Assembly (NCBI RefSeq): GCF_009727055.1
Contig: NC_052355.1
Coordinates: forward strand, 50,457,513-50,521,512
Origin: Benincasa hispida
Taxonomy: Eukaryota > Streptophyta > Magnoliopsida > Cucurbitales > Cucurbitaceae
DNA: 64,000 nucleotides
Direction of reading: 5' to 3'
A program made the translations under genes and the position numbers. Under the pieces are notes generated by a model. It saw nothing but the letters and a program-made list of their open reading frames with translations, did not search any database and was not told the DNA's origin. This document shows positions 1 through 64,000 of this stretch, piece after piece; the stretch's first letter is position 1; each line of letters starts with the position of its first letter.

Positions 1-1681
1 CCCGGTTCGCCTGTTTGAACCGGAGACTCCTTGTCTTTGTAATAGTTAGTTTTCCTTTTTGTATTTTAAGGCAATTTTACCCGGTTCATCAACTTTTATT
101 GCTTATACATGTGATGTATGGTGCTTATATGCCAAAGTGTTTGTCATATAGTTAAAAACCCACCTTAGGTTGTGCAATTTGAACATGCATCATGTATTAT
201 AAATGTTATAATCTTGCAAGAAGAAATTACTTGAAAGCATGTGCATGCATCATGAAATATAAGAGTTATATTTTGCATGCATTGAGCATTATCATGCATC
301 ATCTTTTTATTATAAATGTTATAGTCTAAGGGTGAATGGAAGCATATTTTGCTTGTTTCCTTGTTGTTTTGTATAAGTGTTATATAAAAGAAATAGCAAT
401 GAATGGACAAGGCATTGAGCATGACACTTAGGCTGTTTATAAGAGTTATGAACGCCTTGCATGTGTTAGCTTAGCATTGTGGTTGTTTCCGTTTATAAGT
501 GTTATAAAGGAAATTAGATCTAAAATCAATAATTCAGAGTTGCATGCGAACTTAGGGTGAACTCAAGTTAGGGTTTTAAAATTGGATTGAGATAGACCTA
601 AGTTCAAATGGTTTTTAAATTTTTTAATCTAGATTAATTTTTCAAAATCGGTTTAATAGGATTAAATTGGTTGGAATAAAAGATTAAATTTGTTGTAAAC
701 CTATCTATAAGGGACCTTTTTTCTAAGGCGGATTCTGGCTAGGCTGGGGTTCTTAAGTTGACGGAAATGTAACACCCTTACTTAGGAACCTACCTGGAAA
801 GGTGAATTAGATAGATTTTCAACAAGCATACGACGTTTTAGTCAAAGATTCCATTAAAGAGTTTAATGGATGATGATCAAAAGTTGTTCAACTATCCAAG
901 GTAAATGTTACTCTTGGGAAAACTTAAAAGTCACTTAGTTAAAATCCTTAGTCGTGTTTTTTCTAAATAAGCTAAACCCTAGGTTATAAAATACTCAGTG
1001 GGAAGAGAAGGCGTATCAGATATGTCTATGATTCCATTCACATTTCTCCCTGTACGTTCACACCGTGAGATTCATGATTGGCCTCTAGATGCCCGGATGC
1101 ATCCCCCTTCATATGGTGTTTGCATGAGTCAATATAAAGGTGGACGGAGAGAGTATTTATAGTAAGTGGGTGAAGGGTATGTGTCGACATGTCCTATGGT
1201 CTCTGTCATTGGTTCACACCGTGAGATCATTCTGTACGCCCTCATGTCGCCTTCGAAACGACCCCCTTCGGATGGGTTTTGTGCAGTTGGTCAATATCAA
1301 GGTGAACTCCAGAAATGGATAGGGTCACTTTAGGTTTTGCCCCAATTGGATTTTTCCCTTTCGGATTGGCCTTTTGGGACGACCTATAGGGCTTAAAATG
1401 GTGGGTCACACTTACGGGAGATTGTTAAGTAAGTTAATGATCTCTTGGCCAAATCAATGATGGCTTGTCATTATAGGAACAAGAGTTGTTCTAATATTAA
1501 TGACTGGTTGAGAACTCCCAATTCAGAGGAAGGATAACTAACCTCCCTTCGGCGGCTTTTATTCTAAAACCTTATTGGATGTTGTTTTGTTTTACAACGA
1601 GTATTTGCTTAAAACCTAACGTAGGTCAATGCGTTTTTCTTTTCAGCAACTTGTTAGTATTTCTGTTTAAAGCTTTTAAAA
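1..1681 (+). mobile_element. Copia element A: non-coding internal leader
   Basis: This stretch runs into the decayed pol of element A. It resembles two other Copia leaders here: 42840-43457 on the plus strand and 45425-46080 read on the minus strand. Shared features are the CGGTTC-rich start, stretches around TGATGTATG, and a TCTAAGGC/GGTTCTTAAGTTG block. Almost all of gag is missing, since the PR-like reading frame starts straight after the leader. The 5' LTR and primer site lie beyond the window edge. No gene was found. Confidence 0.7.
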
Positions 1682-3593
1682 ATGACCGATTTTTTACAGT
1701 GGAAAGAATCGTGTGAAACGAATTTTGTGATAAACGACCTCCATCCCACTACTCTCCAAAAGAGGAGACAAGACAATAAATATGATTTATTGGTCTTGGA
1801 GACATGTCTGGTAGAGAATGATGATTCTGCCTGGATCCTTGATTCAGGTGCTACCAATCATGTCAGTTCCTCTTACCAAGGATTTAGTTCCTGGCAAACG
1901 TTGCCACAGAGAAAGATAACTCTTCGAGTCGGTGCTAGTAAGGTTGTTTCAGCTGTTGCTGTAGGCAGGCTAAAGTTATTTGTTGACAAGAAACGTTATC
2001 TGTAACTGGATAATGTTTTTGTAGTTCCTCATATCAAGAGGAACTTAATCTCGATTTCTTGTCTCATTGAACAAGGCTATACCGTCTCTTTTTCTGAGAA
2101 TAAAGTGTTTATTTTCAAGAATGGAATGAAAATTGGTTATGGTTCAATGGAAAATAACTTATATGTACTAAGGTCGTTAGTCATAAAAGCCTTGTTTAAC
2201 ACTGAAATGTTCAGTATGACAACAACAGATAAAAGACCAAAAGTTTCTCCAAAAGAGAACGCCCATCTTTGCCATTTTAGGTTAGGTCACATCAAACTCA
2301 ATAGGATTGAGAAGTTGGTGAAAAGTAGACTTCTAAAGAGTTTAGAAAAAAACTCCTTGCCGGTATGTGAATCATGCCTCGAAGGTAAGATGACCAAACG
2401 ACCTTTTACTAGAAATGGTTACAGAGCCAGGGAAGCCTTGGAGCTTGTACATTCAAACCTCTATAGTTCGATGAATATTAGAGCTCGAGGTGGGTATGAA
2501 TATTTCATCTCTTTCATAGATGATTATTCAAGGTTTGGGTATCTCTTCCTAATGCAACATAAGTTTGAAGCCCTTGACAAGTTCAAGGAGTATAAGGCTG
2601 AAGTTGAAAACTTGTTAGGTAAGAAGATAAAAACACTACGATCTGATCGTGGTGGAGAGTATATGGACCTCCAATTCCAAAACTATATGATAGAACATGG
2701 GATTGCATCCCAACTCTCGGCCCTTGGTACACCTCAGCAAAATAGTGTATCAGAAAGGAGAAACAAAACCTTGTTGGATATGGTTCGATCTATGATGAGT
2801 TATGCTCATCTTCCAGACTCATTTTGGGGTTATGCAGTGCAGACTACATGTTATATCCTGAACAACGTTCCCTCGAAAAGTGTTTTTGAAACATCTTTTG
2901 AGTTATGAAGAGGCCGTAAAGGTAGTTTACGCCACTTCAGGATTTAGGGCTGTCCGACACATGTGCTAACGACTAACCCAAAGAAGTTGGAACCGCGTTC
3001 GAAGGTTTGCCTCTTTGTGGGCTACTCCAAGGAAACGAGAGAATGATACTTCTATGATCCAAGTGAGAACAAAATGTTTGTTTCCACTAATGCTATCTTC
3101 TTGGAAGAAGATCACATGAGGGATCATAAGCCACGAAGTAAGCTCATTTTACGTGAGATCTCAAGTGAGACTGAGACTGCTGAGGGTTCAACAAGAGTTG
3201 TTGAACTGACCGACAGATCAACGAGAGTTGTTAAGGTCGAAACGTCTAGTCAACCAGCTCAAGAGTTGAGACGCCTTGATGTAGTGGGAGGGTTATGAAC
3301 CCACCAGATCGCTACATGGGTTTGATTGAAGCCAATAACGTCATTACGAATGATGGGATCGAGGATCCGTTGTCTTTTAAGAAAGTGATGGACGATTTGA
3401 TCACTGGACGACAGTCAAGATGTTCCTTAAGTATCTTCAAAGAACGAGGGACTACATACTTGTGTCTAAAGCTAAGGATCTGATCCTTATGGGATACAAC
3501 GTTGCTGATCCCTTTACAAAGGCCCTCACGACTAAAGTGTTCGAGGCTCACCTAGAGAGTCTGGGTCTGCGGGACATGCGGCATCTTGTCTAA
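1682..3593 (+). pseudogene. Copia pol pseudogene (element A; PR-IN, RT/RNase H mostly deleted)
   Basis: The order is aspartic protease (WILDSGATNH near 1830-1860), a stop codon after codon 107, the GAG-pre-integrase zinc region (HLCHFRLGH then CESCLEGKM), the integrase core, a stop near 2906, and then fragments. In the integrase triad the first Asp is Asn (LVHSNLYSSM), while RSDRGGEYM and the Glu in SERRN remain. Comparison with element B shows two internal deletions. One near 3395 joins the start of RT to the RNase H region (FLKYLQRTRDY-like, frameshifted). One near 3500 joins LILMGY to ADPFTKALTTKVFEAHL. The catalytic RT and most of RNase H are gone, so the element cannot be autonomous. Assignment to Ty1/copia rests on the PR-IN-RT-RH order. 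Confidence 0.9.
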
Positions 3594-3666
3594 GGCAAGT
3601 GGGATATGATACTGGGGTATGCCCTAGTTTATTGTATTGTACATTAGTCTCTCGAGTCATTAGGAC

Positions 3667-3677
3667 AAGTGGGAGAT
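3667..3677 (+). other. Polypurine tract of Copia element A
   Basis: AAGTGGGAGAT lies directly before TGTTGGG, the LTR start. Element B has the same arrangement (AAGTGGGAGTAT before TGTTGGG at 54221). The tract would prime plus-strand cDNA synthesis. Confidence 0.8.
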
Positions 3678-5818
3678 TGTTGGGATTGGTGTCCTAATTC
3701 TCCCGGAGTCTCGTTGTATTGTAAAGATACACATTGTTCAATGAATAAAATAAGTGTTATTTAATTCTGGAATTTACTCATATTCAATAAACAAAGCTCC
3801 TTGGTTATCTTATGTGAACATAAGCATGTATATGTGATATACAAGTGGATCATGCCTTAAGTGATAACCTAAATCGGTCTGTAGTATAAGGATTAAGGTG
3901 GGATACCTGATCCTGGTGACACTACGAATACGGCCCGCTTTGTAGAGTTTGCAAGTATTGTAAACTACTATAGATGGTAGATCCTGACCATTCATGTGGA
4001 GACGTGGAGCGGGGGTGTCCTAAAGAGTTTGTATAAGACCTGGACCACGAGATGACTAGACTCTGTATATAACACCATTGATACTAGAGACTTGCATCTC
4101 ACCTAAACGACCATAGGTGACACAACCTCAATCCTGAGTGTTTTGGGAATTCCTGCCGTTGAGGGCGGTCCTTTGATTAGTATGGGTGAGAGTGGCTAGA
4201 TTGCCAACTTAACATGCCTACCTTTTTGGGGACTTATTTGATCTGGGAGCTGGGAACTCAATCCACAAGATGGAATTCACTCCTTCCCAAAGTAGGGATA
4301 AGTAGAAAGATTGCTCCCTTAAAGGCTGATTTTGGGGCTTAAACATAGTGGCCACAGCTTCTTTTTGGAAGAGAAGACTCAGACATAGTAGGACTATGAC
4401 TTATGTTCATTAGAGGGATCAGTGGTACTTAAGGAGACAGATATAACTACAAGGGCATAACGGTTGCTGCGCTGCTGATTGGTTAAGATGGACACATGAT
4501 ATATCTGTAGTAAGGAGAGTTCAACTGTCGGTCTTTAGTGGAGTATCTGGCAGTTAATGGATGGTAGATTCTGTGACTAAAAAGTTTAGTCAGTTATTCA
4601 CGTACTGTTGGAGCTTCGGAGCTACAGGTCCATGAGGTCCCCTTGGTAGCTTGGATTTTGTTGAGGATCGGTTCTTGGTGTTGATTTGAAATGTTCAAAT
4701 TGACAAGAAGTATTTTGATTATATATGATATAATCGGTATGATGTATAAGATACATCTAGTGTAGGATTGATGTAAATGAGATTTACATTAAGTACCATG
4801 GAATAGACAAAGAACTATGGTTTATATATTTCATGAGATGAAATATTAAAACTATAGGTTATAAATATAGTATGATAAGTTGGTTATCATTTATATTTAT
4901 AATAATATTAATTATCCAATAATTAATACTTTTTCTTTTAAATAACCAAAGTAGTGGGTGGTTATTGGATCATGGTAACCGTGAGTTTAAAAGGAAAGTG
5001 GTTTACTATTTTGAAAAGAAGTTTTACAAAAGTTTGAAAAGGATTTTGAGTTTTCTCTCCGCGCAAAGAAACTCACGAAGTCATCAAGTAAATTCAAATT
5101 TACTAAACGATGGCTGGGCGAGCTAAACGATCGTGCAGTATTTACCAAACAATCACATAGCTTTACTAGACGAACGTTGGCCCAAGGTAAACGATCGTGT
5201 AGTGTCTATAGGCGACAGACCGAGCTAAACGATCGAATAGCTTTTGCTAGACGATCGTATGGCTTTATCTAAACGATTGAGCATCGACCTATATGATAGA
5301 TCTTAGCTATTCTCCTACTTGCCCAGTCGTGTACGAGATCGTTGTTTCCTCCCTTTGTCTGCCTCATACCAAGTTCAAACAGAGCCCACCCTTTGGATTC
5401 TCACACCGAGAATACCATGGTCGCCTTGTTGGTGGTGTCAAACTCAACTCGCCACCGTCGAGGTTTTCTGGAGGCCATTTGTGGTGCTGTGGAGGAGTTT
5501 GTGTTACGAAGGAGATCGTGTCCGAGGAGTTCGTTGAGGACAAGTGCGAAGTGTTCGTGCTGTGTTCCTGCGGTGTTGGGGTCATTTAGATCGAGTGTTT
5601 ATGGTCGCTGTTGTTCGAGCGGTTGCGTAACGAATCGTGGAGACGCTTCTGCCTATGTGCGTAGAGTTTTACTCTCTGTTCCTTTGTATTTTACATGCTG
5701 TAATTTTTGTATGAATCGCATAACCATTTGTTTGAAGTCGATTGTAAATGATTTGTTGATTCATGATTGTAATTTGGAATTCCGCTGCTCATGGGAATAT
5801 CGTTTACAATTTCCTTCA
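3678..5818 (+). mobile_element. Copia 3' LTR, family 1 (element A)
   Basis: The LTR begins TGTTGGGATTGG right after the polypurine tract and probably ends ...TTTCCTTCA, about 2.14 kb. It is collinear with LTR K (26253) and the inverted LTR G (12112-14191). Shared blocks include the ATCATGCCTTAAGTGATAACC-like region near 3850, GATGGAATTCACTCC near 4270 and ATTAGAGGGATCAGTGGTA near 4410. The part at 5098-5285 carries an array of ACGATCG palindromic repeats (separate entry). The long open frames at 5293-5878 sit inside this LTR and are not genes. The end position is less certain than the start. Confidence 0.82.
5098..5285 (+). repeat. ACGATCG palindromic repeat array 1 (in family 1 LTR)
   Basis: About eight copies of a unit near GCTAAACGATCGTGTAGC, spaced roughly 18-30 bp apart. 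Examples are AGCTAAACGATCGTGCAGT, GGTAAACGATCGTGTAGTG, AGCTAAACGATCGAATAGCT and GCTAGACGATCGTATGGCT. Each unit is close to its own reverse complement. The array lies in the 3' part of LTR A. Confidence 0.85.
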
Positions 5819-5847
5819 ATTGGTTCTTTGAAAAAAGTGGTTACTAA

Positions 5848-6486
5848 TATGTTGAAGATACATTTTCTTTTTCTTTAAATAAAAAATCTAGGATGTAGAT
5901 AAATTTAGCATACAAGTTAATAACAATAGCACAAAATAGAATACAAACACTTAAATACAATACAAAAAAAGCAACATCTAAGATGTTGAATTACAATAAT
6001 TAATAAAATACAATAGAAAAGTGACTCATATTGCAAAGAAGAAGAAGAAGAAGATTAAAGGGAGAAGTATGAAGATAAACGAAGAACTTATTGTTGAAGA
6101 TATCCAAATTGTTTATATTTTGGTGGACTTTGTGGGGACTTAAATGTGAAGATGAAGATTAGATGATTCTAGTTTAGGGTTTGGTCCGTTATTTATTTAT
6201 TTTTCTTTTAGTTTTGGACTCGAGTAGTGAGCTTTTTAAATAGGTTGCCTAATTTTAGATTGGGAAAGATTAGATGAGTTACTTGTCTTTTTTTTAAAAA
6301 AAAAAAGTACGCATAGAAATAGATACGTCAAATCGCGTGTCACATACGTATCTAGAAAGTATCTGGAAATATAGATACGTCAAATCGCGTGTTAGATACG
6401 TATCTAGGAAGTATCTAGAAGAATCAGTATCTGATATGTGTCTGATACTGATTCTTTGCCTCACATGAAGTATTTGTGTTTCATAG
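5848..6486 (-). mobile_element. Truncated TIR DNA transposon, GTATC family (copy 2)
   Basis: Read on the minus strand this matches 44692-45260 of the intact copy over most of its length, including the GAAGAAGAAGAAG tract near 6040 and the many GATACGTATC-type motifs at 6310-6460. Its outer end reads TTTGTGTTTCATAG, the same terminal inverted repeat as the intact copy (CTATGAAGCACA, one base changed). The other end is missing and the match stops near 5848, about 30 bp from the end of LTR A. No transposase is encoded. Confidence 0.8.
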
Positions 6487-6791
6487 GTTATCACATTCTC
6501 TTTTAGATTAAGAGGCTAATCTGGGAGAGGGGTGTGACATTAGAAGTGACCAATCAAGTTTAAAGGGGTGTTGGGAATATGAAAGTTTTCATTATTACGA
6601 GATCATGAAAGTTTTAGCATTAAACTTGATTTGTAATTTTTTGTTTTTTCTTAACCAATAGTGTCCATTTAGTTCTTTGAGAGTTTTGTTTAAGTGAGAA
6701 GTTATTATGGGCATTCAGTATTATTTATGGTTTCTTAACTATTATGATTCGTGGTTAGAAAGTATCACTTTCTCCCCCACATTTATATCAT
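6487..6791. other. Intergenic spacer, nothing recognised
   Basis: AT-rich sequence between the transposon copy and the last exon of the small gene. No repeat match or ORF was seen. It would contain the 3' end of the gene at 6792-7630. Confidence 0.5.
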
Positions 6792-7630
6792 TCACACCTT
6801 TTTCTCTTCTAACACATCAATCATCTTTGCTTGGCTATGTTGTAAATGAGTGAAATTATCCCTTTATATAAAAACCCAAAAAACACTTCTGAAAGGAAGA
6901 AATAGAATAAATACATTTATACATACTATACTATTCATGTACTTTTTAAAATTCAAGGCACCTAGAACTTCATGCATAAATTCAAGCATATATGTACCAT
7001 AAATCTAATTAATTAATTTCTAACATACTATGCCTGAAAAGAATAAACTTAGACGATGTGAATAAATACTGTTTCATTAAAAAAACTAACCTTTGTGAAC
7101 GTGATAGAGAGTCAACATTATGTTGAATCATCTCTTGTGCACCATTTCTTGGCTGAAAAAACAATGGATTAGATGTCAATTTTTTTTCACAGACGTCGAA
7201 AGCCTAATGAAATTAAAAAATGTAAAAGAAAAGTACTAGATAACGGCTCATAGGCTCGAAGTTTGGCCATATTTCAGTAAAAAAATGCTTATGTTTTTCA
7301 ATAGGATCCTCATAGGTGGTGCAAAATCTAACCTCACTTACTTTTGAACAAGAAACATCGGAGGGATCATAGCTGGAAAGATAAAATAAAATGTATAAGT
7401 GGTGAAATTCACCCAACTTAGCCAATGAAACAAAATATTACTTGGGAAAAAAAAACACAAATATATATCAATTAAAAAAGGAAAAAAAAAAAAAAAGAAA
7501 AAAAACCCTACCCAGTTGGAGCAGGAAATGCACCAGAACGACTTCTCTTATGTTGAACCTTTTCAGCTTCATCGGAAGAGGCTTTCTTCTTCTTGTTTTC
7601 GTTTGCGGCGGAGACGCTGCTTGGATCCAT
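6792..7630 (-). CDS. Putative small four-exon gene, about 84 aa, function unknown
   Basis: Inferred exons on the minus strand are 7630-7512, 7372-7342, 7152-7091 and 6834-6792. Every intron starts GT and ends AG, donors include GTAAGT and acceptors TTTCCAG and TTTTTTCAG, and the phases agree throughout (2, 0, 2). The product starts MDPSSVSAANENKKKKASSD, has a basic patch KVQHKRSRSGAF (a possible nuclear localisation signal), then YDPSDVSCSK, then PRNGAQEMIQHNVDSLSRSQ, and ends MIDVLEEKKV. I do not recognise the family. The last acceptor (ACAACATAG) is weak, so the C-terminus is the least certain part. A telo-box-like AACCCTAA lies 34 bp upstream of the ATG. It could be a conserved small nuclear protein or a decayed gene. 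Confidence 0.5.
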
Positions 7631-7663
7631 CGAATTCTCTGAGACGTCGAGGCGATCTTCGAG

Positions 7664-7671
7664 TTAGGGTT
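7664..7671 (-). promoter_or_regulatory. Telo-box-like motif upstream of the small gene
   Basis: AACCCTAA on the minus strand, 34 bp upstream of the proposed ATG at 7630. Telo-boxes are known in plant promoters and leaders of growth-linked genes. A single 8-mer is weak evidence. Confidence 0.3.
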
Positions 7672-8994
7672 ACATGATGCAGATCGTCCATCTGGAAAAT
7701 ACTATGTTGATGAAAAGAGAGTTCAGAACAAATGATAGAGAAGTTTCTTAGTAGTTCAACTGTATTGTGTTCCGACTGATAATAACATTGTCCTTCTTTT
7801 TCCACTTTTTTTTAACTGAAAAACAGCACTGTTCTAAGCTGTCAATATATCCAATTAACTGTATTGATTTTGTAATTTTTTTTTTTTTTTTTTATTGGGT
7901 TTCACATTGATTTTGGAACTCGAAAATTAAGAACCATTTTTCTTGTCTCCTTTTAATGAATATTGTAAGCGCTTATTTTAATAATTTCCTCATACTCTAT
8001 TTACTTTTCATCCATCCAAGATCGAATAACCCGAAAAATAAGTATAATAATATATTAAACTTTAGTTTATTTGTCTTGTTATTTTAAAAAAATTATAAAC
8101 ACTGTACTATAATTGCATTTTTTTTTTCTTTATAGTTGTGTTAACTTCAGAAAATTGTATTAAAAGTTGTGTTACTTTTATTCAAGTTCTAAGCTTTCAT
8201 TTTGTTTAGGGCTTCATTTATGCACTGATTTGTGACATGTTTGATTTTGTTGAATTTGGGAAATTTTCATTTTACTTCAGTTTTTTTGTCCACTAAATGC
8301 TGAACTAAACAAAAATTATATAACGAACAGAATGAACTAACAAATTTAGCAATCTGTTTTTACGTTTATATAAGGACAAATTTTAATTCTCAACTAAAAG
8401 TTTAAGGTTAAAATGGCAACCATAACTATAGTTTAGTGGTGATTTATTTAAGTTTTCGCTTTTCTTAATTTATTATGACGATACATAAATATACATGTAG
8501 CAAAACGTGCATCAAATTATGGGCAAAAGAATTATGCTGGCTAAGTATAAAATTATATGAATCAAGTTTGGTTCATAAGCAACATAAAAATATTTTTAAA
8601 TATAAAAGAACATTTAAAAACATTTACATAATTGTAAATATTTTTGAGATTTTTCTATTTATAAAAATTCCCCACGTAAAAAATGTACCAACTTTCTCAA
8701 ATTTTCCACAATTAATTAAATTTCATGGAAATTGCTTAATAAATTAAGAATTCAAGAATTTTGTTCATATAATATATCCTTCTGTTGGGTTTAAAGCATG
8801 ATGAGAGTGATATGAATGTGTCAACCTAGTTCAGATGTCTCGGTACAGTTACTAACCCTTCTTCCTCTCTAATATATTTTGTGTAAAAAAATTTATGAAA
8901 TATGTACTCAAATTATGAAAAAGTTCTTTTTTAAAAAATAATGGTTATTATATTATATTATATTTTTCTATGTTCTTATTTTACTATTAAATAA
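7672..8994. other. AT-rich intergenic region
   Basis: Contains a long T tract near 7877-7895 and several short poly-A/T runs. No coding, RNA or repeat feature could be supported. The 90-codon frame at 8475-8747 has low-complexity composition and no recognisable domain. Confidence 0.5.
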
Positions 8995-9223
8995 ATATTG
9001 TGGTATATTTTAAATTCTAAAATAGATGTTTCAATCAAATGAGAAATTTAGACGAATCATAAGTTGTCACGTCATTACAACAAAAAACTCAAGCTTATTG
9101 TTTGGACCGAGTCGTATAATTAAAATCGCTCAGACCCAACCCAATTCAAGCTAATGGTAAAAATTTAGGCCCAAGCCCAATTTTTTAGCCCAAAGCCCAT
9201 ATAAGGCCCATAAAGAACCTCTA

Positions 9224-9237
9224 TAAATAGAGGCCTT
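9224..9237 (+). promoter_or_regulatory. TATA region, first U3 copy of element L
   Basis: CTATAAATAGAGGC is a strong plant TATA context. It is repeated as TTATAAATAGAGGT near 9498-9511 in the second tandem copy, giving two potential start regions about 275 bp apart. Confidence 0.5.
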
Positions 9238-9544
9238 ACCCATTCATTTTAAAATATTGCGGTATATTTTAAATTGTAAAATACATATTTATGTTGAATT
9301 CAAATTTCGCCGAATCACAAGTTGCCACGTCATTACACAAAAGCCTAAGCTTATTTTGAAAATTATAAATTAGGTCGGGTCGTGTAAATAAAATCACTCG
9401 GGTCCATCAATTCAAATTGATGGTAAAAATTTCGGTTGAAGCCTAATTTTTTTATCCAAATTGGGCCCAAGCCCATGTAAGGCCTATGAAAAATCTTTAT
9501 AAATAGAGGTCTTACCTCTTCATTTTACGAGGGAGATTGGAAGC

Positions 9545-9840
9545 TTTAAAGATAGGAGGCTCTGAAGATTAGAAGCTCTGTAAATATTGAAGTTTTGAAG
9601 AATTGAAGATCGAGGCTCCAAAGCTTTCAAGTTCTGAAGATTGAAGCTCCAAAGTTCTCAAGCTCCAAAGATCGAAGCTCCCAAGCTTTCAACTTCTAAG
9701 ACTGAAGCTTCCAATTTTTCAAGCTCCAAAGTTTAATGCTCCCAAGTTCTCAAGCTCCCAAGTTTGAAGCTCCCAGTGTTCTCAAGTTCCAAAGTCTGAA
9801 GCTCTCAAGCTTAAAGACTAGAAGATTGAAGTTCTAAAGG
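9545..9840 (+). repeat. Minisatellite, GAAGCTCCAAAG-type
   Basis: About 15 imperfect units of roughly 15-20 bp built on GAAGCTCCAAAGTTCTCAA, with variants such as GAAGCTCCCAAGCTTTCAA. It lies within the LTR of element L, downstream of the TATA region, so it would be transcribed. Confidence 0.8.
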
Positions 9841-9879
9841 TTGATCCAAGACAATAAATAAGCTAGAGGCTGATCCAAA

Positions 9880-10045
9880 CTAATCAACAACATCAACAAG
9901 TCCAAAGAAGATCAACAAGCCCGGTCGATCCTTCAAGAAGATCAATAAGCCTAAAGGTCGATCTTCTAAGAAGATCAACAAGCCCAAAGGTCGATCCTTC
10001 AAGAGCATCACCAAGCCCAAAGGTCGATCATCTAAGTAGATCAAT
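9880..10045 (+). repeat. Tandem repeat, GATCAACAAGCCCAAAGGTC-type
   Basis: Four to five units of roughly 35-40 bp with core AGATCAACAAGCCCAAAGGT followed by CGATCCTTCAAGA or a close variant. It lies in the LTR of element L. Confidence 0.8.
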
Positions 10046-12111
10046 TAGCTTAACATTAGAGTTTACTTTTTCGAGAGAAACCTTTAAAGGGTTATGTATT
10101 AGAAATTGTACTCACTATACTGAAACTAATACAAATACAAAGTTTGAATTCCACGAATTAAATTTCTCAAGAAATCTGGTGTGAACAGAATTCGCACACT
10201 TAGTGGGTGTTGGGTTTTATGTCCTAAAACTCGTGGTTTGTAAAGAATAAACTTATTCTATTATCAATAAAGATGTTATTGAGGTTTTATTCAATAAATT
10301 TGTTATTGAATGTATGAATTGCTCATTTCATTTTAGAAAGAACCCAAATCCATTAAACTAAAGATCCATGATTATTAGATGAATATTTGATTTTATGTGG
10401 CAACATAAGGGTGGATCAAGTTCAGTAAATAGCCAAAATGGTCTATAGTATACAAATAAGTCTGGGTACCTTATTCTGGTAACACTATCGGATGCGGCCC
10501 ACTTTGTAGTTGTTACAATTTGTTGTAAAGTGCTAAAAACGAAGTGATCCTGATTTGTTCATGTATTAACATGAGGAGCGGGAGCATTCTATGCAATGAG
10601 TTTGCATAAGGCCGGACCAAGAAATAAGTCATTCTTACTTTATAACGTTATTTACTGTTTAAGACTGGCTATTTCAAAGCGATGACCTAGGTAACTTGAC
10701 CTTAATCCTAAGCTAACTATGAACTCCTATTTATTCGGGATTATCCTTAGATTTTCATGGGTGAGAGTTGGCTCAACAACGCCGGCTCAATAAGCCTCCC
10801 ATTTCAGGGGTAAGACCAGGTAGATAGCTAGGGACATAGGGTGCAAAACAGAATTCGCTCCTACCCACTTTTAGGGATAGTACAGAGGTTGTTCCCTTAA
10901 GTGCCGACTCCAGGTCTAGAACAAGGGGTCCCACACTCTCATTAGCCCGAGATGGACTTGGTTTATTGATTGGATCAAAAACCAATTGTTCATTAGAGGA
11001 TCAGTGGGACTTAGGGAGAAAAATGTAATCTTGGGGGTAAAACAACTTTTAACCCAGCTGTTATTACGAACAACCTATGAAAGGTTAACTTACTAATCAT
11101 GGTTATATCGAGTGGACACAATATATCTACACTGAAAGTAGTGCAACTACTGGGCTTTAGTGGAGTGATCCGGTAGTTAATGAATGGTGGTTAATTAGGT
11201 TAAAGAGTTTAGCCAGTTAATCTCGGATCATCGAAACCCATAATTTGTAGGTCCATGAGGTCCCCCTACTAGCTCATATCATACTAAACTTTAGAATAGT
11301 GTGACGAAAAAATTTGAAGTGTTCAAATTTAGTTTTTGGAGCAAAGCATTAAATATATACGATATATCTAACCTAATGTTTAATTGTGAATTAAATATAA
11401 AGAAAGAGAAAATAGGAGATATTTAAATAAGATTTAAATATCAAGACTATGAATAGGGATTCACAATTGAGATTAGTATTAGATTTAATATTAAATTAAA
11501 TTGTTTAATTAATTATTTAATATTAATTTAATTTTAAAAATAACTATTAGAATTAATTTTGATATTAAATGAAATTGGTCAAAATTGCATTAAAAGTCAA
11601 AATTGTTGACTAGATAAAAAATGCAATGAATGTCAAAATGTTGACTTTTGACATTGAAAGTCAAAAAGTCAAATTTGTTGACTTTGGATTTTGAGAGTCA
11701 AATTTTGACATTTGACCACGTTAGTGGAAAGATCCAACAAGTGTGAGTGAGAAATGCCAACATTTGCATTGCTAAGTGTTGTCTTCAATTGAAAACACTT
11801 GTCCCACTAATCCCATTTTGAGTTAGTGGATTTTTTAGTGTCAAATTCTTATCAAACTCAAAGTTGCATGTTTTGCATGAAATGGTCTTTAAAAAAAAGA
11901 TATTTTTGAATTTTAATCTTCTTGGCTTAGTGAGATTTTATGAGATTATTTGATAATCTCAACCCTTATTTTTTTTTTTAAATAATTAGTCTTTTCCTCT
12001 CCAAATTAGTTACTCACCGGATCCCACCATCCAATTCTAAGGTTGGAGAATAGTCGGGAAGACTCTCGTGGTGGTCTATGAACCATTTGTGAGGAGATTA
12101 GAGCTGATTTG

Positions 12112-14191
12112 TGAAAGAACTCCTCTATAATAGTTCCTCTGAGCGGAAGCGGATCGTTCCAAACTCATTGTGACAGAATTACTGCATTTACATTATAACA
12201 GAATAGATATGCAATATTAAAAAAATTACCGGCATGCTTTGAAAAATTAAACAACAAGAGAACAATCAAAGAAAAACTCGTTCTCGTCAAGGACTCATTC
12301 TCTCTTTCTCACTGCAAACGTCCACTCCAATCGTTCACCAAATCACTGTCGTCTACCCACGAACGAACTCCACACGAATACAGCAATAGGGAGGACACTA
12401 CCACTTAGAACCCTTGGTATTCTCGATATGAGAATCCAGGAGGTGTTGGCTTTGTTGGATTTGATAGAGGGAAGGAGGAAAGGAAGATCGTATACAACGA
12501 CCAAGTAAGTCGGAGAAGGCTGATGTCTATCGTATAGATGATACTTGATCGTTTAGGAAGTGGTACACGATCATTTAGAAAATAGGTTGCGATCGTATAG
12601 ATGATCGTTTAGTAAATGATTGGGCGCGCGATCGTTTAGGAAAGAGCTAAACGATCGTTTAACAAATCCTATGCGATTGTTTAGAAAGAAGCACGCGTGT
12701 ATACGATCGTGTAGAAACGTTGAGCTATTGTTTAGGCTCTCGGTTTGCTATGCGATAGGCAGTATAAAACTCATGAGAGATTTCTCTGATGTCTTGCAAA
12801 ATGAAAACCATTTTCATTTTATTCTTCAGTTACGAATACTGTAAGTAACCTCCCACTATCACACAGTTACGGAGAAAACGTCGGTACAATTATCATATAA
12901 TTTTCCAATTAAAAATAATAAATATAATCATATTACATTCATTAACCTATGATTTAATATTGCATATAAACCATAGTTCTTTCTCCTCAACTAGATATAA
13001 ATCTTATTTATATAATTTTCCTCCAAATAATGTATCTCATATATAATGTCAATCATATCATATATAATCGAACTCCCTCTTGTCAATTTGAACACTTCAA
13101 ATTGACCCAAAAACTGATTCTCAACTTGAATCCATTGAGCTACCAAGGGGACCTTATGGACCTATGGTTGGAAGCTCTAACAGTACGTGAATAACTTACT
13201 AAACTCTTTAGCCATGAGATCCACCATTCGTTAACTGTCAGGCATTCCACTAAAGACCAACAGCTGAACTCTTTTCATCACAGATATATTTTTGTGTCCA
13301 TCGGATATAACCAATCAACAATACGATAACCTTTCACATATGCTCGTAAGTACAATTTGGGCCGTTTTACTGTTTTACCCCTGTAGTTACATCTAACTCC
13401 TTAAGTACCACTGATCCCTCTAATGAATAATACAACATAGTCCTACTATGTGTGACACCTCTCGAGCCATGAGAAGGTGTATGGTGCCATATCGTTCAAG
13501 CCCCGGGATCAGCCTTTAAAGGAGCAATTTATCTACTTACCCCTACTTCGGGGAAGGAGTGAATTCCATCTTGTGTAGCTCAGTTTCCAGCTCCCAAATT
13601 AGACGATTACCCAATGTGGTAGGTTTAAGTCGGCGATCTGACCACTTTCCCCCATGCAAATCAAAGAACCGCCCTCAAAGGCAGGAGTTTGCAACTCACT
13701 CAGGATTGAGGTCATGTTACCTATGGTCATCCTAGTGAAGTGAAGTCTCTGTTATGAACGACATTATATAACGAGACGTTAACACATCATGGTCCGATCG
13801 TATACAAACTTCTTTATATAGGACGCCTCCGCTCGCATGTCCCCATATGAATGATCAGGATTAGACCGTCTGTAGAAAGTCACAACTTGTAACTATTTTA
13901 CAAAGCGGACTGCATCCGTAGCATTACCAAGGTTTCCCTCCTATATCCATATACTACTGACCATTTTGGCTATCACTTAAGACATGATCCACTTGTATGT
14001 CTCCACATACACGCTTAAGTTGCAAACGACAACCAGGGATTTAAGTTTATTGGTTTGTGGTAAAGCAAATAAAATATCCAATGTTCATGGACAATAAGTG
14101 AAGAAAATATCATATATTATATATCACAAGCATTTGTTAAACTGTGTTTACAAACTACAGGACGCAAGAGTTTAGGGCATCATCACCAACA
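12112..14191 (-). mobile_element. Solo Copia LTR, family 1 (G), nested in F
   Basis: On the minus strand it starts TGTTGGTGATGATGCCC and ends ...GAGTTCTTTCA. It has a perfect target duplication ATTTG at 12107-12111 and 14192-14196 and is 2,080 bp long. It matches LTR A (3678-5818) and LTR K in reverse orientation, including the CTTAAGTGATAG block near 13975. No internal element sequence is present. Confidence 0.92.
12525..12750 (-). repeat. ACGATCG palindromic repeat array 2 (in LTR G)
   Basis: About nine to ten units, including AGCTAAACGATCGTTTAAC, whose first 16 bases differ from a perfect palindrome (CTAAACGATCGTTTAG) by one base. Others are GCGATCGTTTAGGAAA, ACGATCATTTAGAAA and ATACGATCGTGTAGAAA. 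It occupies the same part of the LTR as array 1 in LTR A. Confidence 0.85.
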
Positions 14192-14342
14192 ATTTGGAGA
14201 AAACCTGAGTCTATAGAGGTTGTATATCTTCTATCCTTTTGTAATTTATTTAATTGCATGCTTATTCTTTGAAATTAACCTAAGTAGAGTACTTTAGATC
14301 TGTTTTTCCTTCCGTTGCTCATGTGTTCGTTCCATCAGTGGG

Positions 14343-14950
14343 ACCATCACTACCTTTCGTCTCTTTCTCCACAACAAAAAGAAGTCGTGACATCTAAAAA
14401 CAACACTTCCAAAACTTCATGCGATGTTTACACAAGAATAATTACTCCAAATCGTTCCAAGGAAATTAAACGATTTGAAGAGTTTCCACCCTTTGAGGAA
14501 GCAAAGAATATATGAGAGCAACTATCAAAATAAACAAATAGCAAGATTGTCACTAAAGAGAATCCATTGTCTAATAAAGCCACTTCATTTTCTAAACAAT
14601 CAAGCAAAGAAGCTTCAGAACCTAATCTATATCAATCATGATGATAGGTATAGGTGTAGATGAAGAAAGAATCGTTGAACTAGAAAAAAAAAAGGTGAGC
14701 ATGCTAATGAAGGTAATCGAAGCGAGAGATTATAAAATCACATCTCTAAAGAATCACATTGAAAGTCGTGATATTGCTGAATAAAGCCAAGCACCTACTA
14801 TCTAGGATGACGATAAAGGGAAGACAATCTTGCAATAAAACCAACAACAACAATCAATTTCAATTACTTCGTTATCAGTACAACAATTGCAAGATATGAT
14901 CACAAACTCTATTAGGGCCTAGTATGGTTGTTCTTCTCAAAATTCTCTCT
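14343..14950 (+). pseudogene. Ty3/gypsy gag remnant (element L)
   Basis: The frame contains SKNNTSKTSCDVYTRIITPN, RFEEFPPFEEAKN, EKKKVSMLMKVIEARDYKI with SLKNHIESRD, and SLSVQQLQDMITNSIRA. This is the N-terminal arrangement of gag proteins of a gypsy family I associate with cucurbit genomes. It is broken by several stops (TGA after EEAKNI; TAA or TAG inside later segments) and shifts of frame. The sequence departs from the family pattern after about 14950, before the capsid domain. It lies directly downstream of the L LTR once F and G are removed. Confidence 0.7.
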
Positions 14951-14983
14951 TGTATTGTTATGTTCCATGCGGTTAACATAAAC

Positions 14984-16465
14984 TGTTAAAGAATTACTAC
15001 GTGTTGAACTAACTATGCGCCAAGTTGTAGTTAATCATGCACTTATCACAAGTTTTCTTATATTTTGTCAAGTATAAACACATTACAAGTTTCTTAGTGT
15101 GAGCCAAGGTTGAACTCAGGGATTTGTAACTACGAATGTTTGGAAAGTAACATCTATGCGGCAAAGACTAAAGTAATTGTAGTAGAGTCCAAAGTCATGA
15201 AACTATACGATGAAATTATCTAAACAGGCAATGAATGCTTCGAGTTTAATTCTAAGAAAACATAGATAGACAGCAGCTTAACCTGTGTAAAAAATGTATG
15301 GGGAAGCAGGGTTTGAGGGAAGTATATGCCTAGTTCCTAAGCTTAGCTTCAAGGGTAATCCAAGCTCACAACATTCATTCATTGCACACCTCTCAATGGC
15401 CAGCCACATTTTTCATATCTTAATGACACATGAATAATGTTTTATTGAGCATAAGGTTGTTTCTATCTCTATAAATACTTCTTATTTTGCTTAGTGATAT
15501 CCACAACTACTTACCCTCTCGGGTAGTTGGTTATAGCTACTTGACTCAATGAGTGATCATAGGCATGCATTTAAATAGTCATACAATAAGCAAATAGGAT
15601 TAACCCTTAAAGACTCAACTTATTTCATAGCATTAAACTCCCCCATTATCTCGTTAAGATTAGATACTCTTTGTAAATGCAAAAGTGATGATAAGGATAG
15701 AAGAGATAATGGAAGTAGACTTGATGATATATAAATCAAAATAGAAGTGTTGTTTACAAAATGATTAGTTTCTTATGTACACAATGTAACACAACAGTAA
15801 AATAAGAAGAAAATGATGATAGGTCAGTTCTAGCAATCTCTTGCATCAAACAGATGGAATGTCAAGGTTGCTGATGACAAAATGGTGGTATGAAGTGAAG
15901 AAGGCCCTCTCAAGCTCTTTCTCCGGCGAAGTTCTGGCAGTAATCGAAGGTGGTTTTTTCTTTGGAGTGAAGATTCTCAGATAAATGCTCGATTATGCTC
16001 TTGGTTAGGATCATAAAATTCTTAGAAAATTTCTGAATCCTTTTGACATTGGCATCAAGGCTCTATTTATAGAGGCACCCACTGATGAATTCAGGGATCT
16101 CGCAATGATTAGTTGTTATCCCTGACCAGGTAGGTGAGAATGTCAGCACTGTTGTCATGGTCATCATTTTGAGTTGTGGCAGAATATCCACCGAGATTAC
16201 CTTAGAGATCTCAAAGCATGCGATCAACCACTTCTTCCTCGAGTGTGAGCTCAATGCATGCGAATAGTTCTTGCGATCAACTGCAAAATATAGCACTTCT
16301 GCGTAGATTAACTCATGATATGTGTTCAACAGGGATTTTAAATGTACTTCAGTGTAAAAATATTTTTAAGCATGAATTCCTAATATTATTAACACATATT
16401 TTGTTTATCTAACTTCATTATTCTAAGAAAAAGACTACAATAACGCTCATTTCTACAAGTTATCA
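14984..16465 (+). mobile_element. Non-coding LTR-like element (M), TG...CA type
   Basis: Starts near TGTTAAAGAATTACTACG (or TGTTGAAC at 15002) and ends ...TTTCTACAAGTTATCA. The same end type (TTCTG/ACA...AGTTATCA) closes elements O (46842-48515) and N' (to 63362). Shared internal traits are a phrase near GTTGAACTCAGGGATT, runs rich in ATGCGATC near 16215-16290, and CTATTTATAGAGGC (minus-strand-like TATA surroundings) near 16060. No target duplication was found, so the boundaries are tentative. Confidence 0.5.
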
Positions 16466-17700
16466 CACCCCCAATTTTAGAATAATGTTTATCCTTAAGC
16501 ATATTTTATACTAAGGAAATTCAAACTTATTCTACACCTCTAATCTACGGTGACTAGCTTTTCAAAATGCTTCTTACTTGCACTCTTTTCTCAAGCCACC
16601 CAATTCTCTTAGGCTCGGTCACTTCTTTAAAGAAATATTTTCTTAAATTAAATCTGGTAGTCATTCGCTCACCAACCTTTTTCTCATTTCGAACACCTTT
16701 TTCTTTTGTGATGTGTTTGTTTTGAAAAGAAAAGCAGTTTTAACACTTTGCAGTTACTTATTCAGATTATAGCAAGGTGTTGAACTTGGTTACGGTCTTC
16801 GTTTTGGCTTGGCTTCATGAGTGTCATGTGAACATCTAACTACGACTGCGTGCTAAGTTCAACTCAACTCTCATCTTAGCTAAGTTTAACTTTTGCCAAA
16901 CATTGGAGTTTTGTTTATTAAATGTTACGTACATTGCACTAATCCTAGTTACCTACCTTCGTTTTGGCTTACCTGCACGTGTTTCATGCAAAGTATCCAA
17001 CTACGAGCAAGTTCATTTCACAACTTAACTCTTATCATGTTGGATTTTTCCTTTGCGCTGACAGTTGAGTTCATTATTGGTAATTTTTTTAAAAAAGTAA
17101 AATGATGTATGTAATCACAATATGTAAGTTAAATGCATCTGCTCACACCTCTTCCGCCCCAAAATTTCTTAGAGTAGCAAGGTCCTCATTGTTGAAAAAC
17201 TGAAAACAAATTTATTGAAAATTTTTGAAAAAGAGGTTTGAGCAGAGGCATGCGCGCATAAAAATTGAGACTGTCAAACGATGAAGACGTTGCTAAGGCC
17301 AAGAGAGGAAGCGACTTTTAGTTAGTGGACTTAGTGAATTGACATAGATATCATCAAAGTTGCTAATTTGTCAACGCACAAAAAGACATAAGATAAAAAA
17401 GAATTTCGAAATGAATAGAGATGAAATAACAAGGGAAGGTCAGATAAAAGCAGAATAATGAGCGCAAATAATCATAGAATTCATTTCATTAAAAGACTGC
17501 AATGCACTGAATTACAAAATACATAAATTGAGGCAAGAGAAACGAAAGATAAAGAGAATCCATTTCCAAAACAACACCCCCAAATTTACTATTGCATTGG
17601 AGGGTCATTATTCCTACATTCAGAAGTAGGATTTGGATCATCATAGAAGTGTAAGGGCTGGCGAAGATGAGGAGAAACAACAGAACCATGGAGATAGGCA
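16466..17700. repeat. Retroelement-derived non-coding DNA with an imperfect tandem repeat
   Basis: 16740-16890 and 16900-17060 are related (CTTCGTTTTGGCTT, then GCATGTG/GTCATG, then CAACTACGA, then AACTCTCATC/AACTCTTATC). From 17140 the minus strand shows a phrase common in plant gypsy elements (GAGGACCTTGCTACTCTAAG, GGGGCGGAAGAGGTGTGAG). The minus-strand frame at 17489-17689 has a broken, retroelement-like composition. I see no intact gene. Confidence 0.45.
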
Positions 17701-18825
17701 GTTAAGAAATTAAAGTACTCATGGTTCTATAGGGTTTGGATGGGTAGATATTGGTGCATGATAGAGACATCTCGTTGTAGGGAGTTGATCGAGCCAAAAA
17801 TGATGTCGTTAGTTTCAAGATTAACTTAAAACAAATAAAATTTGTAAAACACGTACAACTACAAATACTAACATGCAATAATAGTGAAAGCACGAAATTG
17901 ATCCTCAGGAAACCTCTTTTAACTAGCAAACTTGACTCTTGAATTCCAAAATGTGTGTGTTTTGGGGGGGAGGGAGGAGAGGTTTGTTGGATTTTTAGAA
18001 ACAAAGTAAAACTAAAATGAGAAGTGATATGAATTTTGTAAAAGACTAAGAATAGAGAGCATAAAAATATTCTTGCCAAGATTTCAATATAAAAGATCTT
18101 GGGGAATTATGTTGGTTAACTTAATTCAATCATTGGTTTAATTGTACTTATGAAATTTAATCATTCCATAACCCATTAGAGACATGCCCTAATGTCCCAA
18201 TTAGTTAACTAACCTAAAATTGTCAATTAACCCTAATTTAGTTCTACGATGTTTCCTTAAGACATTCCACATCAAATGCCTAAATTGCATGAATTCTAAG
18301 GTTTTCCAGGCTATGACATGCTCGAAATACTATAGAGTTATTTTCAAGAATGATTTGTTTGAATGTTCTAAACTAGTCATGCTTTCAAGAAAATATGAAA
18401 GAAAGTCTAAATTTTCATTCAAGATTTCTAGTTCTTGCAATTTATTTACAATTATGCAATAGTACCTTATAAATTTTGCATACAAAAACCTGAAAATTTT
18501 GAGGTATCAACTCATTTCCAAGATTTTATTGAAATTAAAATCAAGAACAGTCAAGAACAATCATTTACATAAGATGAAAATACAAGAAAAAGCCTCAAGA
18601 ATTTACTAACCTAACAATTTCTCCAAAAAAAAAGAAGATTACATAGCCATGAAGTGGTAGGATCTTGAACAAATCCATTGATTCTTGAAAGAATTTGTAC
18701 AAAGATTGAAGAAATTTATAGAAAAAATGATGAAAAGTATAGAAGAATGCTCTCAAAATTGTATGGAAAAATGGTCTCTCCCCTTGTCTCTTTAAAAAAA
18801 ATTCTGAAAAAAATAATTTTTATAA
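17701..18825. other. No gene recognised, AT-rich
   Basis: Frames at 17702-18079 (minus), 18220-18462 and 18678-18929 show no domain, splice context or codon pattern that I can support. This is probably LTR-retroelement debris. Confidence 0.4.
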
Positions 18826-19035
18826 TGCAGGTCGCAACGTGCGATGCTATTGTGATGCTCACTTGTGCAAAAAGGTGCGCACACGGATTTTCTATTTTTC
18901 CATCAATATTTGTAGCGTTGCAACGCTGAATGAGGGCGTTGCAACGCTCCCCTGTTTCTCAGCTACTACCTTTTAGCGTCGAGGTAGCATTGGGCTTAGG
19001 CTTAGTATGAGTGTTGCGACGCTCCGACTTTGACA
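18826..19035. repeat. GC-rich block with AGCGTTGCAACGCT palindromes
   Basis: A short GC-rich segment in AT-rich DNA. It holds the perfect 14-bp palindrome AGCGTTGCAACGCT near 18912, a second near-copy GGCGTTGCAACGCT near 18934, and decayed copies (GCAACGTGCGATGCT, GTGTTGCGACGCT). It probably belongs to a retroelement LTR. Confidence 0.55.
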
Positions 19036-19649
19036 TGAGATGAGCGGGTTCGTTTCAACTGAGGAGTAAATTGGTAATTTTTTAAACTTCTTCTTCTTAG
19101 TTGATTCTTTGTTTATTTTTACTCCTTTTAGCTCCAAACTTCTTTTAATCACTCTAAGATTCTCATGAATGGAATTAACCTATAAATTCATCATTTTAAG
19201 CACATGAGTGGTATAGAATTAGGAGATTTATGCATTAAAACTCAACTATTTTCAAGAACTATCAAAATACCCCAATTTGGCTCCTTATTGTCCCGAACAA
19301 GTAAAACTAGAAACATACAAACATTCAAACAAAATAAGATTCACTTATTTGTTTATCTTATTCATTCAAATTTGTTTATATGTTCATTCGACTTACACAA
19401 ACAATTGATTGTCAACTCTTTGCTTAGCAGTCAAAGAAGCATTGATACAACCAAGCATTTAGAAACTTAAAATTTAATAACAAATAATTGAAACTTATTT
19501 TGAAAAAAAAAAAACTATTTTTCTAATAAAATTAAAAAAGAAAGGATTGCAATGCTTTAGTTTATTTAAGAATCATAGGCTAGTGGAAAGGTTTTAGCTA
19601 ACTCTAAATTCCTCTTCGCCCTATACTAGCCCGGTTATCGGTCTAAGAT
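19036..19649. other. No gene recognised; probably minus-strand internal region of element J
   Basis: AT-rich. If solo LTR I is removed, the minus strand runs from the J primer site region (21712 down to 21554) into this stretch. No coding frame could be supported. Confidence 0.4.
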
Positions 19650-19654
19650 ATACC

Positions 19655-21553
19655 TATTGGGACTAGCCTAAACTCGCAGGTCGTAAATGTTGTTAATATA
19701 TTCTATTTATAAATAAAAATGTTGTTGAGTTTTTATTCAATAAAATTACTATTGATATTGCATCCTTCTATGAAAATCCAATAAACAAATTCATGGCTAT
19801 AACATGAATACTTTAACTATTATGTGGTGACATAAAAATGGATCAAGTTTTAGTATGTAGCCAAAATGATCTATAAATATATGGATGAGATTGGGTACCT
19901 CATCCTGGTGACACTATTGGATGCGACCCATTTTGTATACTGATACAAATAATGTGATCCAAAACTCATTCATGTAGAGACATGTGAGTGGGGGCATCCT
20001 ATGCAATGAGTTTGCATAAGATCGGACCTCGAAATAGTCATTTCCTTATAACAACCATTTATTGTTAAAACTGACTATCTCAAACTAAATGACCTAGGGT
20101 AACTCGATCTTAATCCTCAGCTAACTATGAACTCCTGTTATTCGGAATTATCCTTTAATCTGCATAAATGAGAGTAATCCAACAGCATTGCTCAATAAGC
20201 CTCCCATTTTGGGGATAAGACCGGATAGATAGCTGGGGACATAGCTCTGAAATATGGAATTTACTCCTACCTATCTTATGGTTAGAAGATAGGTTGTTCT
20301 CTAAAGCACTGATGCGTTGGCTTGAACAATGGGGCCCTGCCCTCTCATGGTAGAGAGGGTTATGATTTATAAGTTAAGACTATAAATCAATTATTCAATG
20401 GAGGATCAATAGAAGCTTAAGGAGCAAGATGTATTTACCGAGGTAAAACAGTAATCTTCAACCTAGCTGTAAATACGAATGACCTATGAAGGATTGACTT
20501 ACCGATTATGATTAAAATGGATAGAAATATATCTATAGTGAGGAGAGTGCAACTATCGAGCTATAGTGGAATGTCTTGGTAGTTAACGAATAGTGATTAA
20601 TTCGGTTTAAAGAGTTTAATCAATTAATTACAAGTCGTTGGAACTCATGATTTGTAGGTTCATAAGGTCCCTTTACTAGCTCGTAATTTGGATTAATAAA
20701 TTGAGTAATCTTGAGAAGATTTGAAATTAGGGTTTAGAATTTGAAATGTTCAAATTCAATTAGGGTTTTTATTTATTGTATTCGATACAATTAAAAGTTT
20801 AATTTAATCGAAATTAAACGAAATTGGGGAAATGATTAATGTTTAAATATGATTTAAATATTAATTAAAAAATTTCGTCTGGATGGAATTGGTTTTTATT
20901 AATTTAATATTAAATATTAAATTATTTTTAATTAAAAGGTTTAATTAATTAGTTTTATTTAAAAATTAATTAATTGAATTAATTTTATAAAACTAATAAA
21001 ATAAGTTTAATTTACAAAATTGATTTTTGAAATCATTTTGTGGAAACACTTTTTAAAAATGATTTTCAAAGTGGAGATTTCCAAAATGTTGGAAATCTCC
21101 ACTAAGTCTTCAACTACCTTATTCATTTCTCCATTTTTTTCAATCAAGTAAGAGTTGCCCTTCATGCAAACCATGTATTTGTATGGTGTAAGCTCTATAA
21201 ATTGAAGAGTTGAAATGAATTATGATTGATGCTCACTAAGAACTTCAATTGAAACTCTACAGAAATCACCAATCCCTCTTTATATCTTATATACTTCTAG
21301 CTCAATTTAGTGTTTCCATCACACAATCCTTGTAAGAGAATAGTGGAGAAGATCTTGGTGGTTGTCTACTTAAAGATTGAAGCTCTTTCACGTGCATCTC
21401 AGCTGGATTTGAAGAGGATACTTCAAAGGTATTGTGTTCAGCAAACTCTCTTCTATAAAGGTCACTTTGAAGCATGTTTAAACTCAAATTAAATATGATT
21501 AGAGTGCTTATTGATTCTGTTTTTCCTCCACTACACATTAATATACTCTTATA
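19655..21553 (+). mobile_element. Solo Copia LTR, family 2 (I)
   Basis: Flanked by a perfect target duplication ATACC (19650-19654 and 21554-21558), 1,899 bp. It is collinear with LTRs B, C and F: GATCAAGTTTTAGTATGTAGCC near 19843, ATGCAATGAGTTTGCATAAG at 20008, CATTCTAGTGG-like U3 sequence, and an end resembling GTGCTTATTGATTCTG...ATATACTCT. Both terminal dinucleotides are mutated (TATTGG instead of TGTTGG; TTATA instead of TAACA), which fits an old insertion. Confidence 0.85.
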
Positions 21554-21558
21554 ATACC

Positions 21559-21701
21559 TATGTTTGTAAAAGAGAGAGCCAATTCTAAAACAAGGTATCA
21601 CACTCTGTCCCAGACTACCCTCTGAGCCTAGGAAAGGACATGACTGCAGCAGTTATCAACCTTTTTGTTGACACTTACTGCCTAATAACTCTTGCGGAAA
21701 T
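21559..21701 (-). mobile_element. Start of internal region of element J
   Basis: Minus-strand sequence downstream of the primer site of element J (phrases TCCGCAAGAGTTATTAGG and CTGCTGCAGTCATGTCC). It is interrupted by solo LTR I at 21554-21558. Confidence 0.5.
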
Positions 21702-21714
21702 AACTCTGATACCA
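21702..21714 (-). other. Primer binding site, initiator Met tRNA type (element J)
   Basis: Minus strand reads TGGTATCAGAGTT, complementary in type to the 3' end of initiator tRNA-Met. It lies next to the LTR end at 21716. Confidence 0.75.
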
Positions 21715-22074
21715 ATGAACAAATTCAACAACCAACTGATTAAGTCAAGGAGGCAAATAATAACTGATTAAGTAGGCCCATTTTATTCCAATAATGTAAC
21801 ATTTATACAACTCCAAGACTTAGCTACAACGTTTACAAGAACAATTGTAAAACCCTCCAAAAATGTAACTGTGGCTTGTGGCTGACCTTGACCTTAGCAA
21901 CACCTTGGAGCTCCTCACCTTCTGCTATCTGGGGGGGGGGGAAGAAAACATTTGGAAAGCATGAGCTATAAAGCCCAGTGAGTGGTGTCTTTAGATAAAC
22001 AATAACTTTGACTACAACAATATACTTTTGAAAATTAATACATAATCAACAAGAACATTTCTACAAGTTCACAA

Positions 22075-22450
22075 TTATTTCTCCAGCCAGACCGCTGGAT
22101 TAACCCCAACTCAACTACTGGTTAAAATAATCAACCCCAGCTTGACCGCTGGTTATTACATAATATGAACATCCCCAGCTTTACTGCTAGTTATCCCTGG
22201 CATGATCATACATTTTCCCCAGCACTTTCACATGTATACTAAAGCAATGTATCAACAATTCCTGTGGAAACTTTCCCTGTACCCTATTATCCCACCAATG
22301 TGCACATCGACTATTTTCCCGCTAGCTATGCTTAGGTAACTTGACTATATTTCCTGCCGGTCATCACCGACTATAATTTCCCACCGACCGAAGCCGACTA
22401 TATTTTCCCACCAAGTACCTTTTCAAGTATGCTAACTATATACCCCGGGT
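22075..22450. repeat. Minisatellite, CCCAGCTTGACCGCTGGTTA-type
   Basis: Repeats of roughly 30 bp with core CCCCAGCTTGACCGCTGGTT (variants at 22083, 22116, 22136, 22171). They continue into CCGACTATATTTTCCCACC units at 22310-22420. Confidence 0.75.
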
Positions 22451-23394
22451 ACAATTCCAGTTTCCAACACAAACATACAAGCAATATCTTAACAAGCATA
22501 GTAACAAGATGACATATATCCCTGATCATGCCAATTTAATATTATCCCCTATATATATTTACCTATATATAGAAATTACATCAACAATACAACAACACAA
22601 TAACCACTCACCTTGGTTGGTTAGGAACTTTCCTTTCCAAAGTTTCTTAGGTTTCCTTGGTTTCCCCTTTTGATCCTTAAATTCCAGATTCAATTATCAG
22701 CTTAGATTACTCATAGTTCTAGACCTTATTTTAAGATACTTCCTTCTGTAAACATGTTCTACAATATCTCAGAAAGCTTACCATAAAATATTAGCTCATA
22801 ACTCTTCGTGTTTTAGCCGGAATCATCAAAACATCATGGCTGGCCCAAGCTTACCCGACAGCTCGACCCTTCTATTATTTTCTCATTCTCCAACCCGATT
22901 CCTTTGAGCTTATTCTCTGGCAGCCCTACCCTGAAAACTAGACTCTCCTAGCTTTCAGATGGCTTTGGAATCACTCCAAACGCACGAGTATTTTGAGAGA
23001 ACTTCTCGTCCCAAGTAGATGCTACTTCCTGTCCTTTCTGTCCGATAGCATCTCCCCTCTTGGAACCTCTTGATCAACGCATGGTCTTGCTACCAATGCA
23101 AATATCCTCCCAATACATTCTTCCTTATTCCTTTGAAAATAATTTGAGGTCTCATCTGAAGTTCTTGGCCCTATTTATAGGTGTCCAAGATTACTCTAGG
23201 CTGACACCTTCTACTTGGTCGCATGTCCAAGTGTCTTTCCCTTACACTATTACCGCAATCTTGCATCAGTGCAACCCAAGGTGTCTTGCTCCCCTTTTAC
23301 CAACGCATAGCCATCAAGTTTGCATGTCTTCTTATGCATCCACCTCATTTGCTTAAGGCTTAAGATTTCTTCCCAACAAGCCACATGTCTGGAT

Positions 23395-24060
23395 GGCATC
23401 CTTGAATGCGTCCATCCTTCATATGAGTTGATCCTTCATATGCGTTCATCCAACTTCATATGCGTTCAACTAGGATAATGACCAACACATCCATCGCATC
23501 CATCGTCGCATGCCATCACATCCATCGTGCAACATCACCGCATGCCATCGCATCCATCGTATCCATCACATCCATCGCTACATGCCATCGCTACTACCAA
23601 CGCATTCCTTCGGCCGCATAAACACATACCATAGGCCGCATCACCGCATGCCCTCGGTCGCACACTCTCACGTAGCAAGGCCACCGTATGCCTCCAACGC
23701 ATAGCACTGCCGCATGACATCAATGCATAGCACCGCCACATGTCATCGACGCATAGCATCACTGTGTGACACCAACACATAGTGCTGCCATATACCATCG
23801 ACGCATACCTTCGGCCGCATAACGCATAGCACTGTCACATGATGCCAATGCATCCCTTTGGCCGCAAACCATCGGCCGCGTACTGTCGCATCCAACGCAT
23901 CTATCACGCCTGCCTCCATCGCCGCTTGCCTCTATCCATCGCGTCCAACATCCAGCACCCTTGGATGCACAACTTGAGGCTATCGCATACCCGATCAATG
24001 CGTGCGCGCGCCTCCAGTGCCTTGCACCCTTGTCCGCACAACCTAAGGCTGCCGCATGCA
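23395..24060. repeat. CpG-rich minisatellite (CATCGCATGCCATCGCATCC-type)
   Basis: Dense short repeats of GCATCCATCG, GCATGCCATCG, CGGCCGCATA and GACGCATAGCACCGCC make a GC-rich island inside the J LTR. Reading frames that cross it (23510-24402 plus, 23535-24218 minus) are biased by the repeat and are not genes. Confidence 0.8.
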
Positions 24061-24497
24061 TTTTCTAACCTCTTCAAGACCTTGGTTGCTGCATGCGTTA
24101 CTAACCTCTCAAATAACCTCTCAAAATCTAATGGCCAACGCATGGCACACACTAATGCATTTGTCAAATACTTAGTCATATTTTTCCTTGGCTTCCAACG
24201 CATGGTTACTCTGGGCAATGTCTCTTGCCAATACTTCGGCCAATCATGCGTTCAACCTTACAAACACATGGTTTTCTTTTCAACTTATGCGTTAATGTCT
24301 CTTAATACTTCACGCTGGATCCTTTTGACCTTACACTTAACCAAATTCCCTCAATTAAAGCTTAACTCAAAACTACTCAAGGAAAATATATTCAACACTT
24401 AGAAATTTTCTTCTCTTCAACATAGGATTTAACTTTCACTTAGTTAATTCCTTTTAACACCTGTTTAAGTAGGAATAATGGAAATTCAGGTTTCACA

Positions 24498-25233
24498 CAA
24501 GGGTGCCTTTATACTCACGCACACAAATCATAATTGACATATATTTTACCTAGAGGGATAGCTTCCACACTCCGACCGCCAGGAACCTATCACTCTTTTC
24601 TCATGGGCTCTAACTAAACACAGTAGAGGTAGGTCTTTTCACCTCTATCCATACACACACACTCAGTTAGTAAACTAATGCATAGGAGTTTGCAAACTTT
24701 ATTTTGACTTTTTTTAATAATAGACCCTATTTTATTCCATTTTGTCTAGACTTACTTCTAAAACAAGTTGGTTATTCTCAAGACTAAAATTTGTTCTATC
24801 GGAGTGACAATGAAAATCAAGTAGACATTACATTTCTAGAAGTTTAAGATTCTAAATAAACATAAAATCAAAGCATTCGATTTTTTTTTATGAAATTAAC
24901 ATGAAAATAACATTTCTTAAGAAAAATGATTTCAAATTTTTTCTTTAAAATTTTAAAATGTCTAAAATTTTGCTTGTGTCTTACTAAAAAGAGTGTGTCA
25001 TCAAAATTTCATCGATAAGAATCAAATGATCATGTTAAAATCAATTAAGAAATATAAAACAAAATGAATGTGATTCTTTTATTTTGTGTTTTTATGCATT
25101 CTCAATCATGCATTTATTCATTCATAGCAAAATGAGTAAGGAGTCAAAAAATAGTCTTTTGGAGCATAAAAAAAATCATGAAGAATCATTTTTAATATGA
25201 AAGACATATTTCATCAAGAAGTAAAAAATTCAT
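24498..25233. other. AT-rich spacer, nothing recognised
   Basis: Lies between the J LTR and the minus-strand pseudogene. There are runs of ACACAC near 24650 and many poly-A/T tracts. No feature could be supported. Confidence 0.4.
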
Positions 25234-26236
25234 AATCTTAATATAACAAAGCTATCAACAAGATATTTGAGCCATAAACATATAGCCAAGATCTGATTGG
25301 TGAGGACTCCATAAACATATAGTCAAGATCTTCTTCTACTCTGAAGCCAACACAGAGGCATAGGTTAGTGATTGTCCATGGACAGAAAAGTTGGCCCTGA
25401 GGCTTGCCAAAGATCCCTTGATTTGCAGTGCGATTATGCAACCAACGTCTATGGGGATGCCTCTGACGATGCAGTAAGAAGCCATCAGGCAATCCCTTGA
25501 TACTGTTTTGTCATGTGTTGTGGGGGTCGACTTTTCTTGACTAGATAAACCCACAGTCTCGCTTCAGGAAGTAATTGATCAGAAGCCAAAGTCTGGATGC
25601 TTGTGAGGTAAATCTTTCGGATCCAATCTTGGCCAATACTCTCAATGCATCAGCCATGTGCTCATTGCTTGGCACCTCAATCAACCTGTTGCTAGGTGCA
25701 ACAAGATTGTCTTTTAGCTTGAATAGTTCGTTGATGTCCTAGGTGCAGAATGACACTTAGCAACCTGAAACCATCACAGCATCCTCATTAGCATGCAAGT
25801 GGACATGGTAAAAATCAGCACCACTTTTGGAATGACTATGGATGGGCTTTGACAAAAGTCCTTCCATCCCAGCTCTGTAATGATATTGGTGATGTAATTG
25901 GGTAGCAGTGATTGCACCGGGAAGAACTTCATTTTTAGCAACATGTCATCATTTTCCTTCTTCCCCATCCTTGTGAGTCCTTTGGTGGGGGAAGTCTCCA
26001 CTACCTTTCCTTCGCCCTTTGCTTGGGCTTTTACATCCTTTGGGTACTCAACAACTATGCTTCTTCTTCTCCTCTTCTTTCTCCTCTCTCTTCCACTGTT
26101 TTTTTTTTTTTTTTCTATTCTCTTATCCTCCTTTCGGCGCAAAATCTTCTCCTTCCTTTGTGCCTTTTTTCATCTCTTTTTCTTCTCTCTTCTTCCTCCT
26201 CTTCATACATCTCTCAGCTCAGTGCCTCAGCTATAA
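25234..26236 (-). pseudogene. Broken plant transposon-associated protein gene (PF20167-like)
   Basis: Read from 26236 down, the minus strand encodes a Lys/Arg/Glu-rich tract (RKEDKRIEKKKKNSGRERRK), then ITELGWKDFCQSPSIVIPKV. After a frameshift comes ARLWVYLVKKSRPPTTHDKT, then SRDCLMASYCIVRGIPIDVG and QSLTYASVLASE. The ELGWKDFC...RLWVYLVK...THDKTVSRD...YCIVRGIPIDVG order resembles the conserved region annotated in plants as a putative plant transposon protein. Such genes are carried by large non-autonomous LTR elements. At least one frameshift and one stop break it. The family assignment is from memory. Confidence 0.6.
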
Positions 26237-26252
26237 CCTTGATACGGTTATT

Positions 26253-27088
26253 TGTTGGGGTTGATGCTCTAAACACTCGTTGGGTTCTATAGTTTGTAAA
26301 CACAGTTTTAAACAAATGCTTGTGATGTATAATATAAGATATTTTCTTCACTTTTGTCTATGGAAAATTGGATGTTTTATTTTCTTTACCACAAACCAAT
26401 AAACTAAGATCCCTGGTTGTCGTTTGTAACTTAAGCATATATGTGGTGATATATAGATGGATCATGCCTTAAGTGATAACCAAAATGGTCTGTAGTATAT
26501 GGATATAGGAGGGATACCTTATCTTGGTAACGCTACAGATGTGACCCGCTGTGTAGAATAGTTACAAGTGTTGTGACTTGCTACAGATGGTATGATCTTG
26601 ATCATTCATGTGGAGACATGCGAGCGAGGGCGTCCTATACAAAGAAGTTTGTATAAGACTAGACCACGAAATGTTATAGTCTCGTTATATAACGCCGTTC
26701 ACGACAGAGACTTCACTTCACTAGGATGACCATAGGTAACATAACCTTAATCCTAAATAAGTTGGGAGCTCTTGCCTTTAAGGGCGGTCCTCTGATTTGC
26801 ATGGGTGCGAGTGGCTAGATCGCCGACTCAAACCTACCACTTTGGGGATTCTTCTGATTTGGGAGCTGGGAACTTAGCTGCACAAGATGGAATTCACTCC
26901 TTCCCCGAAGTAGAGGTAAGTAGATAGATTGCTCCCTTAAGGGCTAATTTTGGGGTTTGAACGATGTGGCGCCACACACCTTCTCCTGTCTCTTATACAC
27001 ATCTAGATGTGTATAAGAGACAGGTCCATTAGAGGGATCAGTGATACTTAAAGAGTTAGATGTAACTACAGGGGCAAAACGGTAATTT
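26253..27088 (+). mobile_element. Truncated Copia LTR, family 1 (K), containing adapter sequence
   Basis: Starts TGTTGGGGTTGATGC and follows LTR G (reverse) and LTR A closely: TGGATCATGCCTTAAGTGAT at 26459, GATGGAATTCACTCC near 26888, ATTAGAGGGATCAGTGATA near 27029, ACTACAGGGGCAAAACGGTA near 27065. It stops matching at about 27088, roughly 1.2 kb short of the family length. About 50 bp expected between 26985 and 27024 are replaced by a 38-bp Tn5 mosaic-end palindrome. Confidence 0.85.
26986..27023. other. Tn5 mosaic-end (Nextera-type) adapter palindrome; assembly artefact
   Basis: CTGTCTCTTATACACATCT is followed directly by its reverse complement AGATGTGTATAAGAGACAG. This is the 19-bp Tn5 mosaic end in head-to-head form, as used in transposase-based libraries and as the circularisation junction of Nextera mate-pair libraries. 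It does not occur in LTRs A or G at the equivalent place. It is not plant DNA. Confidence 0.97.
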
Positions 27089-30000
27089 GTCCCACATGTT
27101 TCAAATATTTAAAATTTAATTCCCATTCATATGTTTCTTTTTAGGTTCAACAAGCCATTTTTAGTATATGAAAAATTGAAAACATCGAAAATATAAAGAA
27201 AAAAGAAATCAAATTAATTTGATAACAATATGTACAAAATAATAATAAAAAATATTTAGATGCAATTGAATTTGTAACAAACATATAAACAAATTAAAAG
27301 TTAGTTGAATAAAATCAAATTTGATAATAAAAAATAAATTCAAATATAAATTAGAGAGAAAAAGTAAGTTTTTGTTTATTTTGATTAAAAAAATTGTTAA
27401 GTAGTTAGATAAAATCTAATTTGATAATAAAATATAAATTCAAATATAATTCGAGAAGAAAAATCAGGAAGGGAGTTCTTTATTTGCAATTATATTGTAC
27501 TCATAATTCCATTTTCATAAGCTTTATATTTATAACTCCATCAACCACAAAAACCTATGAAAAAGCATAATTCGTTGTAGAGGCATAGCAAGAATAAAAG
27601 GTAATTAAAAATACAAAAAATGATCAAATTTAAATGAAATATACAGTTTATTAGATGATAATATGTATAAAATATTTCGTAAAATCTTAATTAAAATAAA
27701 AAAAATTAATTCGAATTTAGAATAATAAAAAAATAAATAATATAATATAAAATCCAAAGATGTATTATAAGTTAAAATTCAAATGGTGATAAACAAATTA
27801 AATATTGATTAATTTTGAATATTTTCAAAAAGTGTTTAAATCAAATCAAAATAAATAGCTAGAATCCATTAGGGAAGAAAAATGAGAAAGAGATTGGTTT
27901 AGTTTAAATCAATTCGTGGAGTAGTTATCAAAATCTAATTTTTATATTAAAAATAAATTTAAATTTCAAAAGAGGGAAAAATGACAAAGAGATTAGTTTA
28001 TTTTAAATCAAATTCTAATTGTAAAGTTATAGCATGTGGTGGCAATGTATGGAAAAACAATTCAACCGATTCTTGTGCAATCAACATATGACCATTCTTT
28101 TTAGGAAGTGATATTTCTTTTCCCAAAATGTTAAAATAATATAAAAATAGCATATACAGCTAATTTATTAAAAATGTGAGAAATATGCAGCTAATTCATT
28201 AAAAATGTATGTATACAATTATGAAAAACAATATGGAGAAGTTTTAATAATATATGAATATTTAAAATATAAATTTAGTAGAAAAATCTTGATATTTTAT
28301 TAAGGTAAGATAAATTCGAAAAATTGTTAAATAAAATCTAAAATAATAAAAAGATATAGAGATTATGTTAACTAAATGAGTAAAATTAGGAGGGTGGTTG
28401 TCCTTACAAATATCAATAATTACCTGTATATATATTTCATCTACGAACGAGGTAAAGGACAAATTAAGGGTTTAGAAATTTGTGACCATATTCATGTCAC
28501 ATGAGTTGTCATAATTCTTATTATGGGGCGGTTTTGCTATTTTTTAGAATGAAACATCAAATTCCGCCCTACATTCAAATTTTCCTTTAATTTATTAGAT
28601 TTGTTGAGAACACACCATAATTATAGGAATTGGACGAGGGTATATTTGTCCATTTTTAGCTTCTAAGTAGTAGGAGATTTAGTTATTCGGCTATTGTTCA
28701 AAGGTTTGGCCATTTTTTAAAAATACTATTCTATGTTAGCCATATGTCAGATATATCCTTAGTCTTGTTTGGGTTTCGTTTGGGCTGATTATGGGTTGTG
28801 GTCTTTTGGGCTTTTTTCTTGTCTTTTCAAACATTTGGCTTAATTTTGTGTTAATATTGCAATATTTTTTGGGGGTTTCTCCATACGCTAAAAACTTCCA
28901 ATATTTACAAATTCATCTAACACAAAATAAGTAGGGATACTTATATAATATATCAACTACTATGGTAACCTTCCAATATGGCAATCTTATTATTTTTTTA
29001 AAAAAAAATCTCTACCACATTAAAAGAGACAAAATAGAAAATCTTTTAACTCTCCATCTTGCCCTTATTTTCTTTTAAAATTTCTATTTTACCCTTTTTC
29101 CTTAATTTCATTTTTTCTCTTCACGTAAAATTGCTCTTCATATAACTATTTTTCTAATTAATCTCCTACTCCTTCATTTTAAAACCTTTCCAAGTATAAA
29201 GGAAGTTTCAATTCAATCTTTTTGTGAATGAGAAGTTTCATGAAAATAGTTTGTTTCACTATGATTTCTTCCTTAAAAATCGTCGAAGCTCAAGAACAAT
29301 ATTCAAGATTTAGATTAGTGGTTGTTTAATTAAGTTTTATAATTTCATTGCAATTTTAGTTTTTTTTTTTCATTTTCATTAAGTGATATTTTAATAATAG
29401 TAGGTGCCTGCAATTCTTATGAGAAGTTGTCAAATTTTACCAAAGTAAATGATGGAGAATGAAGTTTGCTTAAAGAGGAAAGCTTTTATTTTATTTTTTT
29501 TTTAATTGGAAGAATTTGTTTGAATTGAGGATCTTCGTGAATTTGATTTGATTTGATTTTTTGTATTTTTTTTCACAAGTAAATGGTGAACAAATCACAA
29601 TCATGTTCCAAAGATTAGATTGGGTTGAGGTTCTTTTTATTTGACTAATTTTAGAGAAGTAAACAATGAAGAATGAAATTTGCTTAAAAAGTGATTTTGG
29701 ATTTATGTGGATTTTTTTGGCAACAAACTGCTTCAAATTGTGTTCTAAAGATTAGGTTAAGTTGCGATTTTAATTTGATTGATTGTTTGTTTTTTAGATT
29801 AAATATTGATATTTTTGTTTAAATCTTTGATATATTTATAAGTGATTTTGTTGCTTTTTTCTTTTATATCTTGGCTTTTTTCTTATTCATTCACATAATA
29901 ACTTTTAGATTTCTATCTTGCCTTTAGAACTCTTCACAACAATGATGTTTATGCAATCCACAAAATTTGATCCCTCAAAAGGACAATTGTTTTTCTTTGC

Positions 30001-30880
30001 ATTTATGTATATGTAAATCTCTCCAAAATAATAGTAACCAATGGTCTATATTTTTTTCCTTGTTCATTTTTTTTTTTTTTTTTTTGGTAATTTTTGGTAT
30101 ATTATTAAGCAACAATCTCAATAAAAATGTAAATGCTTAATTATTGATTGAATTCGAATTGATATTGAAAAGAGAAGAGAGGGAGAGTATTTACATTTTT
30201 GGGAACATTCTATCTAAAAACACATCAATCATTCTATCTTTTGCATTTTCTAGAACTATAAACTTTTTAAACTCTCTTTAAATTACCTAAATAAATTAAC
30301 TTTATAATTTTATTAATTTTTAGATGCATTGTGTTTGATAATTATAGCTGGTATTAAAAAATTGTTATTGCCTACAAAATCATAAACAATGAAAAATGCT
30401 TTGAGGATTTATGAAACGTTTAAAGTAGCAAACAATTTTTATTAATGAGATAAAAAAGAGGATTCATTTTAGAAAACAAAAAAAAGGCTTTTTTTTTTTT
30501 AAATAACAAATATTTAAATAAATGTCAAAATTATAATTTCGTAAATGAAAAAAATGTTTAATGTTTTCCTTTTAAAAAAATTATATAATATTTACTTGTT
30601 TCATGATAAAGGCTGCTATTTTTCAAATAATTAAATTTAAACTTCAAGATTTCACCTACATTATATTTCTTACTAATAATACTTAAAATATTAAAAAGGA
30701 AAAAAATCTTTCTATAAAATAACTCCATGCATGCAATTAGTGCTACCGATTTTTTTTAAAAAAAAGTGAAAAACAGAAGACAAAAGAAAAAGAAAAATTA
30801 TATGCATGCAGTTGATGGCTTAAAACCAAAATCTGAAAGGTAAATAACGTGTAAAAACAATAAAATAAAAATAGTTTAGA
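27089..30880. other. Very AT-rich intergenic region with diffuse repeats
   Basis: No gene was found. 27295-28020 holds several imperfect copies of a unit containing TAGATAAAATCTAATTTGAT, AATATAAATTCAAATATAA and GAGAAGAAAAAT. Long T/A tracts occur at 30067-30085 and 30487-30500. Frames at 28262-28462 and 29491-29736 are AT-driven. Confidence 0.55.
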
Positions 30881-31180
30881 CCATGTTTGGTAATCATTTT
30901 AGTTTTTATTTTTGTTTTTAAAATTAAACCTATAGACACTACTTCCACTTCCAAATTTCGTTATTTATTATCTATTTTTCATCGATAATTTAAAAAACAA
31001 AACCAAATTTTGAGAACTATAAAAAATAGCTTTCAAAAAGGTGTTTTTGATTTTGGAATTTGACTAAAAATTTAACCATTGTAAGAAAGATGCGAATTAT
31101 TGTAAAAAAAAAAATGAATGAAATAGAATTGGTTTTAAAAAACAAAAACTAAAAACTAAAATCCCGTAATCATTTGGTTT
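30881..31180 (+). repeat. MITE-like repeat
   Basis: Starts ACCATGTTTGGTAATCATTT and contains AAATTAAACCTATAGACACT and TACTTCCACTTCCAAATTTC. It ends near a reverse-complement-like AAAACTAAAATCCCGTAATC. This pattern (TTTGGTAACCATTT... with AAGCCTATAAACACTACTTCC inside) is a very common dispersed repeat in cucurbit genomes as I know them. A second, inverted and partial copy is at 35440-35635. Confidence 0.55.
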
Positions 31181-31699
31181 TGAAAATTAAACTTATTTCG
31201 TCAACATTTCTTACAATGATTTGTATCTTTCTGAGGGACCTTTAATATTAATATTGTTGTTTTCAAAACTTATTAGAGAAATATTATTGTTTTGAAACTT
31301 ATTAGAGAAATATTGTTGTTTTGGGAGTTCGAGGCTAGAGGTCGAACGTTGAGAACTCGACTAATGTGGAGGTCGAACGTTGAGAACTCGACGAACAAAC
31401 AAAAACTTGGAAACAATATATAGGCCAAAACTTCAACCCTCGACAAGGGAAATCTTGTGAATCTCGCTTAGGTTGTCGAAGGTTGAAGTTTCGACTCACA
31501 TCCACCCTCGAGATTGCAGGTTTATTATTTTTCTTTTTCTCTCATAGAGGAATAAAGTAATGAGATGGTATACTATATGTATCTGTGTACTCGAGCTGCT
31601 TCTAACAACCTATGCATTTTGTTATCATTTCGAATTCGACAGAGGCTTGTGGGATTGATGTGAGGGGGTGGGGATGGCTATATTTCTAGGAGCGAACTC
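31181..31699. repeat. Spacer with short GAGGTCGAACGTTGAGAACT repeats
   Basis: Two adjacent copies of GAGGTCGAACGTTGAGAACTCGAC lie at 31336 and 31369. A related GGTCGAGGGTTCAAAGTTCG/GGTCGATGGTTCAAAATTCG pair lies at 35218-35280. No gene was found. Confidence 0.5.
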
Positions 31700-31724
31700 N
31701 NNNNNNNNNNNNNNNNNNNNNNNN
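31700..31724. other. Assembly gap (25 N)
   Basis: A run of 25 undetermined bases. The round number suggests a placeholder gap of unknown true size. Confidence 0.98.
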
Positions 31725-34120
31725 TCTCCACATTTATGTGTTGCAAAATATCAAAACTCAATTCCTTTTCCCAAACAGGTCTCTACGTTAGGGAGCTGTG
31801 GAGGAAATTTTATATCGTACATATAATGGAATCTTCCTATAGCTTCTGAATTGGGTCACTTACATATAAGCAAAAGAAACCTGGTTCGGATCATTCGGGG
31901 CAAACCTCACGGAGTCTTTATGCTTGTTCAAACTCTCTGTGAATTATAAAAAAACTAATTAGGGACAATATTTAAAATAATTTTAAAATTAAAAAATAGA
32001 TAATAATTTCATTCATTTTACCAGCATGGACCCACAGCTGCTCCCCGGACGAAGTGAACGTACGCCTATGTATATATAATATTAGGCCAAGAATATATTT
32101 TCCGGAGTGACATCTTTGGCAAAACTGGTCAAGGAGAAAAAAACCCACACTCAATTAAACTTTGCCACAGATAGTCCATCGCACCACCAAATGTGCCCAA
32201 CTTTTGGACCCAATCTCCAGTTCCTTAGTCAATATCATGTGGAACGGGTTAGATTACTAAGGCGATGGGGACATCTTGCTGAAAATCCGGGAATTGTTTC
32301 TCATTCACCCTTGTTCAAAGAAGGATGCCATCACCAATGTGAAAACATATTGGAGGAGGGATCAATTCGATCCGCCATATGTTTTGGGACAATTCGGTAC
32401 AAAAAATTAGGCAAATATGGCACAAAAATAAATTTTTGTAGGCTCCCAAATTAACTTGAAAACACAAAAAACATTATTTAGAGGGAATTTACTTAAAAGA
32501 ACAATATACAATTAAAAAAAATTGTGAATAAAATAAATTAAATTAGGTTTTAATTAATATATTTTGTTCAGGTCGCTATAGGAAAGCAAGGATTAAAAAC
32601 ATATATCTATTACTGGTTGAGCTACAATTGTGTGGCTGGTCCTAGTTCACACAAATTTTGTCTCTGCTACCTAAATTTTTAAATTATAATTTAGAATTAA
32701 TTTAACTAATCATGATATAAAATTGGAAAATTGGAATTAAAACAACATATCGAGAAAACCGTGCTTACGCGTCCAAAACTAACTTGAAGCGTCATTAAAC
32801 ATGGATGTAAGCTTGTTGGAGGCCATGTTGGAAATCGCTTCCCAAAGGGCCCATAGGTTGCAAAAGTTGAGAGGCCCAACTTATCTTTCGAACCTCAGGT
32901 CTTGTTGTTTTGATAGTCTGTCTATAACAACCATTGCCAAGCAAACTTCCACCCCACTAATACTGCCCCGCCATCATGGAGGCTTAAGCTAAACATGGGC
33001 TAGGGAAACATCAAGTGAACCCAAAAATGACTTGATTTATCTTGAAAACAGGACTTCCATCCGATCAATTTATGTAAACATGGCTCCGCGGCATATTTTC
33101 TTTATGGACAAGTTTCCTCATTTGGCTTCATTCTGGTGAGGCTCACAAAATTGTGTTCCTAAACCATCATTTAAAACTTAACCTCGATCCTTGTAATTAT
33201 CGGGAGCCGGTGGGGTCCTCACCAATACAGTACAAATTAAACCAGGTCATCGTACCATTCACTCTCGTGGACCGGCCACACGCTTTCACCGTCAAAAACA
33301 GGTAACCCCAATAACCACTTATGTCTTGTTAGAGTGGATAGTTGCACTTCTTCAACAGGGACATAGGAATCGTATGCATCTCGGGGGCCTCCATTTCTTC
33401 TCGAACCAAGGGCTGTGATCAGGATTGCCAGTCCAAACTGAATAATCCTGCACTCTTGATGTTTGCAAAGCTATTTCTCCAGTTAATACGATCTCGCCAT
33501 TACAAAATAATCGATATGTTCTAAAGTTAGAACATGAATGGACACATTTCGGTCCCCGTCAAACCATTTGCTGGGTGTTCACTGCTCAATTATTACCAGC
33601 ATTGTCGTATCTGAAATTAACCCACCTCTTACGTTGGGTTACATTTTTCTCTCAGGATTTTTCGATACTTAGTGATCTCGACAAGCCATCATTACCGAGA
33701 CTATTCCACTCAGGTTGCATGTCATAGCACTAAATTGTTCCCAAAGCGCAAAGTTACGTCGTCATAATTGCTTTAAATGCTCGCATACTATTTATGGCCG
33801 TTTGCTCCATTTTTAACATGAAATACAAAGATTTGTATTGAGGACTACTAACAAATATGTCATGTAGCCTGAATGTTACTTCTTCTCAATTTCAACCTGT
33901 ACCGGCATGAAGATTACTGGTCACGCACCTAATGCCTGTCTTACAATCCTAATCCATCGTATGTTGAAGAAGACTGGTAGCCGAAAAGTTTCACGTTTAT
34001 TTCACAATGAGATGGATTGGATAGAATCTAGCCCACTGACAACGATGTGATTTTGTAACCAGTTAGTGACATATCGAGGAAGGTGCTTTTATTACAAAGA
34101 TGGCTCCAGATAGTTAGGAT
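31725..34120. other. Non-AT-rich island without identifiable genes
   Basis: Sequence between the gap and about 34120 looks clearly less AT-rich than its surroundings and less repetitive. All frames are short (longest 115 codons at 32107-32454, no domain seen). It matches none of the repeat families in the window. Candidates are a degraded gene region, an organelle insertion, or a transposon with captured DNA. Nothing in it lets me choose. Confidence 0.4.
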
Positions 34121-34530
34121 TGAATTAATAAATAATTTTTTTATTAAATTATATATTCCATTTCTTATGTATATCATTTGTTATTTATAATTTATTGTAT
34201 ATTCAATTTTTTTATTATAATAATCTACTTGTATATTCATTTTTTTTTTTTTTAATAATTAAAGTTTACATTATAATAATCTATATATTCATTTATATTA
34301 TAATAATATAATATAATTCCAATTTATTTTCAATTTATTGTCTAATGATTATTCAAATTATAGTATTACATAATTCTAATACTATTCAATTGTTGTCTAA
34401 TGAATTATTCAATATAATAATAATTCTAATATATTGAATTTATAGTCTAATGATTATTCAATATATTAGTAATGATTATTAGGCTCTTTTTTTCATCTTT
34501 TTTTTATATATTTTCTATGGAAATTCAAAT
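34121..34530. repeat. AT-rich simple-sequence region
   Basis: Repeats of TATTATAATAATCTATATATTC and ATTCTAATA-TATTGAATT type motifs between 34190 and 34470. Not coding. Confidence 0.6.
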
Positions 34531-34960
34531 AAGAGTGAAAAACTCTGCGTCTCTCCTAAGATCTCGTGCTTCTCACTCTCACTCTCGCTCTCTCTCAATA
34601 TCTTGCTCTCCTCTGTTATTGTTGTTATTTTTTCATTAATGATTACTAGCTTTACATTTCTTCTAGAATAATCACAAAACACGTTTTTTGATTATGGGAT
34701 CTACTCCCAGAAACTCAATGCGTAATTATAATTTCATTTTTCAATTATTCAACCATTTCATTTTACCAAGTTCAATGTTAGTCGGAATTAGTCAATATAA
34801 ACTAAATCTTGCTCTCTCCAACATTCTCGCTTTTGAATCTCGGCTCTCTCCTAAAAATCTCGCTTTGAAATCTTGCTCTCTCTTTAAAATCTCGTTCAAT
34901 TTCTCGCTCTTCTCCTACTATCTCGCTCTTGAAATCGCTCTCTCCTTAATCTACTAGCCC
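34531..34960 (+). repeat. Degenerate TCTCGCTCT repeat region
   Basis: Many copies of TCTCGCTCT, ATCTCGCTTTTGAA and TCTTGCTCTCTC, about every 20-35 bp, best seen at 34545-34610 and 34800-34945. The 89-codon frame at 34688-34957 is a product of the repeat. Confidence 0.6.
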
Positions 34961-36490
34961 ATTTATCTTCCTAATCTCTTTGAAGTTTCGACATAGTGTG
35001 TGTAAACCTTCCGACAACTATATACAAAATTTTTCGTAGGACAAAGCTAATTCGGAATTGTCTTTCAATTCCAAGCATAACTTGTATCCAGTGCGCTTCA
35101 TATTCGCCTAAGAATTCCAGGGGAACCTTATGAAAATTTAGAAATACGATATTTTGATAGAGGAAGGTCTCCGGAATGATAATTAAACAGACTCAATAAT
35201 AATGTTAGGAAGGGCAAGGTCGAGGGTTCAAAGTTCGACGTACAAGTGAAAGGAAGGTCGATGGTTCAAAATTCGACCTATGTAGGTCGAATTTTCCACC
35301 CTCGACTTATTTTAAAAAATAATAATAATATTTTTACAAATAGTTTGAAAACAACAATATTTGCCTAAATAGTTTCTAAAAGGACAATATTCTTTTAATT
35401 TTCCCCTTTCTTGAGTACTATAGTTGAATTTTTAACCAAAATTAAAAAACAAACGACTTCTTGAAAGTTACTTTTTTTTAACATTCAAAATTTGACTTGA
35501 TTTTTTAAATCATTGGTTAAGAGCAGATAACAAAAGAAGAAATTTAGAATTAAAGTAGGGTCTATAGGCTTAATTTTTAAAAATAAAAATAAAAAATAAA
35601 ATGATTACTTAAATGATTACTAAAAGAACCTTAAAAATGGATGATTTTGTAACCTCCCCACTAAAAATACGTGTATGAACTATGACATTTTCCCCCCCAA
35701 AAAAAGAAAAAAATTTTCTGCATGCTACTTTTTAAAACCGTCAAATTGAAAATAAATTCCAGAATAAAAATATTTTAAACTTACAAACTAAAAATAATAA
35801 TAACTAATTATGATAAGGATATTTTGATAAGATAAAAAAAAAAAAGAAGAAGAAATGGTGAAAATCCATGAATTAAAAAAAAACCTATTTGAGACTTTTT
35901 TTTATAAAAAAACAAAAAACTATCTGAGACATTTGGTAAGATATATCCTAAGATACTGTTTGAATCGTAGATATTGTTTCATGGATGTAGATATTAAATA
36001 TTTGAGATTTGAATATCTGAGTTTTAAATATATAGGATAATTAATGTGTGTGTTTGGATGTGTAGGATAATTAATATCTATAAGTTAAATTTTTGAGTTC
36101 CATTTAATAATTTATATATAGAAACTAAAAGCAAATTGAGATCAATTAAATTCAACATTAATTAATTTAATATTATGTTAGTTAATTATTTAATTAATAA
36201 AATAAAAATAAATAAATACTTTTTAATTAAACATAATTAGATTAATTAGAATATTGATAATTAACACTGATAATTTATATTAAATAGTAAAGATAACATA
36301 ATAGTAAAGATATTAGTTGAAATTTATTAAGTCTATTTAATAATAAATTAAAATTAATAATAGTGAATATTCGATATTATTTATTAATTAACTAAACCAT
36401 ATTCGACATAAAAATCTTTCTTTCTTTTTTTTTTTTTGTAGGATATCAAATTCCATGTTAAAATTTAAAAAAATAGAATTCTGTAAAACA
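34961..36490. other. AT-rich intergenic region with a MITE-like fragment
   Basis: Includes the GGTCGA repeat pair (35218-35280), an inverted partial copy of the MITE-like repeat (35440-35635), and a TTTAGGATAATTAATATCT-type duplicated phrase near 36025-36080. No gene was found. Confidence 0.45.
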
Positions 36491-36837
36491 AACCATGACC
36501 GTCTTAATCCCATGGGAAAACTTGAAATATACTGGGCCTAAAGCTTAGTCCAACCCTAATTAAGTGGCTAAAGAAAAACAGCCCTAATTAATTTTTTCCC
36601 CTATTTAACTTCGAATTGAAATCTTCTTCAATATGATTGCTCTTGGTCCAAAGTAAAGTTGACAGCCTTGAAATAAAATGAACTCGGGCTTACGAGGAGA
36701 GATGGCCCAATTCTTAAAATCCTTGCTTTTCCTTACCTTTTTGTTCACAAATTTCTTTAAAACAAGAAACGAACATGGAGGGATTCAGTCGGGGGGAAAC
36801 AAAAATGCTGATTTAAGAGTTCGTTAAAAGACAGAAG

Positions 36838-37116
36838 ATGGCTGTTGCTGGCCAAGAACCACTGCCCACTTTCCGGTGGAATGAATGGCGAGATGAGATC
36901 ATACTTAGGTAAGAAGAATCTCCATTATGTTTGCGAATCTCTAACCCCTTTATTTGTTTTAGCAATCAATGGGTTGAGGAATTAGTTAATCCTATGTTTA
37001 TCTTCATTCTTAACATGCTTAGTTATTGGGTTTTGGGTTTTTTAGCAAAGGAAGGAACGTCTGACTTGGAAACAATGCAATCCCCAATTGCAGTTGAGAA
37101 AGTTAAGAAACAGAGG
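36838..37116 (+). other. Possible 5' exons or leader of the RING gene
   Basis: ATGGCTGTTGCTGGCC at 36838 has a good start context (AAGATGG) and runs open to CTTAG|GTAAGAAG at 36908. After an intron ending TTTTTTAG at 37045 (or AAAG at 37050), a second exon ends AGAGG|GTAAGTAA at 37116. Two readings stay open: MAVAGQEPLPTFRWNEWRDE... using the 37050 acceptor, and an ATG at 36887 giving MNGEMRSYL then AKEGTSDLETMQSPIAVEKV. Neither joins in frame to the RING start at 37340 by an obvious junction. It is best seen as a spliced leader with upstream ORFs or a small separate gene. Confidence 0.35.
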
Positions 37117-37339
37117 GTAAGTAAAGCTATCCCTTTCTTGTCTTAAAGTTTCAAAGGTTTGAAGTTTGAAACCAAAGCAAGGTTACCCATCTCCTTTTTT
37201 CTCTCATTTTCTTTTTGTTCTGATTACCCCCTTATAATTCTCAGATGACAGGACAAAGCCTTTCCACAAATACATTTCATCTTTTCTTGTCTTTCTTTAT
37301 CATTCGTTCTTTTGTTCTATCAAATTCAAAGGAAAAAAT

Positions 37340-38775
37340 ATGTGGCCAGAACAACCCAAAAGGAATTCATTTAAAGAATCTCTTAAAGCTGTTGAAGCTG
37401 ATATAAAACATGCAAATACATTGTAAGTATTATATAGGCTTAATCCAAGAAATGCAAATACCTGGCAATCTAAGGAGGAAACTTTTGGGGTTCTATTCTC
37501 TCAATGCTCCTTCAATTTTTGTGTAGCGGTTGGTACACTGGTAATCTTCATTTGTTGGCGATATCCCCATCATTTCCCCCAATTTTAAGACTTCTCCACA
37601 AGTTTCATCTTCTGGAATCCATAAGCTTTACCATAAACCCTCCTTTATTTTCTAGAATCCAAAAGATTGCCATGGTTCTGAACTTCTGATATACAAGCTT
37701 TGTTGTTACATTAGTTGAATGACTTGTTGATATTGACATTGAAAACTGGGGTTTCTCACGGGGTTTGAACCGTTTGGTTTTGCATTTGCAGGGCGGCTAT
37801 GCTCCCGAGAGATTACGGTGGCTTTTGTATTCAAATGAGATTGCATTACAGCCCATTTGCTCCATTTTTTCTTCATTGGATCGAATGGATGGATTTCAGT
37901 TGCACAGATCCTCTTCCAAGTTTTTTGGGCCTTTTCCACATACTCTTGTACAAGGTGTTTCCCTCAATTCTTGCAGCATTATTGACAACTTGACTTCCAT
38001 TTTCCTGAGCCCTGGGGGAAGTTTTCTTTCTCGCCTGTTTAAAGAAATCTAAAGCCCCCTCAATGTTTACTCAAGTATGCAGGTATACGTCGATGGAAAA
38101 CCGTTGGTGTTGCCAAGAGAAAGAAAAGCCACCCTTAAGGAGTTTTATGGTCCGTACTTCTCTCCTAACTTTTGCTTTTCTAGAGATAAAACAGATTAGT
38201 TTCAAATCATTTACTGTGAAAAACCCTGGCAGCTGTAATATACCCTTCACTTAGGCAACTTCATAGTGGGCGTGTTGAATCAAAAGGAGAGACTTCGTCT
38301 AGGAAGATAACAGAAGACGAACAAAATCTATCTAATGAAGATCTTCAGAGGGATGAAGAATGTGGGATATGCATGGAGAACTGCAGAGATGTTGTCTTGC
38401 CAAATTGTGGTCATTCGATGTGCCTCAGCTGCTTCCAGGATTGGTAATCTCAATAGTACAATTTTACACCAAATTTTCTTCCTTCTTAACTTTGAAGTTT
38501 CTGTTGTACATTTTTCTTATCATCAGCTAACAATTAAGAGTTATCCCTGTGGTAATCTTGTCTTCAGGAGTGCGAGATCGCGTTCCTGTCCGTTTTGTCG
38601 TAACTGTCTAAACAGGTTGAGCACCAGGGATCTGTGGGTTCTTACAAGCGACGAAGAAATCATCGACTCAGAAACTCTGGCCAAGGAAAATCTATTACAT
38701 TTCTACCTTTATACCGAAAACCTCCCACTGTTTCAACCAGACATGAATATTTTTATGCCAGATTACATGTTCTGA
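37340..38775 (+). CDS. RING-HC E3 ubiquitin ligase, AIRP2-like
   Basis: Exons are 37340-37422, 37792-37954, 38083-38149, 38233-38443 and 38568-38775 (732 nt, 243 aa). All introns are GT-AG and phases agree. Residues 10-27 (SFKESLKAVEADIKHANT), then QMRLHYSPFAPFFLHWIEWM (42-61) and KEFYAVIYPSLRQLHSG (101-117) follow the N-terminal domain of Arabidopsis AIRP2-type ligases. A complete C3HC4 RING follows: C148-C151-C163-H165-C168-C171-C182-C185. Then come DLWVLTSDEEIIDSETLAKE and the hydrophobic end (FMPDYMF). Family members transfer ubiquitin in the cytosol, and several act in ABA and drought responses; that is family knowledge. Start: the first ATG in a spliced frame; upstream exons may exist. 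The gene looks intact. Its exact paralogue is undecided. Confidence 0.9.
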
Positions 38776-40092
38776 TCCATCAGAAGAAAGAATCATGATC
38801 CAATGCTTTGGCAAGACTTGTATATAACTTCAGTTGAGGAAGCCCTTACGCAACAGGGGAGGAAAATTCTGGCAATATACAAATTGAAACAGTAGGAGAT
38901 GTCAAAACGAAGGCTTCTCGAGTTCGAGACTGTCATCTAGATCATATCCAAACTATGCTGTAAGCTTGATTCTCTGCTAATATCATCTGTACAAATTCAC
39001 GAGATTGCAAGATAGATAGATAGAGAAAGAGAGAGTATTTCTCTGTATAATTTCTGCTGCTAATCCAATGGTTTCCTTTTCTTCTTTCCCAGTGTTGTGT
39101 CTTTTAAAATAAATTGCATTCAGTGACTAAGATACAAATTCAAACGAACATGTTCTGTGAACCTTATACCATATGAATTATTGATAGAGCATTGTCATTT
39201 CAACAACGTAATCAACTTCAATTTGTTTTAGTAAATAACTAAACATAAATACAGATGGGGCCATCTCAATAAAAGTAGTTTAAGGAAAAGGTTGAGTATC
39301 AATATAGTGGGATAATTGATACCATAACCACTGGTGGCTGGTGTTGAGTTCAGACAATTACAAGACACTGAGACATCCTTGTGGGAGCTTGTTCTCAAGG
39401 TGCACACTGATCCTATTCTGGGATTGGATATTTTGTTGTTTTTAGCATAAAATTAACAGATTAATTCAATGAAGAAGATACTAACTTCTCGGTTCTGAAA
39501 GTTATCTGTCCAAACAGCAACTTGGGTCTGATTAAATTGTTGTGAAATAGTGAAAGTTTCCTGCTTTTAGGACATCCATTAAGGGTTTTGTTCATGCAGA
39601 AGTAACGGCTCACCTACTTAACTAGGCTACAGGTAGAGATATGAGAATCATCTGAAAACAACTTACACTTGAAGATTGGCATTCTGGTTCATCTCTCTAA
39701 AACTCTATCATTGCTTTCATATTGAGATTGATCCTCTGAAAGCAAGAACATCACTCCTGAAGTAAAGTTTCAGCCACTGATATTCAATTTAGACAATAAC
39801 AGAAGAAACCACCTGCCTTCACCATATTAAAATCAGTTTTCTGCCTTAATCTTCAACATTCTGATGAACCAATGCTCTAGAAAATACAAGGGGTTGCAGT
39901 TTTGCAGGTAACTAAAGGTATCATTCCATCAATAATAACAAATGTTTACATCAAAGCTTTGTTGGATAGATTACAAAAGCCAGGATGAAATTGCAAGAAC
40001 TTCATCTTCATTACTGTTTACATCAGGTACTTTGAAACTGAAAGCAGCAAAAAAAAAAAAAAAAACTACTCTTGAAGACTACTCCCAATTTT
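38776..40092. other. Intergenic region between two convergent genes
   Basis: 3' flanks of the RING gene (plus) and the HSP gene (minus). A possible poly(A) signal AATAAA for the RING gene lies at 39108-39113, and a short GATA/GA microsatellite at 39010-39036. There is an A run at 40050-40065. No ORF or repeat was recognised. Confidence 0.6.
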
Positions 40093-40885
40093 TCACTGGA
40101 CATTGATGTCCACAATTTTACTTGTAACACTAGCTTTTGGTATAGTTATGTATAAGACCCCATCTTTTACCTCTGCCTTAATCTGCTCAAATTGAATATT
40201 CTCAGGCAAAGCAATTCTGCTGCTATATCTTCCATAGCTTTTAGCAGACCAATCTCCCTCTTCTTCTTCTACCTTCCCATTTTCTGAACTAGCCTTCTTC
40301 ACCTTCTCAGCCTTCTCAGCTTTCACAACCAGCATTTTCTCCTCCACCCACACCTTCACATCGTCCTTCGTCATACCTGGCATGTCAAACCTCATCTTGT
40401 ACTCATTTTCCCCTTCTTTAATCTCCCATGGAGTTCTTCCCCTGCTATAACCAGCTCCATCGCTGGTAAATGGAGGTGACGGCCATGCCCCCGAGTAAGC
40501 AAAAGGATCATCCATTATCCTCTCCATTGTCTCCATCATTTGCTGTACCGTTCTCGCCGTCGGAAATCGATCCCAAAGCCCTAGAAAACAAACAAACAAA
40601 CACGAGAAATTAGCAAAAAGAGGGGAAAACATTAAAACTAGCAGCAAAAGGTTAAAGGTTGGATTAATTACCAACAGGAGCTACTCGTTTCTTTGGTGGC
40701 TGAGATGTTTGGTGTTCCTTTCCCACTGCTCTCTGTAAGTGATCGAGATTATCTTTGCCATTCCCTGCCATGGCTTTAATGCTACTTCTACGAGCAAGCA
40801 TTGTAAGCTTCTTCGGATCATTAGAAGAGGCTTTGCTAGGCGTGAAGGAGACGAATCGAGGCAGATTTGATACGGCTTGAGCCAT
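40093..40885 (-). CDS. HSP21: Plastid-type small heat shock protein (HSP21-like)
   Basis: Exon 1 is 40885-40672 and exon 2 is 40580-40093, with a 91-bp GT-AG intron; 233 aa. Residues 1 to about 45 are rich in Ser, Lys and Arg with few acids, typical of a transit peptide. Residues 86-94 (MMETMERIM) form the Met-rich amphipathic helix typical of plastid HSP21. The alpha-crystallin domain starts at PWEIKEGE (122): consensus II is P139 with LVV after it, consensus I is P197-X14-GVL (212-214), then LYITIPK. The C-terminal I-X-V motif is I230-N-V232. Known role: ATP-independent holdase protecting plastid proteins under heat. Subcellular site is inferred; a mitochondrial form is less likely because of the Met-rich helix and RFDMPG. 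A heat-shock-element-like site lies upstream. Confidence 0.92.
40581..40671 (-). other. Intron of the HSP21-like gene
   Basis: Donor G|GTAATT at 40671 and acceptor TTTTCTAG ending at 40581. It splits a Gly codon (G|GG), giving ...RVAPVG-LWDRF. Translation through it meets no stop in one frame, but that reading breaks the HSP21 pattern. Confidence 0.88.
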
Positions 40886-41082
40886 TTATTAAACTAAACC
40901 TAGTGGATTGTCTAGAAATCTGTGCCTGTAAAGAGAAGTGTCAGGTTCGAATTGAGTTGGAGAGAGTTGTGGGAATGAAGATTCTGTAAGAAATGTTTTG
41001 GTGGAGAAATTCGCCATCGTCGGAGGTATAAAAGGAGGGAGAAGGAGTCTCTGGAGACGGAAAGAACTGGAACCTCCCTTCC

Positions 41083-41100
41083 TTCTAGATTTCTCCAGAA
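41083..41100 (-). promoter_or_regulatory. Heat-shock-element-like site upstream of HSP21-like gene
   Basis: TTCTAGATTTCTCCAGAA has four alternating 5-bp modules (TTC-nn-GAt-nn-cTC-nn-GAA), two perfect and two with one change. It lies about 200 bp upstream of the ATG at 40885, a usual distance for sHSP promoters. It also reads symmetrically, so strand is nominal. Confidence 0.6.
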
Positions 41101-41442
41101 ATCTGATAGGTGGGGGAGAGAGCCATCCAACGCAATTATCCTCAATTTCGAAATTGATTTATTGATTCTTCATCCGACATCAATCATATTCGAATAATTG
41201 TACCGATGATTTAAAAATTTGAACCCCAATTATAAATGACCCAAATTTTCATAAAAAAAAAATTTGTACCTATATGAGCCAATTCACCCGATCCACATCA
41301 GTGTAGCATGTAAGAGAGTAATGAGAACTCTCGGTGAATAATGAACCCAAGAGCTAAACTGCCCTTCAACTACCTTAGTAGCCTCTTAACAGCTTGCATA
41401 TGAGACAATTTTGGAGCCTATTGAAACTGGCCTAGCTTGTTA

Positions 41443-42125
41443 AATGAGTTTAGCCAATTAATCTCGAATAACTCTACGTCTGCAAGGTCCCCTTACTAGC
41501 TCTTAAATGAATTAGCTTTTAGAGATATAATTACACGTTTAATTTTAAAAATTAAACAGAATAAGATAATTCATATTGAAATATGATTTAAATATTTGAG
41601 GATGAATTTGTGTAAAATTAAATTTAATATTTGGTATTAAATTAATTCCAATTATTTAAGTTGTTTAAATAATTATTTATTAATTTTATTAAGAAAATTA
41701 ATTTATGATATTAATTTTGTAAAATTAATAATATTTTCAATTTTAGAAATCAAATTAATTTTTGAAATCAATTGAAAAAATTGAAAAAGTTTTAAAAACA
41801 CAAAATGGGATTATGACTTTTTCCATTTACTCCTTCAACTTGCTCACACAAAACCCACCATTTTTTGCTTCAATAACTTCAAGCATGAGCTGCATCTCAT
41901 GCAACCATCTTCTTTGCATGATAGTCTGCAATATATTGAGAAGAATGGAGTGGAATTGAGGCATGCAATCTATAGAATTTTTGCAGAAAAATTCGTGGTG
42001 AAGAAGATGAGAATCAAGATTTCAAGAAGTTCTACAAAGGTATGACTTGAAACCCTCTTGATATTAATGAATTAGAGTGCTTATCGATCCTTGTTGCTTC
42101 CGCTATTTGCTGATATACTCTAACA
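41443..42125 (+). mobile_element. Truncated Copia 5' LTR, family 2 (D)
   Basis: Matches the last part of LTR B (from GAGTTTAGCCAATTAATCTCG at 55175) and ends TGATATACTCTAACA, directly before a primer site. The first ~1.2 kb of the LTR is missing, and about 180 bp near 42008 is deleted relative to B. It starts about 560 bp upstream of the HSP21-like ATG. Confidence 0.85.
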
Positions 42126-42127
42126 AT

Positions 42128-42139
42128 TGGTATCAGAGC
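42128..42139 (+). other. Primer binding site of Copia element D/B
   Basis: TGGTATCAGAGC follows the LTR end TAACA after ATT. It is complementary in type to initiator tRNA-Met, the usual Copia primer. Confidence 0.9.
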
Positions 42140-43457
42140 ATGATTTAAGCACTCAATTTGGTTTAATTTTGGTGCGGTGGGTGTTTTTCATGAGTTATAT
42201 GAACATGGTGCACTAATATGGTTTTTTTTTTTTATTTTTTTTTATTTTTAGTTTTGGCATTTATTTTCTCTTTGATTTCTTGATCAAATTTGTAACTGGC
42301 TCTTGATTCATGAGTTTATATGTGTTCTCAAGAGTGTAATTTATTTGGAGTCATTAGAGTTGAAATTAAGTTGTAATTGAAGAAACAAGTGAAGAAGGTC
42401 GAGCTACATATTCTAGTTCTTCAGCCTATGCTCAAATCTGGGCATTGAAGTGTTGCGTGCTACACGATCGCATAGCTTCGGGCGCCGATGTGTACATACA
42501 CTAGACGATTGTGTAGCTATGGGTGCTGGGCGTTGAAGTGTTGTGCGCTAGATGATCATGGAACTACGGGAGCTAAACGATGTATAGAGGCGCTATACGA
42601 TAGCTCTACATGATAGTGTAGCTTTGTGCGGGAGCTAAACGATATGAAGAGTGCTATACGATAGCACTCCACAATCGTGTAGCTTTGTGTAGGCGTTATA
42701 CGATAGCACTAAACGATCGTGTCGCTTTGTGTGTGCGCTAAATGATCAGAAGAGGCACTATACGATGGCATTACATGATCGTGTAGCATTATCCGACATT
42801 AGACGATGGCGCTACACAATCAGGCATGATGGGCCATTTCGAGCATGGAGCGAGAGTAGCCGGTTCGACTGATTTTCTTGAGGTCCTGTCCGGTTCAGCC
42901 TCAAAAGGTTTTCAGACTTTTCTGGTCCGGTTCAAGTTGTTTGGGTTCGGTTTGGAGCGGTTCGAGCGGTTCTGAAGCGATTTTGAAGCTGTTTTATAAT
43001 AATTAGGCTTTTGTTTGCTTGTTTGTGCCAAAACTAAAACCATACTAGTTTGTGTTTAATTATTTATGCATTTGATGTATGTTATAATTAAATAAATCTT
43101 GTATGTGCATACAGTATGCCATAAAGATTTAAAATCTCACCATAGGAAGCATGTTACATGCATTGAAAATATATTATAAAATGTTATAATATATAGTCTG
43201 CATGTTAGGATTTCTTTTATTTAATATAATTGTTATATTAAATATTGAATGCCTTTGATGTATGTTGTGGATGTTTAGCATGTCTAAAATTTTGTAAACT
43301 GTTATAAAATTGGGTTAGATGTTTAAAATCCATAACAAAGAACAGTTGCATGCTCACGTAGGTTAACCACTCGTTTTAATAGCTAAAATAAATTGTTAAA
43401 ACTTGTAAAACTCGGGTTACAAACTCAACCGATATATATTCCTGTCTAAGGCTGCAC
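42140..43457 (+). mobile_element. Copia leader (element D/B)
   Basis: Non-coding leader between primer site and gag. It is collinear with the minus-strand leader of C (48829 down to 48521, then 46836 down to about 45990). It carries palindromic array 3 and a CGGTTC-rich part at 42860-42975. It stops at CCTGTCTAAGGCT (43457), where the minus-strand gag of C begins. Confidence 0.75.
42455..42835 (+). repeat. ACGATCG palindromic repeat array 3 (Copia leader)
   Basis: About sixteen units on a consensus near GCTAnACGATCGTGTAGC. Examples: GCTACACGATCGCATAGC, ACTAGACGATTGTGTAGC, GCTATACGATAGCAC, ACTAAACGATCGTGTCGC. Spacing is roughly 15-40 bp. Many units differ from the consensus only by C to T or G to A at the CpG sites. 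Confidence 0.85.
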
Positions 43458-44303
43458 TACACGATCGTTTCCAATGCCCAACTTCTCCGCAATGGAAACA
43501 TTTTCCTTTGGGAGTTTTGTTTTTGTTTTTCTTTGCAGTGGCTTTCTTTTTCCCTTTTCCCTTCTTCTTCATTTGTACGGTTTTATCCTTAGAAAAAGAA
43601 GGACCAACTTTCTTATCATTATTGTGTTTAGTACCTGATGTGGACCCCTTATAAAACTTTTTCGGTTTTGAAATAACATTTATTTCTTTTTCCTTTAGTT
43701 TCATCATTGATTGATAAGTCTGCAACTCATTCAACAACGTCGCTAAGTTATAAGTGATTTTGTTCATTATAGCATTTGTCCTAAACAGTAGATAACTCTC
43801 AGAAAGAGATTCCAGTATCATGCTCACTTGACTTGTCTCGTCTATCATCGCCTCGTGAGCCTCCGCAATATTGAAATAAACCATCATGTCGAGAACGTAT
43901 TCTCTTACGTTTGTTCCATCTTTCATGGATGTAACATAGACATACTTGATGGCTTCTTGTCTAACAGAAGATGACGGTTGCCCGAACATCTCCTGTAATG
44001 ATGCCATAATCTCACGGGTTGTGGGCATGACCTCATGCTTCTTGTTGAGTACATCAGATATACTCGCCAAGATATAAGCCCGGGCTTTCTCGTTCACCCT
44101 CACCCACCTATCATAGATGTCTCGAACATTTTAGGTGGCTGTTGAACTAGGAACTGGAGGACACTCCTCCATCAACACAAACCTCATATCATCTACTACT
44201 AATATCGTATTGATATTTGACTTCCAGTTCGAATAACCCTCTCCGTTAAATTTATCAAAAGCAAGCAATTGTATGATTGAGTTCGATATTGATGAAACAT
44301 TTT
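43417..44303 (-). pseudogene. Copia gag pseudogene (element C)
   Basis: On the minus strand the frame reads QLLAFDKFNGEGYSNWKSNI and MRFVLMEECPPVP, then a TAA stop near 44133, then VRVNEKARAYILASISDVLN and onward. The UBN2-type capsid region is followed by a Lys-rich linker and a CCHC zinc knuckle CFHCGEVGHWKRSC (C-X2-C-X4-H-X4-C) near 43470-43515, which binds genomic RNA in this family. The start codon region is disturbed by an extra base. The last dozen codons read past the breakpoint at 43457 into element D and do not belong to gag. No pol follows. Confidence 0.88.
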
Positions 44304-44691
44304 AAATAAACTCTAATAAATCTGCATATAAATCCATTTTTAACAAAATAATAAAGTACCCAATAAATCTTTATTTATTTGCAACGATACTTAAGTGATT
44401 TAGAACAATTACTACCGAGGGCCAGTCAAGAATTCTTTCACAGAAGTAAGACAGTACTTGACCAAATACTATTTTCCAGAATAACTCATATTCCAATAGT
44501 TCTTTTCGTTATCATTTTCGATCAAGATCTTTACTAACAATTAGTAATTCTTGTAAGTGTGACCCGCCATTTTCAGATCTTATAGGACGGTATGAATATG
44601 CCTCCAAGATAGAAGAAAATATCCAAGACGGAACTATAAGACTCCATTCATTTTACTGAAGCCTGGGATGTTCCGAATCCTATGTTACAAC
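44304..44691 (-). mobile_element. Copia leader of element C, part next to gag
   Basis: Minus-strand leader with GTATCGTTGCAAATAAATAA near 44380. The same phrase appears on the plus strand at 50641 in element B, just before its coding region. Confidence 0.7.
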
Positions 44692-45416
44692 TTATGAAGC
44701 ACAAATACTTCATGTGAGGCAAAGAATTTGTATCGGACAGTATCAGATACCGATACTTCCAGATACTTCCCAGATACGTATCTGACACACGATTTGATGT
44801 ATCTATTTCTATGCATATCTTTTTTTAAAGAAAAAAGACAAGCAACTCATCTATTTTTTTCCCAATCTAAAATTAGACAACCTATTTAGAAAGCTCACTA
44901 CTCGAGTCCAAAACTAAAAGGAAAAAAATAAATAAAAGACCAAACCCTAGAATCATCTAATCTTCATCTTCACATTTGAGTCCACGCAAAGTTCACTAAA
45001 ATATAAACAATTTGGATATCTTAAAAAATTCAATGAAGAAGTTCTTCATTTATCTTCATACTTCTCCCTCTAATCTTCTTCTTCTTCTTTATAATATGAG
45101 TCACTTTTCTATTTCATTTTATTAACTATTGTACTTCAACATCTTAGTTGCTTTTTTTGTATTGTATTTCAGTGTTTGTATTCTATTTTGTGCTATTGTT
45201 ATTAACTTGTATGTTAAATTTATCTATATCCTAGATTTTTTTTTAAGAAAAAGAAAATGTATCTTCAATGATCAGTATCCTCGTTTTTTAGAAATATATA
45301 TAGAAAAAATGACGTATCTTTAGACGTATCCGTATGTTAGTTTTTTAGAAACCGACGAATCGCCGTATCCGATCGTATCTGTATCGTGTAACCGTATCTG
45401 TGTCTGTGCTTCATAG
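44692..45416. mobile_element. TIR DNA transposon, GTATC family (copy 1, intact ends)
   Basis: 725 bp with terminal inverted repeats TTATGAAGCACA and TGTGCTTCATAG, and a perfect 8-bp target duplication GTTACAAC (44684-44691 and 45417-45424). Both ends are packed with GTATC/GATAC motifs, including the palindrome AGATACGTATCT-like sites near 44770 and a run at 45310-45400. There is no transposase frame (the longest ORF is 64 codons), so it is non-autonomous. The 8-bp duplication suggests hAT. It is inserted in the leader of Copia element C. The second copy is at 5848-6486. Confidence 0.9.
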
Positions 45417-45424
45417 GTTACAAC

Positions 45425-46841
45425 CCTCCGAGGGGATCGCCGCGGTTAACGATAGCTAGTGCCGCCTAAAAAGATAGCGGCGCAACAATAGGAATCTCAT
45501 GATTCAAACTAATGGAGGAACCGTAGGAAATGTTGACACATTTCCTTCACCCACTTACTATGAACTACCTCCCTCATTCACCTTGTTATTGACCCATGCA
45601 AACACTTTCCAAATGGAGCAGTCGAGGTAAAATCGACACGAAGCCGAGCATGGATCTGACGGTGTGAACTCTTGATGACATGAAAGCTAATAACTATATA
45701 TCATTGAATATATTGTTAATCTCCCACTGAAGTGTTCTAAATGTTTGGGTATTTTACTTAGGCATGACGACTAATTTCATACAACCTAAGTCTAAGTGGT
45801 TTATTCAAGTATAACACTTATAATTGGAATTAACCTACAATGTCTTGGTGATAAACCATTTTATTACCTCATATCGCTCACGCAAGCTCATAATATCAGT
45901 TAACAACTCTCAATAGTTCGGTCATAATCCCCAGGTAGGAGGTGTTCCGTAAACCGGCAACTTAAGTACCCCTAGCCTTAGACAGGTTTATGAACCGATA
46001 TGAGTTTGTATTTTATAAGGTAACAATCTATTTTAACGATTAAAACTAATTGTTAATCTAAGTGGCATGCAACTGTTCTTTGTTATGAATTTTAAACATC
46101 TAACTAATTTTATAACAACTTACAAAATTTTAGACATGCTTAACATCTACAACATTCAACAAAATTATCTAATATAAACATTATATTAAACATGACCCTA
46201 ACATGCATACTATATATTATAACAATTATAACATACTTTCAATGCATGTAACATGCTTCCTACAGTGGGGTTTTAAATCTCCATGGCATACTGTATGCAT
46301 ATACATGAATTATTTAATTATTACATACATCACATGCATAAACAATTAAATACTATCTGATATGATTTTTGTTTTGGCAAAAACAAGCAAACAGATGCCT
46401 AATTATTACAAACAGCTTCAAAAACGTCTTTAAATCGCTCGAACCGCTCCAAACCGAACCCAAGCATCTTGAACCGGACTGGATGAGTCTGAACCGAACT
46501 AGCCAAAAACCCTTTGAGGCTGAACCGGATTGGACCTTGAGAAAACTAGTCGAACCAGCTGCTCTCAGTCCAACCTCAAAGTCTTTCTAAGGCCGATCGT
46601 GTACGTTGAAGGCAATTGTCTAACACCATCATCTTGTGTTGAGAAGAGGTACACGATCACTTAGTGTCTTCTGTCTATCGCATAGTACAATCACTTAACT
46701 CTCGAATAGAACTAAACGATCGTTTAACACCATCGCCTAGCGTTTCATATCATCGTTTAGTGTCTACCGCAGCTAAACAATCGCTTAGCTCTATCGTATA
46801 GAACATCATGTAACGCCTGGAACTAGATGTCGCTTAGCAAC
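45425..46841 (-). mobile_element. Copia leader of element C, middle part
   Basis: Minus-strand leader, collinear with 42840-43457 and with 80-1300 of element A (shared GGTTTACGGAACACC, TTAAGTTGCCGG and ATGCATG/TATAACATTT-rich stretches). It includes array 4. It is separated from its 5' part by element O. Confidence 0.7.
46590..46836 (-). repeat. ACGATCG palindromic repeat array 4 (leader of C)
   Basis: Nine to ten units, e.g. ACTAAACGATCGTTTAAC, GCTAAACAATCGCTTAGC, ATCATCGTTTAGTGTC and TACACGATCACTTAGTG. It is the counterpart of array 3 in the inverted leader. Confidence 0.8.
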
Positions 46842-48515
46842 TGTTAGAGGAAAATTGATGGGGTTGCACGCAATCATGTGTGGTACATGCTTAAGATATG
46901 CGTTTATACCCATGCGTCGGAGGTCATGCTTTGGAATGAAAATGTGTTAATCTAGTATGTCAAATGCGTTTCCTATCACAAGGTTTCTTGGGCTTCTCGC
47001 CAGTATAACGAAAACGCAAGTTCTCGAGGTAGTCCGAGGTTTGAACACAAGGATTTTCAACTCAATAATGCTTGTGAAGCTCAAGCGTTTTGTAGCGATG
47101 AATAAAGTAAAAAAGGAAGTTTATGGGATACACACCACTCCTACTTCTATAAAACAGATGAACAATAAAGAACTTGCGATGAGAATTGTAGATACACCAC
47201 AACTATTAACGCATAATAAGTTTATTATCTTAAAATCGCTCGAAGTAACCCAACTCGTCACACTAACGCATTGACCCTTTCACGTGTTAGCTGCATGGAT
47301 ATTATTTCTATAGTTACATTGGTTGCGTCGAGTATATAGATTGTGCTTATATCTCTAGGAACAATGCATTACTTTTGCTTTAGTGCATTCCATCTTCTTA
47401 CCTTCTAGGCGTTAGAATGCGGTTAATATACTTATATACAACATTGCAACAACCATCAGGACAAGCATTGTTATATTCGCCTTTCACCAAGCAAAAAAGA
47501 TTAACTCATTTATACTGCACAGACGCACCTCTCTCGGATGGGGTTGCTACAAATGCGTCCTATCTCTAGGCTCAACGATAAGTATTGCGATGCCTTTTGA
47601 AATAAAAACGATGAAGGTAAACGATGATAAAGATAAAGATAATAAGAAGATGGATTAAGGAATGCAAGATATGCTTTAATTACAAAATGTCTTATTATCT
47701 TTAGCTAAAATGTAATACAATCAGAGTTAGAGGAGAAAATGAAAGACTCTTGCATCAAGGCTGTTGGTGGTTGCCATGGAGGGATGGTTGGAGACGTCTT
47801 CTTCTAACCATCGCGAAGCCAGGTCATCATCTGTTGTAGAGATGAAGAATTCTCACTGAAAATCTCGCTCATGCTCTCATCTGTGATCGTAAACCTCTAT
47901 TTTGAGGCAGAAGTTCAGATGCCTTGAAATGAAGGTCCAATGGGCTATTTATAGAGTTTAAACGCCGACAACTATCATGATTGCATTATGTTTCACAGCT
48001 GCCTTTGTCGCAGTATGAGCAATGTCACATCATCTTATCTTGTTGATACTCCCGAGGTATGTGTTCGAGCTTGATTCAAATGAAGTATCAACGCATTCTA
48101 CTCATCTTGCGATCGCCCTTCTATTATAGTTATCACTCCGTGGCTGCAATCTCCAAGTGATTACCATATTCGCTTGATCACCGCAACTTCCATGCGATCA
48201 CCACATGCATTCGTCTATGCGATAGTTCGGCTTTCAGCGCATGCATTTGTCTTTGCGGTCGCCTGGCTTCAGCCCATGCGTTTGATTGCGATTGCTTATT
48301 TCCAGCGCATGCGTTTGATTCCTGCGATAGCTACAAAAATAGACACTTTGGCACGGAGTAACGCACAATATTGGGGTCAATGAGGATTTAGGTGCTAATC
48401 GATGCAAAACTCAAATTTTCACAAATTCTAAGTATTATCACCGAATTTTCTACTTGTTAGCCCTTATAATTCTAAATAAAAGGCTTATAATAACTGCCAT
48501 TTCTGCCAGTTATCA
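46842..48515. mobile_element. Non-coding TG...CA element (O), solo LTR or LARD/TRIM type
   Basis: 1,674 bp starting TGTTAGAGGAAAATTG and ending CTGCCAGTTATCA. It is flanked by a perfect 5-bp target duplication GCAAC (46837-46841 and 48516-48520) and inserted in the leader of Copia C. The longest frame is 105 codons without a domain. The end and the ATGCGTT/GCGATC-rich segment at 48170-48330 link it to elements M and N. CTATTTATAGAG near 47948 resembles a TATA region for the minus strand, so the active orientation may be minus. Confidence 0.85.
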
Positions 48516-48520
48516 GCAAC

Positions 48521-48829
48521 TGAACCTCAATAACGATTTTGAGCAGAAGCTGTAAAAACTAGAACAGCAGCTCGGCCTCCTTCACTTGTTTCTTCAATTA
48601 CATCTTAATTTCAACTCTAATGACTCCAAATAAATTATAGACTTTTGCTAACACATATAAGCTCATGAAATAAGAGCCAATCACAAATTTAAATGAGAAA
48701 TTAAAGAGAATTAAAATGCCAAAACTCAGAAAACCATATCAGTGCATCGGTTTCATATATCTCATGTAAAACACCTACCACACCAAAATTAAATCGAATT
48801 GAATGCTTATATGATGCTCTAATACCAAT
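48521..48829 (-). mobile_element. Copia leader of element C, 5' part, with primer site
   Basis: Minus strand reads TGGTATTAGAGC at 48827-48816 (primer site with one C to T change), then a leader matching 42140-42440 of D closely. It ends at the insertion of element O. Confidence 0.85.
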
Positions 48830-50604
48830 TGTTAGAGTAAGATAACATGTAGCGGAAGTATCTAGGATCCATAAGCATTCAAATTCACTAATGGCAGAAA
48901 CTAAAGCATGCTCATCTAAATAAAAAGGGTTTAGATCATACCTTTATAGAACTTTTCAAGAACTTGATTAATCAGCAGTAGTCTTCACCAAAGACCACCG
49001 TGAACCACCTCAAGATCTTTCCCACTATCCTCTTAGAGCTTTAAACCGAGTTGTGGGACTCAAGAACAACTTGAAGCAATATAGAACAGAGAAAAGCTCA
49101 CAACAGCACACTTCCGAAGAACCCTTCTTCCAGCTGAAATTTTCTCTCAAAATTTTTGTGTAATGCATGCCTTCAATTCACTCCAATCTTCTTTATTTAT
49201 TATAGATGAACATGCAAAGAAGAGGTGTGCATGGCTTGCAGCTCGTGCTTGGAGTTTAATGAAGAAGAGGAAGTGGGCTTTGTGTGAACATGAATAGGAT
49301 GATAATGGAAAACCAAGTTTTTCCATTTTGTTCATGTAATCTAATTTTCCATTTTTTTTTTAAAACCAAAATTTGGTTTCAAAATCCATTTTGATTTAAA
49401 AAACTGAAAAATAATTTTCTAAAATTAATTTAAAATATTAATTAATTTAATATCAAATATTAAATTAATTGTTTTTGCACAATAATCATCTTCATATATT
49501 TAAATCATATTTAAATATATATTCTCCTAATCCGTTTAATTTTAATTTGAACATTTCAAATTAATTTCTCAAGCTACTCTAAAACTTAACCATTTACGAG
49601 CTAGTAGGGGGACCTCGCAGACCTACAGATCATGCGCTCCAACGATTCGAGATTAATCGGCTAAACTCATTAGTCTAATCTAACCCCCATTCGTTAACTA
49701 ATGGGACACTCCACTATAGCCCATAGTTGAACTCCCCTCACTGTAGATATATTATGTCCACTTTATAACCATAATCAGTAAGTTGATCCTTCACAGGTTA
49801 TTCGTAATCACAGCTAGGTCAAAATTACCATTTTACCCCTGTGAATACATCTTGTTTCTTAAGTTCCTACTGATCCTCTAATGAACAATTCTGATTCATA
49901 ATCTCTATGAATCAAATCCTTTCTCTATCATGAGAAGGCGGGGCCCGATTGTTCAAGACCTAGAATCAGTACTTAAGAGAACAACCTATCTGTTAACCCT
50001 AGATCGGGTAGGAGTGAATTCCATCTTGCAAGGCTATGTTTCCAGCTATTCATCCGGTCTTATTTCCAAAATGGGAAGCTGATTGAGCAGCGCTGTTGGA
50101 CTACTCTCATCGTTTGCAGATCAAACGATAATCCTAAACAAACAAGAGTTCATAGCTAGCTCAGGATTAAGATCGAGTTAACCTAATAAATAAAATAGTC
50201 AGTTTTAATAGTAAATGGTTGTTAAAAAGAAAAATGACTATTTTCGTGGTCCAGTCTATATGCAAACTCATTGCATAGGATGCCCCCACTCACATGTCTT
50301 AACATGAACGATTTGTGGATCACATCTAGCACTTTACAACTTCTTGTAACAACTACAGAATGGGCCGCATCCAATAGTGTTACCAGGATAAGATACCTAA
50401 TTTCATCCATATACTTATTAGTCTATTTAGGCTATATACTGTCAACTTGATCTTGTTTATATCACTACATAAAGTTACAGTATTCAGACTATAGCCATGG
50501 ATATGTTTATTGGATTTTCATAATGAGATGCAAAATCAACAAGTCATTATTATTAATAAATAGAATGTTTAACACAAACTGGGAGTTCTAGGACATTCCC
50601 AACA
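48830..50604 (-). mobile_element. Copia 5' LTR, family 2 (element C)
   Basis: On the minus strand it begins TGTTGGGAATGTCCTAGAAC and ends TTACTCTAACA beside the primer site; 1,775 bp. It is collinear with LTRs B, F and I (minus-strand counterpart of ATGCAATGAGTTTGCATA at 50262-50279). Confidence 0.92.
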
Positions 50605-53600
50605 TATCTGACTGCCCCTTGATATTCTGACTCATTATAGTATCGTTGCAAATAAATAATGGTTATGGGTACATTATTACTAATTTTGCTAAAACTTGAT
50701 TTTGCATTTAGTTACTTTTTGCTAATTAAAATTTGTTTAAATTTTATCAGCATGTCGAGTCCTTCTAGAATACTCACTTCCGAATTAGATAACGGTAAAA
50801 TCAAATCAACAAACAAATTACTAGCAGTTGATAACACTAAAAGAGTTTTAACAGAGGATTGTTCACTATCTCCCAACTCATTTAAAATTTTGAATAATAT
50901 AGATGAGAAAGTAAAATTCGAACAACAAGGTAAATATGATTTACTTGTTATCGAAACATGTTTAGTGGAAAACGATAAAACCTGGATAATTGATTCAGGT
51001 GGCGCTAATCATATTTGTATTTTCTCACAGGAAACAAGTTCCTAGTGACAGTTGACAGAAGGCAATACAATCTTTTAGGTAGGGACCGGGGAGGTTGTTT
51101 CAGCTAAAACGATGGGAGATATGAAGTTATTTATAGGAGATAAGTATATTTATTTGAAAAATGTGTATTACATTCCTTCTATGAAAATGAATCTAATATC
51201 TATCTCTTGCTTGCTATAACAAAATTATAAAGTTTATTTGAGAAATGATGAAGTGTTCATCAATATTAAAAGTAAACAAATTTGTTCTGCAAAATTAGAA
51301 AATAACTTGTATATGTTAAAACCGACTAAGGTTAAAGTCGTATTGAATATAAAGATGTTTAAAACTGCTGAGACTCATAAGAAAAAGAAAATTTCTCCAA
51401 TTGCCTATCTTTGGCACTTAAGACTGGGTTACATAAATCTCAACGGAATTGAGAGACTGGTTAAGAATGGTCATCTAAAAAAGTTAGAAGACAGTTCATT
51501 ACCACCTTGTGAATCCTGTATTGAGGGTAAAATGATAAAAAGATATTTTCTGGAAAAGGTAGAGCTAAAGAACCCTTAGAACTGATACACTCAGACCTTT
51601 GTGGTCCTCTAAATGTTAGAGCTAGAGGGTATGAGCTTGAGGGTATGAATATTTCAACCCCTTCATAGATGACTATTCTAGGTATGGGCATATTTTCCTA
51701 ATGCACCAAAAGTCTGAAACATTTGAAAAGTTCAAAGAGTATAAGGCTGAGGTTGAAAACCTATTAGGTAAAAAAATTAAAATACTTCGATCAGATCGAT
51801 GTGGTGAGTATATGGACTTAGAATTCCATAACTATTTGATAAAATATGGAATCAAGTCTCAACTCACAGCCCCTGGCACATCTAAGCAAAACGGTGTGGC
51901 AGAAAGGAGAAACAGAACCTTGTTGGACATGATTCGTGCTATGATGAGTTATGCTCAGTTACCAAATTCTTTTTGGGGACACGTAGTTGGAACTACAGTG
52001 TATATTTTGAACATGGTTCCCTTGAAAAGTGTTTCTAAAATGCCTTACGAGCTCTGGAGAGGACGTAAAGGAAATTTACGTCACTTCAGAATTTGGGGTT
52101 GCCCAGCACATGTATTGGTACAAAATCCTAAAAAGTTGGAACAACGTTCAAAAGTATGCCTATTTGTAGGCTACCCAAAAGAAACGAAAGGTTGTTTCTT
52201 TTATGATCCTCAGGAAGACAAGGTATTTGTATCAATAAATGTAACCTTCCTAGAGAAAGACTATATTAAAAATCATCAACCTCACAGTAAGCTAGTAATA
52301 GAGGAAATGTCCAGAGAAACGACAAATGCATCAACAAGAGTTGTTGATAGAGTAGGTCTATCAACAAGAGTTGTTAATGAAACTGATACTTCACATCCTT
52401 CTCAAGAGTTGAGAATGCCTCATTGTAGTGGGAGGGTTGTGCAACAGCCTGACCGGTACATGGGTTTGACTGAAACTCAAGTCATCATACCAGTTGATGG
52501 CTTAGAGGATCCATTGTCTTTCAAACAAGCAATGAATGACGTGGATAAAGACCAATGGATTAAAGCCATGGAACTTGAAATGGAATCTATATATCTCAAT
52601 TCTATTTGGGATCTTGTAGATCAACCTGAAGATACAGACCTACAAACCCATCGGTTGCAAATGGATCTACGAGAGAAAATGAGACCAAGCTGGTAAGATA
52701 CAGACCTATAAAGCAAGACTTGTAGCAAAAGGGTTTACCCAAAGAGAGGGGATAGACTATGAAGAAACTTTCTCTCCGGTTGCCATGATAAAGTCAATTA
52801 GGATACTCTTGTCCATAGCTACATTTTATGGTTATGAAATATGGCAAATGGATGTCAAGACAGCTTTTCTGAATGGCTATCTTGAAGAAAGTATCTATAT
52901 ATCTCAACCAGAAGGGTTTATTGAACAGGGTCAAGAGCAAAAAGTTTGCAAACTTAATCGATCCATTTATGGGTTGAAACAAGCATCTAGATCCTGGAAT
53001 ATGAGATTTGACTCTGCAATCAAATCTTATGGCTTTGAACAAAATGTTGACGAACCCTGTGTATACAAGAAAATTGTTAACAAAACAGTTGCTTTTCTGG
53101 TGTTGTATGTTGATGATATTCTACTCGTAGGGAATGAAGTAGAATTTCTAGCTGACGTTAAGAGATGACTGGCTTCACAATTCCAAATGAAACATTTGAG
53201 AGAAGCACAGTATGTTCTTCGGATCCAAATAGTTCGGAATCGCAAGAACAGAACATTAGCATTATCTCAAGCATCTTATATAGACAAAATGTTGTCTAGG
53301 TATAACATGCAAAATTCTAAGAAAGGAATGTTACCTTTCAGACATGGAATTCACCTGTCTAAGGAACAAAGTCCTGAGACACCTCAAGAGGTTGAGGACA
53401 TGAAACGAATTCCATATGCATCAGTAATAGGGAGTTTAATATATGCAATGTTGTGTACTCGTCTCGATATATGCTATGCTATAGGAATAGTTAGTAGATT
53501 TCAGTCCAATCCTGGATATGATCATTGGACTGTTGTTAAGAACGTTCTTAAGTATCTTCGAAGAACGAGAGATTATATGCTTGTATATGGTGCTAAGGAT

Positions 53601-54086
53601 CTGATCCTTACTGGATATACTGATTCTGACTTCCAAACCGATATTAATTATAGGAAATCAACTTCAGGGTCAGTATTCACTCTGAATGGAGGAGCAATTA
53701 TGTGGAAAAGTATCAAACAGAGTTGTATTGTTGACTCCATAATGGAACCTGAGTATGTAGCTGCAAGTGAAGCAGTAAAAGAAGCAATATGGCTCAGAAA
53801 GTTCCTGACTGATCTGGAAGTAGTTCTTAATATGCACCTGCCTATCACTCTTTATTGTGACAATAGTAGAGCAGTTGCAAATTCAAAGGAACCTCGAAGC
53901 CATAAAAGAGGAAAGCATATCAAGCGAAAGTACCATCTCATCAGGGAGATTGTACACAAAGGAGACATAATTGTCACGCAGATAGCTTTACAAGACAACT
54001 TAGCTGATCAATTTACAAAGGCCATCTCGGCTAAAGTGTTTGAGTGTCACCTAGTAGGACTAGGTCTACGAGATATTCATCGTTAG
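50605..54086 (+). pseudogene. Copia gag-pol pseudogene (element B)
   Basis: Order: short gag remnant (MSSPSRILTSELDNG at 50752), protease WIIDSGGANH near 50985, zinc region HLRLGYINLNGIERL with CESCIEGKM, integrase, RT and RNase H, ending GLGLRDIHR. The integrase triad is still visible (IHSDLCGPL, RSDRCGEYM, NGVAERRN), though RSDRGGEY has become RSDRCGEY. RT has FLNGYLEESIYISQPEGF and the YVDDILLV catalytic motif (53106-53120). RNase H has GYTDSDFQTD, EPEYVAASEA and LYCDNSRA. Breaks: a stop after PR (51043), frameshifts near 51560 and 51640, a frameshift near 52640, and a TGA at 53166. Most of gag is deleted. It is non-functional but much more complete than A. Confidence 0.93.
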
Positions 54087-54208
54087 AGCAAGTAGGAGAA
54101 TTTATAGGTATTAAAATACCTAGTTTATTGTATTTGTATGTTTTGTTCTCTCTGTGTAAACTCAAAATTGTATATATTTGTATATTTGATCCACTGAAGT
54201 TTTAGTCC

Positions 54209-54220
54209 AAGTGGGAGTAT
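54209..54220 (+). other. Polypurine tract of Copia element B
   Basis: AAGTGGGAGTAT directly precedes the 3' LTR (TGTTGGG at 54221). Confidence 0.85.
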
Positions 54221-56110
54221 TGTTGGGTTTTATGTCCTAAAACTCGCAGTTTGTAAAAAGATAAACATTTTCTGTAGTCAATAAACTTATTATTGATTGC
54301 ACACATAAAAAGTCTAAATCCAATAAACTAAGATCCGTGGCTATTATATGAATACTTGAACTTTATGTAGAGATATAAAGATGGATCAAGTTCGAGTAAA
54401 TAGCAAAATGGATCTATAGTACATGATTAAGGTTAGGTACCTTATTCTGGTAATACTATTGGATGCGGACTACTCTGTAGTTGTTACAAAGAGTTATAAA
54501 GTGCTACAAACGAAGTGATCCTAATTTGTACATGTTATGACATGAGGAGTGGGGTGTCCTATGCAATGAGTTTGCATAAGATCGGACCAAGAAATAAGTC
54601 ACTCTTACTTTATAACACTGTTTACTGTATAAGACTGACTATTTCACTTTGATAACTAGGTAATTCGATCTTAATCCTGAGCTAACTATGAACTTCTGTT
54701 TATTCGGGATTATCCTTATATTTTCATAGGTGAGGGTAGGCACAACAGCGTCGACTTAATAAGCCTCCCATTTCAAGGGTAAGATCGAATAGATAGCTGA
54801 GGACATAGAGTGCAAGCGAAATTCATGCCTACCCGATTTAGGGATAGGAGAAAAGTTGTTCTCTCAAGTATTGAATCCAGGTATTGAACAAGGGGTCCCA
54901 CCCTTTCACTGGGCTGAGAGAGTTTTGGTTTAGTAACTGGATCACAAACCAGTTGTTCATTAGAGGATCAGTAGGAATTTGAGGAACAAGATGTAATCTC
55001 GAGGGTAGAACAGATATTTGACCCATTCGTTATAGGAATAACCTGTGAAGGGTCGACTTACTAATTATGGTTAAATCATGTGGACATAATATATCTACAG
55101 TGAGGGGAGTGCAACTATGAGCTTTAGTGGAGTGACCCATTAGTAAATGAATGAAGGGTTAATTTAATGTAATGAGTTTAGCCAATTAATCTCGAGTCGT
55201 TGGAGCCTATGATCTGTAAGTCCGCGAGGTCCCCTTACTAGCTCGTAAATGGATTAGCTTTAGAGTAGCGTGATAAGTTAATTTGAAACGTTCAAATTAG
55301 AATTAAAGGAATTAGTAATTATATGAGATATAATTACATGTTTAACTTTAAGAATTAAACGAAATAGGAGAATTCATATTTAAATATGATTTAAATATTT
55401 GAAGGTGGATTTGTGTAAAATTAATTTAATATTTGATATCAAATATCAAATTAATTTAATATTTGATATTAAATTAATTCGAAGTATTTAAATTGTTTAA
55501 ATAATTATTTACTAATTTTATTAAGAAAATTAATTTATGAAATTAATTTTTTTAAATTGATAATATTTTCAATTTTAGAAATCAATTGAAAATTTTGAAA
55601 AAGTTTTAAAAACACAAAATGGGATTATGACTTTTTCCATTTACTTCTTCAACTTGTTCACACAAACCCACCTCTTTTGGCTTCAATAACTCCAAGCATG
55701 AGCTGCATCTCATGCAACTATCTTCTTTGCATGATAGTCTGCTTGAGAAGATTGGAGTGGAATTGAGACATGTAATCTATAGAATTTTTGCTGAAAAATT
55801 TGTGGTGAAGAAGGTGTTCTTCAAGTGGGTTGCTGCAATGAGCTTTTCTCCAAGTTCCTTTCGTTCAAGCTTATTTTGAGTCCCACAATTGAATCTAAAG
55901 CTCCAAGAGAATAGTGGGGAAGATCTTGAGGTGGTCTACAGCAAGATTTGGAGAAGTTTGCAACTGAGAATCACGATTTCAATAAGTTCTACAAAGGTAT
56001 GACTTGAAACCCTTTTGATTTAGTATGAGCATGCTTTAGTTTCAGCCAAAATTAATGAATTTCGCTTATTGATCCTTGTTGCTTCCACTGTTTGCTGATA
56101 TACTCTAACA
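54221..56110 (+). mobile_element. Copia 3' LTR, family 2 (element B)
   Basis: Starts TGTTGGGTTTTATGTCC after the polypurine tract and ends TGATATACTCTAACA; 1,890 bp. It is the reference for family 2 here. The final 1.17 kb is repeated at 60465-61620. It is followed directly by a minus-strand family 1 LTR piece, so the element probably inserted into an older LTR. Confidence 0.93.
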
Positions 56111-56335
56111 ATCCATATACTACAGACCATTTAGGTTATCAGTTAAATATGATCCACCTGTATGTCTCCACATACATGTTTAAGTTACAACGATAACCTT
56201 GGATGTTAGTTTATTGGTTTGTGGTTAATGCAACTAAAATATCACATATTTTATGACAAAGTGAATAAGAATATGATATATTATTAATCACATAAAAGTT
56301 TGTTCATACAAGGTTTACAAACTATATGACCCTAT
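56111..56335 (-). mobile_element. Fragment of family 1 Copia LTR
   Basis: Minus strand corresponds to the first ~230 bp of a family 1 LTR (compare 26290-26510): GTTTGTAAACCTTGTATGAA, AAACCACAAACCAATAAACT, GGTGGATCATATTTAACTGA, TAAATGGTCTGTAGTATATG. In unit 1 about 25 bp at its outer end is deleted. Confidence 0.75.
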
Positions 56336-57840
56336 GAGAATGAATGATTGTGATGGTAAATGATGAGAATATTTAATCTATCTCTTGGTATGCAAAATAT
56401 GTTATGCATTTGACTGATTATATGCTTCCACACCTTAATAACGCGTACAAGTCTTCTTAAGGTAGACCCAAGTATAAATCCAGCCTAAGTGTTCTGGTAA
56501 GTCCAGGGTCGAACGTAGGGATTCTAGAGTTTACTAACGTAGGGTTGGCATTTGAATCTATTGTAGAGGATTCCTAATTACTTGATAGATGTTGATTATT
56601 TACAGTAACTATTGGCCGTATGCAAGAGGATATTGAAGTTTAGAGATATAAAACTGGGTCGTGGATGAATGACTTATATGTGGGTGGTATGCGTTGATTT
56701 TCTAGTGGAAATAACAAGCCTATATGAGCGCAATGACAATGAATATGGAGATGGTATGGATATTTGCTAAATCTAAGTATATATGTGATGTGTGAGAAAT
56801 ATGTTCTTTAGTTTATGTTCAACATCTCTCAATGCGATAGCCACATTTAATTCTATCTCTAGGGTGCATGCATTAATTAAAGAACATACAAAAGACATGA
56901 ACAATTTTATCTCTAAAATTACTTCACACCCTAGCTTGATGCGTTCAACAATTAATTACTCTCTTGAGTGGCTTAATTGCTTTTTCACTTTAATCAACTA
57001 ATTAGGTAGATTCAAGCATAAACTTTATGCATTCATCAAGCCAAAAAGTCCACAAACATAAATAACTTAGAAAACAAACCAATGGAGATGTGGAGAATGG
57101 TAAAGAATGAGATTGAATTAAAGATATAAGTTTGATAAAAATTCATAGTTCAATCAGTGGAGTGATAAATGAGAATGTAAGGAAAAATGAAGAAGTTAAG
57201 TCGTAGAGTTCAATCTCTTGTCCTCTTTGGCTTATTTTTAATGCTTGCTTTAGCCAACTTGGTGAAGAAGTTGAAGAAGATGTCTTGCTCGAGCTTCTCT
57301 ATGGCATCACCTCTTTATCAATGGTGGAAGATGGTGATTGTCCCTCTTATTCCTTGCTTGCAGATGACAAAGGTGAAAACTAACTACTTTGCTAATTGTC
57401 TATTGTCTAATTTTCTAACTTGTCTCTTGCAAGTAGTTTTTCCTTATATAGGCAATCGCTTAGCCACTTGATGACGTGATTGCATTAAATTCCATACCCT
57501 GAGATAGCCGTTTGTCACTCTGTTTCTATCAAACGCCGTCAGTCAAATGCCCATGCCTGCAAGTTGATGATTTGACATAGATTGCACAAGTCGAATGTAT
57601 CTTCCATGAATTGAATAGTTTTGACACATACTCCTTGCGTTAGCCTTATCTGTGACACTTAGTAGATTTTTCTGATTCTTACATTAATGAAGCAACTTTT
57701 TTACTTAAAGGATACTTTTGTATGAATTTATCACATGTATAGAATTTCAAGCATTTTTCCTTTAACACGAGTGCATTTACAACATTAATAATCCTAATTG
57801 TTCCAATTTTGATAGAACAATAACTTTTATTTCTACAAGT
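56336..57840. mobile_element. Non-coding LTR-like element N (unit 1)
   Basis: Resembles M and O: a phrase GTCCAGGGTCGAACGTAGGG near 56502, CAACATCTCTCAATGCGATAGCC near 56819, CTTATATAGGCAATCGC near 57433, and an end ...TTTCTACAAGTTATAA. No coding capacity is supported. The frames at 56792 and 57187 have no domain. Confidence 0.55.
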
Positions 57841-57845
57841 TATAA

Positions 57846-58080
57846 GTGACCACCAAGGGCAAAAAGGTCATAAATTTCTACGATTCTAATTTGGCCTTTT
57901 CCTCAGCTACTAAGGCTAAAGAGGGCTCAAATCTCTTTAGTTTTAATTTGATCTCTTCCTTGGCCACCAAGGCCAAGGAGGACACACATTTTTTTAATTT
58001 TAATTTGACCTTTTCCTCGGCTATGAAGGTCAAGGAAGGCAAAAATCTCTTTCTGAACCTTCAGAGGCTTGGCTTTCCAT
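57846..58080. repeat. Three tandem units of ~60 bp with CCAAGGCCAAGGAGG
   Basis: Units share AATTT(C/A)TAATTTGGCC/ATTT, TTTTCCTC(A/G)GCTA and a palindrome-like CCTTGGCCACCAAGGCCAAGG. They differ by substitutions. A decayed copy is at 63356-63560 in unit 2. Confidence 0.65.
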
Positions 58081-60464
58081 GAGTTAGCCTTGAATTCCAC
58101 CTCAGCCTCTTCCCACATACGTTGTTTCTCTATTATTAGTTTTCTCAAGCCAATCTCCAGAGTTATTCAATTTTCTGTTCCACTATCCTCGATTCCACCT
58201 CTACTTCACCCTCGGTGGTGTCTCGACTCGACCTCGACCTCTCTATGCATGAGGCCCAACTCTTTTCCATATCCATGATTTTCTCCTCTTCCTCTTCCTC
58301 TTCCCTCAAAGTCGGAGGCTGGGGCAGATTTTGCATAAACTAATTGACTTGTAAATTATTAGGGTTGCCTCTCTTGGTTAGAATTGCTACTTCCTTGTTG
58401 GCTCATTCTTCTCTTATTCACCGATGTATTACAGATTCTTTCCAGATTACACGTGTTCCCTATAGAAGGCGTCAACCTATTAATGCAAATTTTGGGAGAG
58501 GCGGAACACATCTGACCCTCACATGATATCAACAGTTAAATTTATAGTTTGAGGAAGAGAGAACCTGTAAGACAAAGAAAAATGGCTCTGATGCCTAAGT
58601 TAGTAAGAGAATTGTAGAATAGAGAAAGAGTCACAAGATTTAGATATCTCATATGGAATTATAATGGTCTATTTATAGGGGACTTGATCTTAATCCTATT
58701 AGATTAAGATATGAGATTTAACCCTCCCAGTATTAGGATATGAATTTTCCTAATCTTAAACAAGCTAGATTAAATCTTATCTTTTATTATTTTATACTAT
58801 TTTACATCATCTTGATTTATCTTATATTATCTTTATTTTTTAGCTCTATTCCGATAGGTCAAATTTCGCTCCTTGACATTAGCTCCTACTCCCAAGTTAG
58901 AATTTATGGTTCAATTTTTTTATTATTATATAATATAAGTTGGACACTAGGAGCCCAATTTGGGAGTACTATTTTGTAAGGAACACAATTTTATGAAGAA
59001 GACAAAAGACTATAATAAAATAATCATGTCAGGCATATTTAATTGTTAGTGAATAATATGAGCTAAATTTAACAAAATTTCTATTAATTTTCAATGTAAG
59101 CATTAGCAAATTTCAAATTTAAAATTGAACTTATCTGGGATTCCATAAGTTAATAGAAATCTTCAAGGTAGAAAGGTGCTTTATTTTTCTTTCAATCTAA
59201 GTCCTCAGTGTGTTGTATTCTTTCTTAATCTTGTTTGTTCTAGCCTTTAGGATTTATCCTTTGATTGGTTTTTAACTATGGCTTGAAACTTTCCATCATC
59301 TTTTACTATAGGAGTCTTTTCTCGTATAGGATTTGTCGATCTTTTCTTTGGATTATGACTATATGGATGTGAAATTCCCAATATCTTTTACCACAAGACT
59401 GTTCCTTGGGCTAGATTGCAAACAAATTCAACTAGTCTTGATTTTCTTAATTTTGGAATAGAAAAGTAGAGCACTCTCGTCTCCACAGATGATGTTAACT
59501 GTTGATGGCAAAATCTGATTAAGCGAACTCACCTGACTTTCACATGTTGCCTACGGTAAATTTATAATTTGGAGAAAAGGTCACCTACAAAACAAACAAA
59601 GTAACAAATTGGTGTGGTGCTTGCCACAGACACTTCAATACTTAAGTCAGTATTTTGTACAAAGGTCAGAGCAAGTAGTTTCTAGGGAGGAGTTGAGCTT
59701 ACCTTCCATAGGGTTGTCATCTTCTATTTATAGTTAAGATTTAGAGGTCTTCCTTATCCCTTTTGGAAAATGAGGTCTATTTCCTTCTCTTTTTTCGAAA
59801 TCGGATAGTGGGGCTCAGGTCAGGTCATTGAGGATGTTCCAACAAAAAGGGCCAATCTAGATTGACTTCACTTTAAAAGGTTGCTTGGCCTTGGCCTTGG
59901 AGGCAGGCCTTGGGCTATAAAGGCCCACAACCTCCAAGGCTAAGAAGTGCCAAGTGGGCTTTTTTGAGCTCAACCTTTTTTTCCTCTATCTATTGGAACT
60001 CTTCTGGGTCTGCTCCTAGTCGGTCTCAGGTCTGTTTTCAAGCCTAGGTAACTTTCTTTGTTCGGTCATTACCTTTGACCTTTTATTGGTTTGACCTTTT
60101 ATTGGTTCAAAACTACCTATGACAATGCGAACATATAATTATTTCGATTAAAGTTCTAAATTATTGTAATTGAATCAATTTAGATAATTTATTAAGATAA
60201 ATATGAAAATCATTCATGTATTCAATTCTTACACGTGTGTAAAATTTTTCAAATGATAGATTAATATAATGAATGATTAGATTTGATGTAGGGATAGTTT
60301 TCAAAGAAAATCTTAATTGAGAGTCTTAATAAGTTCTCATATGAATGTTTATGGGTTGAACTAATAAAATTACAAGTTTCACGTAATGTTTATCTAAACA
60401 AAATTGTTAAATTTTATATTTTTAAACACATTTTCATACTTTAAAATTGATTTTGAATGATTAA
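58081..60464. other. Retroelement debris between and after duplication units
   Basis: 58500-58700 and 59520-59740 are related minus-strand LTR-like segments (AACTCACCTGACTTTCACATG; CTCTGATGCCTAAGTTAG; TATTTATAGGGGACTTG). 59865-59950 again contains CTTGGCCTTGGCCTTGGAGG. 60120-60464 is AT-rich with no feature. No gene was recognised. Confidence 0.45.
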
Positions 60465-61620
60465 GATCACAAACCAATTGTTCATTAGAGGATCAGTAGA
60501 AACTTGAGGAACAAGACGTAATCTTGGGGGTAAAACAAATATTTGACCTAGTCGTTATTACGAACAACCTGTGAAGGATCGACTTACTAATTATGGTTAA
60601 ATCATATGGACATAATATATCTTTAGAGGAGTGCAATTATGGGCTTTAGTGGAATGACCCATTAGTAAACGAATGGGGGTTAATTCGGTGTAATGAGTTT
60701 AGCCAATTAATCTCGGGTCGTCGGAGCCCATGATCTGTAGGTCCGTGAGGTCCCCTTATTAGCTCGTAAATGGATTAGTTTTAAAGTAGCATGATAAGTT
60801 AACTTGAAACGTTCAAATTATAATTAAAGGAATTAGTAATTATATGAGATATAATTACACGTTTAATTTTAAGAATTAAACGGAATAGGAGAATTCTTAT
60901 TTAAATATTTGAAGGTGGATTTGTGTAAAATTAATTTAATATTTGATATTAAATTAATTTGAAGTATTTAAATTGTTTAAATAATTATTTATTAATTTTA
61001 TTAAGAAAATTAATTTATGAAATTAATTTTGTAAAATTAATAATATTTTAATTTTAGAAATCAAAATGATTTTTGAAATCAATTGAAAAAATTGAAAAAG
61101 TTTTAAAAACACAAAATGGGATTATGACATTTTCCATTTACTCCTTCAACTTGCTCACACAAAACCCACCTCTTTTGGCTTCAATAACTCCAAGCATGAG
61201 TTGCATCTCATGCAACCATATTCTTTTCATGACAGTCTACAATATATTGAGAAGATTAGAGTGGAATTGAGACATGTAATCTATAAAATTTTTGCTGAAA
61301 AATTCGTGGTGAAGAAGGTGTTCTTCAAGTGGGTTGCTGCAGTGAGCTTTTCTCCAAGTTCCTTTCGTTCAAGTTTATTTTGAGTGCCACAACTTAATCT
61401 AAAGCTCTAAGAGAATAGTGGAGAAGATCTTGAGGTGGTCTACAACAAGATTTGGAGATGTTTGCAACTGAAAATCAAGATTTCAAGAAGTTCTACAAAG
61501 GTATGATTTGAAACCCTCTTGATTTAGTATGAGCATGCTTTAGTTTTTGCCAAAATTAATGAATTAGAGTGCTTATTGATCCTTGTTGCTTCTGCTGTTT
61601 GCTGATATACTCTAATAATC
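60465..61620 (+). mobile_element. Truncated Copia LTR, family 2 (E)
   Basis: Copy of the 3' part of LTR B. It ends TGATATACTCTAATA (one C to T change in TAACA) and has no primer site or internal region after it. Confidence 0.9.
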
Positions 61621-61866
61621 CATATACTACAGACCATTTAGGTTATCAGTTAAGCATGATCCACCTGTATGTCTCCACATGCATGTTTAAGTTACAACGA
61701 TAACCTTGGATGTTAGTTTATTGGTTTGTGGTTAATACAACTAAAATATCACATATTTTATAAACAATGTGAATAAAAATATGATATATTATTAATCACA
61801 TAAAAGTTTGTTCATACAAGGTTTACAAACTATAGGACCTTACGAGATTTAGGGCATCAACCCCAA
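61621..61866 (-). mobile_element. Fragment of family 1 Copia LTR (unit 2)
   Basis: As 56111-56335, but with the outer end kept: GATTTAGGGCATCAACCCCAAC, the reverse complement of GTTGGGGTTGATGCCC, i.e. the LTR start. Confidence 0.8.
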
Positions 61867-63362
61867 CGGGGAATGAATGATTGTGATGGTAAATGATGAG
61901 AATATTTAATCTATCTCTTGGTATACAAAAGATGTTATGCATTTGAATTATTATATGCTTCCACACCTTAAGCTAGACCCAAGTATAAATCCAGCCTAAG
62001 TGTCCTGGTAAGTCCAGGGTCGAACGTAGGGATTCTAGAGTTTACTAACGTACGGTTGGCCTTTGAATCTATTGCAGAGGATTCCTAATTACTTGATAGA
62101 TGTTGGTTATTTACACTAACTACTGGCCACATGCAAGATGATATAGAAATTAAGAGATATAAAACTGGGTCGTGGATGAATGACTTATGCGTGGGTGGTA
62201 TGTGTTGATTTTCTAGTGGAAACAATAAGCCTATATAAGTGCAATGACAATGAATATGGAGGTGGTATGGATATCTGCTAAATCTAAGTATATATGTGAT
62301 ACGTGAGAAATATGTTCTTTAGTTTATGTTCAACATCTCTCAATGCGATAGCCACACTTAATCCTATCTCTAGGGTGCATGCATTAATTACAAAGATCAG
62401 ACAAAAGACATGAACAATTTTGTCTCTAAAATTACTTCACGTCCTAGTTTGATGCGTTCAACAATTAATTACTCTCTCGAGTGGCTTAATTGCTTTTTCA
62501 CTTCAATCAACTAATTAGGTAGATTCAAGCATAAACTTTATGCATTCATCAAGCCAGAAAGTCCACAAACATAAATAACTTAGAAAAAAACCAATGGAGA
62601 TGTGGAGAATGGTAAAAAAATGAGATTGAATTAAAGATATAAGTTTGATAAAAATACTTAGTTCAATCAGTGAAGTGGTAAATGAGAATGTAAGGAAAAA
62701 TGAAGAAGTCAAATCGTAGAGTTCAATCTCTTGTCCTCTTTGACTTATTTTTAATGCTTGCTTTAGCCAACTTGCTGAAAGAGTTGAAGAAGATATCTTG
62801 CTCGAGCTAGCTTCACTATGACATCACCTCTTTATCAATGGTGGAAGATGGTGATTGTCCCTCCTATTCCTTGCTTGCAGACGACAGAAGTGAAAACTAA
62901 CTACTTTGTTAACCATCTATTGTCTGATTTTCTAACTTGTCTCTTGCAAGTAGCTTTTCCTTATATAGGCAATCACTTAGTTACTTGGTGATGTGATTGC
63001 ATTAAATTCCATACCCTGAGATAGCCGCTTATCACTCTGTTTCTATCAAACAACGTTAGTCAAATGCCCATGCCTGCAAGTTGATGATTTGACGTAGATC
63101 GCACAAGTCGAATGTATCTTCCATGCGTTGAGTAGTTTGGACGCATACTCCTTGCGTTGGCCTTATCTGCGACAGTTACTAGATTTTTCTGATTCTTGCA
63201 TTAGTGAAGTAGTTTTTTTACTTAAAGGATACTTTTGTATGAATTTATCACATGTATAGAATTTCAAGCATTTTTCCTTTAACACGAGTGCATTTACAAC
63301 ATTAATAATCCTAATTGTTCCAATTTTGATAGAAAAATAACTTTTATTCTACAAGTTTATCA
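61867..63362. mobile_element. Non-coding LTR-like element N' (unit 2)
   Basis: Copy of 56336-57840, ending TTCTACAAGTTTATCA. Flanks ATGAA (left) and ATGAC (right) could be a decayed target duplication. No coding capacity is supported. Confidence 0.55.
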
Positions 63363-64000
63363 ATGACCACCAAGGGCAAAAAGGTCACAAATTTCTTCAA
63401 TTCCAATTTGGCCTTTCCTCAATTACCAAGGCTAAGGAGGGCTCAAATCTCTTCCTCGGCCACTAAGGCCAAGGAGGGCACAATATTTTTTTAAATTTAG
63501 TTTTGACCTCTTCTCGGCTATGAAGGCCAAGGAAGGCCACAAATCTCTTCCTGAACCTTCAGAGGTTGGTTTTTCTATGAGTAAGCCTTGAATTCCACCT
63601 CGGCCTCTTCCCTCATACGTTGTTATCTATTATTAGTTTTCTCAAGTCAGTCTCCAGAGTTATTCGATTTTCTGTTCCACTATCCTCGATTCCACCTCTG
63701 TTCAGCCTCGGTGGGTGTCTCGGCTCGGCCTCGACCTCTCTATGGATGAGGCCCAATTCTTTTCCATATCCATGATTTCTTCTCTTCCTCTTCCTCTTCC
63801 TCTTCCCTCAAACTTAGAGGCTGAGGCGGATTTTGCATAAACTAATCGACTTGTAACTTTTTAGGGTTGCCTCTCTTGTCAGAATTGCTAATTCCCTTGT
63901 TGACTCATTTCTTCCCTTATTCACCGATGTATTACAGATTCTTGGAAGATTACATGTGTTCTCTATAGAAGGCGCCAACCTATTAATGCAAAATTTGGGA
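63363..64000. other. End of duplication unit 2, no gene
   Basis: Decayed AAGGCCAAGGAGG repeats, then a CTC-rich region (TCTTCCTCTTCCTCTTCC near 63781) corresponding to 58080-58499. It is cut by the window end. Confidence 0.5.

Follow-up and report, generated by a model that had tools for sequence, protein, structure and literature searches.

A Tn5 mosaic-end junction adapter replacing some 42 bp of a copia-type LTR in the wax gourd genome assembly

A copia-type LTR in the assembled genome of wax gourd (Benincasa hispida) is interrupted by a palindrome of 38 bp, which is almost certainly a library adapter artefact and not a biological feature. The sequence of the palindrome is exactly that of an adapter, and other copies of the LTR contain ordinary LTR sequence at the same position, indicating that some 42 bp of the LTR were replaced by a library junction that had not been trimmed. 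The site was analysed within a stretch of 64,000 bases, which is referred to here as the window.

Structure of the palindrome and of the interrupted LTR

Positions 26986-27023 of the window read CTGTCTCTTATACACATCTAGATGTGTATAAGAGACAG. The palindrome is formed by the following elements.

26986..27004, minus strand: Tn5 mosaic end of 19 bp that forms the first adapter half, exact match
27005..27023, plus strand: Tn5 mosaic end of 19 bp that forms the second adapter half, exact match
26985..27024, no strand assigned: full perfect palindrome of 40 bp, made up of the 38-bp adapter and one outer pairing base on each side

The Tn5 mosaic end is a laboratory hybrid of two natural Tn5 ends. Both 19-base halves of the palindrome are identical to the mosaic end, with 0 mismatches, and there is no spacer between them: the mosaic end is followed at once by its reverse complement, which gives the 38 bp. 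Beyond these two, no mosaic end was found in the 64,000 bases of the window, even with up to three mismatches allowed. One hundred shuffles of the window yielded 0 matches, and the number expected is therefore 0. The head-to-head arrangement of two 19-bp Tn5 mosaic ends, proposed in an earlier note on this DNA, is thus confirmed. One additional outer pairing base is expected by chance at approximately one in four sites, and was seen at 50 of the 154 junctions from elsewhere that were among the matches listed, which is slightly above this rate. The outer base pair flanking the 38-bp adapter is probably a product of chance. The TruSeq stem, the SMRTbell adapter, and loxP are absent from the window according to exact-string searches.

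The homology to the LTR around the adapter, as detected by blastn within the window, spans positions 26252-27085. The flanks of the adapter and two LTR copies used for comparison are listed below.

26252..26985, plus strand: left flank, the initial ~730 bp of one copia-type LTR copy, matched by blastn to 13367-14192 (minus strand) with 83% identity over the whole matched stretch
27024..27085, plus strand: right flank, continuation of the same LTR for ~62 bp, after which the LTR homology ends
13367..14192, minus strand: closest LTR copy in the window, with 42 bp of ordinary LTR at the adapter position
3785..4464, plus strand: second LTR copy, with 41 bp of ordinary LTR at the adapter position

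When compared with the closest copy, the 120 bp to the left of the adapter are identical at 105 positions, and the right flank at 55 of 59. Both flanks align, in the same order and orientation, to all six of the other LTR copies tested, and enclose 41-47 bp of ordinary LTR sequence. The lengths of the enclosed segments are 42 bp in the copy at 13.4-14.2 kb, 41 bp at 3.8 kb, 47 bp at 10.4 kb, 42 bp at 19.8 kb, 45 bp at 50 kb, and 46 bp at 54 kb, and are partly extrapolated because the local alignment stops up to 15 bases short of the junction in some copies. Two of the six copies span the adapter site in a single blastn match; the remaining four have diverged further, and their flanks were placed one at a time. 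Two further fragments, near 56 and 61 kb, have no match over the adapter position in the displayed part of the alignment. Approximately 42 bp of the LTR are missing at the site and the 38-bp adapter stands in their place. Ordinary LTR sequence most likely occupies this position in the real genome. The statement in the earlier note that another LTR copy has ~50 bp of ordinary sequence at the corresponding position is essentially correct, with the slightly shorter segments given above.

The LTR that bears the adapter is assigned to the Ty1/copia type on the basis of the copia-type gag and integrase domains in the ORFs of its neighbourhood. Domains of this type were identified by a domain scan in three of the four retroelement ORFs scanned in the window.

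2105-2908: gag_pre-integrs and rve domains
43417-44103: Retrotran_gag_2 domain
51701-52696: SH3_retrovirus domain

The ORF at 53187-54086 has no family match in the domain scan. The homology to the LTR stops abruptly near position 27085; the LTR lacks its 3' part, and AT-rich sequence follows (27085-27500). A diverged direct repeat is located past the LTR end, where segments 27286-27363 and 27386-27463 are 84% identical. Two larger segments of the window, 54940-58497 and 60465-64000, each of about 3.6 kb, are 89% identical to each other in direct orientation.

Identity of the adapter and its possible route into the assembly

The 38 letters are identical to those printed for a biotin-labelled ring adapter used to circularise fragments of ~4 kb, as described in a passage of PMC7357533, which was the sole article found in a full-text literature search for the 38-letter string. 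The portion of the NextClip article (PMC3928519) that deals with adaptors describes a 19-bp adaptor on each end of a fragment; the two are joined by circularisation and comprise 38 bases as a pair. The printed adapter and the NextClip pair support the claim of the earlier note that the 38 bp equal the junction sequence of transposase mate-pair libraries.

The origin of the window is informed by two further features.

40096..40885, minus strand: two-exon gene of a small heat shock protein, chloroplast-type, with HSP20 domain
31700..31724, no strand assigned: run of 25 N, a scaffold gap and the sole run of N in the window

The best database match of the small heat shock protein gene is a protein of Benincasa hispida. 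In a tblastn comparison, this protein is identical to the gene in 72 of 72 residues of exon 1 and in 163 of 166 residues of the second piece. The three mismatches are in the first few residues of the second piece, where it overlaps with exon 1 and extends into the intron. For the five next proteins tried, the value in the second piece does not exceed 95%. The gene comparison makes wax gourd the very probable source of the window, and we infer that the window belongs to the assembly of wax gourd line B227.

According to the sections of PMC6856369 on sequencing and assembly, three paired-end libraries were combined with five mate-pair libraries (2 and 8 kb) for the B227 draft, with contigs produced by ALLPATHS-LG, mate-pair scaffolding, and PacBio gap filling using PBJelly. 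Since the article names the 'Illumina standard protocol', and its main text contains 0 instances of the word 'Nextera', the transposase chemistry of the B227 libraries is deduced from the sequence. The run of 25 N shows that the assembly is gapped. It may correspond to the default of a gap filler. One published paper gives 25 as the default value for the minimum gap in a PBJelly utility, and the run is therefore no proof that PBJelly was used.

The adapter could have reached the assembly in the following way. During library preparation, each fragment of 2-8 kb would have received a 19-bp mosaic end at both of its ends and would then have been circularised. Since both ends would be tagged before circularisation, every true mate-pair molecule would carry two mosaic ends head to head. 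Untrimmed reads of such junctions would have entered the assembly or the gap patching of the wax gourd draft. The junction adapter would be common to all mate-pair molecules and is palindromic, so that any sequence reaching the junction could continue into any sequence leaving it, and the one shared palindrome would act as a hub in the assembly graph. At a hard-to-assemble spot in the repeated LTR, the left contig end may have been joined to the right one through the adapter hub, and the adapter would thereby have taken the place of the missing ~42 bp. The hub step is possible and fits the data; we consider it somewhat more probable than its absence, the exact step in the wax gourd pipeline being a reconstruction of ours.

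The behaviour of such a hub was modelled in a toy k-mer graph, using five random genomes with an uncovered stretch of 42 bp and four word lengths for each genome, which resulted in 20 runs. A path through the junction bridged the uncovered stretch in 13 of the 20 runs, with no molecule holding both flanks. No path was present in the other seven runs, and the shortest hub paths lost 272-451 bp, as opposed to ~42 bp in the wax gourd LTR. Because of these larger losses and the runs that lacked a path, a length-aware gap filler must be assumed.

Occurrence of the same 38-mer in other public contigs

Among GTDB contigs, at least 120 stretches with the 38-mer were detected by pattern scans, which also identified it in seven viral-contig stretches and in five of 72,556 plasmid records. 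The listed GTDB stretches come from 19 assemblies by a hand count, and 39 of the 120 belong to one Enterococcus assembly. As a background, megablast searches found the 38-mer in 0 of 20,395 records of E. coli complete genomes and in 0 of 50,697 records of a phage collection. In one of the five annotated plasmid records, the match is positioned at the very end of the record. Some records with the 38-bp adapter are titled 'chromosome': two from Nitratireductor sp. isolate pb3 (L115 and L120), one from Allomuricauda sp. isolate pb2 (L025), and one from Tenericutes bacterium MO-XQ (L101), the last of which is also titled 'complete sequence'. At the two Nitratireductor sites, L115:4386 and L120:209, the adapter is flanked on either side by a repeat longer than 130 bp. 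A search of the literature on mosaic-end contamination of assemblies found no report of exactly such an artefact, which is not a claim that none exists.

Together with the identity of the adapter, the LTR copies, and the use of mate-pair libraries for the draft, the presence of the 38-mer in unrelated assemblies supports the central proposal of the earlier note, namely that the assembly merged a library junction into a repeat.

The flanks of the 38-mer were compared in a sample of 154 junctions from 127 loci, taken from the GTDB and viral matches listed. Seventy junctions were dropped: 35 had N within 150 bp, another 28 had an additional mosaic end within that distance, and seven had a flank shorter than 50 bases. 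The remaining 84 analysable junctions, 82 from genome contigs and two from viral contigs, are not independent because they were drawn from few projects. Sequence shared in direct orientation by both sides of the junction is present at 21 of the 84 analysable junctions among the listed matches, and in 17 of these 21 the shared flank begins within five bases of the junction on both sides. When left flanks were paired with the right flanks of other sites, shared sequence was found in 0 of 84 cases. This control does not exclude native tandem repeats, and a second one was therefore added, in which other places of the same loci were used; it gave two cases in 415. The shared flanks indicate that a good part of the joins elsewhere were made inside one locus, and the test says nothing about the 63 junctions that have no shared flank. 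Four of the seven viral-contig stretches, these four all being from one metagenome, have a contig end at a distance of 6-9 bases from the junction. Both the contigs that end close to the junction and the shared flanks agree with the behaviour that a junction hub would be expected to have.

Alternative readings, consequences, and comparison with known junctions

The suspicion raised in the earlier note that the two flanks may not be neighbours is not favoured by the analysis. The flanks are collinear, about 42 bp were lost between them, and junctions elsewhere were made inside one locus; the flanks are most likely true neighbours in the genome. A misjoin, in which the adapter of one or several circularised molecules links two loci, for example two copies of the LTR, would also be an artefact and is an unlikely though not a negligible explanation. 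A circularised molecule does join its two ends, which are kilobases apart, and the window contains several copies of the LTR that could take part. The homology of the right flank ends ~62 bp past the adapter, and the rest of the LTR was not found between positions 27,085 and 40,000 of the window, indicating either a truncated LTR copy or an incorrect join. Furthermore, a part of PMC9905507, an article that describes a long-read assembly of variety pf3, presents B227 as the single de novo assembly of wax gourd published earlier, and as incomplete and fragmented, and concludes that rearrangements seen against the B227 draft are mostly errors of that draft. However, both flanks continue one LTR with order and orientation kept and only ~42 bp missing, which would be a coincidence for random ends, and the 21 one-locus junctions among the 84 from the listed matches, with controls of 0 of 84 and 2 of 415, also speak against a misjoin.

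It is improbable that the palindrome originated from adapter read-through in a short-insert Nextera paired-end library, in which a mosaic end on each side of a gap would have been abutted by a gap filler. As such libraries are designed, read-through would put the same 19 bases on each side of the gap. However, the two adapter tails would have to be cut at exactly 19 bases and butted without overlap, whereas the mate-pair junction already provides the 38 bp as one unit, according to the adapter descriptions in PMC7357533 and PMC3928519, and the library section of PMC6856369 states that mate-pair libraries were indeed used for the wax gourd draft.

A real Tn5-like insertion or a natural palindrome in the plant genome is very improbable, and the only thing that speaks for it is that an assembly contains the sequence. 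Insertion of Tn5 in vivo leaves a 9-bp duplication of the target site. No 9-bp duplication flanks the palindrome, as the sequence on the left is CACCTTCTC and that on the right is GTCCATTAG, which speaks against a transposase insertion in the plant. The host sequence of a Tn5-type insertion should be complete apart from the insert, but the LTR is not merely interrupted: the 41-47 bp present in six of six other copies are missing. A natural or in vivo Tn5 insertion was rejected on these two grounds. In addition, the 38-mer is the library adapter printed or described in the passages of PMC7357533 and PMC3928519 cited above, and it recurs in unrelated bacterial, viral-contig, and plasmid records while being absent from the E. 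coli and phage records searched. That the palindrome is truly part of a wax gourd chromosome, through an insertion combined with a deletion of ~42 bp of the LTR by an unknown route, is likewise very improbable.

The adapter in the LTR is a quality warning for users of the assembly. Bases 26,986-27,023 should be masked, the LTR copy at 26252-27085 is unfit for estimates of LTR age or counts of solo LTRs, and the join at the adapter site is best regarded as unproven. Joins made by untrimmed mate-pair reads can be recognised cheaply and exactly by the 38-bp palindrome, which is present in many public contigs.

The Benincasa hispida site can be compared with three kinds of known adapter sequences. 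The junction of the Nextera long mate-pair protocol, as outlined in the adaptor description of the NextClip article (PMC3928519), is likewise composed of a 19-bp adaptor in forward orientation and a second one as its reverse complement, with a total of 38 bases. In that library, the adapter separates the two ends of a single fragment, which can be as long as 12 kb, whereas in wax gourd it is located between two parts of an LTR that are ~42 bp apart. The ring adapter printed in PMC7357533 shares all 38 letters with the wax gourd palindrome; it differs in its use, as the passage in question concerns human DNA that was sheared by ultrasound and had the adapter ligated on. The assemblies of Enterococcus sp. 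10A9_DIV0425, Ideonella sp. MAG2, and Scytonema tolypothrichoides VB-61278 contain the identical 38 bp inside contigs, as wax gourd does. These three assemblies have many 38-mer sites each, whereas wax gourd is known from the 64,000-base window only.
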